Of a stretch of 64,000 bases of DNA, positions 1-64,000 are shown one piece after another; position 1 is the stretch's first letter, and the number at the start of each line of letters is the position of its first letter. A program made the position numbers and the translations under genes. A model generated the notes under the pieces. It was not told the DNA's origin. It saw only the letters and a program-made list of their open reading frames with translations, and did not search any database. The DNA is from Glycomyces xiaoerkulensis. Its GTDB lineage: Bacteria; Actinomycetota; Actinomycetes; Mycobacteriales; Micromonosporaceae. The stretch is from NCBI RefSeq assembly GCF_002798405.1, contig NZ_PGGV01000037.1:1-64000 (forward strand), given 5' to 3'.

Positions 1-120
1 CCGTGGACCGCTGATAAGACCCGGGAGGCCGGGCACAGCGGGTCGAAGCGGGAACCCACCGAGACCCGCAGCCTCGCGGGTGGTAGGAACCCCCGGCCTT
101 CAGGCCGGGGAGGAAGTCAA
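1..120 (+). mobile_element. Right end of an IS200/IS605-type (TnpB-carrying) insertion sequence
   Basis: The segment ends in a perfect hairpin, an 8-bp stem at 91-98 and 103-110 around the loop ttca, followed by gaggaagtcaa. That is the characteristic right tip of actinobacterial IS605/IS1341-type elements. A second small inverted repeat (cccgc/gcggg, 65-80) precedes it. The reading frame beginning at base 1 is open and looks like a basic TnpB C-terminal tail; it runs through the tip into the ATPase fragment without a stop. The rest of the element lies left of the window. Family recognition rests on the tip alone. Confidence 0.75.
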
Positions 121-957
121 CTCGACCGCTTCAGCGACGACGCACCGATCTCGGAGCACCTGCTCGATGAGGTGCTCCGGCCCACCGGTTTCCTCCGGAA
201 CGAGGGGGAGCTCCTACTGAGGCAGTCGCTGCCGAACCCGGCGCACTACATCGCGATTCTCAAGGCGATAGCCCACGGCCACAACCGGAACTCGACGATC
301 TCGGACCGAACCGGGCTCAAGCCCTCCGGCATCACGAAGGCGCTGCGGGTGCTCGAACGCCTGGGGCTGGTGACGGAGATGAAGCCCATCACCGCTCCGG
401 TCGGTTCGAAGAAGACCGCCTACCGCATCGCCGACCAGTTCATGCGCTTCCATTTCCGGTTCGTCGACCCGAGCAGCGGCCGCCTCGGCACCGACGAGCT
501 CGCGCGGAACTATCTGGCGAAGTCGGTGCTGCCGCAGTTCGACCACTTCGTCTCGGAGTCCTGGGAGGAGATCTGCCAGGAATTCGCCCATCGCCGCGAA
601 ACCGACCTGTACAAGGTCGGCCGCTGGTGGGGGAAGGTGCCGACCGGCCAGGGCCGCCGCGTCGAGATGCGCGAGATCGACGTCGTCGGCGTCGACCACG
701 AAGGCCGCGCCGCCGTCGTGGGCATGTGCAAGTGGACCGGCAGTCCGGTCGACTTCGACGAGCTCAACCTGCTCGACCGCCTGACGCCGCACATTGAACG
801 CCGCGTGGAGTCGCCCCGCCGGTATCTGTTCTCCCGCAGCGGCTTCACCGAACGCTTGCGGGAACACGCCGAACGCGACGAGCATCTGGCCCTGGTCGCC
901 CCCGCCGACATCTACGGCGCGGGGCCGGAGGCCGACTCGGCGCACCGGCCCCGCTAG
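121..957 (+). pseudogene. 3' part of a DUF234-type AAA ATPase gene, interrupted by the IS
   Basis: From the IS junction the frame reads as the C-terminal part of a DUF234/archaeal-type ATP-binding protein. A winged-helix segment (residues AIAHGHNRNSTISDRTGLKP and following) precedes a C-terminal domain of the restriction-endonuclease-like type typical of the family (EIDVVGVDHEGRAAVVGMCKW). The N-terminal P-loop ATPase half is not here, so the gene is 5' truncated by the IS. The first ATG in frame (172) lies inside the conserved region and is not a convincing native start. The frame is continuous with that of the IS end, so a fusion product is conceivable. The stop at 955-957 lies 13 nt from the stop of the convergent protease gene. 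Confidence 0.75.
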
Positions 958-970
958 GGAGCGGCTCACC

Positions 971-2575
971 TCACAGGCGACTCCAGAGCGCAGGAGTGGC
1001 GTCCGGCGTCCAGTCGGACTGCGAGGTGTGGGCGATGCGGCAGACGTACCCGACGCCGCCGTAGACGACCCGGTCGCCGACGCTGTAGGCCGTGCCGGGC
1101 TCCCAGGTGGTCTCTCCCCCGCCGCCGTCGTCGCCGATCGTCAGCGTCAGCGTCGCGGTTCGGGTGTCGCCGCCTTGGGCGGTGACGGTGATGGCGTGGG
1201 TGCCGGCGGTGGCCGAGGCGGCGGTGTCGACGGTGAGCGTCGCCGATTCGCCGGTGGTCACTTGAGTCGGGCTGAGCGAGACGGTGACGCCGGAGGGCGC
1301 ACCGGACGCGGACAGCGAGACCGACTGGGGGCTGCCGGAGGTCGTCTCGGTGTTCACCGTGACCGAGGTGCTCTCGCCGGCCTCGATGGTGCGGGAGGTC
1401 GGCGACAGGGACAGGTCGAACCCGGTCGGCGGCTGTCCGCCGGTGGTGGTGAGAGTGGCGCCGGTGCGCTGGAGGGCGCGGTTGAGCGGTTCGAACACCG
1501 TCCAGCCGCTGGGGCAGGTGCCCGAGCCGCCGGAGGTGATGCCCTGGGCGCTGTTGCCGGAGATGTAGGAGCCGCCCGAGTCGCCGGGTTCGGCGCACAC
1601 GGTCGTGCGGGTCATGCCCGTCACGGACCCTTCCGGATAGTTCACCGAGACGCCCTTTGCTTCGATGACGCCGCAGTGCCAGCCGGTGGTGGAGCCGGAC
1701 CGGCACACCGAGGCGCCGATCGCGGCCTCGTCGCCGTCGTCGACTTCGACGTCGGCGCCGCCGTAGCGGTTGACGACCGGGGCAGTCCGCCAGCCGGAGC
1801 CGGCCTGGACCCAGGCCCAGTCCTCGCCGGGGAACCGCGAGGCGCGGAACTGGCCGCCCACGCCGGTGCCGCCGGTGATGGAGCCGTCGCCGATGTCGCA
1901 GTGGCCGGCGGTGAGGAAGCCCTCGCCGTAGGTCGGGTGGGTGGCGGCGAAGCCGACCGAGCAGCGGGAGGCGCCGGCGATGTTGTAGGCGTCGCCGCCG
2001 CGGATGTCCTGCTGGAGCGGCGCCGGGGCCTCGGGCTCGACCGAAACGCGGTAGGAGTCGGGTTCGAGTCCGGCCGCGGCGGCGACGCGGTCGGCCGACG
2101 CCCGGTCTGCGGCGGCGATCGCCACCGCGTTGCGGGGCAGGTCAACGTACCAACTGTGGATCTCGTCGTTCGCGTTGAGCGAGTTGGCCGCCGCGGCGAA
2201 GTCGGCCGCGTAGGCGTCGAGTTCGGCGGCCGAGTGCTCGACCGCCACGGTGTCGACTTCGGAGGTGGCGAGGGTGGTCGGGCCGGCGGTGGCGACGACG
2301 ACGCCGTCGTCGGTCACCCAGGTACCGGCGTAGGAGGCGCCGAGCGATTCGGCGGCCTCGGCTTCGATTTCGAGGGCCAGGTCCTCGGCGGCGAGCCGGT
2401 CGTGGACCTCTTCGGTGGTGAGCCCGAGATCGCGCTCCATGGCTTCGATGAGCGCGGCGTCGGACTGGGAGGTGTCGGGTTCTTCTGCGACCGAGGGAAT
2501 CTGGGCGCTGAGGATGAGCGCTCCGACTCCGGTGAGCAACGCGGTCCCGACCGCGATGCCGCTGCGGTGTCTCAT
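971..2575 (-). CDS. Secreted alpha-lytic-type serine protease with Ig-like and chitin-binding domains
   Basis: A 534-residue preproprotease of the chymotrypsin fold (peptidase family S1, streptogrisin/alpha-lytic type). Layout: signal peptide (1-30), alpha-lytic-type prodomain (about 31-189), catalytic domain (about 190-378), an Ig-like bacterial domain (about 387-480) and a C-terminal ChtBD3/CBM5-12 module (about 488-534) with the WEPGTAYSVGDRVVYGG signature. The triad is visible: His225 in TAGHC, Asp252 in GEDWAWV and Ser333 in GDSGGS, with three likely disulfides (C205-C226, C291-C301, C327-C354). I chose the ATG at 2575 over one 60 nt upstream because GAGAAAGG lies 7 nt before it and the protein then begins directly with a signal peptide. 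It probably degrades extracellular protein while bound to chitin or another polysaccharide. Confidence 0.9.
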   Translation of the reverse strand: MRHRSGIAVGTALLTGVGALILSAQIPSVAEEPDTSQSDAALIEAMERDLGLTTEEVHDRLAAEDLALEIEAEAAESLGASYAGTWVTDDGVVVATAGPTTLATSEVDTVAVEHSAAELDAYAADFAAAANSLNANDEIHSWYVDLPRNAVAIAAADRASADRVAAAAGLEPDSYRVSVEPEAPAPLQQDIRGGDAYNIAGASRCSVGFAATHPTYGEGFLTAGHCDIGDGSITGGTGVGGQFRASRFPGEDWAWVQAGSGWRTAPVVNRYGGADVEVDDGDEAAIGASVCRSGSTTGWHCGVIEAKGVSVNYPEGSVTGMTRTTVCAEPGDSGGSYISGNSAQGITSGGSGTCPSGWTVFEPLNRALQRTGATLTTTGGQPPTGFDLSLSPTSRTIEAGESTSVTVNTETTSGSPQSVSLSASGAPSGVTVSLSPTQVTTGESATLTVDTAASATAGTHAITVTAQGGDTRTATLTLTIGDDGGGGETTWEPGTAYSVGDRVVYGGVGYVCRIAHTSQSDWTPDATPALWSRL

Positions 2576-2899
2576 GTTCACGCCTTTCTCGCCGTGTGGG
2601 CGAAAGGAGTTTCGGTGACTTGGGGGTGTGGCCACCGTCTCAGGCTAGAAGGATATTTATTATTTGTAAAGTTTCTAGATAGAAATTCTTGAATCCCCGC
2701 TTCCGCCAATGCGAACCGCCTGACCAGCCACGACGATCATGACGAGAGACCGCTCTCCCGAATGTGGACGGCACCGGACACGCGCCTCCGCCGCCGCAGG
2801 CGCGGCACACCGCATCGTGCGCGTCTCCATCGGACCGGTGCCGCAGCCGTCACCGGAGTCGAGCGGCGCCGAGGAGTCCGGCTCGGCCCCGGCGTTCGC
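2576..2899. promoter_or_regulatory. Intergenic region with the likely protease promoter and a TTTCTA/TAGAAA dyad
   Basis: No credible gene in these 324 bases; short frames here lack a ribosome site and recognisable content. The part nearest the protease (about 2640-2695) is strikingly A+T rich for this genome and contains the perfect inverted repeat TTTCTA-ga-TAGAAA at 2672-2685, a candidate operator or promoter element for the minus-strand protease. The remainder (2700-2899) lies downstream of the lipoprotein gene and shows nothing I can name. Confidence 0.35.
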
Positions 2900-3376
2900 T
2901 CATCCCTCTCCGAACTCGCATCCGAACCCGGCGCACGGGACTTCGAGTTCGACCCGTCCGCTGCGGGCATCGCAGTAGCGGACCTCGTCGATGAGGTCGA
3001 CCTGGCGGTACTCGACCGAGTAGCCCACGACCTCCTCGGTGCTGAACGCCCCGATATCGCGCGGGCCGCCTTCATAGGAGCGCTCGGCCCGGCCCTCGGC
3101 GTCGGTGACACCCGAACCGGCGGTGGTCACCTTCACGTGGCCGTCCTCCTCCTCGCGGTGCATGAAGAAGCCCAGCTCCGCGCCTTCGACCGGCTCGCCG
3201 CCGGCGGTGAGGACACCGGTCAGCGTGAACGGCTCCGTCTCCTCCCCCACCGCCACGTCCCGCGCCTCCAGCTCGGTGTCGACGCAGCCGGAGCCCTGCC
3301 CGTCGCCGGCGATCCCGCAGCCCGCCAGGGGCAGGGCCGCCAGCAGCGCCGCGGCGCAGAGCCGCCTGGCGCCCAT
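2900..3376 (-). CDS. Secreted lipoprotein of unknown function, partner of the giant secreted protein
   Basis: A 158-residue lipoprotein precursor. The N-terminus is basic (MGARR), then hydrophobic, then a lipobox LAGC, so the mature protein begins at Cys20 and is lipid-anchored outside the membrane. The mature part is rich in Glu and Asp and has a predicted beta-sandwich pattern (FTLTGVLTAGGEPVEGAELGFFM resembles a carboxypeptidase-regulatory or Ig-like fold) plus four cysteines. Its ATG overlaps the stop of the upstream giant gene by one base (TGATG), so the two are translationally coupled and probably work together at the cell surface. No family is recognised. Confidence 0.75.
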   Translation of the reverse strand: MGARRLCAAALLAALPLAGCGIAGDGQGSGCVDTELEARDVAVGEETEPFTLTGVLTAGGEPVEGAELGFFMHREEEDGHVKVTTAGSGVTDAEGRAERSYEGGPRDIGAFSTEEVVGYSVEYRQVDLIDEVRYCDARSGRVELEVPCAGFGCEFGEG

Positions 3377-6300
3377 CACGAGCAGATCCCGTCGTCGTCC
3401 GGGTCCTCGGGATCGTCCGGCTCCGCCCCGTCCTCGTCGGAGGCACCGAACGGGTTGAGCACGAACATGGTCAGCAGGTGGATCATCACCGACTGGAAGT
3501 CCTCCGAGACGTCGATCGGGAACGGCTCCAGATCGAGGTAGTTGAGCACCTGCTCGCCGTCGTCGCCGTCGATCTCGATGTGGTTGACACCGGTGTGGGT
3601 CTTGCCCGGATCGGTGTAGACCGGCACCGGCACCGGTCCGACGCCCGGCACGTCGAGCTCCAGCGTGCCGGCGTGGTTCCACTCGCCGTTCTTGGAGACG
3701 TGGAAGTTGATCCCGTCGACCGCGTCGCCGGAGTCGAGCGTGAAGTCCTGATGGAACACGTTGACCCCCACCGCTTCCACATCGAAGTCGAGATCGATGT
3801 CCGGCTCGACCGTAAGGCCGCCGATGTCGATGGCGATCCGGTCGTACGTGCCCGTCAGACCGGTCGCCAGATAGGTGACGTTCTGGCTCGGGAGCAGGTT
3901 GAGCGTTTCGAGGCCGCTGACGGTCAGCTCGAGATCGTCGACCTCGAACTCCGGGACGGCGTAGTGCCCGGTCACCCGGCCGCTGGCCAGCCCGATGTCG
4001 AGGCATTCGAACGAGAAGACCTCGCGGTCGATCTCCTGCCTGTCGTAGCTGCTGCTGATCCGCGCCCCCAGGGTGATGCTCTCGGTCCCGGGCTGCGACT
4101 CCATCGCCACGGCCGAGCTCTGGAGGATCGACACGCCCGTGGTGGCTCCGAGGTTCTCGAACTCGGCGACCGCATTGCCCGCCAAGGGGATCGCCTCATC
4201 GCCGATGGGGAAGGCCGCGACGAGGTCCGCCTCGACCTCGAACAGACCGTCGAGGGTGGACTCCGCGGCCCGGTAGACGACGGTCGGAACCCCCATCGCC
4301 TCCTCGCCGAAGCCCCGGACGGTGAAGCTCATCTCGTCGGCGGGCACCTGCTCCAACCGGGCCAGGGCCGAGCCATCGCCTTCGGGGAGCCCGGTCAGCC
4401 CCTCGGCCATCGCGCGCACGGTCAGATCGTCGAGGCCCTCGCTCAGCACGGTCGTCACCTCGCTCTCCTCTCCGAACACGCCGGTGACCTCGAGCGACCT
4501 GGGGACCGGATCGAGGTCGATGCTCCCGAGCCAATCACCGTAGTCGGCGGTTTCGGCCTGCATCTGCGCGGTCAAGGTACCGACCGTCTCCGAGGCCTCG
4601 TACGCCAGGCACATGTCCCGCTGCTCCCCCGAGCCGTTCCGGCAGCCGTCGCCGCCGAACTGGAACGGCCCCACCGTCAGATCCAGCGTGTCCGGCAGCT
4701 CCTCGAGCGTGAGCAGCCCGGCCGTCGACGGCAGGTCGCTAAGGACGCCGTCGAGTTCGACGAACAGCTCCAGCTTGTTCCCCGGCGATTCCAGGCCCCC
4801 GAGGTTCACCTGCTGGTTCGCGGTGTCGACGGTCAGCTCGTCCGGCAGGCCCGGCAGATTCACCGAAGCGGCCGCGCCGAAGCACTCGTCGAAGACCTCG
4901 CAGAAGGCGGGGAACGTGTCGGTCGAGCAGCCCTCACCGGGCTGGCAGCCCGCCGCCCTGGCGGCGATCCCGTTGTCGAAGATCGGCGTGCCCAGGCCTT
5001 CGAGGGCCTCGACCTTGCCGGCCCACGCCTGGAGCTCGGCGGCGAGGTTGGCTCCCCGGGTCTGGACGGCGATCACGCCGTCCTCGACGACCACGTCCAG
5101 CCCGTCCGGCGTCACCAGGGTGCCGATCAGCGCCAGGCGGGTGTCGTCGACGCCGTCGGCGGCGAACACCGCGTCGGCGTCCAGCGCGATCTTCTGGGAG
5201 GCCATGTCGAGGTCGAAGGACTGGTCGTCGCCCTCGGTGGTGTAGGCGGCCCGGGTCAGGTCCGACACCGAGGCGCTGGCATCCAGATCGCCGGTGGATT
5301 CGCGGTAGTTCGCGGCGAAGTGCGAGCCGGTGGGCGCGACGGCGTCGGGGTGGTTGGCGACCGCCGCGGCGGCCTCGGCCAAGGGTCCGCCGGTGGTCTC
5401 GAACCGGAAGCCTCCGCCGCCCCATCCGACTTCGAATCCGGCCGGTACGCCGGTGATGCCGAGCCAGGCGCCCCACCGGTCGCCCTCGAACGGGATGTTG
5501 GCGGCGAGCAGTTCGATGCCGCCCAGCGGCGCCGACATCTGTCCGGTGACCTGCGAGGCCGGGGTGTCGACCACGACGTTCACCTGCGCGGGTATGTCGT
5601 CCAGCGCGCCGTCGAGGTAGCCCTCGTCGGCGCCGGTGACGGTGAGCGCGAGCCGATCGACCGGGTCGGCGTTGTCCATCGCGACCTCGGTGCGGGCCGC
5701 GAGGTCGGCCGACAGGTCGAACGTCTGCGGCAGTCCGGTCAGGCTCGCCAGCGCCCGCAGGTGGGGGAAGTCCGGGTGGACGGTGTCGGCGTTGGCCTCC
5801 AGCGTCAGGTCGCCCAGGGGCTCAGAGGAGCTGTAGGCGAGGTCGATCTCGCCGTCGCCGAACGTGATCGGTCCGACGGCGAAGTCCAGCGACGGCGGCA
5901 GGTCGGACAGGGTGGCCTCGGCGCTCAGGTCGGGCAGGTCGTCGAGGAGGCCGATCAGCCTGACGTACGCCTGCAGGTCGGCGGCCGGGGGCTCGTAGCC
6001 GGTGAGTTCGACGGTGCGGGAGTCGAGGTCGACGGCGGCCTCGGTCGGCAGGCCCGGCAGGTTGACCGTCGCCACCACGCCCAGGCACCCGGTGTCGGGG
6101 CAGAACGGCGTTTCGTCCTCGGCGCATCCGGTCCCGGTCTCGCAGGTGCGGGCGACGGCGCCGATGCCGTTGTCGTACAGGGGCGCCGCGAGTCCGTCGA
6201 GCGCGGCGAGCTTGCCGAGCCGCGCTTCCAGCTCCAGCCCCACGTTCCGGTCGGCGGTGTAGCTGAGGCGGTCGCCGGTGAATTCGACGTTCAGGGTCGA

Positions 6301-9225
6301 GGGGAGGTCGTCGACGCGGCCCAGCAGCGCCAGTCGCAGGTCGTCGACGGTGGCGTCGTCCGGGTCGGCCAGGAGGGCGTCGATGTCGACGAACACCGGG
6401 TCGCCGCCGGTGTCGGTGTCGAGCCGGAACGACTGCGACTCACCGTCGTCGGCGTATTCGACATGGGACAGGTCGCGGGTCGAGACGGCGGCGTCGATGT
6501 CGCCGGTCGTCTCCCGGTAGTGGGCGGCGAGCCGCAGGCCGACCGGGGCGGTCGCGTCGGGGTGGTTGGCGGCCGCCAGGTCGATCGTGTCGATCGCGCC
6601 GGTCAGGCCCCGGGCCCGGATGCCGCCGCCGTCCCAGTCGGCGTCGAACCGGGTGGGGACGCCGGTCAGGGCGGCCATGCCGGTCCACACCCGGTCCTCG
6701 AGCCCGAATCGGGCGACCACGTCGATGCCGCCCAGTTCGGAGGAGAGGGCGCCTTCCAGGCGGCGGGCGGGGAAGTCGATGGCCACGTCGATCGTCGCCG
6801 GCAGTTCTTCGATCCGCGCCGACAGGTACTCGTGGCCGGTCGGATCGAGCTGTTCGATGTGGTCGAAGGAGGCGAAGAAGTCCACCTGCGGGACCGCGCC
6901 GGAGGCGTCGTAGAGCAGGCGGGAGACGTCGCCCGTCTCGTAGTCGAGGGCGACCGATTCGGGCACTTCGTGGACGGCGGCCAGGACGGTCGGGCCGGTC
7001 TCGGTGTTGGTGTAGTCGAATCGGGCCAGGTCGATGACGTCGCTCGCCTCGTACCGCACCTGCTGCGCGGCGGTGTCGACCTCCAGTTCGGCCTCGGCGG
7101 GCAGGTTGGAGACCTCGGCGCGGGCCTTGTGGACTCCGTCGAGGTCGCCTTCGGCGTGGAACGGCTGTCCGCCGGGGTCGAAGACCGTCGTCAGGCGGGG
7201 GTGGTCGTCGAAGTGGGCGTCGACCAGTTGCATGCCCGACACCTGGGCGCTGACGCCGATGTCGGTCCCGGAGGTCACCACGGTGGCGTGGTCGCCTTCG
7301 GCGGGCGGGTATTCGGCCAGTCCGAGCGAGGCGTCCACCGCGGCCCGGCCGAGCGCTTCGGCGCCTTCGAACCTGACCCGTCCGGCGTCGGTGTCGGAGT
7401 AGAGCTGCATCGACGTCGGCAGGTCGGTCAGTGACCCGCGAAGCACGATCTCGCCGGCCAGGTCGAAGTAGGCGACCTCCAGCGAGGTCAGGCGGCTGTC
7501 GGCGAGGTAGTCGAGTGTGATCCGCCCGCTGTCGGCGGTGGTCAGACCGGCTTCGACGGTGGCGGGCAGGTCGGCGGCGCGGGCCTGCGTGGCCTGGATC
7601 AGGTCGGTGCCCCCGGCGTAGGTGAAGTCGGCGAACAGCAGGCCGCCGATCTGCGAGGACGCCTGATAGTCGAGTTCGGCGTGGTCGCCGGTGTCGGTCC
7701 AGGTCAGGAGGGCGGAGACGTCCGTCGGCACCTGGTCCACGCCGGCCTGCACGAAGCGGTCGACCGGGTCCGGGCCGGTGCGGTCGTTGGACAGGATGAC
7801 GGCGTCCAGATGCGTCGGGACGTCGCTGCCGGCGTCGACGCGCGCCACCTGGTCGGACTCCTCGGTGGAGGGTCTGATCTCGGCCTCTACTTTGAAGACG
7901 GTCGGCACCGGGGAGAATCGGGCGCTGGCGACGGTCGGGTCGACCGCTTCGCCCTCGTCGGTGTCGGCCACGCCCGCGAGGCCGGCGGTGACGGCCATGG
8001 AGTCGCCCGATCCGGCGTTCACCAGGGTCGCTTCGATGTCGTATTCACCGGCGATGGTGCTGAAGGGGGCGAAGGTGAACACGCCGAGGGTGGCGGTGGA
8101 GAGGGAGTCGCCGCGGGTGTGGCCGTCGTATCCGACCGAGAGCCGGTTGGCGCCGGGGATGTCGTAGACGGCCCAGACGTGGGCCGGGAGGTCTTCGCCG
8201 TGGAGTTCGCTGGTGGGCAGCCGGACCTCGAGCATTGCGAGTCCGACGTGGATGATGTCGAGGAGCGCGGCGGTCTTGTCGGCCAGGGTGGCGGTGAGGG
8301 TCTCGATCTGGTTCTCGAGGTTCGCGGCCTCGACGACCGCCCAGGGGTTCGCTAGGAGCCAGAGCGGGTCCTCCATGAGTTCGAGCAGGTTCTCGAGGGT
8401 CGACTCGGTCTCCTCGAGCAGTTCCTGGAGGTCGAGGACCTCTTGGGCGGCGGGTACGACGTCGTCGAGGGCCGCGGCGGGGAGCAGGTCGGCCAGGACG
8501 TCGGGGGTGCCGTCCCCGGTGGCGTCCACGATGGCGGGCACTCCGAGCGGCAGCGTCACCGAGCAGGAGACCTCCTTGGTCTCCGATTCGGAGCAGACCC
8601 GGTAGGTGATGCGGGGGATCCCGTCGGGGAGTTCCTCCAGCAGGGCGAGCGGGTCGACGCCCAGGTCGGGCGGGAGGTCGCCCGCCAGGAGCGCGTCGAG
8701 CAGCCCTTCGGGTGTGGCCGGGACGGTGTCGTCGACGACCTGGGCCGAGGACACCTGGGGTTGCAGGTCTCCGGCGTCGAGATCGGGGGTGCCGTCGTCG
8801 TTGAGCCGACCGGCGGCGTCGAGGGTGTCGACGGCGTCGGCGGCGGTGGCGTCGACCAGGTCCTGCGCGGGCGCGGTGGGCAGGTCGAGCGCGGCCGGTT
8901 CGACCGGCGGCTCGGGGTCGACGTCCTCCATCGCCACCGAGGGCGATCCGGTGGCGGGCGCGAGGGGGTCGAGCGGGGGGATCTGCTCGGTGGCGCGGTT
9001 CGGCTCGCGGTCGACGGCGATCTGCTCGTCCGGGAGGTCGAGTTCGGGGAGGTCCTCCAATTGCTGCGGAAGGACCGGGGAGTCCTGGGTGGTGACGTCC
9101 TCGGCGGCCGGTTCCTCGGCGGGATCGGTCTCCTGGGCCTGGGAATGGCCGGGATGGGCGAGGGAGGCCAGTACCAGTACGGCCGGGGTGGACAGGGTGA
9201 GCAGCCGTCGACGAGTCGCGTTCAT
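3376..9225 (-). CDS. Giant secreted repeat protein with two tandem ~404-residue modules
   Basis: A 1949-residue exported protein. The start at 9225 gives a clean signal peptide (MNATRRRLLTLSTPAVLVLA, cleavage near the SQAQE segment); an upstream ATG at 9324 would bury it. After an acidic, Pro-rich linker (about 35-190) come many degenerate 60-80-residue units with a recurring LP-x-x-(V/L)-x-(V/L)-(D) pattern, suggesting stacked beta-strand domains. Two larger modules repeat in tandem: about residues 808-1211 and 1212-1615 share SELGGIDVV/APLGGIELL, ANHPDATAP/ANHPDAVAP, YRETTGDIDA/YRESTGDLDA, PLYDNGIGAVA/PIFDNGIAARA and NLPGLPTEAAVD/NLPGLPDELTVD at a constant spacing of 404 codons. There is no C-terminal membrane anchor or sortase motif; it ends in an acidic tail (DPEDPDDDGICS). 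Family not recognised; a structural or adhesive surface role is a guess. Confidence 0.8.
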   Translation of the reverse strand: MNATRRRLLTLSTPAVLVLASLAHPGHSQAQETDPAEEPAAEDVTTQDSPVLPQQLEDLPELDLPDEQIAVDREPNRATEQIPPLDPLAPATGSPSVAMEDVDPEPPVEPAALDLPTAPAQDLVDATAADAVDTLDAAGRLNDDGTPDLDAGDLQPQVSSAQVVDDTVPATPEGLLDALLAGDLPPDLGVDPLALLEELPDGIPRITYRVCSESETKEVSCSVTLPLGVPAIVDATGDGTPDVLADLLPAAALDDVVPAAQEVLDLQELLEETESTLENLLELMEDPLWLLANPWAVVEAANLENQIETLTATLADKTAALLDIIHVGLAMLEVRLPTSELHGEDLPAHVWAVYDIPGANRLSVGYDGHTRGDSLSTATLGVFTFAPFSTIAGEYDIEATLVNAGSGDSMAVTAGLAGVADTDEGEAVDPTVASARFSPVPTVFKVEAEIRPSTEESDQVARVDAGSDVPTHLDAVILSNDRTGPDPVDRFVQAGVDQVPTDVSALLTWTDTGDHAELDYQASSQIGGLLFADFTYAGGTDLIQATQARAADLPATVEAGLTTADSGRITLDYLADSRLTSLEVAYFDLAGEIVLRGSLTDLPTSMQLYSDTDAGRVRFEGAEALGRAAVDASLGLAEYPPAEGDHATVVTSGTDIGVSAQVSGMQLVDAHFDDHPRLTTVFDPGGQPFHAEGDLDGVHKARAEVSNLPAEAELEVDTAAQQVRYEASDVIDLARFDYTNTETGPTVLAAVHEVPESVALDYETGDVSRLLYDASGAVPQVDFFASFDHIEQLDPTGHEYLSARIEELPATIDVAIDFPARRLEGALSSELGGIDVVARFGLEDRVWTGMAALTGVPTRFDADWDGGGIRARGLTGAIDTIDLAAANHPDATAPVGLRLAAHYRETTGDIDAAVSTRDLSHVEYADDGESQSFRLDTDTGGDPVFVDIDALLADPDDATVDDLRLALLGRVDDLPSTLNVEFTGDRLSYTADRNVGLELEARLGKLAALDGLAAPLYDNGIGAVARTCETGTGCAEDETPFCPDTGCLGVVATVNLPGLPTEAAVDLDSRTVELTGYEPPAADLQAYVRLIGLLDDLPDLSAEATLSDLPPSLDFAVGPITFGDGEIDLAYSSSEPLGDLTLEANADTVHPDFPHLRALASLTGLPQTFDLSADLAARTEVAMDNADPVDRLALTVTGADEGYLDGALDDIPAQVNVVVDTPASQVTGQMSAPLGGIELLAANIPFEGDRWGAWLGITGVPAGFEVGWGGGGFRFETTGGPLAEAAAAVANHPDAVAPTGSHFAANYRESTGDLDASASVSDLTRAAYTTEGDDQSFDLDMASQKIALDADAVFAADGVDDTRLALIGTLVTPDGLDVVVEDGVIAVQTRGANLAAELQAWAGKVEALEGLGTPIFDNGIAARAAGCQPGEGCSTDTFPAFCEVFDECFGAAASVNLPGLPDELTVDTANQQVNLGGLESPGNKLELFVELDGVLSDLPSTAGLLTLEELPDTLDLTVGPFQFGGDGCRNGSGEQRDMCLAYEASETVGTLTAQMQAETADYGDWLGSIDLDPVPRSLEVTGVFGEESEVTTVLSEGLDDLTVRAMAEGLTGLPEGDGSALARLEQVPADEMSFTVRGFGEEAMGVPTVVYRAAESTLDGLFEVEADLVAAFPIGDEAIPLAGNAVAEFENLGATTGVSILQSSAVAMESQPGTESITLGARISSSYDRQEIDREVFSFECLDIGLASGRVTGHYAVPEFEVDDLELTVSGLETLNLLPSQNVTYLATGLTGTYDRIAIDIGGLTVEPDIDLDFDVEAVGVNVFHQDFTLDSGDAVDGINFHVSKNGEWNHAGTLELDVPGVGPVPVPVYTDPGKTHTGVNHIEIDGDDGEQVLNYLDLEPFPIDVSEDFQSVMIHLLTMFVLNPFGASDEDGAEPDDPEDPDDDGICS

Positions 9226-9553
9226 GATCACAGTCCGATCGGGGGTCTGGGGGGATGATCTTGTGGGACATGAATGTTTGACCGGAAACCAAATTATCAG
9301 CCAAAGGACGCAAATGGGGTCCAACGATTCCGGATACCTTCAGACCGGCACGAGATTGCAAAACCGATCGACTACCGGCGAATACCGGAACGTTTGCCGC
9401 GCAACGACATAGCCTCCGATGAATCGAAGCTTCCGGGCATCGTCGGCCTCAGAAACAAATTGCGGACCAGAAGTACACAAACGACTCCAATGCATCGGTG
9501 ATGGCACCTCGCAAGCGGAATCACCCCGCGGGGCGGTGGTCTAGGGTCGGGGA
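9226..9553. promoter_or_regulatory. Divergent intergenic region between the giant protein and the sulfotransferase-like gene
   Basis: These 328 bases are clearly lower in G+C than the flanks. On the minus strand a GATAAT hexamer (reverse of 9293-9298) is a candidate -10 for the giant gene. On the plus strand TAGGGT at 9542-9547 lies 6 nt before the ATG at 9554, the layout of a leaderless actinobacterial promoter. A 75-codon plus-strand frame at 9274-9501 has no ribosome site or recognisable content and I do not accept it as a gene. Confidence 0.4.
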
Positions 9554-10138
9554 ATGCGTGTGTTCGTGCTGTCCACCGGCCGCTGCGGTTCGGTCACCTT
9601 CGCCGCCGCCTGCGGCCATCTGACGAACTGGACCGCCGCCCATGAGTCGCTGTCGCGGAAGTCGGGTCCGGCCCGGTTCGACTACCCCGACCGGCACATC
9701 GAGGTGGACAACCGGCTGAGCTGGTTCTTCGGACCGCTAGCTGAGCGGTTCGATGACGACCGGACGCTGTACGTGCACCTGCGGCGCGACCCGGAGGCGG
9801 TCGCGCAGAGCTACCTGCGGCGGTGGGACAACCCGAACCGCGCCTCGATGATCAGGGCCTTCGCGCACGGCATCGTCCAGCGCAAGCGCGACTGGCCCGA
9901 GGGCGAGCGGCTGGAGGTGTGCCGCGCCTACGTGGACACCGTCACCGCGAACATCGACGCCTTCTGCGCGGACCGACCTTCGATGACGATCTGGCTGGAG
10001 CGGGCCGAGGAGCAGTTCCCGGCGTTCCTGGAGCGGATCGGCGCCGAGGGCGACCTCGACGCGGCCGTGGCCGAATGGGACACGGTCCACAACTCCTCGC
10101 CCGATCGCGACCAGGAGGCCCGGCCCGCATCGACGTGA
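9554..10138 (+). CDS. Small sulfotransferase-like P-loop protein
   Basis: A 194-residue protein opening with RVFVLSTGRCGSVTF, the 5'-phosphosulfate (PAPS) binding loop of the sulfotransferase superfamily. It has a later R-x-D-P segment (LRRDPEAVAQSYLRRW) like the 3'-phosphate-binding region. It is shorter than typical sulfotransferases (about 250-300). The acceptor is unknown. The start at 9554 is supported by the P-loop position and a leaderless-type TAGGGT hexamer 6 nt upstream. The last third of this gene (9887-10097) occurs again almost identically at 11969-12178. It converges on the doxX-like gene across a shared terminator hairpin. Confidence 0.7.
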   Translation: MRVFVLSTGRCGSVTFAAACGHLTNWTAAHESLSRKSGPARFDYPDRHIEVDNRLSWFFGPLAERFDDDRTLYVHLRRDPEAVAQSYLRRWDNPNRASMIRAFAHGIVQRKRDWPEGERLEVCRAYVDTVTANIDAFCADRPSMTIWLERAEEQFPAFLERIGAEGDLDAAVAEWDTVHNSSPDRDQEARPAST

Positions 10139-10154
10139 GCGCCGCGGGCCGGGC
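10118..10154. terminator. Bidirectional terminator hairpin between convergent genes
   Basis: A perfect 11-bp stem, gcccggcccgc (10118-10128) with gcgggccgggc (10144-10154), around a 15-nt loop that contains the stop codon of the sulfotransferase-like gene. It sits between the two convergent stops (10138 plus, 10178 minus). There is no U-tract, which is common in actinobacteria. Confidence 0.55.
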
Positions 10155-10177
10155 GTCGCGTTCGGTTCCGCCCGTTG

Positions 10178-10708
10178 TTAGCGCAGGATCGGCAGGCGCT
10201 GGACGAAGCCGAGCCTCCCCCAGTGGCGGCCCAGGCCCCAGCGGTCGCCGGCGTCGGTGAAGATGAAGGCGATCATCATCGTCGCGTAGACGAAATGGGG
10301 ATCGACGATCGGATTGGTCTCGAGCGGGAGCATCGAGATCCACATGGCGATCATGAGTGCCGCGCCGCCGATCGCCGCCGGGCGCAGGCACACGCCGAGC
10401 ACGAGGGCAAGGCCGAGCCCGGCCTGGGCTCCCATGAACAGCCAGTCGGCCCATGCCTGCCCCGCCACGCCGCTGTACATGCCGCCGACGTCCTCGGAGA
10501 AGAAGCCGGCGGTCGGGCTGCCGCCGTCGATCCACCCGCGGTCCGCGGCGGTGTCGTAGCCGAGGCCGAAGGTCTTGTCGAGGAAGGCCCACAGGAAGAT
10601 CCAGCCCAGGACGATCCGGACGACCGCGAGGGTGCGCGGCGGTCGGGTGTCGGCGTGCGGGGCCGGAACCTCGGTGGCGGGGGTGTCGGTCGAAGCGTTC
10701 GTAGTCAT
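10178..10708 (-). CDS. DoxX/DoxD-like four-helix membrane protein
   Basis: A 176-residue integral membrane protein of the DoxX/thiosulfate-quinone oxidoreductase small-subunit type. After a hydrophilic 30-residue N-terminus come four hydrophobic segments (VVRIVLGWIFLWAFLDKTFG, the ADWLFMGAQAGLGLALVLGV segment, the AAIGGAALMIAMWISMLPL segment and FVYATMMIAFIFTDAGD). The ATG at 10708 is preferred to upstream starts because GAGGGA lies 7-8 nt before it. Members of the family are linked to quinone or redox stress, but no substrate can be assigned here. A decayed copy of the very 3' end of a gene like this lies next to the sulfotransferase fragment near 12200-12250. Confidence 0.75.
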   Translation of the reverse strand: MTTNASTDTPATEVPAPHADTRPPRTLAVVRIVLGWIFLWAFLDKTFGLGYDTAADRGWIDGGSPTAGFFSEDVGGMYSGVAGQAWADWLFMGAQAGLGLALVLGVCLRPAAIGGAALMIAMWISMLPLETNPIVDPHFVYATMMIAFIFTDAGDRWGLGRHWGRLGFVQRLPILR

Positions 10709-10913
10709 GCTCGGTTCCCTCGGGGTCAGGGACGACGGCGGGGATCGGGGCGGACGGCACACTCGGTCCGGGCCGTCCGCGAAGGGCTGACCATCGTCGA
10801 CACTGTGGTAGAAGCGCTCCCAAGATAGCATGTGGACACTCCGAAGGCAATGGGTCGGGAGCCCCGGCGTCGGACGACCGACGATCGCCGCCCGCGCCTT
10901 CGCTCGCGGGAAA

Positions 10914-10944
10914 GCTGGGCTCGCCACGCGGTGGCGAGCCCAGC
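10914..10944 (-). terminator. Terminator of the MerR-linked membrane protein gene
   Basis: A perfect 14-bp stem with a 3-nt loop (gctgggctcgccac / gtggcgagcccagc, loop gcg) begins 11 nt past the stop codon of the minus-strand gene. On that strand it is followed by TTT. One of the clearest terminators in the window. Confidence 0.75.
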
Positions 10945-10954
10945 CGGTTCTCGG

Positions 10955-11389
10955 TCAGGCCGATTCACCGGCCGCGATTCGGGCGCGAAGCCACGGCGCG
11001 AGCTGGAGGACTCCCCAGGCCACCTCGACCACCAGGAATCCCCAGACAATCTGGGGTGCGCCTTGCACCAGCGCATAGGCCATCCATGCGGTGAACAGCA
11101 TGCGGGTGACGCCGTCGAACAGGCCGTGGACGCGCTGCGTCCGAACGATCCGCAGCAGGGACCAGACGACGACCACCGAACCCATGAGCGTCGCATAGAG
11201 GGTCGTCATCGGGTTGAGCGGCGGCATGGCCCCCAGGCCGAGCCCCTCGCTCATCGACGACAACACCTCATGCACCAGGGCGAACGTCCACGGGGTGGCG
11301 AATCCCGTCGTGATCGCCAGGTCGTACCAGGCGCTCGCGCGGACGAGCCGGATATAGGCGGGACGGGTGACGGTGAGGCTGCTGTTCAT
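10955..11389 (-). CDS. Small membrane protein controlled by the divergent MerR regulator
   Basis: A 144-residue protein with a short basic N-terminus and about four hydrophobic stretches (around ITTGFATPWTFALVHEVL, MTTLYATLMGSVVVVWSLL, MLFTAWMAYALVQGA and VWGFLVVEVAWGVLQLAPWL). I do not recognise the family. The ATG at 11389 is chosen over an upstream start because AGGAG lies 9 nt before it and because upstream codons would run through the MerR promoter. It is divergent from the merR-type gene, and its promoter carries the elongated spacer and dyad typical of MerR activation, so it is the probable main target. A drug- or stress-related membrane function would fit, but nothing in the sequence proves it. 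Confidence 0.7.
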   Translation of the reverse strand: MNSSLTVTRPAYIRLVRASAWYDLAITTGFATPWTFALVHEVLSSMSEGLGLGAMPPLNPMTTLYATLMGSVVVVWSLLRIVRTQRVHGLFDGVTRMLFTAWMAYALVQGAPQIVWGFLVVEVAWGVLQLAPWLRARIAAGESA

Positions 11390-11427
11390 GAAGGTACTCC
11401 TGTTCGCTGTGTTGCGCGGACGCCTCA

Positions 11428-11458
11428 CCGTAAACAGTGGAGTACACTCCAACGTCAA
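11428..11458 (-). promoter_or_regulatory. MerR-type promoter with 19-bp spacer and operator dyad
   Basis: On the minus strand, TTGACG (11453-11458) serves as -35 and TTACGG (11428-11433, or TTTACG one base over) as -10. The 19-bp (or 18-bp) spacer is longer than the usual 17 bp. In its centre is the dyad GGAGT-ac-ACTCC at 11439-11450. An over-long spacer with a central dyad is the hallmark of promoters that MerR-family proteins activate by untwisting. It drives the membrane protein gene ending at 10955 and overlaps the promoter region of the regulator itself. Confidence 0.6.
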
Positions 11459-11481
11459 GTCGCGAATCGGAGGTGCTGCGC

Positions 11482-11922
11482 ATGCGCATCGGGGAGCTGG
11501 CCGAGCGGGCCGGCCTGACCAAGGACGCCGTTCGGTTCTACGAGAAGATCGGTCTGGTTGAGTCCCGCCGCCTGCCCAACGGCTACCGTGACTTCCCGCC
11601 CGAGACCCTCCCGTGGCTCGACTACGTCCGCACCGCCCAGCGCCTCGGCTTCACCCTCGCCGAGATCGCCGAACACGGCCGGCAGCTACACGACGCGCCG
11701 GACTCGGCGGCGGAGCTGTCGGCCCTGTTCGAGGAGAAGATCGAGGTCATCGACCGGCGCATGGCCCAACTGACCTCGCTCCGCGCCGAGCTCGAACAGC
11801 GAGTCGGGACCGGGTGCCCCATGCAGCCTGTGGGTGCGACCGCTCGTCGAGCGCAGCGGCCGAGTCTGGCCGGTCCGACCCCGGGGGCGACACCGCGGCG
11901 CTCGACGACCGGCCCGGCATAG
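11482..11922 (+). CDS. MerR-family transcriptional regulator
   Basis: A 146-residue regulator with an N-terminal winged helix of the MerR type (MRIGELAERAGLTKDAVRFYEKIGL, then RLPNGYRDFP) and a coiled-coil dimerisation helix (about residues 78-108). It has a single cysteine (GTGCPM, about 112), unlike classical metal sensors that use two or three, so a metal ligand set is not obvious. The C-terminal 35 residues are Pro/Arg-rich and may be non-native. The ATG at 11482 has GGAGG 7-8 nt upstream. It is divergently arranged with the membrane protein gene at 10955-11389. Confidence 0.85.
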   Translation: MRIGELAERAGLTKDAVRFYEKIGLVESRRLPNGYRDFPPETLPWLDYVRTAQRLGFTLAEIAEHGRQLHDAPDSAAELSALFEEKIEVIDRRMAQLTSLRAELEQRVGTGCPMQPVGATARRAQRPSLAGPTPGATPRRSTTGPA

Positions 11923-11968
11923 CCCGAACGATTCGCCGGACGGCGGGCGCTACCGTGCCGAACACGAC

Positions 11969-12178
11969 CGCGACTGGCCCGAGGGCGAGCGGCTGGAGGT
12001 GTGCCGCGCCTACGTCGACACCGTCACCGCGAACATCGACGCCTTCTGCGCGGACGACCTTCGATGACGATCTGGCTGGAGCGGGCCGAGGAGCAGTTCC
12101 CGGCGTTCCTGGAGCGGATCGGCGCCGAGGGCGACCTCGACGCGGCCGTGGCCGAATGGGACACGGTCCACAACTCCT
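11969..12178 (+). pseudogene. Duplicated, frameshifted 3' fragment of the sulfotransferase-like gene
   Basis: These 210 bases match 9887-10097 (211 bases) with only two differences: g-to-c in the codon run gtggacacc and one deleted c in gcggaccgacc, which shifts the frame. The P-loop half is missing, so it is non-functional. Immediately after it, 12200-12252 resembles the 3' end of the doxX-like gene on the other strand (GRHCVRLSLVPRLAIPR against GRHWGRLGFVQRLPILR) but at only about 75% identity. The segment from 11923 to 12309 otherwise holds no gene. Confidence 0.85.
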
Positions 12179-12309
12179 GCACGGAATCGACCAGAGCGCC
12201 AACGCGGGATCGCCAAGCGCGGGACGAGGCTGAGCCTCACGCAGTGTCGTCCGAAAGGACCTGGTAGAAAGCCAAGGGAGCCATGGAGAACGACTGGAGG
12301 CTGCCGGGC

Positions 12310-12813
12310 ATGGAATCAATCGTGGTATTCGCGGTCGTTCTCGCGATCGTACTGGTCGTCCTGTTCGCACGGTCGGTCACGATCGTTCCGAACCAGCGGA
12401 ACTTCGTCATCGAACGGCTCGGTCGGTACCGCCGGACGCTCGAACCCGGCGTGGGGTTCATCGCGCCCTTCATCGACAGGGTCGGCACCAGAGTCGACCT
12501 TCGCGAGCAGGTCTCCACCCTCACAGAGGAAGTCGCCACCGCCGACGGTCGCACCGTCGCGGTCGAGCTCGTCGCGCACTTCTTCATCGACCGACCGTCG
12601 GACGCGGTCTACGGCATTGAGGACTTCGCGACCGGCCTAGAACGGCAGGCCGTCGCCGCGCTTCGCTACGTCGTGGGTTCAATGGACCTGAAGGAGGCCG
12701 TCGCCGGACGCGCGGCGATCGGAGACCGCATCGCGGCCGAGCTCGAAAGGCCCGTCGATCAGTGGGGGCTCAAGGTGACCCGCGTCGAGGTGCCTTCGGT
12801 CGAGTCGCGCTGA
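12310..12813 (+). CDS. Short SPFH/band 7 (stomatin-like) membrane protein
   Basis: A 167-residue protein with an N-terminal transmembrane segment (VVFAVVLAIVLVVLFARSV) followed by an SPFH domain (VPNQRNFVIERLGRYRRTL, GVGFIAPFIDRV, EVATADGRTVAVE and others). The usual stomatin/HflK-type protein is 260-400 residues. This one stops right after the strand WGLKVTRVEVPSVESR and lacks the coiled-coil and oligomerising tail, so it is either truncated or a minimal form. I prefer the ATG at 12310, with GGAGG 9 nt upstream, to the ATG at 12283. It is 16 nt upstream of the DUF4279 gene, probably one transcript. Confidence 0.75.
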   Translation: MESIVVFAVVLAIVLVVLFARSVTIVPNQRNFVIERLGRYRRTLEPGVGFIAPFIDRVGTRVDLREQVSTLTEEVATADGRTVAVELVAHFFIDRPSDAVYGIEDFATGLERQAVAALRYVVGSMDLKEAVAGRAAIGDRIAAELERPVDQWGLKVTRVEVPSVESR

Positions 12814-12829
12814 GCGCCGGGGAATCGAC

Positions 12830-13288
12830 ATGGTGGAACTGGACCGGGCCCGTGCGTCGCTTCGGATCGTGGGCGATGACCTGTCGCCCGCCGAGATCAC
12901 GACTCGCCTGGGGTCCGACCCGACACGCAGCTTCGCGCGCGGAGACAAGATCCACTCCGAGCAGGGGCCGACCAGGATCAGAAGGTTCGGGCTCTGGTCC
13001 TTGGCAGCCGCCGACACCCCGCCCGCCGACCTCGATGCGCAGGTCGAGGAGTTGCTCGGCCGCCTCACCGATGACATGGCGGTGTGGTCCGATCTCGGCG
13101 CGAGGTTCGATCTGGACCTCTTCTGCGGATGGTTCATGCACCGCTGGAACGAAGGAGCGACGATCGAGGCCGACACCCTCGAAGCCCTCGGATCCCGCGG
13201 CATACGTCTGTTCGTCGACCTGTACAACGGCCCGGACGAAGATGAGGACGCCGCCCGCGCCTCCGTCCCGGACAGGAACGCCGATTGA
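12830..13288 (+). CDS. DUF4279 domain protein
   Basis: A 152-residue soluble acidic protein matching the DUF4279 pattern: an N-terminal strand and DLSPAEITTRLGSDPTRSFARGD, then FGLWSLAAADTPPADLDAQV, and C-terminal strands (LFCGWFMHRWNEGATI, LEALGSRGIRLFVDLY). The function of the family is unknown; members are often immunity- or toxin-adjacent. The start at 12830 has GGGGA 7 nt upstream and follows the SPFH gene by 16 nt, which suggests co-expression. The C-terminus is acidic. Confidence 0.7.
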   Translation: MVELDRARASLRIVGDDLSPAEITTRLGSDPTRSFARGDKIHSEQGPTRIRRFGLWSLAAADTPPADLDAQVEELLGRLTDDMAVWSDLGARFDLDLFCGWFMHRWNEGATIEADTLEALGSRGIRLFVDLYNGPDEDEDAARASVPDRNAD

Positions 13289-13389
13289 TCCGGGTTGTCT
13301 CACCGGTAGTGCCGCGATCACCCTGCGCCGGTAGTCCGGCCTCGATCCGAGGCGAACGCCATAGCCCGCCTTAACGAGCAGCGGTGAGA

Positions 13390-13641
13390 CTAGCCGGTGG
13401 CCTTGAGGAGGGCGGCAAGGTCGCTCGGGGTCAGGTCGAAGACCGGGGAGGCGGTGTCGAGCTTCGAGTCACGGAGGTGGAAGCCGGCGTCGGAGCAAGC
13501 GGAGACCTCGACGCAGCTTGAGTTGTTGTCCGCCCCGCTGCGGGTGCTCTTACGCCATGTTCGACGGACCTCGACGCAGTCAGTGTTGTTGTCGGCGCCG
13601 CTGCGGGTACTCTTGCGCCACGCGGTCACGTCGGTCGTCAT
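13390..13641 (-). CDS. DUF397 protein with a duplicated DUF397 motif
   Basis: An 83-residue protein with two copies of the DUF397 signature: WRKSTRSGADNNTDCVEV at 8-25 and WRKSTRSGADNNSSCVEV at 29-46. A normal DUF397 C-terminus follows (VFDLTPSDLAALLKATG). DUF397 proteins are small partners of Scr1-type HTH regulators in actinobacteria and are proposed to be antitoxin- or toxin-like. The gene overlaps the upstream regulator by four bases (ATGA), so the two are translationally coupled. The internal duplication looks recent, since the two motifs differ at only two positions. Confidence 0.9.
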   Translation of the reverse strand: MTTDVTAWRKSTRSGADNNTDCVEVRRTWRKSTRSGADNNSSCVEVSACSDAGFHLRDSKLDTASPVFDLTPSDLAALLKATG

Positions 13642-14447
13642 AGCTGGTAGTCCTCAATTCGGGTCGCGGTCTTCCACTTCTGCTCGCGGAAATCATCGTA
13701 ACCCGTGACCCTGGAGGGGTCATCGATGCACCAGCTCCGATCATGCCCCTCTGTATAGACGAAATCCGGACAGGCCAGCCCGCTTCCACCGCTATTGTAG
13801 ATGCTGAAGGCACTATTCCGTGCAGGCACAGGTTCCCGGAGGATGCGAACCTCCCATCCAGAGCGCGTGCCATATTCCTTGAGGTGGGCAAGCTGCTCCT
13901 GGCACAGCTCCTCGGAGACTTCCTTCAGAAGCAGCAACGCTGCCTCGCCGATGAGAAACTGGACGAGCGGGCCGTCCGTACGAGATTCAAGGATCTCGCG
14001 ACGTTCGGTCTTGGAAGCCCATCCTCGATCCAGGGCCTCGTCGGCGGCATTCTCCGCCATGCGAACCACTCTGTAGTGATACGACTCCTGCTGAAGCGGT
14101 CCGGGGATGAGCAGGGCATCCCACTTGAAGATGAACGGTGAATATTCCTCCGCAAGGGTTATGAACAGCACGTTGTAGCGCATGTCAGCCTCGATCGGAA
14201 GACCCTGCTTCCGGGCCTCGGCCACGACCGTCATGTACTTCGTGAGCTCGTCGCTCATGCCGCACGCCTTGGCGAGCGGTTCGATCGATTGGAGCGGGAT
14301 GTCGGTCTTGCCTTTCTCCCAGCCTCTGATGGTGTCGTCCGAGCGGTAGATCTCGTCGCCCACCTCGCGTTGCGACTTCCCCGAAGCATTGCGAGCCTTC
14401 CTCGCGACAGTTTTGAGGAACCACCAACCCATGTCCTGTTCTGCCAT
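13638..14447 (-). CDS. Scr1/DUF5753-family HTH regulator
   Basis: A 269-residue regulator. An N-terminal Cro/C1-type helix-turn-helix (residues about 15-65, KSQREVGDEIYRSDDTIRGWEKG) is followed by a DUF5753 ligand- or partner-binding domain (EYSPFIFKWDALLIPGPLQQ, RREILES, FLIGEAALL). This is the WhiJ/Scr1-like class found across actinobacteria with DUF397 partners and small upstream ORFs. The ATG at 14447 is chosen because a G-rich tract (GGGGGG) lies 5 nt upstream; an upstream ATG at 14489 has no such site. Together with DUF397 and the divergent small gene at 14781 it forms the standard three-gene locus. Confidence 0.85.
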   Translation of the reverse strand: MAEQDMGWWFLKTVARKARNASGKSQREVGDEIYRSDDTIRGWEKGKTDIPLQSIEPLAKACGMSDELTKYMTVVAEARKQGLPIEADMRYNVLFITLAEEYSPFIFKWDALLIPGPLQQESYHYRVVRMAENAADEALDRGWASKTERREILESRTDGPLVQFLIGEAALLLLKEVSEELCQEQLAHLKEYGTRSGWEVRILREPVPARNSAFSIYNSGGSGLACPDFVYTEGHDRSWCIDDPSRVTGYDDFREQKWKTATRIEDYQL

Positions 14448-14605
14448 CCGTGCCCCCCGGCATAGGAACCGACTGATCCGTTCCATCACTATCGCACAGT
14501 CCTATTCGATAGCGAATCCCGGTAATGTCGAATCGGGTACGCCGCACCGGGAACGAACGGGGGCGAAATCTTCGTGGTCGGCCATTCGTCCGGTAACGCG
14601 GGTTG

Positions 14606-14647
14606 CACAAGTTTCCTCTTGTGAGCTGCGAAAACACCACCTAAGTT
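14606..14647 (+). promoter_or_regulatory. Candidate promoter and operator for the small gene of the Scr1 locus
   Basis: TTGTGA (14619-14624) and TAAGTT (14642-14647) are separated by 17 bp and can serve as -35 and -10 on the plus strand. Overlapping the -35 is a perfect inverted repeat CACAAG-N6-CTTGTG (14606-14611 / 14618-14623). A repressor bound there would block transcription, and the adjacent Scr1-type regulator is the obvious candidate. A second dyad, ATTCG-atag-CGAAT (14504-14517), lies nearer the regulator and may belong to its own promoter. Confidence 0.45.
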
Positions 14648-14655
14648 GGTCATCA

Positions 14656-14740
14656 CCGCGAGCAATCCGGATGCTCGCGGGAGGTGGGTAAGACGCCCGG
14701 GGGCTCGCGGCCTCCCGCATTGCATGCGACCCCCGGGCGT
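14656..14740 (+). other. Two strong consecutive hairpins in the leader of the small gene
   Basis: Hairpin 1 is a 9-bp perfect stem, ccgcgagca / tgctcgcgg (14656-14664 / 14672-14680), with a 7-nt loop. Hairpin 2 is an 11-bp perfect stem, acgcccggggg / cccccgggcgt (14693-14703 / 14730-14740), whose interior can pair further (tcgc/gcga). If transcription begins near 14654, both lie in the 5' leader and could form an attenuator, a terminator or an mRNA-stability structure. No riboswitch class is recognised. The rest of 14448-14780 holds no gene. Confidence 0.5.
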
Positions 14741-14780
14741 TCAATAATCGGATATCCGACATTCCGAAATGGAGTATCCA

Positions 14781-15086
14781 ATGCACTATCCGAGCGCGGC
14801 CGTGCACCAGCCGCCGCAACCCGAGGAACTCGAAGTCGGCATCACCGTGGTCGGCCCGATCCGACTCCGCTGCCTCTTCGACCCCGACTGGGGCTCCGTG
14901 CTCTGCCTCCGGATCGCGCCCGGAGAGGTGGCGCAGTATCTCGGCGTCGTCGCCGGCATCGAGACCGACAGCCCGAACCTGCACCTGATCGACAAGCAAC
15001 GCTGGCGCTTCCCGACGCCCGAGTCGCGTGAACAGTTGCGCCAAAGCGTCATCGCCCTCTACCGGACCTGGCGATACCGGCGATGA
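14781..15086 (+). CDS. Small conserved protein of the Scr1/DUF397 locus
   Basis: A 101-residue soluble protein (MHYPSAAVHQPPQPEELEVG start) with a central beta-rich region (VVGPIRLRCLFDPDW, VLCLRIAPGEVAQYLGVV) and a basic C-terminus. Small proteins of this size are regularly encoded divergently from Scr1-type regulators; their function is not known. I choose the ATG at 14781 because GGAG lies 7 nt before it, although an ATG at 14769 is in frame. The upstream leader contains two strong hairpins and an operator-like dyad. Confidence 0.6.
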   Translation: MHYPSAAVHQPPQPEELEVGITVVGPIRLRCLFDPDWGSVLCLRIAPGEVAQYLGVVAGIETDSPNLHLIDKQRWRFPTPESREQLRQSVIALYRTWRYRR

Positions 15087-15210
15087 CCTCCAGACTCGGG
15101 CGCGGCGGCCTCGAAGTGACACGTCCCCAGGCCTCCCGCAAGGCCGCCGCGCCCGACCGGCTTCCCTCGGAAGGTCCCCGCACAGAGTCCCCTGGGCCGA
15201 GGGAAGGAAC

Positions 15211-15243
15211 GGGGCCGGCCGATCCTCGCGATCGGTCGGCCCC
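15211..15243. terminator. Terminator hairpin after the ECF sigma gene
   Basis: A 14-bp stem with one G-U pair (ggggccggccgatc 15211-15224 / gatcggtcggcccc 15230-15243) and loop ctcgc. It lies 12 nt beyond the sigma-factor stop codon on the minus strand, in the gap between convergent genes, so it may serve both directions. Confidence 0.65.
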
Positions 15244-15255
15244 TACGACCGTCCA

Positions 15256-16440
15256 CTATTGCCCGCCGCGGTTCCGGTTCAACCGGGCCGCTTGCTTGAG
15301 CAGGTGCGTCCGCTCGGCCGTGCTGGGCGCGTCCCGGGCCGCCGCCGCGTACAGGCGCGCCGCCTCGGCGCGGTCCCCGGCCCGCTCGTGCAGGTAGGCG
15401 GCCACCGCGTCCCGGCGCGGCAGGCCGGGATCCAGCTCCTCGACCAGCCGCAGCCCGGCGAGCGGTCCGTCGACGTGTCCGACCGCGACCGCGCGGTTGA
15501 GCACCACCACGGGATTGTCCGGGACGAGCCGCACGAGCTCGTCGTACCACTCCAGTATCTGCGGCCAGTCGGTCTGATCGGCCGAGGCCGCATCGTCATG
15601 CAGCGCGGCGATCGCGGCCTGCGCCTGGTACTCGCCGAGTCGATCGCGCGCGAGCGCGTGCTGCAGCAGGTCGACGCCTTCGGCGATCATCGCCTCGTCC
15701 CACCGGGACCGGTCCTGATCCGCCAGCGCCACCAGGTCGCCCGCGGCGTCGAACCGGGCCGCGCGGCGGGCGTGGTGCAGCAGCATCAGCGCCAGCAGAC
15801 CCGCGGCTTCCGGGTCGTGCGGCACCGAGGCGGCCAACTGCCGCGTCAAGCGGATCGCCTCGGCGGCCAGGTCGGCGTCGCCGACGTTCCGGCCGCGGCC
15901 GGTCGCACCGGCGAACCCGTGGTCGAACATCAGATACAGCACCCGCAGGACGGCGCGCACGTCGCCGGGCCGGGCGAACCGCTCCCCTGCCAGGGTCCGC
16001 TTGGCGCGGGAGATCCGCTGCGCCATCGTCGCCTCCGGCACCAGGAACGCGCGCGCGATCTGGGCGGTCGTCAGGCCCCCGACCGCGCGCAGGGTCAGTG
16101 CGATGGCCGATGCCGGTGTCAGTGCCGGATGGCAGCAGCGGCTCAGCAGCAGCAGCGTGTCGTCGGCCTGCTCGGCAGGGCCCGGCGGCGGCTCGCGGGT
16201 CACGGCGACCTCGCGGAGGGCGCGGGCCGACGACGAGCGCCGGGCGTCCAGGAACTTGCGCCAGGCCACGGTGACCAGCCAAGCCTGGGGCTCGTCGGGT
16301 GCCTCGGCGGGCGGGCGGCGGACGGCCTCGGCGAGCGCGTCCTGGACGGCGTCCTCGGCCGAGGCGAAGTCGGCTCCGCGCCGGACGAGGACGCCCAGGG
16401 CTCGCGGGGTGAGATCCCGCAGCAGATGCTCGTCGATCAT
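15256..16440 (-). CDS. ECF42-type RNA polymerase sigma factor with TPR-like C-terminal extension
   Basis: A 394-residue sigma factor. Sigma region 2 lies in the first 80 residues (ALGVLVRRGADFASAEDAVQ, then DEPQAWLVTVAWRKFLD). Region 4 (SAIALTLRAVGGLTTAQIAR, then EATMAQRISRAKRTL) is near 120-170. A long C-terminal helical-repeat domain ends HERAGDRAEAARLYAAAARD. This architecture, together with a DGPF protein directly upstream, is the ECF42 group, in which the C-terminal domain rather than a separate anti-sigma factor controls activity. The start at 16440 is 10 nt after the upstream stop, so the genes are translationally linked. The regulon is unknown. Confidence 0.88.
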   Translation of the reverse strand: MIDEHLLRDLTPRALGVLVRRGADFASAEDAVQDALAEAVRRPPAEAPDEPQAWLVTVAWRKFLDARRSSSARALREVAVTREPPPGPAEQADDTLLLLSRCCHPALTPASAIALTLRAVGGLTTAQIARAFLVPEATMAQRISRAKRTLAGERFARPGDVRAVLRVLYLMFDHGFAGATGRGRNVGDADLAAEAIRLTRQLAASVPHDPEAAGLLALMLLHHARRAARFDAAGDLVALADQDRSRWDEAMIAEGVDLLQHALARDRLGEYQAQAAIAALHDDAASADQTDWPQILEWYDELVRLVPDNPVVVLNRAVAVGHVDGPLAGLRLVEELDPGLPRRDAVAAYLHERAGDRAEAARLYAAAARDAPSTAERTHLLKQAARLNRNRGGQ

Positions 16441-16450
16441 TTCGGCCGGG

Positions 16451-16861
16451 TCACTCGACGACCGGCGGCTCGCCCATGAACGGCCGGACCTCGAGCCACT
16501 CGTGCAGCGGCTTGCCGTCCTTGCCGGGGGCCGACGACAGGTACGCGGCGGCCTCGTAGGCCCGCTCCTTGGAGTCGACGTCGATGACCATCCACCCGGC
16601 GATGAGGTCTTTGGACTCGGCGAACGGGCCGTCGGTGACCGGCGGCCTGCCCTCGCCGTCGTAGCGGACGAACTCGCCTTCGGGGGCGAGCGCCTGCCCG
16701 TCCACGAACTCGCCGCGTTCGCGCAGGTCGTCGGCGACTTTGCCCATGAACTCGATGTGGGCCGAGATCTCCTCGGGGGTCCACTGGTCCATCTGGGTCT
16801 CGGCGTTCGGGTGCGGCTGCGGGCCGCCGCGGTAGTGCTTGAGCAACAGGTATTTGGCCAT
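16451..16861 (-). CDS. DGPF/YCII-related protein, partner of the ECF42 sigma factor
   Basis: A 136-residue protein starting MAKYLLLKHYRGG with the diagnostic DGPFAESKDLIAGW motif and the C-terminal LHEWLEVRPFM. These small ferredoxin-like-fold proteins accompany ECF41/42 sigma factors and are usually part of their regulon; a biochemical role has not been settled. The ATG at 16861 has GGAGGA 8 nt upstream, so the longer frame reaching 17266 is not used. It lies 10 nt upstream of the sigma gene. Confidence 0.88.
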   Translation of the reverse strand: MAKYLLLKHYRGGPQPHPNAETQMDQWTPEEISAHIEFMGKVADDLRERGEFVDGQALAPEGEFVRYDGEGRPPVTDGPFAESKDLIAGWMVIDVDSKERAYEAAAYLSSAPGKDGKPLHEWLEVRPFMGEPPVVE

Positions 16862-17005
16862 GGTTCCATCCTCCGTTCTCGGGCGGCGGCTCTTGCCGCC
16901 GACACTCCTGTGACGGAGCCGGGCCGCGGTTTTCGACATCGACCGGCGCCCGATCTCCGGTTTCTTCGGAGCATCGGTATGGCGGGGTAGCGTTAGCCTC
17001 GGCTC

Positions 17006-17224
17006 GTGACCGTGAAACGAGTCCTGATCGCATGGCTGCTCTCCCTGGCCGCCGTATCGGCCCTGGTGCCGGTGCTTTCGCTCGCGGATGTGGCCTGGTC
17101 GGTGCTCTCCGACTATGGCTCCCGGTGGCTCGTCGGTGCCGCCGTCGCGGCGGCCGTGCAGCTCATGGCGTTGGCATCGAGCGGTCGGGGCCGCGACGAC
17201 GCCTCGGGAATGCTGGAAGGGTGA
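17006..17224 (+). CDS. Small two-helix membrane protein
   Basis: A 72-residue protein with two predicted membrane helices (VLIAWLLSLAAVSALVPVLS and WLVGAAVAAAVQLMALA) and a short charged tail. It starts with GTG at 17006. It ends 7 nt before the propeller protein gene at 17232, so the two are probably co-transcribed. No family is recognised. It is divergent from the DGPF-sigma pair. Confidence 0.5.
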   Translation: MTVKRVLIAWLLSLAAVSALVPVLSLADVAWSVLSDYGSRWLVGAAVAAAVQLMALASSGRGRDDASGMLEG

Positions 17225-17231
17225 CCGGAAC

Positions 17232-18509
17232 ATGGGCCGGTGGAAGCGAAATCGCCTCATCGTCATGGGCGTTGTCGCCGCCGTAGTCGTGGCCGGCGGC
17301 GTGTACCTGGTGGCCGACCGTCTCGGTTACGACGAGCAGATCGAAGGACCGAACAGCGCTTACCCGGAGGCCCTCGGCAGTACGGCACCGGAAGACCTGT
17401 CGAACGTGGTCGCACTCGCGAACGATCCCCGCATCGTCGACGGCCTCCGCGTCGAAAGGGTCGACTTCGATCAGGACGACTACACCGAGGACCTCGGCGT
17501 CGCCGCCTTCGATCTGCGCACCGGCGAAGAGTACTGGAGCTACCGGCGGGAGAGCGCCGATCTGTCCCGGTTGACCGTGGCGGACGGCCAGGTCTACGCG
17601 CTGTGGAGCGATGGCCTGCTGGTTCGATTCGATCCGAGGACCGCCGAGCCGACATGGCATGCCGAGTCGGACGACACCGACGGGGTCCGATACCTCCGGG
17701 CGACCGACGAGACCGTCGCGGTCGTCGGCGAATCGAACGTGACCGGCTTCCGGGCCTCGGACGGCGAGCGGGCGTGGTCGACCTCCCTACCCGGGGACTG
17801 CGGCTTGAACAGGGCCTTGGCGACCGGCGGCGCGATCGTGGTGAAGCGGGGCTGCGGAAACGACGGCGACCGGGTGACCCTCGTCGGTCCGGACGGCGAG
17901 CCGACCGGCGTCGACTCGGGGGACGTGACCTACCTGGTGCGGTTCGGCGAGGGTCGGTTCGGGGTCTCCGACCTGTTCGGCGAGACCGTTGTCTACTCGG
18001 CCGACTCGGGTGAACGGGTCGCCACGGTGCCGCCGGCCGGTGATGCCTTCGCCTCGTACCACGACGGCGACGGGGAGCTGCTGGTCGCCGACAGTCCGGA
18101 CGCCACCGAGGAAGGCGATATCGCTTACATGGCCTGGGATGTCGCCGACAACAGTGAACTGTGGTCGGTCGCCACCGACGGGACCTGGATGGCCCAGGGG
18201 CGTCCGTGGCTGGTCGACGGCCGCGTCTACGCGCTGCGCCGCGACATCGGCGATGCGACGACGCGGGAACTGGTCGCCTACGACGCCGCGGACGGAACCG
18301 AACTCGCCGCCGCCACGATCGACCTTGACGAGCATCTGACGCTGACCGAATACGACCGCGACTCCTTCAGCTACAGCTCCGACGTATGGGTCACAGTCTC
18401 GAACGCCGCGGACGGAACGATCACCGTCACCATCGCCGCCCCCTTCCCCGGCCGGGGAACGAGCGGCCACTGCGGCGAGCGGTGCAGTCGCGTGTACGCC
18501 GCGCCCTGA
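17232..18509 (+). CDS. Membrane-anchored PQQ-type beta-propeller protein
   Basis: A 425-residue protein with an N-terminal signal anchor (NRLIVMGVVAAVVVAGGVYL) and an extracytoplasmic domain of WD/PQQ-like propeller blades. The blade motif recurs: AAFDLRTGEEYWSYR, VRFDPRTAEPTWHAE, FRASDGERAWSTSLP, YMAWDVADNSELWSV and VAYDAADGTELAA. No catalytic dehydrogenase residues are seen, so this is a binding or scaffold type (like BamB) rather than a quinoprotein enzyme. The ATG at 17232 follows the small membrane gene by 7 nt. The C-terminal 25 residues (PFPGRGTSGHCGERCSR) carry a Cys pair. Confidence 0.75.
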   Translation: MGRWKRNRLIVMGVVAAVVVAGGVYLVADRLGYDEQIEGPNSAYPEALGSTAPEDLSNVVALANDPRIVDGLRVERVDFDQDDYTEDLGVAAFDLRTGEEYWSYRRESADLSRLTVADGQVYALWSDGLLVRFDPRTAEPTWHAESDDTDGVRYLRATDETVAVVGESNVTGFRASDGERAWSTSLPGDCGLNRALATGGAIVVKRGCGNDGDRVTLVGPDGEPTGVDSGDVTYLVRFGEGRFGVSDLFGETVVYSADSGERVATVPPAGDAFASYHDGDGELLVADSPDATEEGDIAYMAWDVADNSELWSVATDGTWMAQGRPWLVDGRVYALRRDIGDATTRELVAYDAADGTELAAATIDLDEHLTLTEYDRDSFSYSSDVWVTVSNAADGTITVTIAAPFPGRGTSGHCGERCSRVYAAP

Positions 18510-18679
18510 CGGGCGGCGCCCCACGGCCCGGGCCCGAAGTCCCTGCGCCGCCGGGTGATCACGGGGATCGACGAAGTTGTATCGACACGGTCTCGACGCT
18601 GGACTTCAGGGGGGTCGGTGGGCCAAGATGAGGCAATGTGCCCCCGTACGACCGATCTAGCCGTCGCTCTGGAGGACCC

Positions 18680-19330
18680 GTGCATCCAGTGATCGGCTAC
18701 CTCGTCGCCGTGGGGCTGTTCGCCATCGGGCTGTACGGGGTGCTCACCAGACGCAACGCCGTGATGCAGTTGGCCGCGGCCGAGTTGATGCTCGGCGGCG
18801 TCCACCTGGTGCTGGCCACCACCGATGCGGTCCAGGACGCCTACACCGGGCAGAGTTTCGCGCTGTTCATCGTGGTGATCGCCGCCGCCGAGGTCGGGGT
18901 CGGGCTGGCGCTGGTGCTGAACCTGTGGCGTTCGCGGGCGACGATCGACACCGACGGTCTGCCCGAGGACCTCGGGGAAGAACGGACGGGTCGGCGATTA
19001 TGGGGGCCTTCGCCTGGGCGCTGGTCGCGCTGCCCGCGGCGGCCGGACTGGCCGGTCTGGCCGTCCGGCGGCGCGAACTCGCGGTCTGGGCGGCGGTGGG
19101 CGCCCCGGCCGGGGCGCTGGTCTGCGCGGTGGTCGCGGCGTTCACCGGTCCGGCGGTGTCCTACACGATCGCCGACTTCGGGTCGGTGCGGGTCGAGGCC
19201 GCGCTGGAGGTGCCGCCGGCCGCCGGGGCGGTGGCCGTGGCGACCGCCCTGGTGTCGACGCTGGTGCAGTTGTACTCGGTCGCCTATCTGCGCGACGATC
19301 CGCGCTACGTGCCGTTCGCGGCGCAGGTGA
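18680..19330 (+). CDS. nuoK: NuoK-like subunit, with an abnormal 3' extension overlapping nuoL
   Basis: The first ~100 residues are a clear NuoK/MrpC-type three-helix protein (VIGYLVAVGLFAIGLYGVL, NAVMQLAAAELMLGGVHLVL, FALFIVVIAAAEVGVGLALVL), including both conserved membrane glutamates (in AAAELML and AAAEVG). The GTG at 18680 is preferred, with GGAGG a few bases upstream. A normal NuoK stops after about 100 residues. Here the frame has no stop until 19330 and overlaps nuoL by 331 nt, with an Arg/Pro/Trp-rich tail that looks like an out-of-frame reading of nuoL. A small indel near 18960-18995 would explain this. First gene of a compact nuoKLMN operon. Confidence 0.75.
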   Translation: MHPVIGYLVAVGLFAIGLYGVLTRRNAVMQLAAAELMLGGVHLVLATTDAVQDAYTGQSFALFIVVIAAAEVGVGLALVLNLWRSRATIDTDGLPEDLGEERTGRRLWGPSPGRWSRCPRRPDWPVWPSGGANSRSGRRWAPRPGRWSARWSRRSPVRRCPTRSPTSGRCGSRPRWRCRRPPGRWPWRPPWCRRWCSCTRSPICATIRATCRSRRR

Positions 19331-20772
19331 ACCTGTTCTGCGCCGCGATGCTGCTGGTGGTCGCCGCCGACGACCTGGTGTTCCTGCTCATCGGGTGGGA
19401 GGTGATGGGGGCGTGCTCGTATCTGCTCATCGCCCACTACGCGAAGCTGCCGTCGGCCCCGGGGGCGGCCGCGAAGGCGTTCCTGGTGACGCGGTTCGGC
19501 GACGTCGGCTTCGTGGTCGGGGTGATGCTGCTGGGCGCGGCGGCCGGGACGTTCCGCATCGGCGAGCTCGGCGAGGTCGGCCCGGGTGTCGCGGCGGCGT
19601 CGATGCTGCTGATCCTGTTCGGCTGCATCGGCAAGTCGGCGCAGTTCCCGCTGCAGGTCTGGCTGCCGCCGGCGATGGCCGGGCCGACGCCGGTCAGCGC
19701 GCTCATCCACGCCGCCACCATGGTCGCGGCCGGGGCGTACGTGCTGACCCGGCTGCTGCCGGTCTGGCCGTCCGAGCTGCTGCCGGTCGTGGCCGTGGTC
19801 GCGGCGGTGACGATGGTCGGGGCGGGGCTGTGCGCATTCGCCGCCGCCGACGTCAAGGGCGTCCTGGCGTGGTCGACGGTCAGCCAGGTCGGGTTCATGT
19901 TCGCCGCCGTCGCGGTCGCCGCCGGAGACACGGCCCTGTTCCACCTGCTGTCGCACGCCGCGTTCAAGGCGCTGCTGTTCCTGGCCGCCGGGGTCGTGAT
20001 CGCGCTGGCCGCCACCGACGGGGCGCTGAGCACGACCCGGATCAGGCCGTCGGCCTCGCCGCTGGTGTTCTGGTCGATGACGGTCGGCCTCGCCTCGATG
20101 GTGGGCCTGCCGCCGCTGGGCGGGTTCTTCTCCAAGGAGGCGGTCCTCGGGGCCGCCTATGAGGCCGGGACGAGCGCGGGCGTGGTGGTGTTCTGGGCCG
20201 GGGTGGTCGCGAGCATCCTCACCGCCGCCTACGCGGGCCGGCTGTGGCTGCTGCTGTTCTGGCGCGGCGGGCCGAAGGAGCGGCGGACCGCGCCCCGCCC
20301 CGAAGCGGCAGCACTGTGGACCCTGCTGGCCGGGACCGCCACGATCGGCGCGGTCTACTTCACCGGGCCGCTGCACGTCCCCGAACTGCACCTCGATCTG
20401 ATGGCGCTGATGCTGATGGCGACCGTCGCCGGGCTCTACGTGGTCGGCGACTCCTGGTGGCGCGACCGCGCCCGCGACCCCGACCGCCTCCTCGGCTCCA
20501 CAAAGCACGCATTCGCCGCCGGGCTCGGCGGCGACGCGTTCGCCACCGCCGCGGCCCGGCGGACCGCGCAGGCCGCCACCGGCGCGGCCCGGCTGCTCGA
20601 CGAGCGGCTGGTCGACCGCGCCGCCGTCGAAGGCACGGCGCGCGCGGCCGTCCTCGCCGCCCGCCGGACCGCGACCGGACACCGCGGCGGGCTGGTCACC
20701 TACCTGCGGCTCAGCATCGCCGGGACGCTCCTGCTCGCCGTCGTCGCGATCGGGGTGAACCTGTGGGCCTGA
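19000..20772 (+). CDS. nuoL: NuoL-like proton-pumping subunit
   Basis: A 590-residue polytopic protein of the NuoL/MrpA antiporter family. Hallmarks: the ionisable Glu in FLLIGWEVMGACSYLLI, the Lys in GKSAQFPLQVWLPPAMAGPT, the PVSALIHAATMVAAGAYVL helix, a second Lys in FKALLFLAAG, and a C-terminal amphipathic segment (about 510-560) ending in a last helix (GTLLLAVVAIGVNLWA) that corresponds to the lateral helix of NuoL. These residues form the proton path of complex I. The ATG at 19000 gives the expected N-terminus. It overlaps nuoM by 10 nt. There are no genes for NuoA-J nearby. Confidence 0.88.
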   Translation: MGAFAWALVALPAAAGLAGLAVRRRELAVWAAVGAPAGALVCAVVAAFTGPAVSYTIADFGSVRVEAALEVPPAAGAVAVATALVSTLVQLYSVAYLRDDPRYVPFAAQVNLFCAAMLLVVAADDLVFLLIGWEVMGACSYLLIAHYAKLPSAPGAAAKAFLVTRFGDVGFVVGVMLLGAAAGTFRIGELGEVGPGVAAASMLLILFGCIGKSAQFPLQVWLPPAMAGPTPVSALIHAATMVAAGAYVLTRLLPVWPSELLPVVAVVAAVTMVGAGLCAFAAADVKGVLAWSTVSQVGFMFAAVAVAAGDTALFHLLSHAAFKALLFLAAGVVIALAATDGALSTTRIRPSASPLVFWSMTVGLASMVGLPPLGGFFSKEAVLGAAYEAGTSAGVVVFWAGVVASILTAAYAGRLWLLLFWRGGPKERRTAPRPEAAALWTLLAGTATIGAVYFTGPLHVPELHLDLMALMLMATVAGLYVVGDSWWRDRARDPDRLLGSTKHAFAAGLGGDAFATAAARRTAQAATGAARLLDERLVDRAAVEGTARAAVLAARRTATGHRGGLVTYLRLSIAGTLLLAVVAIGVNLWA

Positions 20773-22175
20773 TCCTCATCGCCGCCGTCGCGCTGCCCTT
20801 CGCCGGGGCGGCGCTCACGTGGTGGCTGCGGCGCAGCGGCATCGGCGTCGCCGCCGCGGCACTGGCCCTGGTCGCGGTCGCGGTGCTGCCGGCCGGCCGG
20901 GACGAGCGGTGGTGGCACGCGGTCGAGTTCGCGTGGGCGCCGCTCATCCGGCTCGACTTCGCGCTCGCGGTCGACGGCGTCTCCTGGCCGCTGGCACTCC
21001 TGACGGCCCTCCTGGGCCTCCTGTGCTGCCTCCACAATGCCCGGACCGGCTCGCCGGTGCTCACCGCCCTGCTGCTGGCCGTCCAAGGGGCCTCGACGGC
21101 GGTGTTCCTGGCCGACAACCTGGTGCTGTTCTTCATCGCCTTCGAGGCGGTCCTGCTGCCGATGTGGGCGGTGATCCACCGCTACGGCGACGAGGCGACC
21201 AGGCGGCACGCGGCGGGCAAGTTCGCGCTGTTCACCGTCGCCGGGTCCCTGCTGATGGCGACCGGCCTGTTCGCCGCCGTCGCCGACACCGGCACCGCCG
21301 GACTCGGCGACGTCATCGCCGCCGGCGGCGTGAGCGAACCGGTGTCGCTGGCCGTGTTCGTCCTGCTGGCCATCGGCTTCGCCGTCAAGGCGCCGCTGTG
21401 GCCGCTCCACTCCTGGCTGCCCGACGCCCACACCGCCGCGCCCACGGTCGGCTCGGTGCTGCTCGCCGGAGTGCTGCTCAAGCTCGGCACCTACGGCCTC
21501 ATCCGCGTCGCCGGCGGCATCGCCCCCGACGGCGCCGCCGAGGCCGCGCCCGTCATCGCCGCGCTCGCCGCGGTCGGCATCATCGTCGCCGGACTGGTCT
21601 GCCTGGCCCAACCCGAGATCAAGCGGCTCATCGCCTACTCCTCGGTGGCGCACATGGGGTTCGTGGTCCTCGCCTTCGCCACCGGCACCGAGGCCGGCGT
21701 CAGGGCGGCGCTGTTCGCCAACCTCGCGCACGGACTGATCACCCCGCTGCTGTTCTTCCTCGCCGGCGCGCTCAAAACCCGCACCCGCACCGGGCAACTG
21801 GCCGAACTCGGCGGGCTCCGCACCGCTGCCCCCGCGCTGGCCGGAATGCTCGGCTTCGCCGCCCTCGCCTCGCTCGGACTGCCGGGGCTGGCCGGGTTCT
21901 GGGGCGAGGCGTTCACCGTCTACGCCGCCGCCGACCGCGGTGGCGCCTGGATCGCGCTCGCCGCCATCGCCGCGCTCGGCGCGTTCCTGACCGCCGCCTA
22001 CCTGCTGCGGATGCTTAAACACGTCAGCCACGGACCGCAGGCCGCGGCCGTCGAGGGCATCCCCGGCGCCACCGCCGGCGAACTGGCCGTCTGGTCGCCG
22101 CTGGCGGCCGCAGTGCTCGCGCTCGGCCTGGCGCCGGGGCCGCTGCTCGACCTGCTGGCGACGGGGGTGCTGTAA
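20763..22175 (+). CDS. nuoM: NuoM-like proton-pumping subunit
   Basis: A 470-residue antiporter-like subunit. The GTG at 20763 sits inside the last codons of nuoL (10-nt overlap). Conserved features are the Glu in FFIAFEAVLLPMWAVI, the Lys in FAVKAPLWPLHSWLPDAHT and the Lys in VLLKLGTYGLIRV, followed by YSSVAHMGFVVLA. These indicate an intact proton channel. It is near the usual NuoM length (about 490-510). NuoN follows with no gap. Confidence 0.88.
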   Translation: MGLILIAAVALPFAGAALTWWLRRSGIGVAAAALALVAVAVLPAGRDERWWHAVEFAWAPLIRLDFALAVDGVSWPLALLTALLGLLCCLHNARTGSPVLTALLLAVQGASTAVFLADNLVLFFIAFEAVLLPMWAVIHRYGDEATRRHAAGKFALFTVAGSLLMATGLFAAVADTGTAGLGDVIAAGGVSEPVSLAVFVLLAIGFAVKAPLWPLHSWLPDAHTAAPTVGSVLLAGVLLKLGTYGLIRVAGGIAPDGAAEAAPVIAALAAVGIIVAGLVCLAQPEIKRLIAYSSVAHMGFVVLAFATGTEAGVRAALFANLAHGLITPLLFFLAGALKTRTRTGQLAELGGLRTAAPALAGMLGFAALASLGLPGLAGFWGEAFTVYAAADRGGAWIALAAIAALGAFLTAAYLLRMLKHVSHGPQAAAVEGIPGATAGELAVWSPLAAAVLALGLAPGPLLDLLATGVL

Positions 22176-23567
22176 ATGGCGGCACAGACGATCGACCACG
22201 CCGCGCTGCTGCCGCTCTACCTGGCGGCCGCGACCGCCGCGGTCGCGCTGTTCGCCGGGCGCGCCGCCCGAGCGGTGCTCACGGCCGGGCTGAGCGCCTC
22301 CGGCGCCGCGGCGCTCTGGCTGCTGGCCGGCCCCACCCGAGCGACCTTCGCGGTCGGTGAACGGCACTCCTTCGTCGCCGACGACGCCGCCATGGGCCTG
22401 GCGGCCCTGTTCGCCGGGCTCACCGTCCTGGTCGCCGCCGTCAGCGGACGGCGGTCGGCCGAGTACTGCTTCCTGCTGGCCGTCTCGGCCGCCGGCGGCA
22501 TCACGCTGGCCGCCGGCCGCGACCTCATCACCCTCCTCGTCGCCGTCGAGACCCTCACCGTGCCGCTGTACGTGCTGGTCGCCAAGCCCGGACGCACCGG
22601 CGCCGAAGCCGGCGTGACGTTCCTGATCGCCTCCATCGCCTCCTCGGCCACCGCCCTCATGGGCGCGGCCCTGCTGTACGCCGCCTCCGGGTCGGTCCAC
22701 CTCGCCGGGCTCGGCGCGCTCGCCGACGGCCACCCCGGGCTCGCCGCGGCCGGGACGGCGCTCCTGCTCGGCGGCCTCGGATTCAAACTCGCCGCCGCCC
22801 CCCTCCACGCCTGGGCGCCGCTCGTCCTCGAACGCGCCCCGCTCCCGATCGCCGCCTACCTGGCCAGTGCCTCCAAGCTCGGCGGCGCGGTCGCCGTCAT
22901 CTGGGTCGTCCACTTCGGCCTCGCCGAGGGCGCCGGGGCCGCGGCCGGGATCGTCCTGGCCGTCCTCGCGGTCGCCTCCATCGCGGTCGGCAACCTCGGC
23001 GCGCTCGCCCAGCGCCGCACCGTCGGGCTCCTGGCCTGGTCCGGCATCGCACACGCCGGGTACCTCCTCGCCCCGCTCGGCGCCCTGAGCGCCGCCGCCG
23101 GGCGCGACGACGCGGCCGGGGCGGCCTCGGCAGCGCTCGCCTACGCGGTGTTCTTCGTGCTCCTGGAGGCCGGGGCGTTCGCCTCGCTCACCGCCGTCCG
23201 CGAGCGCGACGGCGGCGCGATCGCCGACCTCGGCGGGCTGTGGCGGACCGCGCCCGGCGCCGCCACCGTCTTCCTCATCGCCGTGATCGGCCTAGCCGGG
23301 TTGCCGCCGGCCCTGGCCGGGACCTTCGCGAAGGTCGCCGTCCTCGAATGGCTCGCCTCCGCGGCGGTGTGGCTGGCCGTGGTCGTGGTCGCCGGGGCGG
23401 TGGTCGGCCTCGCCTACTACCTGAGGCTGGCCCGCACCGTGCTGCTCGGGCGGGGCGCGGTCTCCCGGCGCCGCTTCGGCCTGGCGGTGCTGGCGGCGGG
23501 CGCAGCGCTGGCCGCGGTCAGCCTCGCGCCGCAACTCGTGCTCGAATTCACGTCGCTTTCCCGGTAG
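22176..23567 (+). CDS. nuoN: NuoN-like proton-pumping subunit
   Basis: A 463-residue membrane protein of the NuoN type. Its ATG directly follows the nuoM stop. The Glu in LLVAVETLTVPLYVLVA and the Lys in LGGLGFKLAAAPLHAWAP are conserved, and AWSGIAHAGYLLAPL matches the discontinuous helix. Its N-terminus is somewhat shortened. It closes the four-gene module; the next gene (htpX) begins 73 nt on with its own spacing. Confidence 0.87.
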   Translation: MAAQTIDHAALLPLYLAAATAAVALFAGRAARAVLTAGLSASGAAALWLLAGPTRATFAVGERHSFVADDAAMGLAALFAGLTVLVAAVSGRRSAEYCFLLAVSAAGGITLAAGRDLITLLVAVETLTVPLYVLVAKPGRTGAEAGVTFLIASIASSATALMGAALLYAASGSVHLAGLGALADGHPGLAAAGTALLLGGLGFKLAAAPLHAWAPLVLERAPLPIAAYLASASKLGGAVAVIWVVHFGLAEGAGAAAGIVLAVLAVASIAVGNLGALAQRRTVGLLAWSGIAHAGYLLAPLGALSAAAGRDDAAGAASAALAYAVFFVLLEAGAFASLTAVRERDGGAIADLGGLWRTAPGAATVFLIAVIGLAGLPPALAGTFAKVAVLEWLASAAVWLAVVVVAGAVVGLAYYLRLARTVLLGRGAVSRRRFGLAVLAAGAALAAVSLAPQLVLEFTSLSR

Positions 23568-23640
23568 CAGCCCAGTTGAGCGCGGAATACTGGTGGGTAT
23601 CAGCGCGTTGCGCCCACTAAAAACGGGAGACTGACTCACG

Positions 23641-24498
23641 ATGAAGCACCGGAACGGCCTCAAGACCGCGGTTCTGCTCGGCGCGCTCTCGGCACTGGTC
23701 ATCGCGATCGGCTACGCCTGGGCCGGATCGACCGGCATCGTCATCGCCGCCGTCTTCGCGGTCGGCATGAACGCCTACGCCTACTTCAACTCCGACAAGC
23801 TCGCACTGCGGTCCATGCAAGCCCGCCCCGTCAACGAGGCCCAGGCGCCGCAGTTGTACGCGACCGTCCGGGAACTGTCGCAGCGGGCCGGGAAGCCGAT
23901 GCCGCGGCTCTACGTCGCCCCGACCATGCAGCCCAACGCGTTCGCGACCGGCCGCAACCCCGAGAACGCCGCCGTGGCGGTCACCGACGGGATCATGCGG
24001 ATCCTCACCCCCGCCGAGCTGCGCGCGGTCATCGGGCACGAGCTGTCGCACGTCTACAACCGCGACATCCTCATCTCCTCGGTCGCCGGGGCGCTGGCGG
24101 GCATCATCACCGCGCTGGCGAACCTGGCCTGGTTCCTGCCGTTCTTCGGCGGCGGCCGCAACGGGCCCAACCCGCTGGTGCTGCTGCTGACGATGCTGCT
24201 GGGGCCGCTCGCGGCCGGGCTGATCCGCATGGCGGTGAGCCGGTCGCGGGAGTACGAGGCCGACGCCGACGGCGCGCGCCTGACCGGGGATCCGCTGGCG
24301 CTGGCGAGCGCGCTGCAGAAGATCTCCCGGGGCGTCGACGCGATGCCGGCGCGGTCGGACAGCCCCCTGGCCTCGGAGGCGCACCTCATGATCGAGTCGC
24401 CGCTGCGCGGCGGCCTGTCGGGCCTGTTCTCGACCCACCCGCCGACCGAGCAGCGGGTGGCGCGCCTGCGCGAGATCGCCCGCGGCGTGGGGCGTTAG
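23641..24498 (+). CDS. htpX: HtpX-family M48 membrane zinc protease
   Basis: A 285-residue integral membrane metalloprotease. There are two N-terminal helices (residues 9-27, 31-48), the zinc motif HELSH (His133, Glu134, His137), a hydrophobic pair (about 145-195) and the third ligand in [13 protein letters not shown] (Glu about 204). Length and motifs match HtpX, which clears misfolded membrane proteins with FtsH. An AAAACGGGAG stretch 10-15 nt before the ATG may supply the ribosome site. Its TAG overlaps the stop of the convergent DUF2516 gene by four bases. Confidence 0.93.
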
Positions 24499-24809
24499 TA
24501 CACGCTGCCGCCGATGTCCTTGATGCCGTTCCTGACATCGAGCAGGTACACGAGCGCGGCGCAGAGGGCGATGAGCCCGAACAGGCCGAGGCGGCCGAAG
24601 CCGCCGAAGATCAGCGCCAGGCCGAAGCTGATGACCAGCAGGCCGAGCCAGGTGCCTTTGGTGAGGGTGCCGATGGCGTTGAACGCCTCGGGCTTCTGCA
24701 CCGCGCAGTGGACCGACGCGATCAGCGACAGCAGTGCGGCCCCGTAGCCGATGACCATCCACACGACGGCGCGGATCTCGAACACAAAGGCGGCTTCGAT
24801 CTCTGGCAT
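24495..24809 (-). CDS. DUF2516 family membrane protein
   Basis: A 104-residue actinobacterial protein with about three membrane segments ([52 protein letters not shown]) and the [11 protein letters not shown] tail of the DUF2516 family. Function unknown. It precedes (in genome order) the bS22 and HTH genes on the same strand. Confidence 0.8.
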
Positions 24810-24858
24810 GACTCCAGCCTACTAGGAGGGACTCGAGAGCCGGTCGGCTCGGCTCCTA

Positions 24859-24960
24859 CTATTTGCCGAGCTTGCGACGCTGCACACGGGTCTTGCGCAG
24901 CAGCTTGCGGTGCTTCTTCTTGGCCATGCGCTTGCGTCGCTTCTTGATGACCGAGCCCAT
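24859..24960 (-). CDS. Ribosomal small-subunit protein bS22 (AURKAIP1/COX24-type), 33 residues
   Basis: An extremely basic 33-residue peptide, [20 protein letters not shown] and onwards, ending RRKLGK. It is nearly identical to the mycobacterial 33-residue ribosomal protein named bS22 (AURKAIP1/COX24 domain), which binds the 30S subunit. AAGGAAGC lies 6-8 nt before the ATG. As in mycobacteria, it lies next to a small excisionase-like HTH gene. Confidence 0.93.
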
Positions 24961-25103
24961 AGAGCTTCCTTACCGGTAGAACTTCGATGATTCAGAGCGC
25001 GACAAGCCTAACGCGGACTCGGGCGCGCTCCGATGCCGGGATTGCGAAAGCGCAGGCCCCGTCACAGCTCACGCGCGACGGGGCCTGCGGCCGGGATGCG
25101 GGG

Positions 25104-25307
25104 CTACTCCTCGTTCTGGAGCGCCTCGGAAAGGTAGGTCTTGACAGCGCTCTCGGGAACGCGGAACGAGCGCCCCACCCGCACGGCCGCGATGTCACCG
25201 CTGTGGACGAGCCGGTACACGGTCATCTTCGACACGCGCATCAGGTCGGCCACTTCCGTCACCGTCAAGAATTTGACCTCATCGAGGAGGTCCCCGGGTT
25301 CGCTCAT
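25104..25307 (-). CDS. Excisionase-family helix-turn-helix DNA-binding protein
   Basis: A 67-residue MerR/Xis-type winged helix: FLTVTEVADLMRVSKMTVYR, LVHSGDIAAVRVGRSFRVPE, then a short helix. It corresponds to the conserved actinobacterial protein encoded beside bS22 (Rv0500A-like). BldC has the same fold but a different sequence. The target is unknown. It is upstream of and on the same strand as the bS22 gene. Confidence 0.85.
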   Translation of the reverse strand: MSEPGDLLDEVKFLTVTEVADLMRVSKMTVYRLVHSGDIAAVRVGRSFRVPESAVKTYLSEALQNEE

Positions 25308-25412
25308 GGTCTCACCGTTCTGTCGAGGGCTTTTTCGAGGACGTGGGGTTGTGTGATGTGTTAGGAGGTGCGGTGGACGCGAATGCCCATATGAACCGAA
25401 ACAGCTCGGTCG

Positions 25413-27083
25413 TCACTGTCCGTGACGTTGATGTCTTTCGATTGGGATGTTGCTCATGTTACGGCAGTCCGCCCCACCCGGCAACAGCCGGTCTAAGGCG
25501 GTCTGGGCGATGAAAGACGTAATCTCCGCCATTATGTCGGCGTAGTTCTCCCCGTATACGTCGTCAGCCGCCCTCGCCACCGGCTCGCCGTCTCGGGCGG
25601 TGAGGCCGAACCACTCCGAGAACGATTCCAACCCGTAAGTGTCGATCATGTAGTGGACGGCGAGAAAGGCGCACCCGTACTTTCCGGACCCGGCGGTGGT
25701 GTCGTCGTCCTCCTCGGGCGGAACGAGCTCGTCGGCGCAGCCGCCGTCGGCGACGTGGTTCTCCAGATCCCATGAGCGGTCGTAGTCGTCGAGCGGCTTG
25801 TCGCCGTGGTCGATGTACTCGGCGATGCCCTCGACCATCCACCAGGTGTCGTTGGAGTAGTTCTCCGACTGCGCTCCCCAGAGGGTGACCGCATGGCCCA
25901 GCTCGTGCCGGATGACGCTGGTCAGGTCGTAGCCCCAGCCGGTGCGGTCGACGTTCATGACCGTGGCGTACGTCGACGGCCGCCGCTCGTCGCCGACGGT
26001 GCCCTCCAGCGGCAGCGCGAACCCGACCACGTCGTCGCCGTCGAACATCCCGCCGAACCACTCGTCGAAGTGGTCGTTGGTGGCGATGTAGACGACGTAG
26101 CGGTCGGGCTCCTCCCACAGTGCCCACTCGTCGGCGTTGGCGGCCGCGTCCTCGGCGACCTCCAGGGCGTCGTCGAGCCGGTCGCTCATGTCCAGCGGGG
26201 CGGCCACGACGGTGCGGTCGCCCACGACGGCGGCCAGGTCCTCCACCTCCCACGGGTGCGGTCCCTCCATGCCCTCGGACGTGCCGGTCTCGACCATGAC
26301 CAGGCTGTCGTCGCCGGCCCGCCAGGTGGTGTCGAAGACCACATCGGCCGGATCGCATTCGGCGGCCGGTTCGACGAAGCAGTGGGTGACCACGACGGTG
26401 AGCTCGTACAGCGGCACCGCGCCGGAGTCGTTCTCGATCGGCCCGGTGGCGATCTTGTAGTCGAAGCGGCTGACCTGCATCGCCCGCAGCGACTCGTAGC
26501 GGCCGGTCATCTCCTCGTGCAGGGTCGGCTCGAACGCCGCCAGCCAGCCCTCCAGGCTGCCGTCCAACAGCGACTCGGCGTGGGCGTCGAGCACCAGTTG
26601 CGTCTGCTCGCGCAGGTAGGCCAGGACCTCGTGCTCGGGCGCGTCGGGTCCGGGGCTGGGCAGGAGGCCCTCGCCGGGCATGACCGGGGCGCCGGAGATG
26701 GTGCCGGTCTCGGCCGACGGCGCCGCCGGCCGCCAGCCGTTGGCCACGCCGCCGCCCGCGACCGCCGCGGCGGTCAGGACCAGCACCATGAGGATGGTCC
26801 CCCACCGGGAGCGCCGGCGCTGCGGGCGCGGCGCGTACGGGACGTAGGGGCCGGGCCGGTACGGGTTCGGCGGCGGGGCCATCCGGACCGGCGGGCCGGG
26901 GGCTTCCGAGGGCTCGGGCCGGGGCCGCTGTCCGGGCACGCGGGGCGCCGGGTCCGCCTCCGCACCGGGCCGGTGCGCAGACGGCTCCGGGGGAAAGTCC
27001 TCAGGGGCTTGAGTCACCCTCGCAACTGTAATCGTTGAACGCCAACCTCGCGACTCGCGACCTGGGGCGGATAACCGCGTCAC
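25413..27083 (-). CDS. Membrane-anchored zinc metalloprotease-like protein (peptidase MA type)
   Basis: A 556-residue type II membrane protein. Its cytoplasmic N-terminus is Pro-rich (about 1-90), one helix follows (TILMVLVLTAAAVAGGGVAN), and the large extracellular domain carries HELGHA (about 393-398) and, about 25 residues later, MVEGIAEYIDHG. The Glu of the latter is the likely third zinc ligand, as in gluzincins. Preceding sequence (VFDTTWRAGDD, a conserved Cys pair) forms an NTF2-like or regulatory domain. The GTG at 27083 has GAGGGG close by; a GTG at 27017 is an alternative start. Substrate unknown. It lies 24 nt after the proline dehydrogenase gene on the same strand. Confidence 0.7.
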   Translation of the reverse strand: MTRLSAPGRESRGWRSTITVARVTQAPEDFPPEPSAHRPGAEADPAPRVPGQRPRPEPSEAPGPPVRMAPPPNPYRPGPYVPYAPRPQRRRSRWGTILMVLVLTAAAVAGGGVANGWRPAAPSAETGTISGAPVMPGEGLLPSPGPDAPEHEVLAYLREQTQLVLDAHAESLLDGSLEGWLAAFEPTLHEEMTGRYESLRAMQVSRFDYKIATGPIENDSGAVPLYELTVVVTHCFVEPAAECDPADVVFDTTWRAGDDSLVMVETGTSEGMEGPHPWEVEDLAAVVGDRTVVAAPLDMSDRLDDALEVAEDAAANADEWALWEEPDRYVVYIATNDHFDEWFGGMFDGDDVVGFALPLEGTVGDERRPSTYATVMNVDRTGWGYDLTSVIRHELGHAVTLWGAQSENYSNDTWWMVEGIAEYIDHGDKPLDDYDRSWDLENHVADGGCADELVPPEEDDDTTAGSGKYGCAFLAVHYMIDTYGLESFSEWFGLTARDGEPVARAADDVYGENYADIMAEITSFIAQTALDRLLPGGADCRNMSNIPIERHQRHGQ

Positions 27084-27107
27084 CGGCCCCTCGGACGCGC
27101 GCAGGCG

Positions 27108-28028
27108 TCAGGACCTGCTCCACAGTGACCGGGCGAACACCGCCACGTTGGCGGGCCGCTCGGCCATGCGGCGCATCAGGTAGCCGTACCACTGATCACC
27201 GTAGGGCACGTAGACGCGCATCCGGTGGCCCTCGGCCGCCAGGCGGAGCTGCTCGAGCGGGCGGATGCCGTACAGCATCTGGAACTCGAAGTCGCCCGGC
27301 TCCCGGTCGAACCAGCGGGCGCGGTCGACGGCGATCTCGACCAGGCGCGGGTCGTGCGTGGCCAGCATCGGGTAGCCCTCGCCTGCCATCAGGGCGTTGA
27401 CGCAGCGCACGTACGAGCGGTCGACGTCGAGCTTGCGCTGATAGGCGACCGGCTCGGGCTCCTTGTAGGCGCCCTTGCACAGGCGGATGCGCGAACCGGG
27501 CCCGGCCAGGGCCTTGCAGTCGTCCTCGGTGCGGCGCAGGTAGGCCTGCAGCACCGCCCCGGTGTCGGGGAAGTCCCCGCGGAGGCGCTCGACGATCTCC
27601 AGGGTCGAATCGGTGACGGTGTGGTCCTCCATGTCGATGGTGACCGTGGTCCCCGACTCGCCGGCGGCCGCGCAGATCGCGCGGGCGCGGTCGTAGGCCA
27701 GTTCGGGGTCGATCCGCTGGCCCAGGGCCGAGAGTTTGACGCTGACCTCGGTGGTCTCCGACAGGCCGTCGGCCCGGAGGGCGGCCAGCAGGTCGAGGTA
27801 CTCGTCCCGGGTGGCGTCGGCCTGATCGACGACGACCGTGTCCTCGCCCAGGTAGTCGAGCGTGGCGAGCAGTCCGTCGGAGGCCAGGGCGCGGGCCGCC
27901 GCGACCGCGTCGGCGGTGGCCTCCCCGGCGACGTAGCGGCGCACGAGCGACCGGCTGACCGGGGCGGTACCTACGAGCTGCTCGATCTTCGATGACCGGG
28001 CGGCGGCGAGTATGACTGAACGCAGCAT
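27108..28028 (-). CDS. Proline dehydrogenase (monofunctional)
   Basis: A 306-residue FAD-dependent TIM-barrel enzyme that oxidises proline to 1-pyrroline-5-carboxylate, delivering electrons to quinone. Family motifs are visible: EVSVKLSALGQRIDPEL, DMEDHTVTDSTLE, VLQAYLRRTEDD, RLCKGAYKEP, LATHDPRLVE, EFQMLYGIRP and the C-terminal VYVPYGDQWYGYLMRRMAER with its substrate-binding Arg-Arg. Length is typical of the single-domain bacterial form. No P5C dehydrogenase gene is adjacent. Upstream (28063-28073) is a GTCAC-g-GTGAC palindrome that could be its operator. Confidence 0.92.
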   Translation of the reverse strand: MLRSVILAAARSSKIEQLVGTAPVSRSLVRRYVAGEATADAVAAARALASDGLLATLDYLGEDTVVVDQADATRDEYLDLLAALRADGLSETTEVSVKLSALGQRIDPELAYDRARAICAAAGESGTTVTIDMEDHTVTDSTLEIVERLRGDFPDTGAVLQAYLRRTEDDCKALAGPGSRIRLCKGAYKEPEPVAYQRKLDVDRSYVRCVNALMAGEGYPMLATHDPRLVEIAVDRARWFDREPGDFEFQMLYGIRPLEQLRLAAEGHRMRVYVPYGDQWYGYLMRRMAERPANVAVFARSLWSRS

Positions 28029-28062
28029 GTTTGCAGCGTAGCCTCCCGCGGTTCAATATCCG

Positions 28063-28073
28063 GTCACGGTGAC
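28063..28073. promoter_or_regulatory. GTCAC-g-GTGAC palindrome upstream of proline dehydrogenase
   Basis: A perfect 5-1-5 inverted repeat 35-45 nt before the proline dehydrogenase ATG, in an otherwise A+T-richer 158-base gap that also holds tgtgacaactgtttcaaa. It could be an operator for proline- or nitrogen-responsive control. The binding protein is unknown and the match to any known consensus is weak. Confidence 0.3.
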
Positions 28074-28186
28074 ATAACGCGTGGATCGAGACATTAAAAA
28101 GAAAGCGCTTGAGCCGCTTGTGACAACTGTTTCAAAGGTTATCGCCAGTTGATTCCTGGGAAGTGGCGACTGAGGGGAAGGGCCGC

Positions 28187-28975
28187 TCAGGCGTCGAACC
28201 CCTCGCGGGCGAAGCGGAGCGACTCGGCCAGGTCCGCCGACCGGCGGGTGCGGTTGCCGGACTTGCGCGTGGAGACCTCGACGGTGACGGTGCCGCTCCA
28301 GCCGGAGGCGGCGAGCTTGCCGAGCAGCTCCGCGCACGGCTGGGTGCCGCGGCCGGGCACCATGTGGGAGTCCGAACCGGGAGCGGTGCCGTCGCACAGA
28401 TGGACGTGGCGCAGGCCCTCCCCCATCCGCTCGGCCATGGCCAGCGCGTCGGCCCCCGCGGCGGCGCAGTGGGACAGGTCCAGGGTGTAGGCCCCGTAGC
28501 CGTGGCGGGTCGGGTCCCAGTGCGGGCTGTAGGGCACCAGCTTCCGGCGGCCGACCTTGAGCGGGAACATGTTCTCCACGGCGATGGCCACCCTCGGGTA
28601 GCGGGCCTCGAGGCTGGCGAGCACGGCGGAGAACTTGCGGGCGTAGTCGCGCTGCCAGGAGAACGGCGGATGGATGACCACGACCGGCGCGCCCAGGTGA
28701 TCGGCGGCCTGGACCGAGCGGCGCAGCCGCGTCCAGGGATCGGGGCTCCACACCCGCTGGGTGACCAGGAGGCACGGGGCGTGGACGGCGCCGATCCTGA
28801 CCCCGTAGTGGCGCGAGAGGCTCGCGGCCGCCGCGGGGTCCTGCGATATGCGGTCGGTGAAGACCATCAGCTCGACGCCGTCGTAGCCGAGATCGGCCGC
28901 CAGTTCGAATCCCACCGCGGTGGGTTCGGGGTACACGGAGGTGGTCGAGAGCAGGACCGGGACGGACTGGGTCAC
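28187..28975 (-). CDS. Sugar phosphate isomerase/epimerase (TIM-barrel, AP endonuclease 2 fold)
   Basis: A 262-residue xylose isomerase-like TIM-barrel protein. Metal-ligand-type motifs: DGVELMVF (Glu), VVIHPPFSW (His), IAVENMFP (Glu), YTLDLSHCAA (Asp, His), LRHVHLCDG (His) and TVTVEVST (Glu). The same-fold protein sits near the bS22/HTH genes in mycobacteria (Rv0498-like). Substrate unknown. I use the GTG at 28975; an ATG further up at 29014 would overlap the promoter of the divergent gene. Confidence 0.8.
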   Translation of the reverse strand: MTQSVPVLLSTTSVYPEPTAVGFELAADLGYDGVELMVFTDRISQDPAAAASLSRHYGVRIGAVHAPCLLVTQRVWSPDPWTRLRRSVQAADHLGAPVVVIHPPFSWQRDYARKFSAVLASLEARYPRVAIAVENMFPLKVGRRKLVPYSPHWDPTRHGYGAYTLDLSHCAAAGADALAMAERMGEGLRHVHLCDGTAPGSDSHMVPGRGTQPCAELLGKLAASGWSGTVTVEVSTRKSGNRTRRSADLAESLRFAREGFDA

Positions 28976-29007
28976 GACACCAGGGTACGCCGCGCCGCGC
29001 GTCGGGA

Positions 29008-29034
29008 TTGACACAGCGCCGCCGCGGGTACGGT
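29008..29034 (+). promoter_or_regulatory. Leaderless promoter of the Cys-rich conserved gene
   Basis: TTGACA (29008-29013) and TACGGT (29029-29034) precede the ATG at 29041. The -10-like hexamer ends 6 nt before the start codon, so transcription would begin at or next to the ATG. The 15-bp spacing is short, which weakens the -35 assignment. Confidence 0.45.
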
Positions 29035-29040
29035 GGACGG

Positions 29041-29850
29041 ATGACCGACGAGGTGGAGCCGAACTTCGACCGGGAGTGGGTCGAGTTCTACGACCCCGAC
29101 GACCCGGGGACGCTGGTCCGAGCGGATCTGACCTGGCTGCTGTCGCGGTGGGGGTGCATCTTCGGCAAGAGTCCGGAGGTCGGCGGCTGTCCCGGGATCG
29201 ACCACAATCGCCCGGCCGACGGGTGCTGCCTGCACGGGGCGTTCTACACCGACTCCGACGACATCAAGCGGGTGCGGGCCGCATCCCGCAAGCTGACGCC
29301 CGAGACCTGGCAGCTCCACCGGCCCTGGCGGGAGACGATCGTCGACGACACCCTGGAGAACGACGACGGCGAGGAGGAGCCGGCGAAGAAGACCGCCGTG
29401 GTCGACGGCGCCTGCGTCTTCCACAACCGGGACGGCTTCGCCACCGGCAGCGGCTGCGCGCTGCACCAGCAGGCGCTGCGCGACGGGGTCCACCCGATGG
29501 AGTACAAGCCCGAGGTGTGCTGGCAGTTGCCGGTCAAGCGGGACTTCAAGTCCGAGCAGCGCGCCGACGGCACCGCCGTGGAGGTCACGCTCATCACCGA
29601 GTTCGACCGGGCCTCGTGGGGGCCCGGCGGCCACGACTTCGACTGGTGGTGCACCGGCTCGCCGCTGGCGCACACCGCCGCCGACCCCGTCTACGTCTCC
29701 TACGAGTCCGAGCTGACCGAGCTGCTGGGCAAGGCCGCCTACGACAGGCTGGCCGAGCTGTGCGCGGTGCGGGCCGAGCGCGGCCAGGTCGCGCCGCACC
29801 CGGCCACGGAGGCGAACCGCGAGAGCCTCCCCGACCCCAAGCGGCGCTGA
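29041..29850 (+). CDS. Conserved cysteine-rich protein (putative metal-binding)
   Basis: A 269-residue soluble protein with regularly placed cysteines: WGCIFGK, VGGCPG, DGCCLHGAF, GACVFH, GSGCALH, PEVCWQL, WWCTGS. The pattern suggests a bound zinc or iron-sulfur centre, as in DUF3109/YkgJ-like proteins. A comparable conserved protein (Rv0495c-like) lies near this gene group in mycobacteria, which supports vertical descent. It begins with ATG at 29041 with a leaderless promoter. Function unknown. Confidence 0.7.
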   Translation: MTDEVEPNFDREWVEFYDPDDPGTLVRADLTWLLSRWGCIFGKSPEVGGCPGIDHNRPADGCCLHGAFYTDSDDIKRVRAASRKLTPETWQLHRPWRETIVDDTLENDDGEEEPAKKTAVVDGACVFHNRDGFATGSGCALHQQALRDGVHPMEYKPEVCWQLPVKRDFKSEQRADGTAVEVTLITEFDRASWGPGGHDFDWWCTGSPLAHTAADPVYVSYESELTELLGKAAYDRLAELCAVRAERGQVAPHPATEANRESLPDPKRR

Positions 29851-29938
29851 GTGCCGTTTCTCCAGTGAGTTCGCTCGCGACATATGAGGGATCCATTCGC
29901 CACCCCTGGATAACCAGGTGAATAGCAGGTAGCTTCCA

Positions 29939-29966
29939 GGAATACGGCAATAGGCGCAATGTTAAG
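29939..29966 (+). promoter_or_regulatory. Candidate ECF-type promoter before the wall-polymer locus
   Basis: GGAATA (29939-29944), a 16-bp spacer and GTTAAG (29961-29966) resemble the GGAAC-N16-GTT promoters read by SigE-like ECF factors. It would leave a leader of about 160 nt before the TTG at 30137. An alternative -10 is TAAGAT at 29963-29968. The 286-base gap (29851-30136) has no gene. Confidence 0.3.
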
Positions 29967-30136
29967 ATCCACGCACGAGTCGAGCCGTTCGGCCACCTGC
30001 CGTTCGACCGCCCCTACAGCGTCCCCCCAGTCGCCATCACCGTCCCGGCAGCGGGTGTTGATATGGGGCGACCGCGTTCTGCAACGGCGTCGAAGCTCCA
30101 TCACAACCGGAGCAATGAACATGAGGAGGAAGTGCA

Positions 30137-31636
30137 TTGTCGGACCGTGGGCAGGGACAGCGGCCGGGTGTCACCGCAGTGGTCCTCGCGGGAGGCACTG
30201 GTCAACGCGTCGGCCTGAGCATCCCCAAGCAGCTCATCAAGATCGCAGGCAAGCCCGTGATCCAGCACACGCTCGAAGCCTTTCAGTTGGCCGACGAGAT
30301 CGACGACATCCTCGTGCTCATGGCCCCCGGATACATCGACGACGTCCGGGCCGTGGTCGAGAAGGCCCGTCTCACCAAGGTCGTCGACGTTATCCCCGGC
30401 GGCGGCACCCGGTCGGACAGCACCAAGGCGGCCGTCGCCTACCTCGAGGACCGCCCGGGCTCCAGCCATGACCGGCGCCTGATCTTCCACGACGCGGTGC
30501 GACCGCTCATCTCCGGCCGCGTCATCTCCGAGACCGTGGCCGCCCTCGAGCGCTACGACGCCGTCGACGTGGCCATTCCCTCCTCAGATACCGTCATCGT
30601 CACGCGTACGCACGGCAAGGACGGTGAGTTCATCACCGACGTCCCCGACCGGGCACGCCTGCGGCGCGGACAGACGCCCCAGGCGTTCAAACTCGCCACG
30701 ATCCGCGCCGCCTACCGGGAAGCGGACCGAGACCCCAACTTCAAGGCCACCGACGACTGCTCGGTCGTGCTGAAGTACCTGCCCAGCGTTCCGGTCCACG
30801 TCGTCACCGGCGACGAGTGGAACCTCAAGGTGACCCAGCCGGTCGACCTCTACATCGCGGACAAGCTGTTCCAATTGGCGTCGACCGCGGTGCCGCCGTC
30901 CACTGACGAGGACTACCGGACTCGTCTGGCCGGCAAGACCCTGGTGGTCTTCGGCGGTTCGTACGGCATCGGCGGGGATCTGGCCGAACTGGCCGAATCC
31001 TACGGCGCCGACGTGTACCGCTTCGCCCGCTCGACCACCGGCACGCACGTCGAGAACCCCGATGACATCGCCGCGGCCCTGAAGAAGGCCCACCAGGAGA
31101 CCGGCCGAATCGACTACGTGGTCAATACCGCCGGTGTTCTGCAGGTCGGACGACTGAATGAGACCGGCACCGAGGACCTCGAGAAGACCTTTCAGGTCAA
31201 CTACCTCGCCCCCGTGCAGATCGCACGCGAAGCCTTCCCGTACCTCGCCGAGACCCAGGGGCAATTGCTTTACTACACCTCCTCCAGCTATACGCGCGGG
31301 CGAGCCAATTACAGTCTCTACTCCTCCACCAAGGCCGCCTTGGTCAACCTGACGCAGGCGCTGTCCGACGAATGGAGCGACGACGGCATCCAGGTGAACT
31401 GCATCAATCCCGAACGCACCGCTACCCCGATGCGCACCAACGCATTCGGCCGGGAGGACCCTGAGACCCTTCTGGACTCCGCCGAAGTCGCCAGGACCTC
31501 GCTGGACGTGCTCCTGTCAAGCCTCAACGGTGCGGTGATCGATGTGCGGCGCGAAGACCCGACGGCCACGGCCGATCGATCCGACAACTTCGAACAGGCG
31601 ATCGCCCGGATCCTCGACACCGGATTCGAGGGCTGA
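30137..31636 (+). CDS. Bifunctional cytidylyltransferase-SDR reductase (CDP-ribitol synthase type)
   Basis: A 499-residue fusion. Residues 1-240 form an IspD/TarI-type cytidylyltransferase (AVVLAGGTGQRVGLSIPKQL, GGGTRSDSTKAAV, HDAVRPL, TPQAFKL). Residues about 258-499 form a short-chain dehydrogenase with a GGSYGIGG nucleotide loop, VNTAGV and the YSSTK catalytic Tyr-Lys pair. This order matches Bcs1/Acs1 proteins, which reduce ribulose-5-phosphate to ribitol-5-phosphate and activate it to CDP-ribitol for capsule or teichoic acid synthesis. The start is TTG with AGGAGG 7 nt upstream. First gene of the wall-polymer locus, followed by two polyol-phosphate polymerase-type genes. Confidence 0.88.
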   Translation: MSDRGQGQRPGVTAVVLAGGTGQRVGLSIPKQLIKIAGKPVIQHTLEAFQLADEIDDILVLMAPGYIDDVRAVVEKARLTKVVDVIPGGGTRSDSTKAAVAYLEDRPGSSHDRRLIFHDAVRPLISGRVISETVAALERYDAVDVAIPSSDTVIVTRTHGKDGEFITDVPDRARLRRGQTPQAFKLATIRAAYREADRDPNFKATDDCSVVLKYLPSVPVHVVTGDEWNLKVTQPVDLYIADKLFQLASTAVPPSTDEDYRTRLAGKTLVVFGGSYGIGGDLAELAESYGADVYRFARSTTGTHVENPDDIAAALKKAHQETGRIDYVVNTAGVLQVGRLNETGTEDLEKTFQVNYLAPVQIAREAFPYLAETQGQLLYYTSSSYTRGRANYSLYSSTKAALVNLTQALSDEWSDDGIQVNCINPERTATPMRTNAFGREDPETLLDSAEVARTSLDVLLSSLNGAVIDVRREDPTATADRSDNFEQAIARILDTGFEG

Positions 31637-31689
31637 AGACGGCCCGTTACTCCAACCGATCCCGCCTCCGGAAAGCGAGACTCGAGAAC

Positions 31690-33696
31690 ATGTCCGATGC
31701 GACGCGCACCAGCCGTTTCCTCAGCGGCATCGGCACCTGGGACATGGCGCTCACGCTGCTGCTCATCACGTGTTACCCGGTGATGCTGGTCGCTGCGATA
31801 ATCCCGTCGGCCCCGGTCTTCATCGGAGCAGTCGCCGTAAGCCTGGTCGTCGACCTGTCCCTGCTGCGAGGGCAGAGCAGCGTCGCCGGCCACCTGCGGC
31901 AATTCCGGTTCGGTGTCTCGAACCGAGTGGCGGTCCGTCAGTTGCTGGTGATCAGCCTCCTGGCGAGACTCGCTGCCACCGGAGAAATCGGTTTCGGGCC
32001 AGTCGTCCTCGCGGCGGTCGCGAGCGTCGCGTTCTACGGCCTCCAAGCCGTGCACGGCGGTCTAGTCGCGGTCGTGCGCAAGACCCGACGACTACCGATC
32101 TCGACGAAGAACATCGACCTGTCAGGAATGAAGATCAGCGACGCCCCGCCCGCCGTGCTACTCAACCGGGCCGGCGACAAAATCCTCCATATGGACCTGC
32201 CGCTCATCGCAGGGCTGCTCGCGACCGCGGCCACCGGGAGGGCCTCCTTCGGCGTCGCCGGTACTGTGGCGACCATGATCCTGGCCGTCGGCTATGTCCT
32301 GGTCACGAGCCTGTGGCTACGGCCATCCAAATGGGTGCCCAAGGAGGAGCGGACACTGGACTGGTTCGACAGGTGGCTTCGTGAATACGCGCCGACGACC
32401 ATTCTCTACTTCTCCGGTTCCAAGGAGTCGACCTACCAGCTCAACATGTGGCTGGAGCCTTTGGAGCGTCTCGACGGCGAGCGGCCCCTGGTGATCATGC
32501 GGGAGCAGCACACCTTTCCGGGTCTCCAGCACACCAGCCTGCCGGTAGTCTGTGTGCCCAGCGCCGTCCATCTGATGAATATGGACCTGTCCACCGTCCG
32601 AGTCGCCATGTATCCAGCGCACGTCGGCAAGAATCTGCACCTGCTGCGGGTGCCGACCATGAAGCACGTTTTCCTCGGGCACGGCGACAGCGACAAGGTG
32701 GCCAGCGTCAATCCGTTCGGCAAGGCATACGACCAGCTCTGGACCGCGGGCGAAGCGGGCCGGGAACGATGGGAACGCGCCGACGTCGGCGTCCGCGACG
32801 ACGCCATCGTGTCGGTCGGACGTCCACAGCTTCACTCCATCCGGACCGCGGCTCCGGACGCGGAGATTCCCACCATCCTTTACGCGCCCACCTGGGAGGG
32901 CTGGACCGACGAACCGGGCAATACGAGCCTCGTCGAGGTCGGCGAGGCGATCGTAGCCGCACTCCTCCGGACCGATCCGCCGATTCGACTGGTCTACAAA
33001 CCCCACCCGTTCACCGGTATCCGCTCGAAGGCCGCCAGGACCGCCAACGACCGCATCGTCGAGATGATCGAGGCAGCCAACCGCCGGCGGGGCCACGAGT
33101 CCGGTGCCGACACGGACTCGACCGGAGTGAGGCGGGCCCAGGCCGCCCAGTCGCAGGCAAGCCGCGTCGACGCCGCCTTCTCACGCGACGACATGACTTC
33201 GACGGCCGAAGTCGAAGCCAACCGGCGGGCCGCCGCGAAACGCGACGCGGACTTCTGGTCCTCCCGTCCGACCGGCGGCCACGTGGTGATCACCGGCGCC
33301 GAACCGACTGTCTACGACTGCTTCAACCAGGCGCACGCGCTGATCGCGGACGTCTCCAGCGTCGTAACGGACTTCATCGCCAGCGGAAAGCCCTACGCCA
33401 TCGCCGACTCGGCCGGGCTCGGCGAGGCGGTCTTCAAGCGCGACAACACAGCCGCCCGGGCCGCGTTCATCCTCGACCGGGACGGCGGAGGTCTCGAATC
33501 GCTGCTAGCGGCAGTGCGCGATCACGAAGCCGACCCGCTGCGCGAGGACCGCGACGCGCTCAAACGGTATCTCCTGGGCCCCGACGTGCCGCCCTCACAG
33601 GAACGGTTCGCCGCGGCCGTCCGCGACCTCGCCGAGCAGGCAGAGGCCCGCAACCGAAAACAACAACTCGCGGCCGAGGAGTCCGTGTCCAGATGA
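31690..33696 (+). CDS. CDP-glycerol/ribitol glycerophosphotransferase family protein 1 (TagF/TarL-like)
   Basis: A 668-residue enzyme. Its N-terminal region has about 4-5 membrane helices (about 20-215). The C-terminal GT-B catalytic domain has the key motifs FLGHGDSDKV (about 328, catalytic His), YKPHPFTG, and the nucleotide/acidic motif ALIADVSSVVTDFIASGKP. A Gln/Arg/Ala-rich insertion (about 470-525) separates the last two. It should add polyol-phosphate units from a CDP donor to a lipid-linked acceptor at the inner face of the membrane. It overlaps the next paralogue by four bases (ATGA), implying coupled expression. Confidence 0.85.
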   Translation: MSDATRTSRFLSGIGTWDMALTLLLITCYPVMLVAAIIPSAPVFIGAVAVSLVVDLSLLRGQSSVAGHLRQFRFGVSNRVAVRQLLVISLLARLAATGEIGFGPVVLAAVASVAFYGLQAVHGGLVAVVRKTRRLPISTKNIDLSGMKISDAPPAVLLNRAGDKILHMDLPLIAGLLATAATGRASFGVAGTVATMILAVGYVLVTSLWLRPSKWVPKEERTLDWFDRWLREYAPTTILYFSGSKESTYQLNMWLEPLERLDGERPLVIMREQHTFPGLQHTSLPVVCVPSAVHLMNMDLSTVRVAMYPAHVGKNLHLLRVPTMKHVFLGHGDSDKVASVNPFGKAYDQLWTAGEAGRERWERADVGVRDDAIVSVGRPQLHSIRTAAPDAEIPTILYAPTWEGWTDEPGNTSLVEVGEAIVAALLRTDPPIRLVYKPHPFTGIRSKAARTANDRIVEMIEAANRRRGHESGADTDSTGVRRAQAAQSQASRVDAAFSRDDMTSTAEVEANRRAAAKRDADFWSSRPTGGHVVITGAEPTVYDCFNQAHALIADVSSVVTDFIASGKPYAIADSAGLGEAVFKRDNTAARAAFILDRDGGGLESLLAAVRDHEADPLREDRDALKRYLLGPDVPPSQERFAAAVRDLAEQAEARNRKQQLAAEESVSR

Positions 33697-35375
33697 AACG
33701 CCTGAGTCGGCTGCTCACCTCGAATCCGATCTCCACGGCCGCTCCGGTGCCGATCGGCGCGGCAGCACTCGCCGCGTTCATCGTCGGCGCGCCAGGCTGG
33801 CTCGGCCTGGTCTGCGCCGCCGCAGCCCTTGCGCTCATACTGGGACGACGCCGTGCGCAGATTCAGCCCGAGGACCAGATCGGCCGCATCCTCGCCGTAG
33901 GCGCCCTCAGTGTCGGCGCGTCCGGGCAGGTCCCCGACGCGAGCTGGGCGACCGCGATCGGCGGTGGCGGGCTGGCACTCATCATCGGTGTCGAACGACT
34001 CCTTACTGCCGCCGTCGCCACCGGTCACCTCGAATCTGCCAACCTCTCGGTACGCCGCGGACGCGCCGGTCGGAGCTTCAGCCCGGCCCCGGTGCGCCGT
34101 GCCGTCACCGCCACCACCGTGGTCTTCGGCGCGGCCGCGACCGCCGCGATCCTGACCTCCGTACAGGCACCGATGTGGATCTCGGCCGCATGCACGGCAG
34201 CCCTCACGGTCGCACTCGCCGCCGGGACGGCGGCGGCCTGGCGAGAGCGGCGCAGTTCAGCCCACCCCGGCGACGGCGCCGTCCGGGAGGCGTTGGCCAC
34301 GCTCGGGCCGCGGTTCATCGTCCACTTCTCCGGGCCGTCGAACTCCGCCTATCAACTGCGCATGTGGCTGCCACACCTCGATCGTGTCGGAGAGCCCTAC
34401 CTCATCGTCTGCCGCGAACGGGAGCACCTGGACGACCTCCGCGACCACACCGATAGGCCGATCGTGCTGGCGCCCACCATCGCCGCGTTGGAGCAGATGC
34501 TCGTCGACAGCGTCAGGGCCGTGTACTACGTCAACAACGCCGCCCTGAACACGCAACTGCTGCGCTTCGGAGATCTGACCCACGTGCAGCTGTTCCACGG
34601 CGAGTCCGACAAGGCCTCCAGTTTCAATCGGGTGACCGCGATCTACGACCAGATCTTCGTCGCCGGGCAGGCTGCTGTCGACCGGTACCGCGCGCGCGGC
34701 GTCGACATCCCCGACCACAAGTTCCGCATCGTCGGTCGACCCCAACTCGCTTCCGTCGAGGTCGGCGCCCGCCAAACCGACGAGTCGGAAACGGTCACCA
34801 TGCTCTACGCACCCACCTGGGCCGGGCTCACCGGTGAGTTCGACTACTCCTCGCTGGTCATCGGCAAGCACATCGTCGCCGAGGCGCTGCGCAGGGAGGT
34901 GACATTGTGGCTGCGTCCGCACCCCTACACCCGCCGCAACGCGGCTTCGGCGCGCCATTTGGCCGAGGTCGAGGAGCTGCTTCGCTCAGACCGACAGCGC
35001 ACCGGCCGCAAGCATCAGTGGGGTCCGGCCATCGACGACGTCGACCTGGCCGACTGCATCAACGCCGCCGACATAGCCGTCACCGACGTCAGCGGCGCCG
35101 CAGTCGATTGGCTGTACTCGAACAGGCCGTTCGCGATCTGCGACATGGGAGGTCTTGGTGAGGAAGCCTTCGCCGAGCAGTTCTGGATCGCCCGCGGGGC
35201 CTACCACATCAGCGTGGAAGCCACCGGACTCGACACCGTATTCGACGAGCTGCTGAAGACCGACAGCCGCGCCGGGGAGCGGGAGGCGACCCGCCGGTAC
35301 TTCCTCGGGGAAGGCGACGCCGCCGACGCCCTCGACCGGTTCGTGAGAGCCGTCCGTGAATCGCTCGAAGCCTGA
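33693..35375 (+). CDS. CDP-glycerol/ribitol glycerophosphotransferase family protein 2
   Basis: A 560-residue paralogue with N-terminal membrane helices (about 15-180) and a catalytic domain bearing VQLFHGESDKASSF (about 300), LWLRPHPYTRR and VTDVSGAAVDWLYSNRPF. It overlaps the stop of the preceding paralogue (ATGA). It is closer in motif layout to the minus-strand copy at 40793 than to its neighbour. It is convergent with the pyruvyltransferase genes, whose stop lies only 3 nt away. Two polymerases in tandem suggest one primer-type (TagB/TarF) and one polymerase-type (TagF/TarL) activity; which is which cannot be read from sequence. Confidence 0.85.
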   Translation: MKRLSRLLTSNPISTAAPVPIGAAALAAFIVGAPGWLGLVCAAAALALILGRRRAQIQPEDQIGRILAVGALSVGASGQVPDASWATAIGGGGLALIIGVERLLTAAVATGHLESANLSVRRGRAGRSFSPAPVRRAVTATTVVFGAAATAAILTSVQAPMWISAACTAALTVALAAGTAAAWRERRSSAHPGDGAVREALATLGPRFIVHFSGPSNSAYQLRMWLPHLDRVGEPYLIVCREREHLDDLRDHTDRPIVLAPTIAALEQMLVDSVRAVYYVNNAALNTQLLRFGDLTHVQLFHGESDKASSFNRVTAIYDQIFVAGQAAVDRYRARGVDIPDHKFRIVGRPQLASVEVGARQTDESETVTMLYAPTWAGLTGEFDYSSLVIGKHIVAEALRREVTLWLRPHPYTRRNAASARHLAEVEELLRSDRQRTGRKHQWGPAIDDVDLADCINAADIAVTDVSGAAVDWLYSNRPFAICDMGGLGEEAFAEQFWIARGAYHISVEATGLDTVFDELLKTDSRAGEREATRRYFLGEGDAADALDRFVRAVRESLEA

Positions 35376-35378
35376 CCC

Positions 35379-36758
35379 TCAGCGCAGGCGGCGCTTGATC
35401 CGCTTCATACGGCGGGCGACCTGCTGCCGCAAGGAGGCGTCGGCCCTTCTGTTTCCCTGACGTTTGACGGTCGCCTCGAGTTCGGCGACCCGCTTCTCAA
35501 GCTTCTCGGTGGCGCTGACCCGTTCGTTGAGCCACGCGATCCGCTCGGCGATCCCCTCGTCTACGGTGTCGGCCCAGGACTCGACGAGACGCGGGAAGTT
35601 GGTCTCGCGCTTGCGACGCTCGAACCCGGCGCCGCCGTCGCCGTGGTCGAAGCAGTTGTCCAACCCGTTCGCGGTCAGGAAGGCGATGTAGCGCTCGTAG
35701 CGCTCGTAGTAACCCGCGTTGAATCCGCTGAAGTCGAGCTCCTCGTAGAGGTCGGCCGCGGTCGCGCCGGCTTCGAGCTTGCTGAGGTCGCGGTGCGGGA
35801 TACCAAGGTATCGCGCCAGTTCCAAGGTGCGCGAGTCGTGCGCCATTACGTAGGCCGGGGTCCCCGCCAGGATCGCGGCCATATTGCCGTGGATACGGGT
35901 GCCGATCGCGAAGTCCCGTTCGGCGAGGTCGTCCATCCACGGCCGCGGATCGATAGGGAATACCGCACGTGTGCCGCGCAGAATCGGGTCGGCCAGGTTG
36001 CGGGCCGTGCCGGACGTGGCCAAGTCCGACTGGCGAGAAGTGTCGCCCCAGTACAGCATCTCCAGATCGACGTCGTTCTGGGGGAAGTAGGTGAGGTCTG
36101 AGTACTCGGACAGCATCGACTCGACAAGCTCTTGGAACGCGCCGAGACCTCGCGAAGCCGGCGAGTAGGACAGGGCGACGGATGAATCGGCGGTGAGCTT
36201 GTCGACCTTCTTCTCGATGCGAAAGCCCTTTCCGTGGGCGAACATCGCCGGGCAGCCGATGACCTCCACATGGTCTTTGAAGCCGAGGGAGGCGAGATAA
36301 TCGGCGGTCAGCTCTCCGCGCACGCCCATGGTCGCAGAGCGGTCGAGCACGGCGCGGACGAACTCGATGACCTCTTCCTCGACCGCTTTGAGCCGCTCGA
36401 GGTCGCCGGCGAGCCCGGTCTGGGCGCCGACGCCAGGAACGACGACCGGAATGCGCAGCCGCTTGATCAACTTGGTCATCTGCGAGAGCGGTCCCTTGAA
36501 GGACGGGCGGAAGGCATTGGCGAGCGGGACGACGAAGGCGTCGTACTCCTCGTTGATGCGTTCGGCGTCGCGCGGATCACCGTTGAGCTGGGGGCCGTTG
36601 ATGTGCACCTCGACTTCGGGGGTGGTCAGGTGCTTGAAGACCGCGTCGCTGAACAGAAGGTTGCCGACGTTGGTGGCAATGGTTCTGCGCTTGATCGTAC
36701 CCAGCGCCGAAACGGGCTCGAAGGGGTGCTTCGCCGCCCGAATCAGGATCCGTTTCAT
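35379..36758 (-). CDS. Polysaccharide pyruvyl transferase family protein A
   Basis: A 459-residue protein of the polysaccharide pyruvyltransferase (CsaB/WcaK) fold: NVGNLLFSDAVFKHL, PVVVPGVGAQTGL, ATMGVRGELTADYLASLG, DFAIGTRIHGNMAAILAGTP, MAHDSRTLELARYLG. The RIHG motif and the following conserved His/Asp are the usual active-site region. A basic coiled-coil tail (about 395-459) follows. It should transfer pyruvate from phosphoenolpyruvate to a sugar of the polymer as a ketal. The paralogue directly upstream overlaps by four bases. Confidence 0.85.
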   Translation of the reverse strand: MKRILIRAAKHPFEPVSALGTIKRRTIATNVGNLLFSDAVFKHLTTPEVEVHINGPQLNGDPRDAERINEEYDAFVVPLANAFRPSFKGPLSQMTKLIKRLRIPVVVPGVGAQTGLAGDLERLKAVEEEVIEFVRAVLDRSATMGVRGELTADYLASLGFKDHVEVIGCPAMFAHGKGFRIEKKVDKLTADSSVALSYSPASRGLGAFQELVESMLSEYSDLTYFPQNDVDLEMLYWGDTSRQSDLATSGTARNLADPILRGTRAVFPIDPRPWMDDLAERDFAIGTRIHGNMAAILAGTPAYVMAHDSRTLELARYLGIPHRDLSKLEAGATAADLYEELDFSGFNAGYYERYERYIAFLTANGLDNCFDHGDGGAGFERRKRETNFPRLVESWADTVDEGIAERIAWLNERVSATEKLEKRVAELEATVKRQGNRRADASLRQQVARRMKRIKRRLR

Positions 36759-38209
36759 GAGCGCTCCTTGTTCGGTCGTTGACGTCGGCGCAAGATTCGG
36801 CGTACGCGCTTGGCGAGCCGCTGCGGCCAGGCTCGCTCGAGTCGCGCGACGCGCTTGGTCATGTCCTCGAGACGGTCCTCGACGTCAAGGAGTCGCCGAG
36901 TGTTGTCGGCCTGGGCAATCTCCATGGCGTTGAGGCGTCCCGAGAGTTTACCTGTGCGTTGTCCTGCGTTGTCGACGCGTTCCTTGAGCCAGGCTATGCG
37001 GGTAGCGGTCTCGGGGTCGGCCGATTCGGCCCATGGGCGCACCGGAGGTGGGAAGACCGTGCGCGCCATCTCGGCCTCGAAGGCGGCGCCCCCGTCACCG
37101 TGCGCGAAGCAGTTGTCAAGGCCGTTCTTCGACAGGAACGCAGAGTATGCTTCGAACCGCTTGTCATAGCCTCGGTTGAAATCACCGGTGTCGACCTGTT
37201 CGTAGAGGTCGGCCACGGTGGTACCACCCTCGACTTCGCTCAGTCTGCGGTGGGGGAGGCCCAGGTACCGGGCGAGCTCGAGCGTGCGGGAGTCGTGGGC
37301 GAGCAGCATCGCAGGAACCCCGGCGAGGAGGGCCGCGACATTGCCGTGGAGTCGGGTGCCGAAGGCGAAGTCGTGTTCGGCCAGCTCGCGGATCCAGGTT
37401 CGCGGGTCGAGTGGGAAGACGGTCCTGCCGGGTCGCATCAGCGGGTGTGTCAGGTGGACCGGGGCTTCGGCCGAAGTGCCGGTGAGCTGCGAGGTGTCGC
37501 CCCAGTACAGCAGCGACAGATCCTTGGACTCCTGCGGGAAGTAGGTGACCCGGCTATGTTCGCGAAGTGCCGACTCGACGAGCGCCGCGGCAGTCCCTTC
37601 GTCGTCGGCCCACGGGGTGTAGGAGAGCGCGACTGAAGTCTCTGGATCGAGCGTGCCGGTCGGTCCGGGAATGCGGAAGCCGGGGCCGTGTGTGTACATC
37701 GACGGGCAGCCGATGACCTCGACGTCGTTAAAGCCGAGTCGGCGAAGGTAGTCGGCGGTGAACTCGCCGCGTACACCGATCGAGGCCGAACGGTCGAGGA
37801 CCGCGGTTATGAAGCGGCGCACCTGCTCGTTGAGACCACTCACGGCGTCGAGGTCGTAGTGGACGTCGGTCTGGGCCCCGACTCCGACGACCACGACGGG
37901 GATGTCGAGCCGCTCCACCAAGCGCGTGAGCGTGTCGAGATGCCGCATGAAACTCGGCCTGAAGGCGTTCGCCAGCGGGATTGCGAACGCGTCATAGCGC
38001 TCGTTGATCGCCTCGGCATCCGCGGGGTCGCCGTTGAGCCTGGGTCCGTTCACCTCGACCTCGGTGTCGGCCGTCTTGAGGTGCTTGAAGACCGCGTTGC
38101 TGAAGATCAGGTTGCCGACGTTGGTGGCGATGGTGTTCTGCTTCAGAGTCGCCGCCGCGGAGGCGGCGTCGAAGGGATGTTTAGCGGCCCTGATCAGGAT
38201 CTTCTTCAC
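36755..38209 (-). CDS. Polysaccharide pyruvyl transferase family protein B
   Basis: A 484-residue paralogue of the adjacent gene, with an equivalent N-terminus (KKILIRAAKHPFDAASAAAT against KRILIRAAKHPFEPVSALGT) and the same motifs: NVGNLIFSNAVFKHL, PVVVVGVGAQTDV, ASIGVRGEFTADYLRRLG, DFAFGTRLHGNVAALLAGVP and LAHDSRTLELARYLG. A C-terminal coiled coil is also present. I use the GTG at 38209, which aligns with the paralogue's start; an ATG at 38233 is possible. Its TGA overlaps the ATG of copy A. A tandem duplication that has diverged suggests two different acceptor sugars. Confidence 0.83.
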   Translation of the reverse strand: MKKILIRAAKHPFDAASAAATLKQNTIATNVGNLIFSNAVFKHLKTADTEVEVNGPRLNGDPADAEAINERYDAFAIPLANAFRPSFMRHLDTLTRLVERLDIPVVVVGVGAQTDVHYDLDAVSGLNEQVRRFITAVLDRSASIGVRGEFTADYLRRLGFNDVEVIGCPSMYTHGPGFRIPGPTGTLDPETSVALSYTPWADDEGTAAALVESALREHSRVTYFPQESKDLSLLYWGDTSQLTGTSAEAPVHLTHPLMRPGRTVFPLDPRTWIRELAEHDFAFGTRLHGNVAALLAGVPAMLLAHDSRTLELARYLGLPHRRLSEVEGGTTVADLYEQVDTGDFNRGYDKRFEAYSAFLSKNGLDNCFAHGDGGAAFEAEMARTVFPPPVRPWAESADPETATRIAWLKERVDNAGQRTGKLSGRLNAMEIAQADNTRRLLDVEDRLEDMTKRVARLERAWPQRLAKRVRRILRRRQRPNKERS

Positions 38210-38384
38210 ATCGTGGAGCCTAACAGGGACCATAGTCGGTCCCCAGGGCCGTGGCCGCTGCTCAGTGCCACGATCGCGGCCTCAACGACGCCATCGCAAA
38301 CGCTCGAGCAACTCGAGTACCGGACGACGACCCGGTCATGTCGTAGTCACGGGCGGCCCCCATCGTGGTCGGATTTGCCGCTCC

Positions 38385-38650
38385 CTGAGTCCGCAATGTC
38401 GGCAATCACCAACGTCCATCCATAGTAGATTCTGTCCGAGACAGTACCACTATGTCGAAAACGGCGGCGTCTGAGACGTTGATGCAGTCGGTGAGCGTCG
38501 CTTCAGTCCCGTCACACGGAACCCCAGCGACCGACTTCGGCGGCGATCATTGCTCGGATCACAGCGCCCGCTTCCTGATAGGCATTGATAGAGACCGCTC
38601 GCGAATGAGCCCGGAAGATCACGCGCACATCGGCCCCTACTCCCAGGTCC
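38385..38650 (-). pseudogene. Decayed remnant of a CDP-polyol phosphotransferase gene
   Basis: Read on the minus strand this segment gives ADVRVIFRAHSRAVSINAYQ, then after a frame break DGTEATLTDCINVSDAAVFD, then after another break SGTVSDRIYYGWTLVIAD. These align in order with RRGVRVIFRAHPYTATSKAY, DAESTLTDCINAADAAVSDI and SGTASDWLYCGRPLAMTD of the intact gene at 40793-42484. There are at least one in-frame stop and two frameshifts, and both ends are missing. The rest of the 38210-38656 gap shows nothing else. Confidence 0.85.
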
Positions 38651-38656
38651 AAGGAA

Positions 38657-39862
38657 CTACGCTTTCGAGGCGAATCTCCCGAGAAAGCGCTTGACGAGCC
38701 GTTCAAAGCGCCGCTCGACTTTGTCTTCGACGGGTGGAGGGCTCTGCTTTGGAATCGTCGGCCGCGGCCGCCGTCGCGGACGGTCGGTCGCTTCGACCAG
38801 CGACTCGAACATGAGCTTCGCCACCGCCTCGGAGCTGACCATGGGCCGTTCCGGCCGCTCAGTCTGTGGGCGACTCGGCCGCCGGGAAAGCAAGGCGGGG
38901 TCGCCGATGACACGGAGTCCCGATTCGGTGAGCCCGGCGGCGATCTCCTCGCCGACAGCGGCCGCTTCGTCCAACGCCCAGTCCGGGGTCACGATTCGAG
39001 GCTCGTCCGCGCCCGGCCGGTGCGCCCGCTGAAATCTCGGGATGATTTTGTGGCGCAGAATATTGGTGTCGACCTTTGTGCGTCCCGCGATCTTTGGATC
39101 CTTCGCGATGATGTACAACTGCCGAACCGCCTCGATCTCACCCCAGGTCAACGATCGGTTGCCGGAGTCTTGACTCACTTCGAGCACCCCTTCAGGGAGT
39201 CCCAACAGCGATTCGAAGTCCTTCGGCAGCCCCTCGGGCTGGGAGTTGTCCACGACTAGAACAGATACTCGATCGGCACCCACCACCTCACTCCAGCGGG
39301 ACGCCAGCCGATCGTACCGGTGACGGCGCCAGAACGACGGCGTCGGCTTGTCGTAAGGTATTTCTCGGAGCATGCCGGTAAGCCAGTCGTCGTATGAGTT
39401 CCGGACGCCATTCTGGACGTACTGCTGCCACTGGGAAGCCAACAGTCCCGGCAGGGAACGGCATGTGATCAGTACATGGACTCGCTCGGCGCCGCCGAGG
39501 TCGTCGACGAGCCTCCGCGCGAACTCGTCGTCGGCATCCCCGAAGAGTTCGCCGCTGAGGACCGAGATCCTGTCGGAGGCCGCACATGTGGCCGCCGAGA
39601 TCTCCTGCCACTTGGAGAGAAGTCGCTCCGGGTCTCCCGCCTGCGGGCGTCTTCCGGCGGCCACGCCGAACACGTTCATCGGATGCCGGGTTCTCGCGGG
39701 CAGGAACACTCCGTGCCCGGCCAGTTCGCCGCGGGCGTTATGGAGCGCGTGCTGAATCGCGGTGGTGCCGGTCTTGGTGGGGCCTATGTGCAGAAGCACC
39801 GCCCCCGGCTCGAGCCCGAGCAGACCGACACCCTCGGACTTGCCAGAATCACCGTTGTTCAT
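38657..39862 (-). CDS. Sulfotransferase-like P-loop protein of the wall-polymer locus
   Basis: A 401-residue protein with a PAPS-type P-loop near the N-terminus (VLLHIGPTKTGTTAIQHALH, about residues 22-41) and a later RVHVLITCRSLPGLLASQWQ segment that matches the 3'-phosphate-binding motif (Arg-Ser). These define the sulfotransferase superfamily (stealth/Stf0-like bacterial type). The C-terminal 80 residues are Arg/Pro-rich and basic. Context points to sulfation or a related group transfer on the wall glycopolymer. Other P-loop group transfers cannot be excluded. Confidence 0.75.
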   Translation of the reverse strand: MNNGDSGKSEGVGLLGLEPGAVLLHIGPTKTGTTAIQHALHNARGELAGHGVFLPARTRHPMNVFGVAAGRRPQAGDPERLLSKWQEISAATCAASDRISVLSGELFGDADDEFARRLVDDLGGAERVHVLITCRSLPGLLASQWQQYVQNGVRNSYDDWLTGMLREIPYDKPTPSFWRRHRYDRLASRWSEVVGADRVSVLVVDNSQPEGLPKDFESLLGLPEGVLEVSQDSGNRSLTWGEIEAVRQLYIIAKDPKIAGRTKVDTNILRHKIIPRFQRAHRPGADEPRIVTPDWALDEAAAVGEEIAAGLTESGLRVIGDPALLSRRPSRPQTERPERPMVSSEAVAKLMFESLVEATDRPRRRPRPTIPKQSPPPVEDKVERRFERLVKRFLGRFASKA

Positions 39863-39935
39863 CCCAGCATGCTAGCGCCTGCGAACGCGTCGACCGCCGA
39901 GAGCAAACTTGCGAGCAACAATCGCGTCCGAGTCC

Positions 39936-40631
39936 TCATTTGAACCGCCGGTTCGCGTCTGCCAGGTCATAGTCGAAATCGACTTCGACGACGTTGTGCG
40001 AGGATATGTCGACCGCCTCGAAGCGCAGGCCGTCCTTGTCGATGGCGGCCTCGATGCCCGCCTCGAAGTAGTCCTGTTCGCCGACCCCTTCGAGCCGGTT
40101 GGCCAGCGGCGTGCGGTCGAGGGACGAGACGTAGTTGATCCCCACCGCCTCTCCGAGGGCTCCGTCGGCGATCTCCTTGGAGAGGCGGCTGATGTAGCCG
40201 TCCGCGGCGAGGGTGTACTTGACCTCTTCATCGGAGACCCGCGCGGTATTGACCGAGATGAATGACTTGTCCATCGCGATGTGGGGCAGCAGCGCATCGA
40301 GCACCTGCGGATCGAAGACCACGTCCCCGTTGAGCCAGAGGAGGCCTCCCGGTCCCGTTATCCTCAGGGCCTTCAGGAGGCTCTTCGAGGTGTTGGTGTC
40401 CCCGTACGCCTGGTTGTAGATGAAGCCGACGTCGGGCACCTCCTCCATGATCATCTCCTTCTTGTACCCGACCACCAGGTGGATGGAATGAAGGTTGAAG
40501 CGCGAGGTAAGCAGGCGCAGCGACCGCCCCAGGATCGTCTCACCGGTGTCGAGCGGGGTGAGCGGCTTCGGGTGCGGTTTTCCAAGACGCGATCCCACTC
40601 CCGCGGCCAGAATGACGATGTTCGTGGTCAC
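39936..40631 (-). CDS. Nucleotidyltransferase (LicC-like/sugar-1-phosphate type)
   Basis: A 231-residue NTP-transferase with the N-terminal signature VILAAGVGSRLGKPHPKPLT and the catalytic WLNGDVVFD. The body resembles LicC phosphocholine cytidylyltransferases (LVVGYKKEM, IYNQAYGDTNTSKSLLKAL, AVGINYVSS and the C-terminal VEVDFDYDLADANRR, like LicC's IDSxxDY segment). It probably activates a small phosphorylated substituent (phosphocholine-like or another phospho-alcohol) or a sugar phosphate for addition to the polymer. The substrate cannot be told from sequence. Confidence 0.75.
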   Translation of the reverse strand: MTTNIVILAAGVGSRLGKPHPKPLTPLDTGETILGRSLRLLTSRFNLHSIHLVVGYKKEMIMEEVPDVGFIYNQAYGDTNTSKSLLKALRITGPGGLLWLNGDVVFDPQVLDALLPHIAMDKSFISVNTARVSDEEVKYTLAADGYISRLSKEIADGALGEAVGINYVSSLDRTPLANRLEGVGEQDYFEAGIEAAIDKDGLRFEAVDISSHNVVEVDFDYDLADANRRFK

Positions 40632-40792
40632 GTTTACACCTCAAGTGGTTGATCGGCGAATATCCTCTGAGTTTACCCAGTTGAACACGAGGCGACCAAG
40701 ATAACGACAGGTCCACCGAGCGGCCACGACCTCCTGATCCACATTGGCTATATATGGCCAGGCGCGGGGCTCTGGCCCTCGCCTCTCGGAGG

Positions 40793-42484
40793 TCAGCCCG
40801 ACGCGAACGCCGAGTCGGCGGCCTCTTCCAGGTAGGTGGCCCTGACCTCGTCCCGGAAGACGTCGATGAGGTCCTCAGGGGCGATGTCGCCGAGATAATA
40901 CTCGCGAACTTCGGCCCGGACCGCCTGGAGGGGGTCGTCGACGAGGATCCGGTCGAGGACCTGCTCAAGGTTGCCCGCGTCGGGTTCGAGGAGATAGGCG
41001 GCCCGCGCCAGCGGGAACTGGTCGACGTAGCGGTCCCGGAAGCCGCGCGGATCGGTCATCGCGAGCGGCCGCCCGCAGTAGAGCCAGTCGGAGGCGGTGC
41101 CGCTGATGTCGGATACGGCGGCGTCGGCGGCGTTGATGCAGTCGGTGAGCGTCGACTCGGCGTCGGCCCTCCGGCCCCACCAGTGGTCGCGCCCGGTTCG
41201 TGCGGCATCCTCGGCGAGCAGTTCGCGGATGCGGTCGGCCAGTTCGAGGTAGGCCTTGCTGGTGGCCGTGTACGGGTGGGCCCTGAAGATGACTCGCACG
41301 CCGCGGCGTAGCAGGGCCTCGACGATCGTTCGGCCTTCGGGCAGGGACGAATAGTCGGTGTCGCTGTGCAAGCCCGCCCAGGTGGGCGTGTACAAGACCG
41401 TAGGCGGCTCGTCGGCGTCGCGTTCGCGGGGCCCGACGCTGATGCCGTGGAGTTGGGGGCGGCCGATGAGACGGAATTTGTACTCGGGGAGGTCGACGCC
41501 GTTGCGGTGGTAGCGGTCGACGCCGGCCCGTCCGGCGACGAAGACCCGGTCGTACATGAGCGAGACGGGACTGCGGCTGATGGCCTTGTCGGAGTCGCCG
41601 TGCATGAGCTGGACGTGCATGTACTCGCTCAGCTTGATCATCTGGACATTCTTGACCGCGTGGTTGGAGTAGAAGCAGGCGCCGACGCTCTCAGGCAAGA
41701 GGCGGTCGAGCACCGACTGGTCGGAAACGAGCACGATCGGGGCCTCGGTCGCCGAGGCGACACGCCTGAGCAGGTACCGGTCGCGGACGATCACCAGGTA
41801 GGGGTCGCCGACGAGGTCGAAGTAGGGCAGCCACATGCGAATCTGGTATTCGGAGCGGGGCGCACCTGCGAAATGGACGACGAAGCGGGGCGCCAGGTCG
41901 GCGACGGCCTCGGCGACGGCGGTGTCGACCGGGTGCGACTCGGCACGGCGTCGGATCGCGTTGGACAGCACGACCGACGCGGTCCAGCCAAGGACGGCGA
42001 CCGTCGCGACCAGGGCCACGACGTCGATCCCGGCGGCCCAGGGCCAAGTGCCGACGACCGCGGCGAACACGAATCCGAGGCAGAGGCCGTTGACCGCGAA
42101 AGCAATGGACGCCGGAGCGGACAGTTGCTCCCGCCTCGTCCGGTGCACATCGAGGTGTCGCGTGGTGAGGTGGTAGATATCGAGTGCACGCTTGACGATG
42201 TCGGTGTAGGTGAAGTACAGGACGAGCATGCCGCCGGCGGCCAGCAGCGGCCAGCGGTCGAGTCCGGAGTCGCGCCAGGCGGCGATGAGGACCGCGAGGG
42301 CGCCGAGAATGCGGGCGATTCGCCTGGTAGCGATTGCGCGTCGATCATGCCAGGCGACGACGACGAACACGGTTGCGGCCGCCAGGAAGGCAGGCAGGGG
42401 GGATGACACGGTCACCGCTGCTGCGACGGCGGCCAGTGCGATCAGGTTGAGCCTGGAGGTCCAGGACATCAGAACACTCTTCAT
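40793..42484 (-). CDS. CDP-glycerol/ribitol glycerophosphotransferase family protein 3
   Basis: A 563-residue enzyme. N-terminal membrane helices (about 10-175) precede a GT-B catalytic domain with VQLMHGDSDKAISRSP (about 295), VIFRAHPYTATSKAY and AVSDISGTASDWLYCGRPLA. It is the intact relative of the remnant at 38385-38650, which implies the locus once held a second copy on this strand. The ATG at 42484 has AAGGAG about 12 nt upstream, slightly far; an internal ATG at 42469 is possible. Confidence 0.85.
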   Translation of the reverse strand: MKSVLMSWTSRLNLIALAAVAAAVTVSSPLPAFLAAATVFVVVAWHDRRAIATRRIARILGALAVLIAAWRDSGLDRWPLLAAGGMLVLYFTYTDIVKRALDIYHLTTRHLDVHRTRREQLSAPASIAFAVNGLCLGFVFAAVVGTWPWAAGIDVVALVATVAVLGWTASVVLSNAIRRRAESHPVDTAVAEAVADLAPRFVVHFAGAPRSEYQIRMWLPYFDLVGDPYLVIVRDRYLLRRVASATEAPIVLVSDQSVLDRLLPESVGACFYSNHAVKNVQMIKLSEYMHVQLMHGDSDKAISRSPVSLMYDRVFVAGRAGVDRYHRNGVDLPEYKFRLIGRPQLHGISVGPRERDADEPPTVLYTPTWAGLHSDTDYSSLPEGRTIVEALLRRGVRVIFRAHPYTATSKAYLELADRIRELLAEDAARTGRDHWWGRRADAESTLTDCINAADAAVSDISGTASDWLYCGRPLAMTDPRGFRDRYVDQFPLARAAYLLEPDAGNLEQVLDRILVDDPLQAVRAEVREYYLGDIAPEDLIDVFRDEVRATYLEEAADSAFASG

Positions 42485-42602
42485 GTTCGGCTGCGACTCC
42501 TTATCGAGATCGGTCGGACCGGGGCGGGCCGAACGGTTCGCATTCGGAGGGCTTTCGCAACTACCGGATTGGTCTGTTCATTCCTGATTTTTCTTCACGA
42601 TA

Positions 42603-43805
42603 TCAACGAAATGCCCGGAGTTCACCTGAAGCGGAAACGTCTGCATCTGCTGCGAGCAGGCACTCGAACAGGCGCTCGTGGCGGCCCACCATCGCGCTCG
42701 GTTCGAAGTGCCGGGCCGTGTACCGGCCGGCCTCGGCGAGCTTGTGGCGCAGCTCCGGGTCGCCCATGAGCCGGGCCAGCGCGTCGGCGAGCGCGTTGAG
42801 GTTCTTGGGTTTGACCAGCAGGCCGTTGACCTCGTTGTCGACGATCTCGCGCGGGCCGTGCTTGACGCCGGTGCACACGACCGGCAGTCCGGCGGCCATG
42901 GCTTCGACGATGACCAGGCCGAACGGTTCGAACCGGGAGGGGACTGCGGCGATGGAGGCCCGGCGCCATTCGGCTTCCAGCGGCGTGACCGCGCCCATGA
43001 GTTCGACTCGGGAGTCCAGGCCGTGTTCGGCGATGATCCGCTGGAGCTTCCGGCGGTCGCGCCCGCGCCCGTAGATGCGGACCTTCCATTCGGGGAAGCG
43101 GTCGGCGATCCGGCCGAATGCCTCGATGAGGCGGTCGAAGCCCTTCATGCCGGTGAGGCGCCCGGCGGTCATGATGACCGGTTCGGTCAGGTCGGACGGC
43201 GGGTTCGGGTTGGGCGGGATGGAGTTGGGGATGCATTCGGCTTTGCCGGCGTGCTCGGGGAGGGCGCGGCGGTAGGCCTCGGCGTCGGCCTCGGTGGTGG
43301 TGACGATCGAATCGAGCCGTCCGTAGTTCCCGACGATGCGGTCTCGGACGGCGGGCCGGTAGTGGTCGAGGAAGAGGTGCTCTTGGGCGACCTTGGCGGT
43401 GTCGGACCTGCCCCAGCGGGCGAGGTAGAGGTTGAGGCTGACGTGGGTGCTGACCAGGACGTCGGTGTCGACGTGCCGGAGGTAGCCCTTGACGCGCCGG
43501 TCGAGCAGCCGCGAGGACTCGTCCATGTTGTTCACGTTGTCGGCGTCCAGGTACGAGGGGAGCCGCCGGTTGATCCGGTCGGCCGGCGAGGGCCACTCGC
43601 CGCCGTTCTCGGGCCGGCGCCGGTCCCAGAGGGTGACGATCTCCAGCCGGGGGTCGATTGCGAAGTCGGGTCGCTCCTTGGTGCGGACGCAGGAGGCGAT
43701 CGTGACCTGATGTCCGCGGTCGGCCAGGGCTTCCGCCGTGTTCAGCGTCGTCCTGATGGTGCCGCCGATGCCCCAGATGTTGCGAACGAGAAATGTGATG
43801 CGCAT
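42603..43805 (-). CDS. GT4-family glycosyltransferase
   Basis: A 400-residue retaining GT-B glycosyltransferase. The N-terminal acceptor domain begins MRITFLVRNIWGIGGTIRTT (the GG loop). The C-terminal donor domain has IMTAGRLTGMKGFDRLIEAF, a G-R-G-R-D-R segment, and the EX7E motif EPFGLVIVE. Near the end of the wall-polymer gene set, it probably adds the linkage or substituent sugar to the polymer. Donor unknown. The 234-base gap upstream (43806-44039) has no gene. Confidence 0.87.
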   Translation of the reverse strand: MRITFLVRNIWGIGGTIRTTLNTAEALADRGHQVTIASCVRTKERPDFAIDPRLEIVTLWDRRRPENGGEWPSPADRINRRLPSYLDADNVNNMDESSRLLDRRVKGYLRHVDTDVLVSTHVSLNLYLARWGRSDTAKVAQEHLFLDHYRPAVRDRIVGNYGRLDSIVTTTEADAEAYRRALPEHAGKAECIPNSIPPNPNPPSDLTEPVIMTAGRLTGMKGFDRLIEAFGRIADRFPEWKVRIYGRGRDRRKLQRIIAEHGLDSRVELMGAVTPLEAEWRRASIAAVPSRFEPFGLVIVEAMAAGLPVVCTGVKHGPREIVDNEVNGLLVKPKNLNALADALARLMGDPELRHKLAEAGRYTARHFEPSAMVGRHERLFECLLAADADVSASGELRAFR

Positions 43806-44039
43806 GAACTCGCAGCCCCAGCTTGAAACGGATTTTCGACTTCCCGGGTGGACGGCCGCCGTCCGGCGCGGGCCGTCGACCCGCGGTGCTCGGCCGCTCC
43901 GACGGGACCGCCGGCCGTCTCGGCTTCGGAACCGAGTTCGATCGCCGTCCCCCTTACGGCACAGGGAATCCAGGATTGCCGCTTCCCAAACCGGGTGGAG
44001 CTGTCGGATCGGCCACAGCCGCCGGGGCGCGCGGCGGGC

Positions 44040-46814
44040 CTACCCTGAGGTGCGCTTCCTGGCGGTCTTCTTGGCCGTCTTCTTCGCGGCCTTCTTGGCG
44101 GTGGACTTCTTCGCCGCTTTCTTCGCGGTCTTCTTCGCGGCCTTCTTGGCGGTTTTCTTCGCGGCGGCCTTCTTGGCCGTCTTTTTGGCGGCCTTCTTCG
44201 CGGGCCTCTTGCCGCCGCCGGCCGCGATCTTCTCGCGGCGCTCAGCCAGCAGCTCGGCGGCGCGGTCGATCGTCATCGCCTCGACCGTGTCGGTCTTGCG
44301 GATGCTCGCGTTGGTCTCCCCGTCGGTGACGTACGGACCGAACCGGCCGTCCTTGAGGGTCACCTCCTTGGCGGTGACCGGGTCGGCGCCCAGTTCCTTG
44401 AGCGTGGCCTGCGCGCGCCGCCGCCCGCGGGTCTTGGGCTGGGCCAGCAGCTTCTTGGCCTCCTCGAGGGTGAGCGTGAACAACTGGTCCTCGTTCTCCA
44501 ACGACCGGTAGTCGCGCTTCTTGACCACGTACGGCCCGTGCGGGCCCAGGCCGGTGCGGACCTCCTCGCCGTCGTCGTCGACCCCGACCAGTCGCGGCAG
44601 CGTCAGCAGCTTGAGCGCGTCTTCGAGGGTCAGGTCGGCGAGCTTCTGGCCGGTCAGCAGCGACGACGACTTCTCGCCGGAGGTGACGTAGGGCCCGTAG
44701 CGGCCGGTCTTGGCGAGGACCGGCTCGCCGGTCTCCGGGTGGGTGCCCAGTTCGCCCTCGCCGGCGCTCAGCTCGTAGAGCTCCTCGACCTTCGCCGGGG
44801 TCAGCTCGTCGGGAGCCAGCGACTCCGGGACCGAGGTGCGCTCGCCGGTCTCGCCGGCCTCGGCCTGCTCGGGGCTGGTCCGCTCCAGGTAGGGGCCGTA
44901 GCGGCCCACGCGGACCACGACCTTGCGGCCGGCCTCGTCGGTGTAGAGCGGGATCGAGTTGACCCCGCGGGCGTCGATGCGGCCCAGCTCCTGCTCGACC
45001 AGGAGCCGCAGCCCTCCGGAGGCGGCGACGGTGCCCTCCTGGTCGGCGCCGCCGAAGTAGAAGGCGCGCAGGAAGTCCAGCCGCTGCTCGTCGCCGGCGG
45101 CGATCTCGTCGAGCTCGTTCTCCATCCCGGCGGTGAAGTCGTAGTCGACCAGCCGCGGGAAGTGCCGCTCCATCAGGCCGACCACCGCGAAGGCCAGGAA
45201 GGAGGGGATCATCGCCTGGCCGCGTTTGAACACGTAGCCGCGGTCGGTGATGGTCTGCATGATCGAGGCGTACGTGGAGGGGCGGCCGATGCCGCGTTCC
45301 TCGAGGGCCTTGACCAGGCTGGCCTCGGTGTAGCGGGCGGGCGGCTGGGTGGTGTGCCCGGCCGCGTCCAGGCCGCGCTCGCTGAGGTGCTGGCGCTCGG
45401 CCAGCTCGGGCAGGCGCTTCTCGGCGTCGTCGGCGTCGCCTTCCTCGATCGACTCGACGTAGGCGAGCAGGAAGCCCGGGTTGGTGATGGACTTGCCGGT
45501 GGCGGTGAAATCGGCCTCCTCCCCGGCGGTGGAGGTCGCGCGCGAACGCACCGAGGTCGAGTTCCCGGTGGCGTCCACCATCTGGCTGGCGAGGGTGCGC
45601 CGCCAGATCAGCTCGTAGAGGCGGTGCTCCTCGACGCTGAGCCGGCCCTTGAGCTGGTCGGGGGTCCTGAATTCGTCGCCGGCCGGGCGGATCGCCTCGT
45701 GCGCCTCCTGGGCGTTCTTGACCTTCCGGGAGTAGCGGCGCGGCTCGGGCGAGACGTACTTGCCGCCGTACAGGTGCGCGGCCTGGGAGCGGGCGGCGCT
45801 GACGGCGGTCTCGGAGAGGTTGGTCGAGTCGGTCCGCATATAGGTGATGTGGCCGTTCTCGTACAGCCGCTGCGCCACGCGCATGGTCTGGGAGCTCGAC
45901 AGGCGGAGCTTCCGGCTGGCCTCCTGCTGCAGGGTGGAGGTGATGAACGGGGCGTACGGGCGGCGGCGGTAGGGCTTCTTGTCGACCTTGAGGACGGTGA
46001 AGTCCCGCCCCCGCAGGCGCTCGGCCAGGCCGCGCGCGCCGGCCTCGTCGAGGTGGACGACGTTGCCCTTGACCTTGCCGGTGGCGGCGTCGAAGTCCTT
46101 GCCGCCGGCGACCCGGTCGCCGTCGACGGCCGCCAGGTTGGCCTTGAACACCTGGTCCTCGTCGGTGGCCAGGCGGGCGGTGATGTCCCAGTAGTCGGCC
46201 GAGCGGAACGCCATGCGGGCCCGCTCGCGCTCGACGACGATGCGGGTGGAGACCGACTGGACGCGCCCTGCCGACAGGCGCGGCATGACCTTCTTCCACA
46301 GCACCGGGGAGACCTCGTAGCCGTAGAGCCGGTCGAGGATGCGGCGCGCTTCCTGGGCGTCGACCAGGTCCTGGTTGAGCTCGCGCGGATTGGCCACGGC
46401 GTCGGCGATGGCCTGCGGGGTGATCTCGTGGAAGACCATGCGCTTGACCGGGATCTTCGGCTTGAGCGCCTCCATCAGGTGCCAGGCGATCGCCTCGCCC
46501 TCGCGGTCCTCATCGGTGGCGAGGTAGAGCTCGTCGGCCTCGGCCAGGTAGGCCTTGAGTTTCTTGACGTGGTCCTTGCGGTCGGGGTTGACGATGTAGA
46601 GCGGCGCGAAGTCGTTCTCGACGTCGACCCCCAGGCGCGACCACTGCTTGTCCTTGTACTGCTTGGGGATCTCCTTGGCGCTGCGCGGCAGGTCGCGGAT
46701 GTGCCCGAGGGAGGAGTCGACGATGTAGCCGGGGCCGAGGTAAGACGAGATCGTCTTGGCCTTCGCCGGCGACTCGACGATGACCAGGCGCTTGAGGTCG
46801 GCCACGGATCCCAC
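44040..46814 (-). CDS. topA: DNA topoisomerase I (type IA)
   Basis: A 924-residue TopA. The Toprim domain (RLVIVESPAKAKTISSYLGP; acidic triad LATDEDREGEAIAWHL) is followed by the catalytic core with the active-site Tyr in ITYMRTDSTNLSE. C-terminal repeats (VGRYGPYLE, TGRYGPYVT, LGPHGPYVV, DGRFGPYVT) replace zinc fingers, as in actinobacteria. A final tail of about 60 residues is built of KKAAKKTAKK units and is characteristic of actinobacterial TopA, giving processivity. It relaxes negative supercoils. GTG start at 46814. Confidence 0.95.
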   Translation of the reverse strand: MGSVADLKRLVIVESPAKAKTISSYLGPGYIVDSSLGHIRDLPRSAKEIPKQYKDKQWSRLGVDVENDFAPLYIVNPDRKDHVKKLKAYLAEADELYLATDEDREGEAIAWHLMEALKPKIPVKRMVFHEITPQAIADAVANPRELNQDLVDAQEARRILDRLYGYEVSPVLWKKVMPRLSAGRVQSVSTRIVVERERARMAFRSADYWDITARLATDEDQVFKANLAAVDGDRVAGGKDFDAATGKVKGNVVHLDEAGARGLAERLRGRDFTVLKVDKKPYRRRPYAPFITSTLQQEASRKLRLSSSQTMRVAQRLYENGHITYMRTDSTNLSETAVSAARSQAAHLYGGKYVSPEPRRYSRKVKNAQEAHEAIRPAGDEFRTPDQLKGRLSVEEHRLYELIWRRTLASQMVDATGNSTSVRSRATSTAGEEADFTATGKSITNPGFLLAYVESIEEGDADDAEKRLPELAERQHLSERGLDAAGHTTQPPARYTEASLVKALEERGIGRPSTYASIMQTITDRGYVFKRGQAMIPSFLAFAVVGLMERHFPRLVDYDFTAGMENELDEIAAGDEQRLDFLRAFYFGGADQEGTVAASGGLRLLVEQELGRIDARGVNSIPLYTDEAGRKVVVRVGRYGPYLERTSPEQAEAGETGERTSVPESLAPDELTPAKVEELYELSAGEGELGTHPETGEPVLAKTGRYGPYVTSGEKSSSLLTGQKLADLTLEDALKLLTLPRLVGVDDDGEEVRTGLGPHGPYVVKKRDYRSLENEDQLFTLTLEEAKKLLAQPKTRGRRRAQATLKELGADPVTAKEVTLKDGRFGPYVTDGETNASIRKTDTVEAMTIDRAAELLAERREKIAAGGGKRPAKKAAKKTAKKAAAKKTAKKAAKKTAKKAAKKSTAKKAAKKTAKKTARKRTSG

Positions 46815-46896
46815 TACTCCACTCGTTGCTGTACCGGAAACTGCACTCGATTCGTTACGTTAGCTCACGCATCGACCGGGCGCCCTCCGAGTATGG

Positions 46897-46927
46897 GCGC
46901 GCCCCGGCCGCTCGGGCCGGGGCGCGC
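46897..46927 (-). terminator. Strong terminator hairpin downstream of the H+-pyrophosphatase gene
   Basis: A perfect 13-bp G+C stem (gcgcgccccggcc 46897-46909 / ggccggggcgcgc 46915-46927) with loop gctcg, starting 20 nt past the pyrophosphatase stop on the minus strand. No U-tract. Confidence 0.7.
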
Positions 46928-46946
46928 TTGCGTCCAACCCGGACCG

Positions 46947-49265
46947 CTAGCCGACCTTGACGGCCTCACGCGGCTCCGGGCTCCGGCCTTCCCCCGACTC
47001 CACCACCGCGGAGCGACGCTTGGAGATGAGGATGACCGCCACCAGGATCACCACGGCGCCGCCGGCGATCGACCAGCGCATCCCGACGTTGGCGTCGTCG
47101 CCGACGGTGGCGACCACGACCGCCGGGGCGATGATGAGGCTGACGAGGTTCATGACCTTCAGCAGCGGGTTGATCGCCGGACCGGCGGTGTCCTTGAACG
47201 GGTCGCCGACCGTGTCGCCGATGACCGCGGCGGCGTGGGCCTCCGAGCCCTTGCCGCCGTGGTTGCCGTCCTCGACGTCCTTCTTGGCGTTGTCCCAGGC
47301 GCCGCCCGAGTTCGCCAGCAGGATCGCCATGAGCACGCCGCAGGCGATGGCGCCGGCCAGGTAGGCCGCGAGCGGCCCCACCCCGAGGCCGAAGCCGACC
47401 GCCACCGGCGCCAGGACGGCCAGCAGGCCGGGCGTGGCCAGTTCGCGCTGGGCGTCGCGGGTGCAGATGTCGACCACGCGGCCGTACTGGGGGCGCTGCT
47501 CGCCGGTCATGATGCCCGGGAAGCGGGCGAACTGGTCGCGGACCTCGTCGACCACCGCGCCGGCGGAGCGGGCGACGGCGTTGATCGCGAGCCCGGAGAA
47601 CAGGAAGACCACCGAGGCGCCGAGGATGAAGCCGACGATGTTGGCCGGGTCGGCGATGCTGAGCGCCTCGAACAGTGCGCCGCCGGCCAGGCCCTCGGAG
47701 GCGACCGCGTCGGTGTAGGACCCGAACAGGGCCGTCGCCGCCAGCACGGCGGTGGCGATCGCGATGCCCTTGGTGATGGCCTTGGTGGTGTTGCCGACCG
47801 CGTCCAGGTCGGTCAGGGTCTGGGCGGCCTCCTCGTCGACGTCGCCGCTCATCTCGGCGATGCCCTGGGCGTTGTCGCTGATCGGGCCGAAGGTGTCCAT
47901 CGCGACGATGACGCCGACCGTGGTCAGCAGGCCGCAGCCGGCCAGCGCGACCGCGAACAGGCTCACCAGGAGTTCGCCGCCGCCGAGCAGGTAGGCGCCC
48001 ATGACCGCGCCGCCGATGAGCATCGCGGAGTAGACCGCCGACTCCAGGCCGAGCGAGAACCCGGAGAGGATGTTGGTGGCCGCGCCGGTGCGGGTGGAGG
48101 CCGAGACGGTCTTGGTGGGCTTGTAGCGGGTGTCGGTGAAGTAGCCGGTGAGGGTCATGATCGCGGCCGCCAGGGCGATGCCGATGACCACGGCGATGAT
48201 GGCCAGGGCCTGCGGGTTGACCGGGATGCCTTCGGCGTCGACGCCGGAGCCGAGTCCGGCCCAGTCGGCCGGGACGTACAGGAGCACGGCGACCGCGGTC
48301 AGTGCCGCCGCGAGCGCGGCCGAGAGGTAGAAGGCGCGGTTGATGGCGGTGAGGCCGGAGGCGTCTCCGGCGCGCATGCGGGTGATGATGACCCCGACGA
48401 TGGCGCAGACGATGCCGACGGAGGCGACCAGGAGCGGCAGGATCAGGCCGGTCTCGCCGAAGGCGGCGCGGCCGAGGATGAGGCTGGCGACCAGGACGAC
48501 CGCGTAGGACTCGAACAGGTCGGCGGCCATGCCGGCGCAGTCGCCCACGTTGTCGCCGACGTTGTCGGCGATGACGGCGGCGTTGCGGGGGTCGTCCTCG
48601 GGGATGCCCTGTTCGACCTTGCCGACCAGGTCGGCGCCGACGTCGGCGGCCTTGGTGAAGATGCCGCCGCCGACGCGCATGAACATCGCCAGCAGGGCGG
48701 CGCCGAAGCCGAAGCCTTCGAGGACGATGGGGGCGTCGCCGCGGTAGGCGAACACGACGATCGCGGCGCCGAGCAGGCCGAGGCCGACGGTGAGGAATCC
48801 AACCACGCCGCCGGTGCGGAAGGCCAGGTGCATGGCGCCGGTGGCCTTGCCCTCGCGGGCGGAGGCGGCCACGCGCAGGTTGGCGCGGGTGGCCAGGTTC
48901 ATGCCGGCCCAGCCGATGAAGGCGCTGAACGCGGCGCCGACGACGAAGAACAGGCTGCGTCCGATGCGGACGTCGGTGCCCGCGTCACCGACCGGCAGCA
49001 GGTACAGCAGGACCACGGCCGCGACCACGAAGATGCTCAGGGTGCGGAACTGGCGCCGCAGGTAGGCGGAGGCGCCTTCCTGTACCGCGCCGGCGATCTC
49101 GCGCATCTTGTCGGTGCCGGTCCCGGCGCCGAGGATGTTCTTGACGAGCGCGGCGGCGCCGCCCAGCGCGATGAGCGCGAGCACGGCGGCCAGGACCACC
49201 AGGCTCACGTTCGAGCCGGTGAGTTGGCCTACGTCCCCGTCGCCGTTGGCGAGCAACGTGTGCAT
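46947..49265 (-). CDS. hppA: Membrane-bound proton-translocating pyrophosphatase (K+-independent type)
   Basis: A 772-residue polytopic H+-PPase that couples hydrolysis of cytoplasmic pyrophosphate to proton export. Substrate motifs are intact: GVGADLVGKVEQGIPEDDPR, DNVGDNVGDCAGMAADLFES, and the C-terminal GDTVGDPFKDTAGPAINPL. The residue after GNTT is Lys (GNTTKAITKG) instead of Ala, the established marker of the K+-independent, proton-pumping subclass. GGAGG lies 6 nt before the ATG. A 226-base upstream region separates it from the RsbW-type gene. Confidence 0.95.
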   Translation of the reverse strand: MHTLLANGDGDVGQLTGSNVSLVVLAAVLALIALGGAAALVKNILGAGTGTDKMREIAGAVQEGASAYLRRQFRTLSIFVVAAVVLLYLLPVGDAGTDVRIGRSLFFVVGAAFSAFIGWAGMNLATRANLRVAASAREGKATGAMHLAFRTGGVVGFLTVGLGLLGAAIVVFAYRGDAPIVLEGFGFGAALLAMFMRVGGGIFTKAADVGADLVGKVEQGIPEDDPRNAAVIADNVGDNVGDCAGMAADLFESYAVVLVASLILGRAAFGETGLILPLLVASVGIVCAIVGVIITRMRAGDASGLTAINRAFYLSAALAAALTAVAVLLYVPADWAGLGSGVDAEGIPVNPQALAIIAVVIGIALAAAIMTLTGYFTDTRYKPTKTVSASTRTGAATNILSGFSLGLESAVYSAMLIGGAVMGAYLLGGGELLVSLFAVALAGCGLLTTVGVIVAMDTFGPISDNAQGIAEMSGDVDEEAAQTLTDLDAVGNTTKAITKGIAIATAVLAATALFGSYTDAVASEGLAGGALFEALSIADPANIVGFILGASVVFLFSGLAINAVARSAGAVVDEVRDQFARFPGIMTGEQRPQYGRVVDICTRDAQRELATPGLLAVLAPVAVGFGLGVGPLAAYLAGAIACGVLMAILLANSGGAWDNAKKDVEDGNHGGKGSEAHAAAVIGDTVGDPFKDTAGPAINPLLKVMNLVSLIIAPAVVVATVGDDANVGMRWSIAGGAVVILVAVILISKRRSAVVESGEGRSPEPREAVKVG

Positions 49266-49491
49266 GTCGTTCCTCCATAGAACTGTCGCGCGGTGCGCGC
49301 GTGCGATTCATCGAAATGGTCTGCCGGTTCGGGTGCGGCTACGTGCGAAGGTCCGAGAAACGCCGCTCGCGGCGGGCGGGCGGCGTGGATTCCGGGCCTT
49401 GCGGCGCGGTCGGCATAACGTGCGGAGTGTAACGACGTGCGTTCTTTGGGCGCGGGATCGGTCGCGCGGGGTGGAGGACGGCCGCAGGGGG

Positions 49492-50001
49492 TCAGTGATC
49501 GGCCGACGGGGAGCGGCCGGGCAGGGGCCAGCTCATGGTGACGGTGGTGCCGTGTTCGCGGTCGGGACCGGTCACGACCAGGTCTTCTACCAGTCCGCCG
49601 AGGACGATGAGGGTGATCTCCTCGGAGAGGGTGTCCTCCTCGATCGCTTCATGATCATTCGATCGCGCCTCGTTCCGATGGGGGGAGGAGGCGTGGTCGC
49701 CCTCGGAATCCGCGCGCAGATCTTGCGCGTTATCGGTGATTTTTGCAATGAAACGATCACCGATCGAAAATTCTACGCGCACGAGGTCGTCGAGCCCGCA
49801 GTCACGATGCCTGAGAATCGCTCGCGTACAGGCCTCGCCGACGGCCTGGCGCACCTCGTCCAGCAGACCCGTCGCGACCCCGGCGTGCGAGGCGACGTCG
49901 GCGGCCACCAGCCGGGCGGCCCGCACGTACGCGGCGGCGGGGGTGAACGCGAACCGCACGGCCGCCGGCTCCCCGCGCTGGTCGTGTTTGGAGGCGCTCA
50001 C
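49492..50001 (-). CDS. RsbW/SpoIIAB-type anti-sigma factor (ATPase/kinase)
   Basis: A 169-residue GHKL ATP-binding protein. An N1-box (LDEVRQAVGEACTRAI), a G1-like acidic box (AKITDNAQ) and a downstream glycine-rich region (LVVTGPDREHGTTVTM) follow the anti-sigma kinase pattern. An acidic insertion (about 95-125) sits in the ATP-lid region. It should bind a sigma factor or phosphorylate the STAS partner encoded directly upstream. It overlaps that partner by four bases. No sigma gene is adjacent. Confidence 0.8.
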   Translation of the reverse strand: MSASKHDQRGEPAAVRFAFTPAAAYVRAARLVAADVASHAGVATGLLDEVRQAVGEACTRAILRHRDCGLDDLVRVEFSIGDRFIAKITDNAQDLRADSEGDHASSPHRNEARSNDHEAIEEDTLSEEITLIVLGGLVEDLVVTGPDREHGTTVTMSWPLPGRSPSADH

Positions 50002-50357
50002 TCGCTGGGCACCGCTTCCCGGACATCGAGCACCTTGTCCAGTCCGGTCATGTCCAGAAGCTTCCGGATGCGCGGGTTGCCGCAGACGACCACCAGCGCT
50101 CCCCCGGCGTCGGCCAGGCGGCGCCGGGCCCCGATGAGCAGGCCCAGGCCGGAGGAGTCGCAGAAGTCGGTCGGAGTCAGATCGATCGCCACCCGGGTCT
50201 TGCCCTCGGCGATGAGCTGCCGCACCGCCTCGCGGAGCTTCTGCACCGTGTACATGTCGATCTCGCCGGTGACCGCGACGACGGCGTAGGCACCGACCTG
50301 GGTCAGCTCGAGTCCCAGCTCGGGCTCGGGCGCTCCGTCACTGGATGTTCCCCTCAC
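49998..50357 (-). CDS. STAS-domain anti-sigma factor antagonist (RsbV/SpoIIAA-like)
   Basis: A 119-residue STAS protein. VVAVTGEIDMYTVQKLREAV, then IDLTPTDFCDSSGLGLLIGA with the phosphorylatable Ser in DSSGLG, then VVVCGNPRIRKLLDMTGLDK. When dephosphorylated it should free the sigma factor by binding the RsbW-like kinase whose gene it overlaps (ATGA). GTG start at 50357, with GGAGAG just upstream; a GTG two codons earlier is possible. It is divergent from the helicase gene; a TCCCGAT/ATCGGGA dyad (50408-50429) lies between them. Confidence 0.85.
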   Translation of the reverse strand: MRGTSSDGAPEPELGLELTQVGAYAVVAVTGEIDMYTVQKLREAVRQLIAEGKTRVAIDLTPTDFCDSSGLGLLIGARRRLADAGGALVVVCGNPRIRKLLDMTGLDKVLDVREAVPSE

Positions 50358-50471
50358 GCGCACTCTCCAAAGCGTTCGGTGTGTTCTAGCGCATAAGCGT
50401 ACTGCGTTCCCGATGGGAGCGTATCGGGAGCACAGCTCTCGGTGTCGGCCCGGTGCGGCATCATTGCCACC

Positions 50472-52799
50472 GTGTCCTCCGACCGACTCATCAGCGCACT
50501 CGGCGCCGACCACGAAGGGCTGCGCCACCTGCGGCGCCTGTCCCCTCGCGCGGCCCAGCGCTGCGAGTGGCCCGAATGGGTGCCCGACCGGGTGCGCGAG
50601 GCCCTGGCCGAGCAGGGGATCCTCCGCCTGTGGCCGCACCAGGCCGAGGCCGCCACGCACGCGTTCGCCGGCCGCGACGTGGTGGTCGCGACCGGCACCG
50701 CCTCCGGCAAGAGCCTCGCCTACCTGCTGCCGGTCCTGACCGAGGCCGCCGCCGAAGGGGACGGGCGGACCCTCTACCTGGCACCGACGAAGGCGCTCGC
50801 GGCCGACCAGGCCCGCGCCGTCGCCGAATTCGACGCCCCCGGGCTGCTGCCGGCCATCGTCGACGGCGACACCCCGTACGAGCACCGCCGGTGGGCCCAG
50901 CGGTTCGCGAACCTGGTGCTGTCCAACCCCGACCTGCTGCACCACTCCGTGCTCCCCCGGCACCGCAGGTGGCGATCGCTGCTCAAGAACCTGAAATACG
51001 TGGTGGTCGACGAATGCCACATCTACCGGGGCGTGTTCGGCGCCCACGTGGCGCTCACCCTGCGGCGGCTGCTGCGGCTGGCCGCCCACTACGGCGCCGA
51101 ACCCACCGTGATCGCCGCCTCGGCCACCGCCGCCGACCCGGCCGCATCGCTGTCGACCCTGACCGGGCGCCCCGCCGAGGCGGTGACCGCCGACGCCTCG
51201 CCCTCACCGGGAGCGAGCGTGGCGCTGTGGGAGCCCGAGACGATCGAGATCGAAGGCGAGCCGCAGAAGGCGTCCACGCTGAGCGAGACGGCGCGGATGC
51301 TCGCGGCCCTGACCCGGCTCGGGTTGAGGACCCTGGCGTTCGTGCCCTCCCGGCGCGGAGCCGAGATCATCGCCGCCGACGCCAAGGCCAGGCTCGGCGC
51401 AGATCCGGCCGCCGACCGCATCGCCGCCTACCGGGCCGGATACCTGCGCGAGCACCGCCGCGACCTGGAGGCCGACCTGCGCGAGGGCCGACTGCTGGGC
51501 GTGGCGACCACCAACGCGCTCGAACTCGGCATCGACGTCACCGGCCTGGACGCGGTGCTGCTGTGCGGCTACCCCGGGAGGCTGGCCTCGTTCTGGCAGC
51601 AGATCGGGCGGGCCGGGCGCGGCCGGGACGAGGCGCTGGCGATCATGCTCGCCAAGGACGACCCGCTCGACACATTCCTGGTGCACCACCCGGAGGCGGT
51701 CTTCGACCGGCCGGTCGAGGCGAGCGTCTGCGACCCGTCGAACCCGTACGTGCTGGCCGGTCACCTGTGCCTGGCCGCCGAGGAGCTGCCGCTGCGCGAG
51801 GCCGACTTCCGGTCGATCCCCGGCAGCCGGGAGGTCGCCGACGACCTGTGCGAGCGGAGGCTCCTGCGGAGGCGGCCGGGCGGCCGCTACTACTGGGTGG
51901 GATCGGAGCGCCCGGAGGTGTCCCTGCGGGGGTCGGGGCCGATGGCGGTCGACATCGCCGAGACGAGCACCGGCCGACTCGTCGGCACGGTCGACGCGGC
52001 GGCGGCCCACCGCCTGGTGCACCGCGGGGCGGTCTACCTGCACCAGGGCGAGACCTACCTGGTCGACGACCTCGACCTCGACGACGGCCTGGCGCTGGTC
52101 CACGCCGCCAAGCCGCCGTGGACGACCAGCCCGCAGGAGATCACGCACCTGGAGATCCTGGGCACCAGGGAGAGCCTCGATCTGGGCGAGGTGGCGCTGT
52201 GCCTGGGCGAGGTGGAGGTGACCTCGGCCGTGATCTCCTATCAGAAGCGGCGGATCCCCTCGGGCGAGGTGATCGACACCCAGATGCTCGACCTGCCGCC
52301 GCAGACCCTGCGAACGGTCGCGGTCTGGTGGACGGTCGAGCCCGAGGCACTCGGAGGCGTGAAGGACCTGCCCGGAGCGCTGCACGCGGCCGAGCACGCC
52401 TCGATCGGGCTGCTGCCGCTGGTGGCCACGTGCGACCGGTGGGACATCGGCGGCCTGTCGACCGCGGCGCACCCGGACACCGAGCTGCCGACGGTGTTCG
52501 TCTACGACGGCCACCCGGGAGGGGCCGGTTTCGCCGAGCAGGCCTTCCGGAAGTGGACCGACTGGCTCGGGGCGACCAGGGACGCGATCGCCTCCTGCGA
52601 CTGCAGGACCGGCTGCCCGAGCTGCATCCAGTCCCCCAAGTGCGGCAACGGGAACGAACCGCTGGACAAGGCCGACGCCGTGGCGACCCTGGGGGTGGTC
52701 CTGGCCGCCGAGGACGAGAACGCGGCGGTGACCGTCCACGACCCGCGGCCCGAACCGGCGAAGAGCGAAGAGGACGACCTCTGGCCCGGCGACTTCTGA
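50472..52799 (+). CDS. DEAD/DEAH-box helicase with C-terminal Zn-binding DUF1998 domain (MrfA-like)
   Basis: A 775-residue superfamily 2 helicase. RecA domain 1: Q-like motif, Walker A ATGTASGKS, APTKALAADQ, DECH (VVVDECHIYRG), ASATAA. RecA domain 2: VPSRRGAEI, ATNALELGIDV and motif VI QQIGRAGRGR. The C-terminal region carries four closely placed cysteines (CDCRTGCPSCIQSPKCGNGN), the zinc ligand set of the MrfA/DUF1998 group, which acts in repair of mitomycin-type lesions. Start at GTG 50472, in a divergent arrangement with the anti-sigma genes. Confidence 0.9.
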   Translation: MSSDRLISALGADHEGLRHLRRLSPRAAQRCEWPEWVPDRVREALAEQGILRLWPHQAEAATHAFAGRDVVVATGTASGKSLAYLLPVLTEAAAEGDGRTLYLAPTKALAADQARAVAEFDAPGLLPAIVDGDTPYEHRRWAQRFANLVLSNPDLLHHSVLPRHRRWRSLLKNLKYVVVDECHIYRGVFGAHVALTLRRLLRLAAHYGAEPTVIAASATAADPAASLSTLTGRPAEAVTADASPSPGASVALWEPETIEIEGEPQKASTLSETARMLAALTRLGLRTLAFVPSRRGAEIIAADAKARLGADPAADRIAAYRAGYLREHRRDLEADLREGRLLGVATTNALELGIDVTGLDAVLLCGYPGRLASFWQQIGRAGRGRDEALAIMLAKDDPLDTFLVHHPEAVFDRPVEASVCDPSNPYVLAGHLCLAAEELPLREADFRSIPGSREVADDLCERRLLRRRPGGRYYWVGSERPEVSLRGSGPMAVDIAETSTGRLVGTVDAAAAHRLVHRGAVYLHQGETYLVDDLDLDDGLALVHAAKPPWTTSPQEITHLEILGTRESLDLGEVALCLGEVEVTSAVISYQKRRIPSGEVIDTQMLDLPPQTLRTVAVWWTVEPEALGGVKDLPGALHAAEHASIGLLPLVATCDRWDIGGLSTAAHPDTELPTVFVYDGHPGGAGFAEQAFRKWTDWLGATRDAIASCDCRTGCPSCIQSPKCGNGNEPLDKADAVATLGVVLAAEDENAAVTVHDPRPEPAKSEEDDLWPGDF

Positions 52800-52867
52800 A
52801 CCCTGCCGGACCAGGCAATCTGCTACGGTGACGCGAGCCCGAGCCCCTGAAAACCCCCGGAGCACAA

Positions 52868-53305
52868 ATGAATTCGAGAATCATCGAGGTCCGCTACGGA
52901 AACGCTGCTCGTGTGGTAAATCTCGTCGGCGGCGGAGTGCTGATCGCGGTCGGCTCGGTCGGTTTCGCCGCACAATGGTGGGATCTGCACTTCCTCTTCG
53001 GCGGCGTGGCGGCCATCGTCGCTTCGCTCTGGCTCGCGCGAAAGCCCTACTGTTCCTACGACGTCAGGGCAAAGACCGTGTTCGTTTACTGGGGCGGTAC
53101 CCGCCGTGTCCGATGGACGTTCGGCGCCCAGAACGGCGAGCGGCTCTATGTGGATAACGGCAGAATCCGACGAATCGGCCTCGACGGCAAAGCCAAGTTC
53201 GTACACCTGGGATGGGGCTGCGAGCGCGCCGACCGGGAGCGCCTGATCCGGGTGATCGAATCTCAAGACCGTCAACGCAGGATGAAAGATTCCAAGCGCC
53301 ACTAA
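52868..53305 (+). CDS. Small membrane protein of unknown function
   Basis: A 145-residue protein with two membrane helices (VVNLVGGGVLIAVGSVGFAA and LFGGVAAIVASLWLA) and a C-terminal cytoplasmic domain of alternating strands (YDVRAKTVFVYWGGTRRVRW, ERLYVDNGRIRRIGL, KFVHLGW), reminiscent of a bacterial PH domain. It ends with a basic helix. GGAG lies 5 nt before the ATG. Codon use is a little richer in A/T than its neighbours. I do not recognise a family. Confidence 0.65.
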   Translation: MNSRIIEVRYGNAARVVNLVGGGVLIAVGSVGFAAQWWDLHFLFGGVAAIVASLWLARKPYCSYDVRAKTVFVYWGGTRRVRWTFGAQNGERLYVDNGRIRRIGLDGKAKFVHLGWGCERADRERLIRVIESQDRQRRMKDSKRH

Positions 53306-53448
53306 GCGGCCTGGTGGCCGTGGGTCCCCGGCCGCCGAGGCCCGGTCTCGTTCGGTTCGAGCTGCGGCTGCCGGATTCCGGTACCCAGGGGACCCCGGCC
53401 CTGCCGCTGATCTTGCCGTGTGTTCAGGCAGGTCGAACGTAATGACGC

Positions 53449-54039
53449 CTAACCTGCGATGCGGTCGAGGCGGGCCGACAGGTGCGGGGTCAGGGGGTTG
53501 CCCTCGGCGGCCATCTCCACCGCGTACATCAGCGCGCCCTCCACGAGCCCGTACAGGCGCTTGGCGGCCGTGACCTCCTTGGCCTTCGGGCTGCGGACCA
53601 CCGCGTCGGTCGCCAGCTCGATCTGCACGCCGTCGACGTGCCCGTAGTACAGGTCGAGGATTCCGGTCGGGTGGGCCAGGAGCACCTCCACCTCCGGCTT
53701 CTTCGGGTCGTCACCGCCGATGACGCGCCACCAGCCGGTCTCCTGCGCCGCCGGGCGCACCGCCTTGCCGTCGGCGTCGATGATCCACGACCGCGCCGTG
53801 TAATGCAGGAACGGGCGCCCGTCGTGCGCGAAGGTGAGCTCCTGGGCGTACATGAAGTCCTCGGTGCCCGGGTATCCGCCCTGCCCGCGCCCGCGCCAGC
53901 GCCCCACCAGCGGCAGCAGCGGCAGCAGGTCGTCGTGCAGGCTCGGACCCTCCCGGAGGTCGTGCGTCTCCTCGAACGGGTAGGGGTCGACCTTCTCGTA
54001 CGTCGAGGCGAACTCCGGAGGCACCTCGTTCTCGCTCAT
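53449..54039 (-). CDS. Nitrobindin-type FABP-fold protein (DUF1794)
   Basis: A 196-residue beta-barrel protein with the GxWxGxG signature (LVGRWRGRGQGGYP), the conserved YAQELTF strand, ETGWWRV and a C-terminal His in PLTPHLSARLDRI that serves as the proximal haem ligand in nitrobindins. Proteins of this family bind ferric haem and detoxify peroxynitrite. Its start codon overlaps the stop of a short upstream gene. Confidence 0.87.
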   Translation of the reverse strand: MSENEVPPEFASTYEKVDPYPFEETHDLREGPSLHDDLLPLLPLVGRWRGRGQGGYPGTEDFMYAQELTFAHDGRPFLHYTARSWIIDADGKAVRPAAQETGWWRVIGGDDPKKPEVEVLLAHPTGILDLYYGHVDGVQIELATDAVVRSPKAKEVTAAKRLYGLVEGALMYAVEMAAEGNPLTPHLSARLDRIAG

Positions 54040-54131
54040 CGATTCCTCCCGGTTCTGATGGTCCAGTATCCGAAAACGCCCGCCAGCGCCCCGCAGGCGA
54101 TGACGAGCGCGGCGGTCAGTGCCGTCTCCAC
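54036..54131 (-). CDS. 31-residue single-helix membrane peptide upstream of the nitrobindin gene
   Basis: A short frame, VETALTAALVIACGALAGVF and on to WTIRTGRNR, forms one membrane helix with a basic tail. Its stop overlaps the nitrobindin start (ATGA), as in a translationally coupled operon. TAGAGT (54139-54144 in reverse) ends 7 nt before the GTG at 54131, fitting a leaderless transcript, so the peptide would be the first product of the mRNA. An in-frame GTG at 54140 overlaps that hexamer. Function unknown. Confidence 0.55.
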   Translation of the reverse strand: METALTAALVIACGALAGVFGYWTIRTGRNR

Positions 54132-54190
54132 GGTCCCCACTCTACGCACGCGTTTCGCCGAACCGATCCTGCGATGGCAAGATGTTGTGC

Positions 54191-55438
54191 ATGGATACAC
54201 CTGGACCGTTCGATAGCTGGCTCTCGGACATGGACGGCGTGCTCGTCCACGAGGGGGTCCCCGTGCCCGGGGCCAACAAGCTGATCGAGAAGCTGCAATC
54301 GGCGGGGAAACGGTTCCTCGTGCTCACCAACAACTCGATCTACACGCCGCGCGATCTGCATATGCGCCTGAAGAACTCGGGGCTGACCGTACCGGCCGGG
54401 TCGATCTACACCTCGGCGATGGCGACCGCCGACTTCCTGCAGTCGCAGCGGCCCGAGGGGTCGGCGTACGTGATCGGCGAGGCGGGCCTGACCACGGCCC
54501 TGCACGAGATCGACTACGTGCTGACCGACACCAAGCCCGATTACGTGGTGCTCGGGGAGACGCGCCGCTACGACTTCGGGGCGATCACCACGGCGGTGCG
54601 GCTGATCAAGGCCGGGTCCAGGTTCATCTGCACCAACCCGGACGCGACCGGCCCCAGCCTGGAGGGCATCCTTCCGGCGGCCGGGGCGGTGGCGGCGATG
54701 ATCTCGGAGGCGACCGGCGCCGATCCGTACTTCGTGGGCAAGCCGAACCCGCTGATGATGCGGAACGCCCTGCGCCGCATCGAGGCCCACTCGGAGTCGA
54801 CGGTCATGATCGGCGACCGCATGGACACCGACGTACTCTCGGGCCTGGAGGCCGGGCTCGAGACGGTCCTCGTCATGTCGGGGGTGACTGACAGTATGGA
54901 AACGGTCGAGAAATACCCCTTCCGCCCGAACCACGTCAAGGATTCGGTGGCGGACCTCATTGACTGGATCGAGTTAGGAGCGGACCATGTCCCCCGGACA
55001 CACCCCGGCCCGGGCCCCGTCGCGCACGCGCGCGGAGGCCGAAGAGTTCGTGCCTGCACCGAGGCCGGCCGGCGGACCATCGGACTCCGGCGGCGCACGG
55101 CGAGAGCCGGAGCCGAAGCTGACGAACCTGGAGCAGCGGATCCTGGGCTTCGAGTCCCAGTGGTGGCGGGCCTCGGGGGCCAAGACGCAGGCGATCGCCG
55201 ACGAGTTGGAGCTGACGCCGGAGCAGTACTACCAGCACCTGGCGCGGCTGATCGACCATCCGGAGGCGGCCGCCGAGCAGCCGGCGGTCATCCGGCGGCT
55301 CCGAGCAGCCCGTGCGGAGCGGTCGAGGCGCTGAGGCGCCACATCATTCGAGCGCAATTCGGCACGAATCCGGCTCTTCGCAACGCTCTCGCGATCGCAC
55401 CCTATCCTCAACCCTGCCTCATGCACACACATTCATAA
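54191..55438 (+). CDS. HAD-IIA (NagD-type) phosphatase, abnormally long 3' end
   Basis: Residues 1-262 are a complete HAD superfamily IIA hydrolase: FDSWLSDMDGVLVHEGVPVP (nucleophile Asp), VLTNNS (motif II), a C2 cap (about 80-190), FVGKPNPLMM (Lys) and TVMIGDRMDTDVLSGLEAG. NagD-type enzymes normally end here, at about 260 residues (VADLIDWIEL). Instead the frame has no stop until 55438 and overlaps the whole DUF3263 gene, giving a low-complexity tail. A one-base indel near 54973 would restore a TAG in the sequence gagttag. Start at ATG 54191, preceded 7 nt earlier by CAAGAT. Confidence 0.8.
   Translation: MDTPGPFDSWLSDMDGVLVHEGVPVPGANKLIEKLQSAGKRFLVLTNNSIYTPRDLHMRLKNSGLTVPAGSIYTSAMATADFLQSQRPEGSAYVIGEAGLTTALHEIDYVLTDTKPDYVVLGETRRYDFGAITTAVRLIKAGSRFICTNPDATGPSLEGILPAAGAVAAMISEATGADPYFVGKPNPLMMRNALRRIEAHSESTVMIGDRMDTDVLSGLEAGLETVLVMSGVTDSMETVEKYPFRPNHVKDSVADLIDWIELGADHVPRTHPGPGPVAHARGGRRVRACTEAGRRTIGLRRRTARAGAEADEPGAADPGLRVPVVAGLGGQDAGDRRRVGADAGAVLPAPGAADRPSGGGRRAAGGHPAAPSSPCGAVEALRRHIIRAQFGTNPALRNALAIAPYPQPCLMHTHS
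54987..55334 (+). CDS. DUF3263 family protein
   Basis: A 115-residue actinobacterial protein with a Pro/Arg-rich N-terminus and a C-terminal DUF3263 domain (LEQRILGFESQWWRASGAKT, AIADELELTPEQYYQHLARL). The domain looks like a small sigma-region-4 or HTH-like fold, and members are thought to be DNA-associated. AGGAG lies 7 nt before the ATG. Its reading frame is overlapped throughout by the extended HAD frame; codon content and the recognisable domain show that this is the real coding frame here. Confidence 0.82.
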   Translation: MSPGHTPARAPSRTRAEAEEFVPAPRPAGGPSDSGGARREPEPKLTNLEQRILGFESQWWRASGAKTQAIADELELTPEQYYQHLARLIDHPEAAAEQPAVIRRLRAARAERSRR

Positions 55439-55534
55439 GTCTACAAAGGTTTCTCACTGGACGGTGACCGCCATATAACGCCAGGACGGCATGACGGAGG
55501 CGTCGGGTTTAGATCCTAAGAATCGAGGTAAAAA

Positions 55535-55945
55535 TCAGGACTGCACGATAAGCGTTGGCGAATAGGAGGACCATTCCTGGGTTTGCGAATTGGTGGGATC
55601 GAAGTCTTCACTTACAAGTGTTTCCTCGAGAAGTGGAGCAGAAAGTTCTATATGCCAAGGAGCGTCGCTATCAAATGACCCCTCGACAGTTCCATCACTC
55701 CCGAGTTCACCTTCCCAGATGACTTCACCATGCGCGATCACTTCAACTGTAGCGTCAGGAATGGGCGCGAGGCCGCAGACCATTTCCTCATCTGAGGACT
55801 CTTCACCGGATCGACAGATCTGCATGAACCCATTGGCGATCATGTCAGGATAGGATTCCTCGGCCACGGTCGAGGAGTCTGTGCACCCAGCTGCAGCGAA
55901 CAGCATTCCGATATATACAATTCCAACGATAGCTCTCCGTGCCAT
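55535..55945 (-). CDS. Lipoprotein of unknown function in a low-GC islet
   Basis: A 136-residue lipoprotein: basic N-terminus, hydrophobic stretch and lipobox AAAGC (Cys20). The mature part is acidic with one further Cys pair (ICRSGEE, MVCGLAP) and beta-strand-like alternation (TVEVIAHGEVIWEGEL, WHIELSAPLL). Its G+C is only about half, well below the surrounding genes, and codon use is correspondingly A/T-tolerant, a sign of recent acquisition. The adjacent 55335-55534 and 55946-56130 stretches are also low in G+C and hold no other gene I can support. Confidence 0.65.
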   Translation of the reverse strand: MARRAIVGIVYIGMLFAAAGCTDSSTVAEESYPDMIANGFMQICRSGEESSDEEMVCGLAPIPDATVEVIAHGEVIWEGELGSDGTVEGSFDSDAPWHIELSAPLLEETLVSEDFDPTNSQTQEWSSYSPTLIVQS

Positions 55946-56153
55946 AAATCATCCACCTCTTGATCAGATTATCGGTCGTGGTCTCGACCCGAGCCTGCAA
56001 TACAACCTACACCGGAATCTATCCACAGTTCGCTACACGATTACTGCGTCTCCATAATATAGAGCCTGGATACTTGCAACTTCGAATCAAATACTGATAG
56101 TCAAATTTTTCGAATTCGCGAGAGGGCCTCACTGAGGCATAATGCCAGTGGCC

Positions 56154-57392
56154 TTACCCGCGACGACCGGCGATGAGATACCAGACCGCGCCGATCGCGA
56201 AGACCGCCAGGCCGCTCAGGACCGACTCGAGCGGGAGGCTCGCGGCGATGAGCAGGCAGCCGGCCAGCCCGATCCACGGCAGCGGCGCGCGGGGGTCGAG
56301 CGTCGTCGCCGACGCGTTGGTGACCGCGTAGTAGACCAGGACGCAGAAGCTGGAGAAGCCGATCGCTCCGGCCAGGTCGAAGGTGGCGACGATGACCAGC
56401 ACGACGACGCCTGCGGCGACCTCGGCCGCCCACGGGACGCCGAACCGGACGGACACGGCCGCGAGCGGGCCGGGCAGGCGGCGGTCGCGGGCCATGGCCA
56501 GAGCGGTGCGGCCGATCCCGGCCAGGAGGCTGAGCAGGACCCCGGCGACGGCGATACCGGCGCCGATGGCTACGACCGGTTCGAGCGCGGGGGCGCTGGC
56601 GGCGGCCAGGTCGGCCAGGGGCGCCTCGGATCCGGCGAGCATGCCGGGGCCGAGGACGCCGAGCGCGGTGAGCGCCACGGCCGCGTAGACCGCCAGGGTG
56701 ATCGCCAGGGCGATCGGGATCGCCCGCGGGATGGTCCGTTCGGGGCGCTTGACCTCCTCGCCGAGGGTGGCGATGCGGGCGTAGCCGGCGAAGGCGAAGA
56801 AGATGAATCCCGCGGCGGTGAGCACGCCCCACGGGTCGGCGTCGCCGACGCCCCGGCCGGCGACCGGGACGGCGGCTCCGGCGATGACGACGGCGGCGAG
56901 GACGGCGATGGTCACGGTGGCGAAGACCGCCGAGGCGACGGCGGTCTTCTTGACGCCGAGCAGGTTGATCGCGCAGAAGGCGACCACCGCGGCGATCCCG
57001 AGGACCCGGGGGTGGTCGGGCAGGAGGTAGTTGCCGAGGGTCAGGGCCATGGCGGCTGCGGAGGCGGTCTTCCCGATCAGGAAGCCCCACCCGGCGGCGA
57101 AGCCGGCTTCCGGGCCCAGGCGGCGGGTGCCGTAGACGTAGGTGCCTCCGGCCTGCGGGTGGAGTGCGGCCAGGCGGGCCGAGGCCCGGGCGTTGCAGTA
57201 GGCGATGACACCGGCGATGGCGAGGGCGGTCAGCAGGGCCGGTCCGGAGCCTGCGGCTGCGGCGGCCGGTCCCCACACGGAGAACACGCCGGCGCCGAGC
57301 ATGGAGGCCAGCCCGATGGCGATCGCGGAGGGAAGTCCGATGCGGCGGCGCAGGGCCGGCGAGGGGCGGCTTTGGGATGATTGTGCGGGCAT
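56154..57392 (-). CDS. APC-family amino acid permease
   Basis: A 412-residue transporter with about 11-12 membrane helices. The unwound first helix signature is present (SAIAIGLASMLGAGVFSVWG), with the family sequence TYVYGTRRLGPEAGFAAGWGF and AFAGYARIATLGEEVKRPER in the helix 6-7 region. The substrate is probably an amino acid or amine. Its ATG lies 3 nt from the stop of the PAP2 gene; TATCTT six bases before the ATG might give an extra leaderless start. Confidence 0.85.
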   Translation of the reverse strand: MPAQSSQSRPSPALRRRIGLPSAIAIGLASMLGAGVFSVWGPAAAAAGSGPALLTALAIAGVIAYCNARASARLAALHPQAGGTYVYGTRRLGPEAGFAAGWGFLIGKTASAAAMALTLGNYLLPDHPRVLGIAAVVAFCAINLLGVKKTAVASAVFATVTIAVLAAVVIAGAAVPVAGRGVGDADPWGVLTAAGFIFFAFAGYARIATLGEEVKRPERTIPRAIPIALAITLAVYAAVALTALGVLGPGMLAGSEAPLADLAAASAPALEPVVAIGAGIAVAGVLLSLLAGIGRTALAMARDRRLPGPLAAVSVRFGVPWAAEVAAGVVVLVIVATFDLAGAIGFSSFCVLVYYAVTNASATTLDPRAPLPWIGLAGCLLIAASLPLESVLSGLAVFAIGAVWYLIAGRRG

Positions 57393-57395
57393 GTC

Positions 57396-58142
57396 CTAAA
57401 GATATCGTTTCTCTGGTTCGAGCCATTTGGGCAGTTCCATTGTGCCCCAGGATGTTCGTCGTATAACCCTCAGTATGAGCACCCCGATGAAGATGCCGGC
57501 CGGAGTGTCGCTGAACCAGTGGTAGCCGAGATAGGTCGTCGAGAACGTTACGACCACCGGGGGCACCAGCACCATCAGGCGCCGCAGCCAGGGGCGGATG
57601 GCGGCGCCGACGAGCAGGATGACGAATCCGTACCAGACGATCGTGTTGAGCACGTGGCCGGACGGATAGGCATGGGAGGGTTCGAGACCGGTGAGGAGCG
57701 TGGCCTGCGAGAGGTCGGCGTAGGGCGGATCACCGCGTTCGGGCCAATAGGGGAAGACGCGGGTGAGGACGTACTTGACGATCAGGACCGAGCCGGTCAT
57801 GCAGTAGGTCGCCAGAAAGGCCAGGAGCGGTCTGACGTTGCGGCTCCGCCAGGCGATGAGCGCGGCGAGCCCGAGGGCGATGCCGCCGAGGGCGCCGCCC
57901 TGGCCGAGTTTGTTGGCCTGGTCGGCCAGGATGAAGGCCCAGTCGGGGCGATGGGAACCGAAGAAGTCGCGCAGCCAGATGTCCAACGCCACCAGCGGGC
58001 TCGGCCACAGCAGCGTGAGCGACCAGAGGGCGAACGCCGCGCTCATGGCGATCTCGAGCCCCCACGAGCGCGGGCGCTTCGGCACGAACGGCTTCCACGC
58101 GCTCGAGGGGGCTCGGGTATGGCGTTGGGCAACGACGATCAC
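57396..58142 (-). CDS. PAP2-superfamily phosphatase (membrane lipid or undecaprenyl phosphatase type)
   Basis: A 248-residue integral membrane phosphatase with the three PAP2 motifs: KYVLTRVFPYWPERGDPP (motif 1), EPSHAYPSGHVLNT (motif 2, PSGH) and STTYLGYHWFSDTPAG (motif 3, catalytic His). Five to six membrane helices. Substrates of the family include phosphatidic acid and undecaprenyl pyrophosphate. I choose the GTG at 58142 because TAGGCT lies 7 nt upstream (leaderless layout); the ATG at 58178 is a weaker alternative. Confidence 0.87.
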   Translation of the reverse strand: MIVVAQRHTRAPSSAWKPFVPKRPRSWGLEIAMSAAFALWSLTLLWPSPLVALDIWLRDFFGSHRPDWAFILADQANKLGQGGALGGIALGLAALIAWRSRNVRPLLAFLATYCMTGSVLIVKYVLTRVFPYWPERGDPPYADLSQATLLTGLEPSHAYPSGHVLNTIVWYGFVILLVGAAIRPWLRRLMVLVPPVVVTFSTTYLGYHWFSDTPAGIFIGVLILRVIRRTSWGTMELPKWLEPEKRYL

Positions 58143-58149
58143 GGCCGTA

Positions 58150-58155
58150 AGCCTA
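58150..58155 (-). promoter_or_regulatory. Leaderless -10 element of the PAP2 phosphatase gene
   Basis: TAGGCT on the minus strand ends 7 nt before the GTG at 58142, so the transcript would start at the initiation codon. No good -35 is visible. Confidence 0.4.
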
Positions 58156-58230
58156 GCGACATCTGGATTCGAGGCCAATCCGATACGGATCGGCGACCCG
58201 GAATATATTCGGCGGCCCTATTGGTCGCGC

Positions 58231-59181
58231 CTAGAGTCCGGCTACGTCGGCCTGCTTGGCGCGGACGGCCTCGGCGGCCTCCTTGAGGTTGGCCAGCTCG
58301 GTGTCGGTCAGCGGGGTCTCGACGACCTCGGTGACCCCTTCGGCGCCGACGCGGGCGTTGACTCCCAGGTAGACGCCGTCGATGCCGTACTGCCCGTCGA
58401 CCCAGGCGCAGACGGGCATGACCGCGCCGGAGTCCTCCGCGACGGCCTTGGCCATGCGGGCGGCGGCGGCCGACGGGGCGTAGTAGGCCGAGCCGGTCTT
58501 GAGCAGGGCGACGATCTCGGCGCCGCCCTTGCGGGTCCTGGTGACCAGCTCCTCGATCCTCTCGGCCGGGAGCAGGTCGGCCAGGGGCTTGCCGTCGACG
58601 GCGGACTGGCTGGGCACCGGCACCATGGTGTCGCCGTGGGAGCCGAGGGTGAGGGTCTTGACCGACCCGACCGGGACGTCGAGCTCTTCGGCGACGAAGT
58701 TGGTGAAGCGGGCCGTGTCGAGCATGCCGGCCTGGCCCAGGACGCGGTTCTTGGGGAAGTCGGAGGCGAGCTGGGCGAGCGCGGTCATCTCGTCGAGCGG
58801 GTTGGAGACGACGATGATGACGGCGTTCGGGGACTTCGCCACCAGGTTCTCGGTGACGCCGCGGACGATCTTGGCGTTGACCTCGAGCAGGTCCATGCGG
58901 CTCATGCCGGGCTTGCGCGGCAGGCCGGCGGTGATGATGACGATGTCGGAGTTCGCGGTCGGCTCGTAGCCGTTCCCCTCGTTGTCGGTGGTGGTGCCCA
59001 CGACCGTGGTCTCGAAGCCCTCGATGGAGCGGGACTGGTTCATGTCCAGCGCCAGGCCCTCGGGCTTGCCCTCGACGATGTCGGTGAGGACGACCTCGTC
59101 GAACACGTCGTACTCGGCCAGGCGCTGAGCGGTGGTGGAGCCGTAGAATCCGGCGCCTACGACCGTGACTTTCTTACCCAT
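58231..59181 (-). CDS. mdh: Malate dehydrogenase (LDH-like, homotetrameric type)
   Basis: A 316-residue NAD-dependent enzyme. Rossmann motif VTVVGAGFYGSTTAQRLAEY with acidic DIVEGKPEGLALD; substrate loop LPRKPGMSRMDLLEVN, where the Arg after the loop Pro identifies malate over lactate; catalytic VVSNPLDEMT and GSHGDTMVPV (His). Oxidises malate in the citric acid cycle. GAGGAG lies 6-7 nt before the ATG; a 9-bp dyad is in the leader region (59206-59235). Confidence 0.93.
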   Translation of the reverse strand: MGKKVTVVGAGFYGSTTAQRLAEYDVFDEVVLTDIVEGKPEGLALDMNQSRSIEGFETTVVGTTTDNEGNGYEPTANSDIVIITAGLPRKPGMSRMDLLEVNAKIVRGVTENLVAKSPNAVIIVVSNPLDEMTALAQLASDFPKNRVLGQAGMLDTARFTNFVAEELDVPVGSVKTLTLGSHGDTMVPVPSQSAVDGKPLADLLPAERIEELVTRTRKGGAEIVALLKTGSAYYAPSAAAARMAKAVAEDSGAVMPVCAWVDGQYGIDGVYLGVNARVGAEGVTEVVETPLTDTELANLKEAAEAVRAKQADVAGL

Positions 59182-59205
59182 CGTTGCTCCTCTGCAATTG
59201 GACTA

Positions 59206-59235
59206 CTCCATGACGCTATGACTCCGGTCATGGAG
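59206..59235. promoter_or_regulatory. CTCCATGAC-N12-GTCATGGAG inverted repeat upstream of mdh
   Basis: A perfect 9-bp inverted repeat with a 12-nt spacer, 25-54 nt before the mdh ATG. It could be an operator or, in RNA, a leader hairpin. No matching regulator is encoded beside it. Confidence 0.35.
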
Positions 59236-59288
59236 CGCTCACCCGGCCCCTGGTCGCGTGGCACGCGCCTCCGTCCCGCCCACTGGAA

Positions 59289-59302
59289 TATACTTGACAA
59301 GT
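59289..59302. promoter_or_regulatory. Operator-like ACTTG-a-CAAGT palindrome before the TauE/SafE gene
   Basis: ACTTGACAAGT (59292-59302) is a perfect 5-1-5 inverted repeat overlapping the TATACT hexamer (59289-59294), 54 nt before the exporter start. It may mark regulation of the exporter and possibly of the following thiol genes. The regulator is not in the window. Confidence 0.35.
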
Positions 59303-59355
59303 CCTAGCAGTTAAGTGGAGTATGGGCCTGAAGCCGCAGACCGAGGGAGCCCCCG

Positions 59356-60249
59356 ATGCTGACCACCGCCGTCCTGGCCGGGCTGGCCGGATTCGTCGCG
59401 CAGTTGGTGAACGGCAGCCTCGGCATGGGGTTCGGCACCATCACCATGACCTTCCTGCTGGGCCTGGGCATCCTGCCGGCGGTCGCCTCGGCGTCGGTCA
59501 ACGTCGCCACCGCCGCCTCGGACCTGGTCAGCGGCTACTCGCACTGGCGGATGGGCAATCTCCACTGGCCTACGGTGCTCAAACTCGGCGTCCCCGGCGC
59601 GATCGGCGGCTTCGCCGGAGCCTGGGCCCTGACCTCGCTGGCGTCCCTGGACGCGGCGACGCCGGTCACCAGCACCATCCTCGTCGGGCTCGGGGTCGTC
59701 ATCGTCTGGCGGTTCGCCAAGGGCCGCACCATCGACCACGCCGAGTCGGGCCGGCGGGCCCGCACCGGATTCGCCGGGCCCACCGGGCTGGTCGCGGGAT
59801 TCCTCAACGCCGTCGGCGGGGGCGGCTGGGGGCCGGTGACCATGCCGGTCATGCTCACCACCTCGCGCCTGCCTCCGCACAAGGTCGTCGGGTCGGTCTC
59901 GACCGCGGAGTTCTTCGCCGCGACCGCGACCGTGCTCGGCTTCTCGATCACCCTGGCCGACGGCCTCCAGCTCGTGTGGCCGCTGGTGGCCGGCATGGCC
60001 GTCGGCGGCATGATCGCCGCCCCGGGCGCGGCCTGGCTGACCCGCAAGATCCCCACCGTCAAACTCGGCACCACCATCGGGATGGTCGTCATCGCGCTGA
60101 ACCTCCGGACGTTCCTGGGGGTGCTCGGCACGCCGTGGCCGGTCGTCACCGCCCTCTACCTGGCCCTGGCCGGGGCCTGGGTCGCGGTCCTGGTCGGCGG
60201 GGGGCGCACCCGGAGCGCGGACCGGGAGCGGGCCGAAGCCGGGACCTGA
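59356..60249 (+). CDS. TauE/SafE-family (sulfite exporter) membrane protein
   Basis: A 297-residue polytopic protein with two related halves of four helices. The first half opens with GFVAQLVNGSLGMGFGTITM and the second with GLVAGFLNAVGGGGWGPVTM, the signature pair of the family (NG-x-x-GMGFG / NA-x-GGGGWGP). Such exporters move sulfite, sulfoacetate or other sulfur anions. Its position 68 nt upstream of a disulfide reductase and the ergothioneine genes supports a sulfur-related substrate. Confidence 0.88.
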   Translation: MLTTAVLAGLAGFVAQLVNGSLGMGFGTITMTFLLGLGILPAVASASVNVATAASDLVSGYSHWRMGNLHWPTVLKLGVPGAIGGFAGAWALTSLASLDAATPVTSTILVGLGVVIVWRFAKGRTIDHAESGRRARTGFAGPTGLVAGFLNAVGGGGWGPVTMPVMLTTSRLPPHKVVGSVSTAEFFAATATVLGFSITLADGLQLVWPLVAGMAVGGMIAAPGAAWLTRKIPTVKLGTTIGMVVIALNLRTFLGVLGTPWPVVTALYLALAGAWVAVLVGGGRTRSADRERAEAGT

Positions 60250-60317
60250 CCGGTCCCGCGATTACCGGCCCGCCACAGTGGGTACCTGCACGGACACTGG
60301 CTTTCCAATCCGGGCGG

Positions 60318-61679
60318 GTGAGGTTCTTGAGCGAACACTTCGACGCGGTCGTGATCGGCATGGGGCCCGGCGGCGAGGTCGTCACCGGGCGGCTGCGGGA
60401 GGCCGGCAAGCGCGTCGCCGCGGTCGAGCGGGAGCTCATCGGCGGCGAATGCGCCTACTGGGCGTGCATCCCGTCCAAGACGCTGCTGCGCTCCGGGGAG
60501 GTCCTCGACCAGGCCCGGCGCACTCCCGGCGTGCGGTCCGGCGGCGCCGCCTGGTACGAGGCGGCCGACTGGCGCGACGCCATGACCCGCGGCCTCGACG
60601 ACCACCGGCAGCGCGAAGCCTACGAGGACCAGGGGGTCACCGTGGTGCGCGGAGAGGCCCGCGTCACCGGGCCCGGCGAGGTCACCGTCGGCGACCGCGT
60701 CCTGCACTGCGACCACATCGTCGTCGCCACCGGCTCCGAACCGGTGATCCCGCCGATCCGCGGCCTCGAGGACACCGAAGTGTGGACCAACCGCAGGGCC
60801 ACCGGCACCTCGCAGATGCCCGACCGGGTCGCCATCCTCGGCGGCGGCCCGGTCGGCTGCGAGATCGCCCAGTTCATGCGCCGCTTCGGCAGCGAGGTCA
60901 CCATCATCGAACTGGCCGAAGGGCTCATCGTGCGCGAGGAGCCGCGCGTCAGCGAACTGGTCGAGGAGCACTTCGCCGCCGAGGGCATCCAGGCCCACAC
61001 CAAGACGCAGGTCAAATGCGTCGAGAACGGCGGAGCCGAGCGCGTGGTCAGCCTCGACGACGGCATCACCGTCACCTGCGACGCCATCGTCGCCGCGACC
61101 GGCCGGCGCCCGCGCACCACCGGGCTCGGGCTGGAGTCGGTCGGCCTGGACCTGTCCGAGGGGCACCGGATCGAGGTCGACGGGTTCTGCCGCGCCGCCG
61201 AGGGCGTGTGGGCCGTCGGCGACGTCACCGGCGTCATGCCGTTCACGCACGTCGCCAAGTACCAGGGACGCGTGGTCGCCGACGCGATCCTGGGGCACCC
61301 GCACCCGGCCCGATACGACGGCGTCCCCCGCGTGGTGTTCACCGACCCCGAGGTCGCCGCGGTCGGCCTCACCGGCCACCAGGCGCGGGAGCGGGGCATC
61401 CGGACGGCCGCGACCGAACTCGACCTGACCGCGGCGCTGGCGCGGCCCTGGACGCTCGAGAAGGAGCCGTCGGGGACGCTCGGACTGTTGGCCGACGCCG
61501 ACCGGAAGGTGCTGGTCGGCGCCTGGGCGGTCGCCCCGATGGCGTCCGAATGGATGCACCTGGCCGCGCAGGCCGTCCGCGCCGGCATCCACCTGGACGT
61601 GCTGCGGGACCAGGTGGCCCAGTTCCCGACCTTCGCCGAGGGCTTCCACCTGGCCGTCTCGGCGCTCGACACCGATTGA
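60318..61679 (+). CDS. Mercuric-reductase-like FAD disulfide oxidoreductase, first gene of the egt operon
   Basis: A 453-residue class I flavoprotein disulfide reductase. The FAD-binding VVIGMGPGGE begins the domain; the redox-active pair lies in GGECAYWACIPSKTLLR (Cys-x4-Cys); the NAD(P) domain has AILGGGPVGCEIAQ; a second FAD motif is WAVGDVTG. The C-terminal dimerisation domain ends VAQFPTFAEGFHLAV, where the usual catalytic HPT-x-x-E is FPT-x-x-E, so the proton-donor His is absent. This variant is seen in some actinobacterial homologues. The stop is 1 nt from the egtA ATG, implying a joint transcript and a thiol-related role. GTG start at 60318; a TTG three codons on is possible. Confidence 0.85.
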   Translation: MRFLSEHFDAVVIGMGPGGEVVTGRLREAGKRVAAVERELIGGECAYWACIPSKTLLRSGEVLDQARRTPGVRSGGAAWYEAADWRDAMTRGLDDHRQREAYEDQGVTVVRGEARVTGPGEVTVGDRVLHCDHIVVATGSEPVIPPIRGLEDTEVWTNRRATGTSQMPDRVAILGGGPVGCEIAQFMRRFGSEVTIIELAEGLIVREEPRVSELVEEHFAAEGIQAHTKTQVKCVENGGAERVVSLDDGITVTCDAIVAATGRRPRTTGLGLESVGLDLSEGHRIEVDGFCRAAEGVWAVGDVTGVMPFTHVAKYQGRVVADAILGHPHPARYDGVPRVVFTDPEVAAVGLTGHQARERGIRTAATELDLTAALARPWTLEKEPSGTLGLLADADRKVLVGAWAVAPMASEWMHLAAQAVRAGIHLDVLRDQVAQFPTFAEGFHLAVSALDTD

Positions 61680-61680
61680 A

Positions 61681-62946
61681 ATGGACCATCGCCTGTCGGA
61701 GGCCGAGGCCGCGGACCTGACCGGTGAGCGGAGCTTCACCGCCGGCCCGCCGCACCGCGTCGGCGTCGAGCTCGAATGGCTCGTCCGCGACGCGGCCGAC
61801 CCGGGCCGGCCCATCGCCGGGCCACGCTCGGACCGGGCGATCGGCCCACTGGAGGCGGCCGGGACGCTGCCCGGAGGCGGGAAGGTCACCCGCGAGCCCG
61901 GCGGGCAGGTCGAGCTCAGCTCCCGCCCCGCCGAAGGCCTGGCCGCCTGCATCGGCGGCGTCGAGACCGATCTGGCGCTCGTGCGGTCGGCGCTGGCGCG
62001 GCGCGGCCTGGCCGCCGACGGCGACGCCCTGGACGCCGGCCGCGAACCGCTCCTGGTGGTCGACCGGCCGCGCTACCGGGCGATGGCGGCCTACTTCGAC
62101 GGCAACCGGTCCGGGATGCGGATCATGTGCTCCACCGCGTCGATCCAGATCAACCTCGACGCCGGCGAGGAGACCGGCCGGTTCGGCTACCGGCGCCGCT
62201 GGGCGCTGGCGCACCGTCTCGGGCCGGTCCTGACCGCCGCGTTCGCGAACTCGCCGCTGCTGGACGGGCGCCCGACAGGCTGGAAGTCCACCAGGCAGGC
62301 GAGCTGGGCCAGGCTCGACCCCGGCCGGACCAGAGCGGTCGACGGCGATGACGACCCCCGACGGGCCTGGGCGAGGTACGCGCTGGACGCGCGCCTGCTG
62401 TGCCTCAGGCGCGAGCCGCCGGCCGACTGGTCGGCGCCGCACGGGCTGACCTTCCGGCGGTGGCTGCGAGGCCGCTGCACCGAACGCGAACCCACCGTCG
62501 ACGACCTGATCTACCACCTGAGCACCCTGTTCCCTCCGGTGCGGCCGCGCGGCTGGCTGGAACTGCGGATGGTCGACGCCCAGGAGGGCGACGACTGGAT
62601 CGTCCCGCTCGCGGTGGCCACGATGCTGTTCGACGACCCCGACGCCACGGCCGCGGCATGGGAGGCCACCGAACCGCTCACCCGCGGACGGGACCGGCCT
62701 TCGTGGACGCTGTGGCTGCGCGCCGCGCGCATCGGGCTCGCCGACCCGGCCCTGCGCGAGGCGGCGCGGGCGTGCTTCGCCGCCGCGAGCGCGGCCCTGC
62801 AACGCGGCGACGCGCCCGACCGGGCGCGGGACGCGGTCGCCGAATACGGCCGCCGATACATCGAACCCGGCCGCTGCCCGGCCGACGACCGGCTCGCGGC
62901 CGATCCGAGCCCGCCCGTGACAGCCGATCTGGAGGTGCGGTCATGA
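61681..62946 (+). CDS. egtA: Ergothioneine-pathway glutamate-cysteine ligase
   Basis: A 421-residue GCS2-type ligase. HRVGVELEWLVRD begins the domain, with TREPGGQVELSSRPAEGL as the acidic metal/ATP-binding segment, MCSTASIQINLDAG, and RGWLELRMVDAQEGDDW. It forms gamma-glutamylcysteine, the sulfur donor for EgtB. Length and motifs match EgtA. It overlaps egtB by four bases (ATGA) and directly follows the flavoprotein gene. Confidence 0.93.
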   Translation: MDHRLSEAEAADLTGERSFTAGPPHRVGVELEWLVRDAADPGRPIAGPRSDRAIGPLEAAGTLPGGGKVTREPGGQVELSSRPAEGLAACIGGVETDLALVRSALARRGLAADGDALDAGREPLLVVDRPRYRAMAAYFDGNRSGMRIMCSTASIQINLDAGEETGRFGYRRRWALAHRLGPVLTAAFANSPLLDGRPTGWKSTRQASWARLDPGRTRAVDGDDDPRRAWARYALDARLLCLRREPPADWSAPHGLTFRRWLRGRCTEREPTVDDLIYHLSTLFPPVRPRGWLELRMVDAQEGDDWIVPLAVATMLFDDPDATAAAWEATEPLTRGRDRPSWTLWLRAARIGLADPALREAARACFAAASAALQRGDAPDRARDAVAEYGRRYIEPGRCPADDRLAADPSPPVTADLEVRS

Positions 62947-64000
62947 CACAGTCCCAAGCCACCACCGCGGGAGTCGACCGGCAGGCGTTCCGGGCCCGCG
63001 TCCTGGGCGCCCTCGACGCCGCCCGGCGGCGCAGCCTCGCGCTCACCGACTGCCTCTCCGACGCCGAACTGGTCGCCCAGCACTCGCCGCTGATGTCGCC
63101 GATGGTGTGGGACCTGGCCCACGTCGGCAACGTCGAAGAGATCCATCTGGTGCGACAGATCGGCGGGCGCGAGCCGATCCGGCCCGACCTCGACGGGATC
63201 TACGACGCGCTCGAGCACCCGCGCCCCGAACGGCCCCGGCTCCCGCTGCTGGAGCCGCGGGAGGCACGCCGGTACATCGCCGAGGTGCGCGCCCAGGCCG
63301 CCGACGCGCTCGCCGACGCCGACCTCGACGAGGCGGCCACACGCGAACTGCTCGCGTTCGTCGCCCAGCACGAGCAGCAGCACGACGAGACGATGCTGAT
63401 CACCCACCAGATGCGCCGCGGCGAGGCGGTCCTCGACGCGCCCCGGCCGGAGGCCGCCGGACCCGGCCCGCCGACCGAGGTCCCGGTCCCGGGCGGGGCG
63501 TTCTCGATGGGGACCTCGACCGACCAGTGGGCGCTCGACAACGAGGGCCCCGAGCACTGGGTGGAGGTCGCACCGTTCCGGATCGACGCCGCGCCGGTCA
63601 CGTGCGGCGACTTCCAGGCGTTCATCGACGACGGCGGCTACGACGACCCGCGCTGGTGGTCCCCCGACGGCTGGCGGCTGCGGCTGGAGTCGCGCCTGCA
63701 CGCGCCGCTGTTCTGGCACCGCGAGGACGGCCGCTGGACGCGCCGCCGCTTCGGCCGCACCGAACCGGTCCCGGCCGAGACGCCGGTGGTGCACGTGAGC
63801 TGGTACGAGGCCGACGCCTACGCCCGATGGGCGGGGCGGCGGCTGCCGACCGAGGCCGAATGGGAGAAGGCCGCCCGCTGGGACGGCGCGACCGGCGAAA
63901 CGCGGCGGAACCCGTGGGGCGGCGACGCCGCCGGCACCGACCGGGCCAATCTCGGCCAGTCGCACCTCGAACCGGCCCCGGCCGGGTCGTATCCGGGCGG
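62943..64000 (+). CDS. egtB: Ergothioneine sulfoxide synthase (5' part, cut by the window edge)
   Basis: The first 352 residues of a protein about 430 long. The N-terminal DinB-like four-helix domain carries the iron ligands in DLAHVGNVEEIHL and QHEQQHDETML (HxxxH). The formylglycine-generating-enzyme-like domain follows (EVPVPGGAFSMGT, PVVHVSWYEADAYARWAGRR, LPTEAEWEKAARWDG). EgtB is the non-haem iron enzyme that joins gamma-glutamylcysteine to trimethylhistidine with oxygen. The ATG at 62943 overlaps the egtA stop. egtC and egtD are expected to the right of the window. Confidence 0.95.
   Translation, partial: MTQSQATTAGVDRQAFRARVLGALDAARRRSLALTDCLSDAELVAQHSPLMSPMVWDLAHVGNVEEIHLVRQIGGREPIRPDLDGIYDALEHPRPERPRLPLLEPREARRYIAEVRAQAADALADADLDEAATRELLAFVAQHEQQHDETMLITHQMRRGEAVLDAPRPEAAGPGPPTEVPVPGGAFSMGTSTDQWALDNEGPEHWVEVAPFRIDAAPVTCGDFQAFIDDGGYDDPRWWSPDGWRLRLESRLHAPLFWHREDGRWTRRRFGRTEPVPAETPVVHVSWYEADAYARWAGRRLPTEAEWEKAARWDGATGETRRNPWGGDAAGTDRANLGQSHLEPAPAGSYPG

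What the first reader, a model, noticed from the sequence alone, without database searches (positions are those of the whole stretch)
30137..43805. Candidate pyruvylated and sulfated teichoic-type polymer locus
A CDP-ribitol-type synthase, three CDP-polyol phosphotransferases, two pyruvyltransferases, a sulfotransferase-like protein, a LicC-like activator and a GT4 enzyme are packed together. This suggests a poly(polyol-phosphate) wall polymer with pyruvate ketals and possibly sulfate or a phospho-alcohol substituent. No flippase or ABC exporter for the polymer is in the segment.
Basis: partly seen in the sequence, partly recalled or inferred. Interest (0 to 1): 0.7.

Follow-up and report, generated by a model that had tools for sequence, protein, structure and literature searches.

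The report
Modular ribitol wall-polymer gene locus
This stretch of an actinobacterial chromosome looks like an interchangeable set of genes for building a charged cell-wall polymer of ribitol phosphate and decorating it with pyruvate and perhaps sulfate, a known kind of system with an unusual combination of decorations and one unexplained activating enzyme.

Summary
The locus is modular. Module A (fused TarI-type cytidylyltransferase plus SDR, PT1, PT2): the TarI domain passes the ribitol-5-phosphate model and fails IspD. Such fusions lie near the same transferase family in 27 of 41 pyruvyltransferase places of a Streptomyces-like genus; two checked lie by L21/L27, as does the S. griseus WTA locus, whose polymer is mainly 1,5-poly(ribitol phosphate) (PMC13274773). 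Module B: LicC-like enzyme, PT3, GT4; LicC in 17 of 20 genus-mate regions. Module C: two pyruvyltransferases and a sulfotransferase-like protein, in 0 of 20. Other mates fill the site with TarS-like glycosyltransferases or a phosphonate-donor cassette. Best reading: a pyruvylated, perhaps sulfated poly(ribitol phosphate) with a second, LicC-made donor. Unresolved: LicC's substrate, sulfation, export, anchoring (no TagO found). Pyruvylated poly(ribitol phosphate) is known chemistry (PMC6801904), and a tarIJL-pyruvyltransferase neighbourhood is in print (PMC9045211). New variant of a known kind.

The parts
30137..31636 (+). Fused TarI-type cytidylyltransferase and SDR reductase (TarIJ/Bcs1-like), predicted CDP-ribitol synthase; TTG start as listed
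   Evidence: NF001183 D-ribitol-5-phosphate cytidylyltransferase 182.6 bits (cut-off 166), TIGR00453 IspD 165.0 (cut-off 181.3), SDR Pfam hits; PDB best hits 4jis, 6xhp are ribitol-5-P cytidylyltransferases
31690..33696 (+). PT1: TagF/TarL-type (PF04464) transferase with hydrophobic N-terminal part; predicted ribitol-phosphate polymerase
   Evidence: PF04464 23.8 bits; HGDSDK, YAPTW, HPFT, DVSSVVTD and hydrophobic segments; groups with transferases next to fused TarIJ, 100/100 and 99/96
33693..35375 (+). PT2: second PF04464 transferase, overlapping PT1 by 4 bases
   Evidence: PF04464 35.7 bits; groups with the second transferase of three genus mates, 100/100
35379..36758 (-). PPT2: polysaccharide pyruvyltransferase
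   Evidence: PF04230 60.9 bits; 57% identical to PPT1
36755..38233 (-). PPT1: polysaccharide pyruvyltransferase, overlapping PPT2 by 4 bases
   Evidence: PF04230 79.4 bits
38657..39862 (-). ST: sulfotransferase-like protein
   Evidence: KTGTT at 30 and R-x7-S at 135; 44 and 47% identical in two loci with fused TarIJ; no Pfam match
39936..40631 (-). LicC-like cytidylyltransferase, predicted maker of a second activated phospho-alcohol
   Evidence: NTP_transf_3 57.0 bits; profile best PDB hit 1jyk, LicC; LAAGVGSR and PKPLTP; found in 17 of 20 mate regions
40793..42484 (-). PT3: PF04464-type transferase next to LicC
   Evidence: 20.1 bits, below the Pfam cut-off; groups with LicC-adjacent transferases, 99/96
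42603..43805 (-). GT4 glycosyltransferase
   Evidence: Glycos_transf_1 141.4 bits; homologue in 14 of 20 mate regions
29008..29850 (+). Conserved left flank of the variable island (DUF3109 match below the cut-off)
   Evidence: 76.6-84.1% identical in the 17 mate regions where found
44040..46814 (-). Conserved right flank: DNA topoisomerase (TopA), followed by the H+-pyrophosphatase gene 46947-49265
   Evidence: PF01131 and PF03030; TopA 84.0-89.2% in 14 mate regions, HppA 78.6-89.8% in 12

Best explanation
The locus encodes synthesis and decoration of a ribitol-phosphate teichoic acid. (A) The fused TarI-SDR enzyme would reduce ribulose-5-phosphate and activate the product to CDP-ribitol; PT1, perhaps with PT2, would polymerise ribitol phosphate at the inner membrane face. 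(B) LicC would activate a second phospho-alcohol (or phosphonate) of unknown identity, which PT3 (or the related PT2) transfers to the chain; GT4 would add a sugar in priming, linkage or side-chain position. (C) PPT1 and PPT2 would ketalise the polymer with pyruvate from PEP, most simply at the 2,4-diol of ribitol, and ST would sulfate it from PAPS. Export and LCP ligation would be done by genes elsewhere. Shown here: families, co-location, phylogenetic modules, motifs. Inferred: every substrate and product, the order of steps, location and anchoring.
For: TarI domain over the ribitol model and under the IspD model. Both domains of the fused enzyme in 27 and the transferase family in 33 of 41 pyruvyltransferase places in the Streptomyces-like genus; at the Obg/ProB-flanked site 27 and 29 of 30. 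Same-family genome G024: fused enzyme, transferase and pyruvyltransferase within 9.4 kb. L21 and L27 beside the two loci checked, as at the S. griseus WTA locus with TarIJ and TagF, whose WTA is mainly poly(ribitol phosphate) (PMC13274773 sections 8, 36, 45). PT family aligned to canonical TagF-type proteins, probability 96.6, E 6.6e-10, motifs in register. Tree: PT1 with TarIJ-adjacent and PT3 with LicC-adjacent transferases. Pyruvate 2,4-ketal on poly(ribitol phosphate) reported for Nocardiopsis metallicus (PMC6801904 passage). One APS kinase and four LCP genes in the genome.
Against: No chemistry. Eight of 41 pyruvyltransferase places have neither TarIJ domain nor transferase in the stretch fetched. 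No TagO-type PF00953 gene found besides the one between MurD and MurF. No TagGH assigned. The SDR is not the TarJ family of Bacillota (recalled). ST has no Pfam or PDB match, also as a profile. Both structure models were too weak to use (pLDDT 38.2 and 44.8). LicC is absent from all 41 Streptomyces-like places, mate G016 keeps LicC with no PT3-type gene in the stretch fetched, and in three mates a PT2-related transferase sits by a phosphonate-type cytidylyltransferase instead, so the donor of PT2 cannot be read from its family.
Confidence: 0.62

Rival explanations
1. The pyruvate and sulfate go on a sugar side chain or on a separate polysaccharide, not on ribitol; the cassette only shares the site with the teichoic acid genes.
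For: PF04230 enzymes characterised so far act on sugars (recalled); Nocardiopsis halotolerans carries pyruvate on GalNAc (PMC6801904 passage); GT4 is present; 8 of 41 Streptomyces-like pyruvyltransferase places lack TarIJ and transferase in the stretch.
Against: At the Obg/ProB site 27 of 30 places hold both TarIJ domains and 29 of 30 the transferase; pyruvyltransferase and transferase lie on one strand within 500 bases in 11 of 41; in T. halophilus tarIJL is followed by a putative pyruvyltransferase (PMC9045211 passage).
Confidence: 0.35
2. The product is lipid-anchored or capsular, not linked to peptidoglycan.
For: The only PF00953 gene found lies between MurD and MurF; hydrophobic N-terminal parts on all three transferases; a fused cytidylyltransferase-SDR also occurs in a Parabacteroides polysaccharide locus beside LicD.
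Against: Four LCP genes and two TagA-like genes; S. griseus WTA with a TarIJ/TagF locus was released from wall sacculi (PMC13274773 section 8).
Confidence: 0.25
3. The fused enzyme makes a CDP-polyol other than CDP-ribitol, so the backbone is a different polyol phosphate.
For: SDR specificity cannot be read from sequence; the two lone IspD-like genes of mates that I scanned fit the ribitol model less well (148.0 and 143.9 against 166).
Against: Window enzyme 182.6 against 166; a Streptomyces-like fusion 167.1 against 166; best PDB hits are ribitol-5-P enzymes.
Confidence: 0.12
4. ST is not a sulfotransferase, or acts on something else; the polymer is not sulfated.
For: No Pfam match; Sulfotransfer_4 only in 2 of 6 family members, best E 0.0075; no PDB match.
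Against: KTGTT or KTGTS in 22 of 25 family ORFs and R-x7-S in 21 of 25, one of these at an odd spacing; ST within 500 bases on the same strand as the fused enzyme in 10 of 41 places.
Confidence: 0.3

Closest known systems
Streptomyces WTA locus at L21/L27 (S. griseus SGR_4956 TarIJ, SGR_4957 TagF; PMC13274773, sections read)
   Same: TarIJ next to a TagF-type transferase with a variable set of decorating genes; loci of the unnamed Streptomyces-like genus also hold pyruvyltransferases and, in 15 of 41 places, ST
   Different: Different chromosomal site; the window has a LicC-PT3-GT4 module, two pyruvyltransferases and no TarS-like glycosyltransferase in the locus; the main text held has no word beginning 'pyruv' or 'sulfotransferase'
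Pyruvylated poly(ribitol phosphate) of Nocardiopsis metallicus (chemistry; seen in PMC6801904 passages)
   Same: The predicted backbone and ketal
   Different: No genes and no sulfate given in the passages seen
tarIJL plus putative pyruvyltransferase of Tetragenococcus halophilus (PMC9045211 passages)
   Same: Ribitol WTA genes followed by a pyruvyltransferase
   Different: Separate TarI and TarJ; no ST or LicC mentioned in the passages seen
LicC / PntC cytidylyltransferases (PMC6697681 passages)
   Same: Same nucleotidyltransferase type (PF12804); 1jyk is the best profile hit
   Different: Here next to a TagF-type transferase, as also in Solidesulfovibrio pDCAR1 and genome G038; no PEP mutase gene among the nine; substrate unknown

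Membership tests
Ribitol wall teichoic acid (tar) pathway | Ribitol-5-phosphate cytidylyltransferase (TarI) | tested here: met
   NF001183 182.6 bits, cut-off 166
Ribitol wall teichoic acid (tar) pathway | Ribulose-5-phosphate reductase | tested here: inconclusive
   Fused SDR, not the TarJ dehydrogenase family (recalled); substrate not testable
Ribitol wall teichoic acid (tar) pathway | TagF/TarL-type polymerase | tested here: met
   PF04464 over cut-off in two of three; profile comparison E 6.6e-10
Ribitol wall teichoic acid (tar) pathway | TagO-type initiating enzyme in the genome | tested here: not met
   One PF00953 match, lying between MurD and MurF, so taken as MraY by position; the 200-residue stretch itself gave no NCBIfam match at 1e-8; genome 97.65% complete
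Ribitol wall teichoic acid (tar) pathway | TagA-type enzyme in the genome | tested here: met
   Two PF03808 matches on other contigs
Ribitol wall teichoic acid (tar) pathway | TagGH exporter | tested here: inconclusive
   15 ABC2_membrane matches, none in the locus, none assigned as TagG
Ribitol wall teichoic acid (tar) pathway | LCP ligase in the genome | tested here: met
   Four PF03816 matches
Ribitol wall teichoic acid (tar) pathway | Polymer with ribitol phosphate in the wall | not testable with these tools
   Needs chemistry
Polysaccharide pyruvyltransferase PF04230 | Family score over cut-off | tested here: met
   60.9 and 79.4 bits, cut-off 25.3
CsaB (ManNAc pyruvylation) | TIGR03609 equivalog score | tested here: not met
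   23.0 and 33.3 bits, cut-off 213.1
PAPS sulfotransferases | 5'-phosphosulfate motif and R-x7-S motif (recalled) | tested here: met
   KTGTT at 30, RSLPGLLAS at 135; R-x7-S also arises in 32% of shuffled 80-residue slices
PAPS sulfotransferases | Recognised sulfotransferase family | tested here: not met
   No Pfam match for ST
PAPS sulfotransferases | Sulfotransferase fold | tested here: inconclusive
   Model pLDDT 38.2
LicC phosphocholine cytidylyltransferase | Close relation to LicC | tested here: inconclusive
   1jyk E 2.6e-4 over profile positions 4-85 only; GlmU nearly as close, E 4.8e-4
LicC phosphocholine cytidylyltransferase | Choline uptake and kinase genes (LicB, LicA) and LicD | not tested
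   None among the nine genes; genome not searched for them
PntC phosphonate cytidylyltransferase | PEP mutase gene nearby | tested here: not met
   None among the nine genes; the rest of the genome was not searched for it

The most novel reading that the evidence does not exclude
The genus builds its wall polymer from interchangeable donor-transferase pairs, each TagF-type transferase coming with its own cytidylyltransferase: fused TarI-SDR for ribitol, a LicC-type enzyme for an undescribed alcohol or phosphonate, and in three mates a Fom1-like cytidylyltransferase-PEP mutase for a phosphonate. In this species the decoration part makes the polymer both pyruvylated and sulfated, a pair that my paper searches did not find reported for a teichoic acid.
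Probability: 0.3. Interest if true: 0.65.

Novelty: new variant of a known kind. Interest (0 to 1): 0.45.

Why it matters
It names candidate genes for pyruvate ketals on poly(ribitol phosphate), and candidates for teichoic acid sulfation and for a second activated donor. The locus varies between species at a fixed site, down to what looks like a phosphonate donor in three mates. Variable wall glycopolymers of Streptomyces serve as receptors for umbrella toxins (PMC13274773), and one viral contig carries a relative of these pyruvyltransferases, so the variable part is a testable place to look for toxin or phage receptor variation.

Tried and rejected
Tried without result: single-sequence model of ST (pLDDT 38.2) and a three-sequence model of the transferase domain (pLDDT 44.8), both too weak for a fold search, so none was run. 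PDB profile searches: nothing for ST, only TagF-like Cps3D at E 0.16 and unrelated chains for the transferases. Profile comparison of ST with a Sulfotransfer_3 protein of the same genome: only the KTGTT stretch, probability 0.4. Kleinschnitz 2011, Sigle 2016 and a recalled paper on phosphonoglycans of Glycomyces and Stackebrandtia (Yu and others 2014) are not held.

Considered and rejected: the fused enzyme as MEP-pathway IspD (TIGR00453 165.0 against 181.3); pyruvyltransferases as CsaB; TagD as donor source for PT3 (no match in the own genome at E 0.001 and none over the cut-off in 41 genomes; 18 of 41 have weaker matches, of which those in G003, G017 and G021 proved to be the cytidylyltransferase part of a PEP mutase fusion); the pyruvyltransferases as a genus trait (in 21 same-genus genomes only one marginal partial match, G001, E 1.4e-4).

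Limits: in the tree 59 of 84 transferase ORFs were used, the dropped 25 being Streptomyces-like; PT2 and a few others entered as over-long ORFs, and two LicC labels (L086, L095) rest on such ORFs. Of 21 same-genus genomes 20 were fetched at the locus (G020 not); for three of them (L078, L091, L093) the stretch shows no TopA side, so absence of LicC is not shown. The regions were chosen around PF04464 hits, so PT in 20 of 20 is by construction. Gene calls in relatives are my own script's. Paper searches; only open-licence PMC papers.
Full report
What is there. The left group (30137-35375) is on the + strand, the rest (35379-43805) on the - strand, the two meeting tail to tail with three bases between. 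Family scans give: a TarI/IspD-type cytidylyltransferase fused to an SDR; three PF04464 transferases (PT1 and PT2 over the Pfam cut-off, PT3 just below it); two PF04230 pyruvyltransferases (PPT1, PPT2, 57% identical); a protein without a family match (ST); a small NTP transferase (LicC-like); a GT4 glycosyltransferase. Third-position G+C is 0.77-0.90 in these genes and 0.91-0.97 in the six neighbours measured.

Backbone. The TarI domain passes NCBI's D-ribitol-5-phosphate cytidylyltransferase model (182.6 bits, cut-off 166) and fails IspD (165.0, cut-off 181.3); the best PDB matches are ribitol-5-phosphate cytidylyltransferases. The transferases are a divergent branch of the TagF family with a hydrophobic N-terminal part: as a ten-sequence profile they align to four canonical TagF-type proteins with probability 96.6 and E 6.6e-10, with the HG..K, YAPTW, HP and D.S...D stretches in register. 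That these are catalytic motifs of TagF is recalled.

A fixed site with changing content. I fetched the locus in 20 of 21 same-genus genomes. By tblastn these regions hold LicC in 17 of 20, an IspD-type domain in 18, GT4 in 14, TarS-like glycosyltransferase matches somewhere in 13, an SDR-domain match in 5, pyruvyltransferase in 0 and ST in 0. The fused enzyme is in three mates (G002, G015, G016). The flanks are a DUF3109-like and a xylose-isomerase-like gene on one side and TopA and HppA on the other, 76.6-89.8% identical where found. Mate G016 has the same left frame (fused enzyme, PT1, PT2) and the same LicC before TopA, but three glycosyltransferases with TarS-linker hits (one of the three below the Pfam cut-off) where the window has PPT2-PPT1-ST, and a fourth to the left. 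The middle of the locus therefore behaves as a swappable part.

Donor and transferase pairs. In a maximum-likelihood tree of 59 of the 84 transferase ORFs found, PT1 groups with transferases next to the fused enzyme (100/100 within the genus, then 99/96 with Streptomyces-like ones), PT3 with transferases next to LicC (99/96), and PT2 with the second transferase of the three mates that have the fused enzyme (100/100); PT2 and PT3 belong to one larger group (99/98). LicC has a transferase on the same strand within 200 bases, or overlapping in my over-long ORFs, in 14 of the 20 regions. LicC beside a PF04464 gene is also seen in a Solidesulfovibrio plasmid and in G038, there followed by a glycerophosphodiester phosphodiesterase. 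A Nonomuraea record has a transferase, a TarI-SDR match and a weak LicC-like match (30.5%) within 6.2 kb. I infer that LicC feeds the PT3 type. Against a strict rule: G016 has LicC but no PT3-type gene in the stretch.

A phosphonate version in three mates. In G003, G017 and G021 a transferase of the PT2/PT3 group lies 188-226 bases from a fused cytidylyltransferase-PEP mutase (TIGR02320 409.9-419.5 bits, cut-off 319.55), the domain order of Fom1, which makes CMP-hydroxyethylphosphonate (PMC6697681 passage); a TPP enzyme (G017, G021), an iron alcohol dehydrogenase (G003, G021) and LicD-family genes (all three) are close by. So TagF-type transferases at this site appear to come with different activating enzymes. 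Phosphonoglycans of Glycomyces and Stackebrandtia are recalled from a paper that is not held. This raises the possibility that the window's LicC, whose family includes phosphonate-activating PntC (PMC6697681 passages), also acts on a phosphonate; no PEP mutase is among the nine genes, and the rest of the genome was not searched for one. The substrate of LicC is open: the profile's best PDB match is pneumococcal LicC, over 82 positions only, with GlmU nearly as close. No glycerol-3-phosphate cytidylyltransferase was found in the own genome.

The same parts elsewhere. Pyruvyltransferases of this type were found in 7 of 396 genomes of the phylum at E 1e-30 and in 37 of 199 genomes of one large-genome genus (41 places). 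I fetched 39 of those 41 and already held the other two. Of the 41 places, 33 have a transferase of this family, 27 both domains of the fused enzyme, 34 a TarS-like glycosyltransferase, 15 ST, none LicC; 8 have neither transferase nor TarIJ in the stretch. Of the 30 next to Obg or ProB, 29 have the transferase, 27 TarIJ, 11 ST. Two of these loci, inspected, lie by ribosomal proteins L21 and L27; a third slice was too short to tell. This is the setting described for S. griseus TarIJ (SGR_4956) and TagF (SGR_4957), and its WTA was found by NMR to be mainly poly(ribitol phosphate), 1,5-linked (PMC13274773, sections 8, 36 and 45). That the genus is Streptomyces is my inference. G024, of the window's own family, has the fused enzyme, a transferase and a pyruvyltransferase within 9.4 kb.

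Pyruvate. A 1,5-poly(ribitol phosphate) with a 2,4-pyruvate ketal on each ribitol is reported for Nocardiopsis metallicus (PMC6801904, passage), and the authors of PMC9045211 linked a pyruvyltransferase behind tarIJL to that structure (passage). The gene-to-structure idea is therefore not new; the actinobacterial loci make it broader.

Sulfate. ST has no family match. It carries KTGTT at 30 and R-x7-S at 135, as do most of its relatives: 22 of 25 family ORFs have the first motif and 21 the second, one of these at an odd spacing; R-x7-S alone is weak, since it arises in 32% of shuffled slices. That these are PAPS-site motifs is recalled. One APS kinase gene is present. My paper searches listed no sulfated teichoic acid; a 2026 study calls bacterial sulfated polysaccharides exclusive to cyanobacteria and proposes one in Actinoplanes (PMC13390465, passages), while a listing shows a sulfated capsule of Cobetia marina (PMC11766843, listing and start of abstract).

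Export and anchoring. Four LCP genes and two TagA-like genes were found. The only PF00953 match lies between MurD and MurF and is taken as MraY by that position, so the classical TagO start was not found in this 97.65% complete genome. Of 15 ABC2_membrane matches none is in the locus; the three whose surroundings I read look to me like drug exporters, the rest are unassigned. Wall linkage is thus inferred, and a lipid-anchored or capsular product remains possible.

Verdict. It is a modular teichoic acid locus: a ribitol-phosphate module shared with Streptomyces-like genomes, a LicC-PT3 module common in the genus, and pyruvyltransferase and sulfotransferase-like genes found in this species alone among the genus regions and, for the pyruvyltransferase, among the genus genomes searched. 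The open and more novel parts are the LicC product, sulfation and the exchange of donor-transferase pairs.

Noticed in passing
L079 10217-15692, L093 3819-11428, L096 8769-16867 (genus mates G003, G017, G021): At the same site a PT2-group transferase lies next to a Fom1-like fused cytidylyltransferase-PEP mutase, with TPP enzyme, iron alcohol dehydrogenase and LicD-family genes nearby (not each in all three): a likely phosphonate-bearing surface polymer.
   Followed up: partly
L205 (IMG/VR contig, 9.1 of 43.9 kb held), 3962-6331: A pyruvyltransferase 37% identical to PPT1 and a Caps_synth (PF05704) gene lie between minor-tail-type genes and an endolysin-like gene on a viral contig: possibly a phage that alters its host's surface polymer.
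   Followed up: partly
L204 (IMG/VR contig, 8.7 of 202.7 kb held), 88-4717: A LicC relative (50% identical) lies one gene away from a Cas3-type nuclease-helicase gene on a contig classed as viral.
   Followed up: partly
Cobetia phage Carin-5, PV155638.1, 108258-108965: A LicC-like gene (38.5%) annotated CTP:phosphoglutamine cytidylyltransferase in a phage.
   Followed up: no
Own genome G000:C22, about 207.5-220 kb (L105 9505-18303, L195 1204-2088): Downstream of the ATP synthase genes: a second ST homologue (40%), two AT3-SGNH acyltransferases, a Sulfotransfer_3 protein, a TagA-like gene and a further protein over the Sulfotransfer_3 cut-off: perhaps another sulfated surface polymer locus.
   Followed up: partly
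window 9554-10138 (+): ORF beginning with an STGRCGS stretch that recalls sulfotransferases; no Pfam match up to E 0.001.
   Followed up: partly
L099 and L084 (G008): One genus mate has two separate PF04464 loci, one at the conserved site and one with separate IspD-like and SDR matches elsewhere.
   Followed up: no
L080 14355-15128 and L088 8329-9171 (genus mates): Lone IspD-like genes beside the LicC module score higher with IspD than with the ribitol model (185.2 and 172.6 bits against 148.0 and 143.9), so their role in the polymer is unclear.
   Followed up: partly
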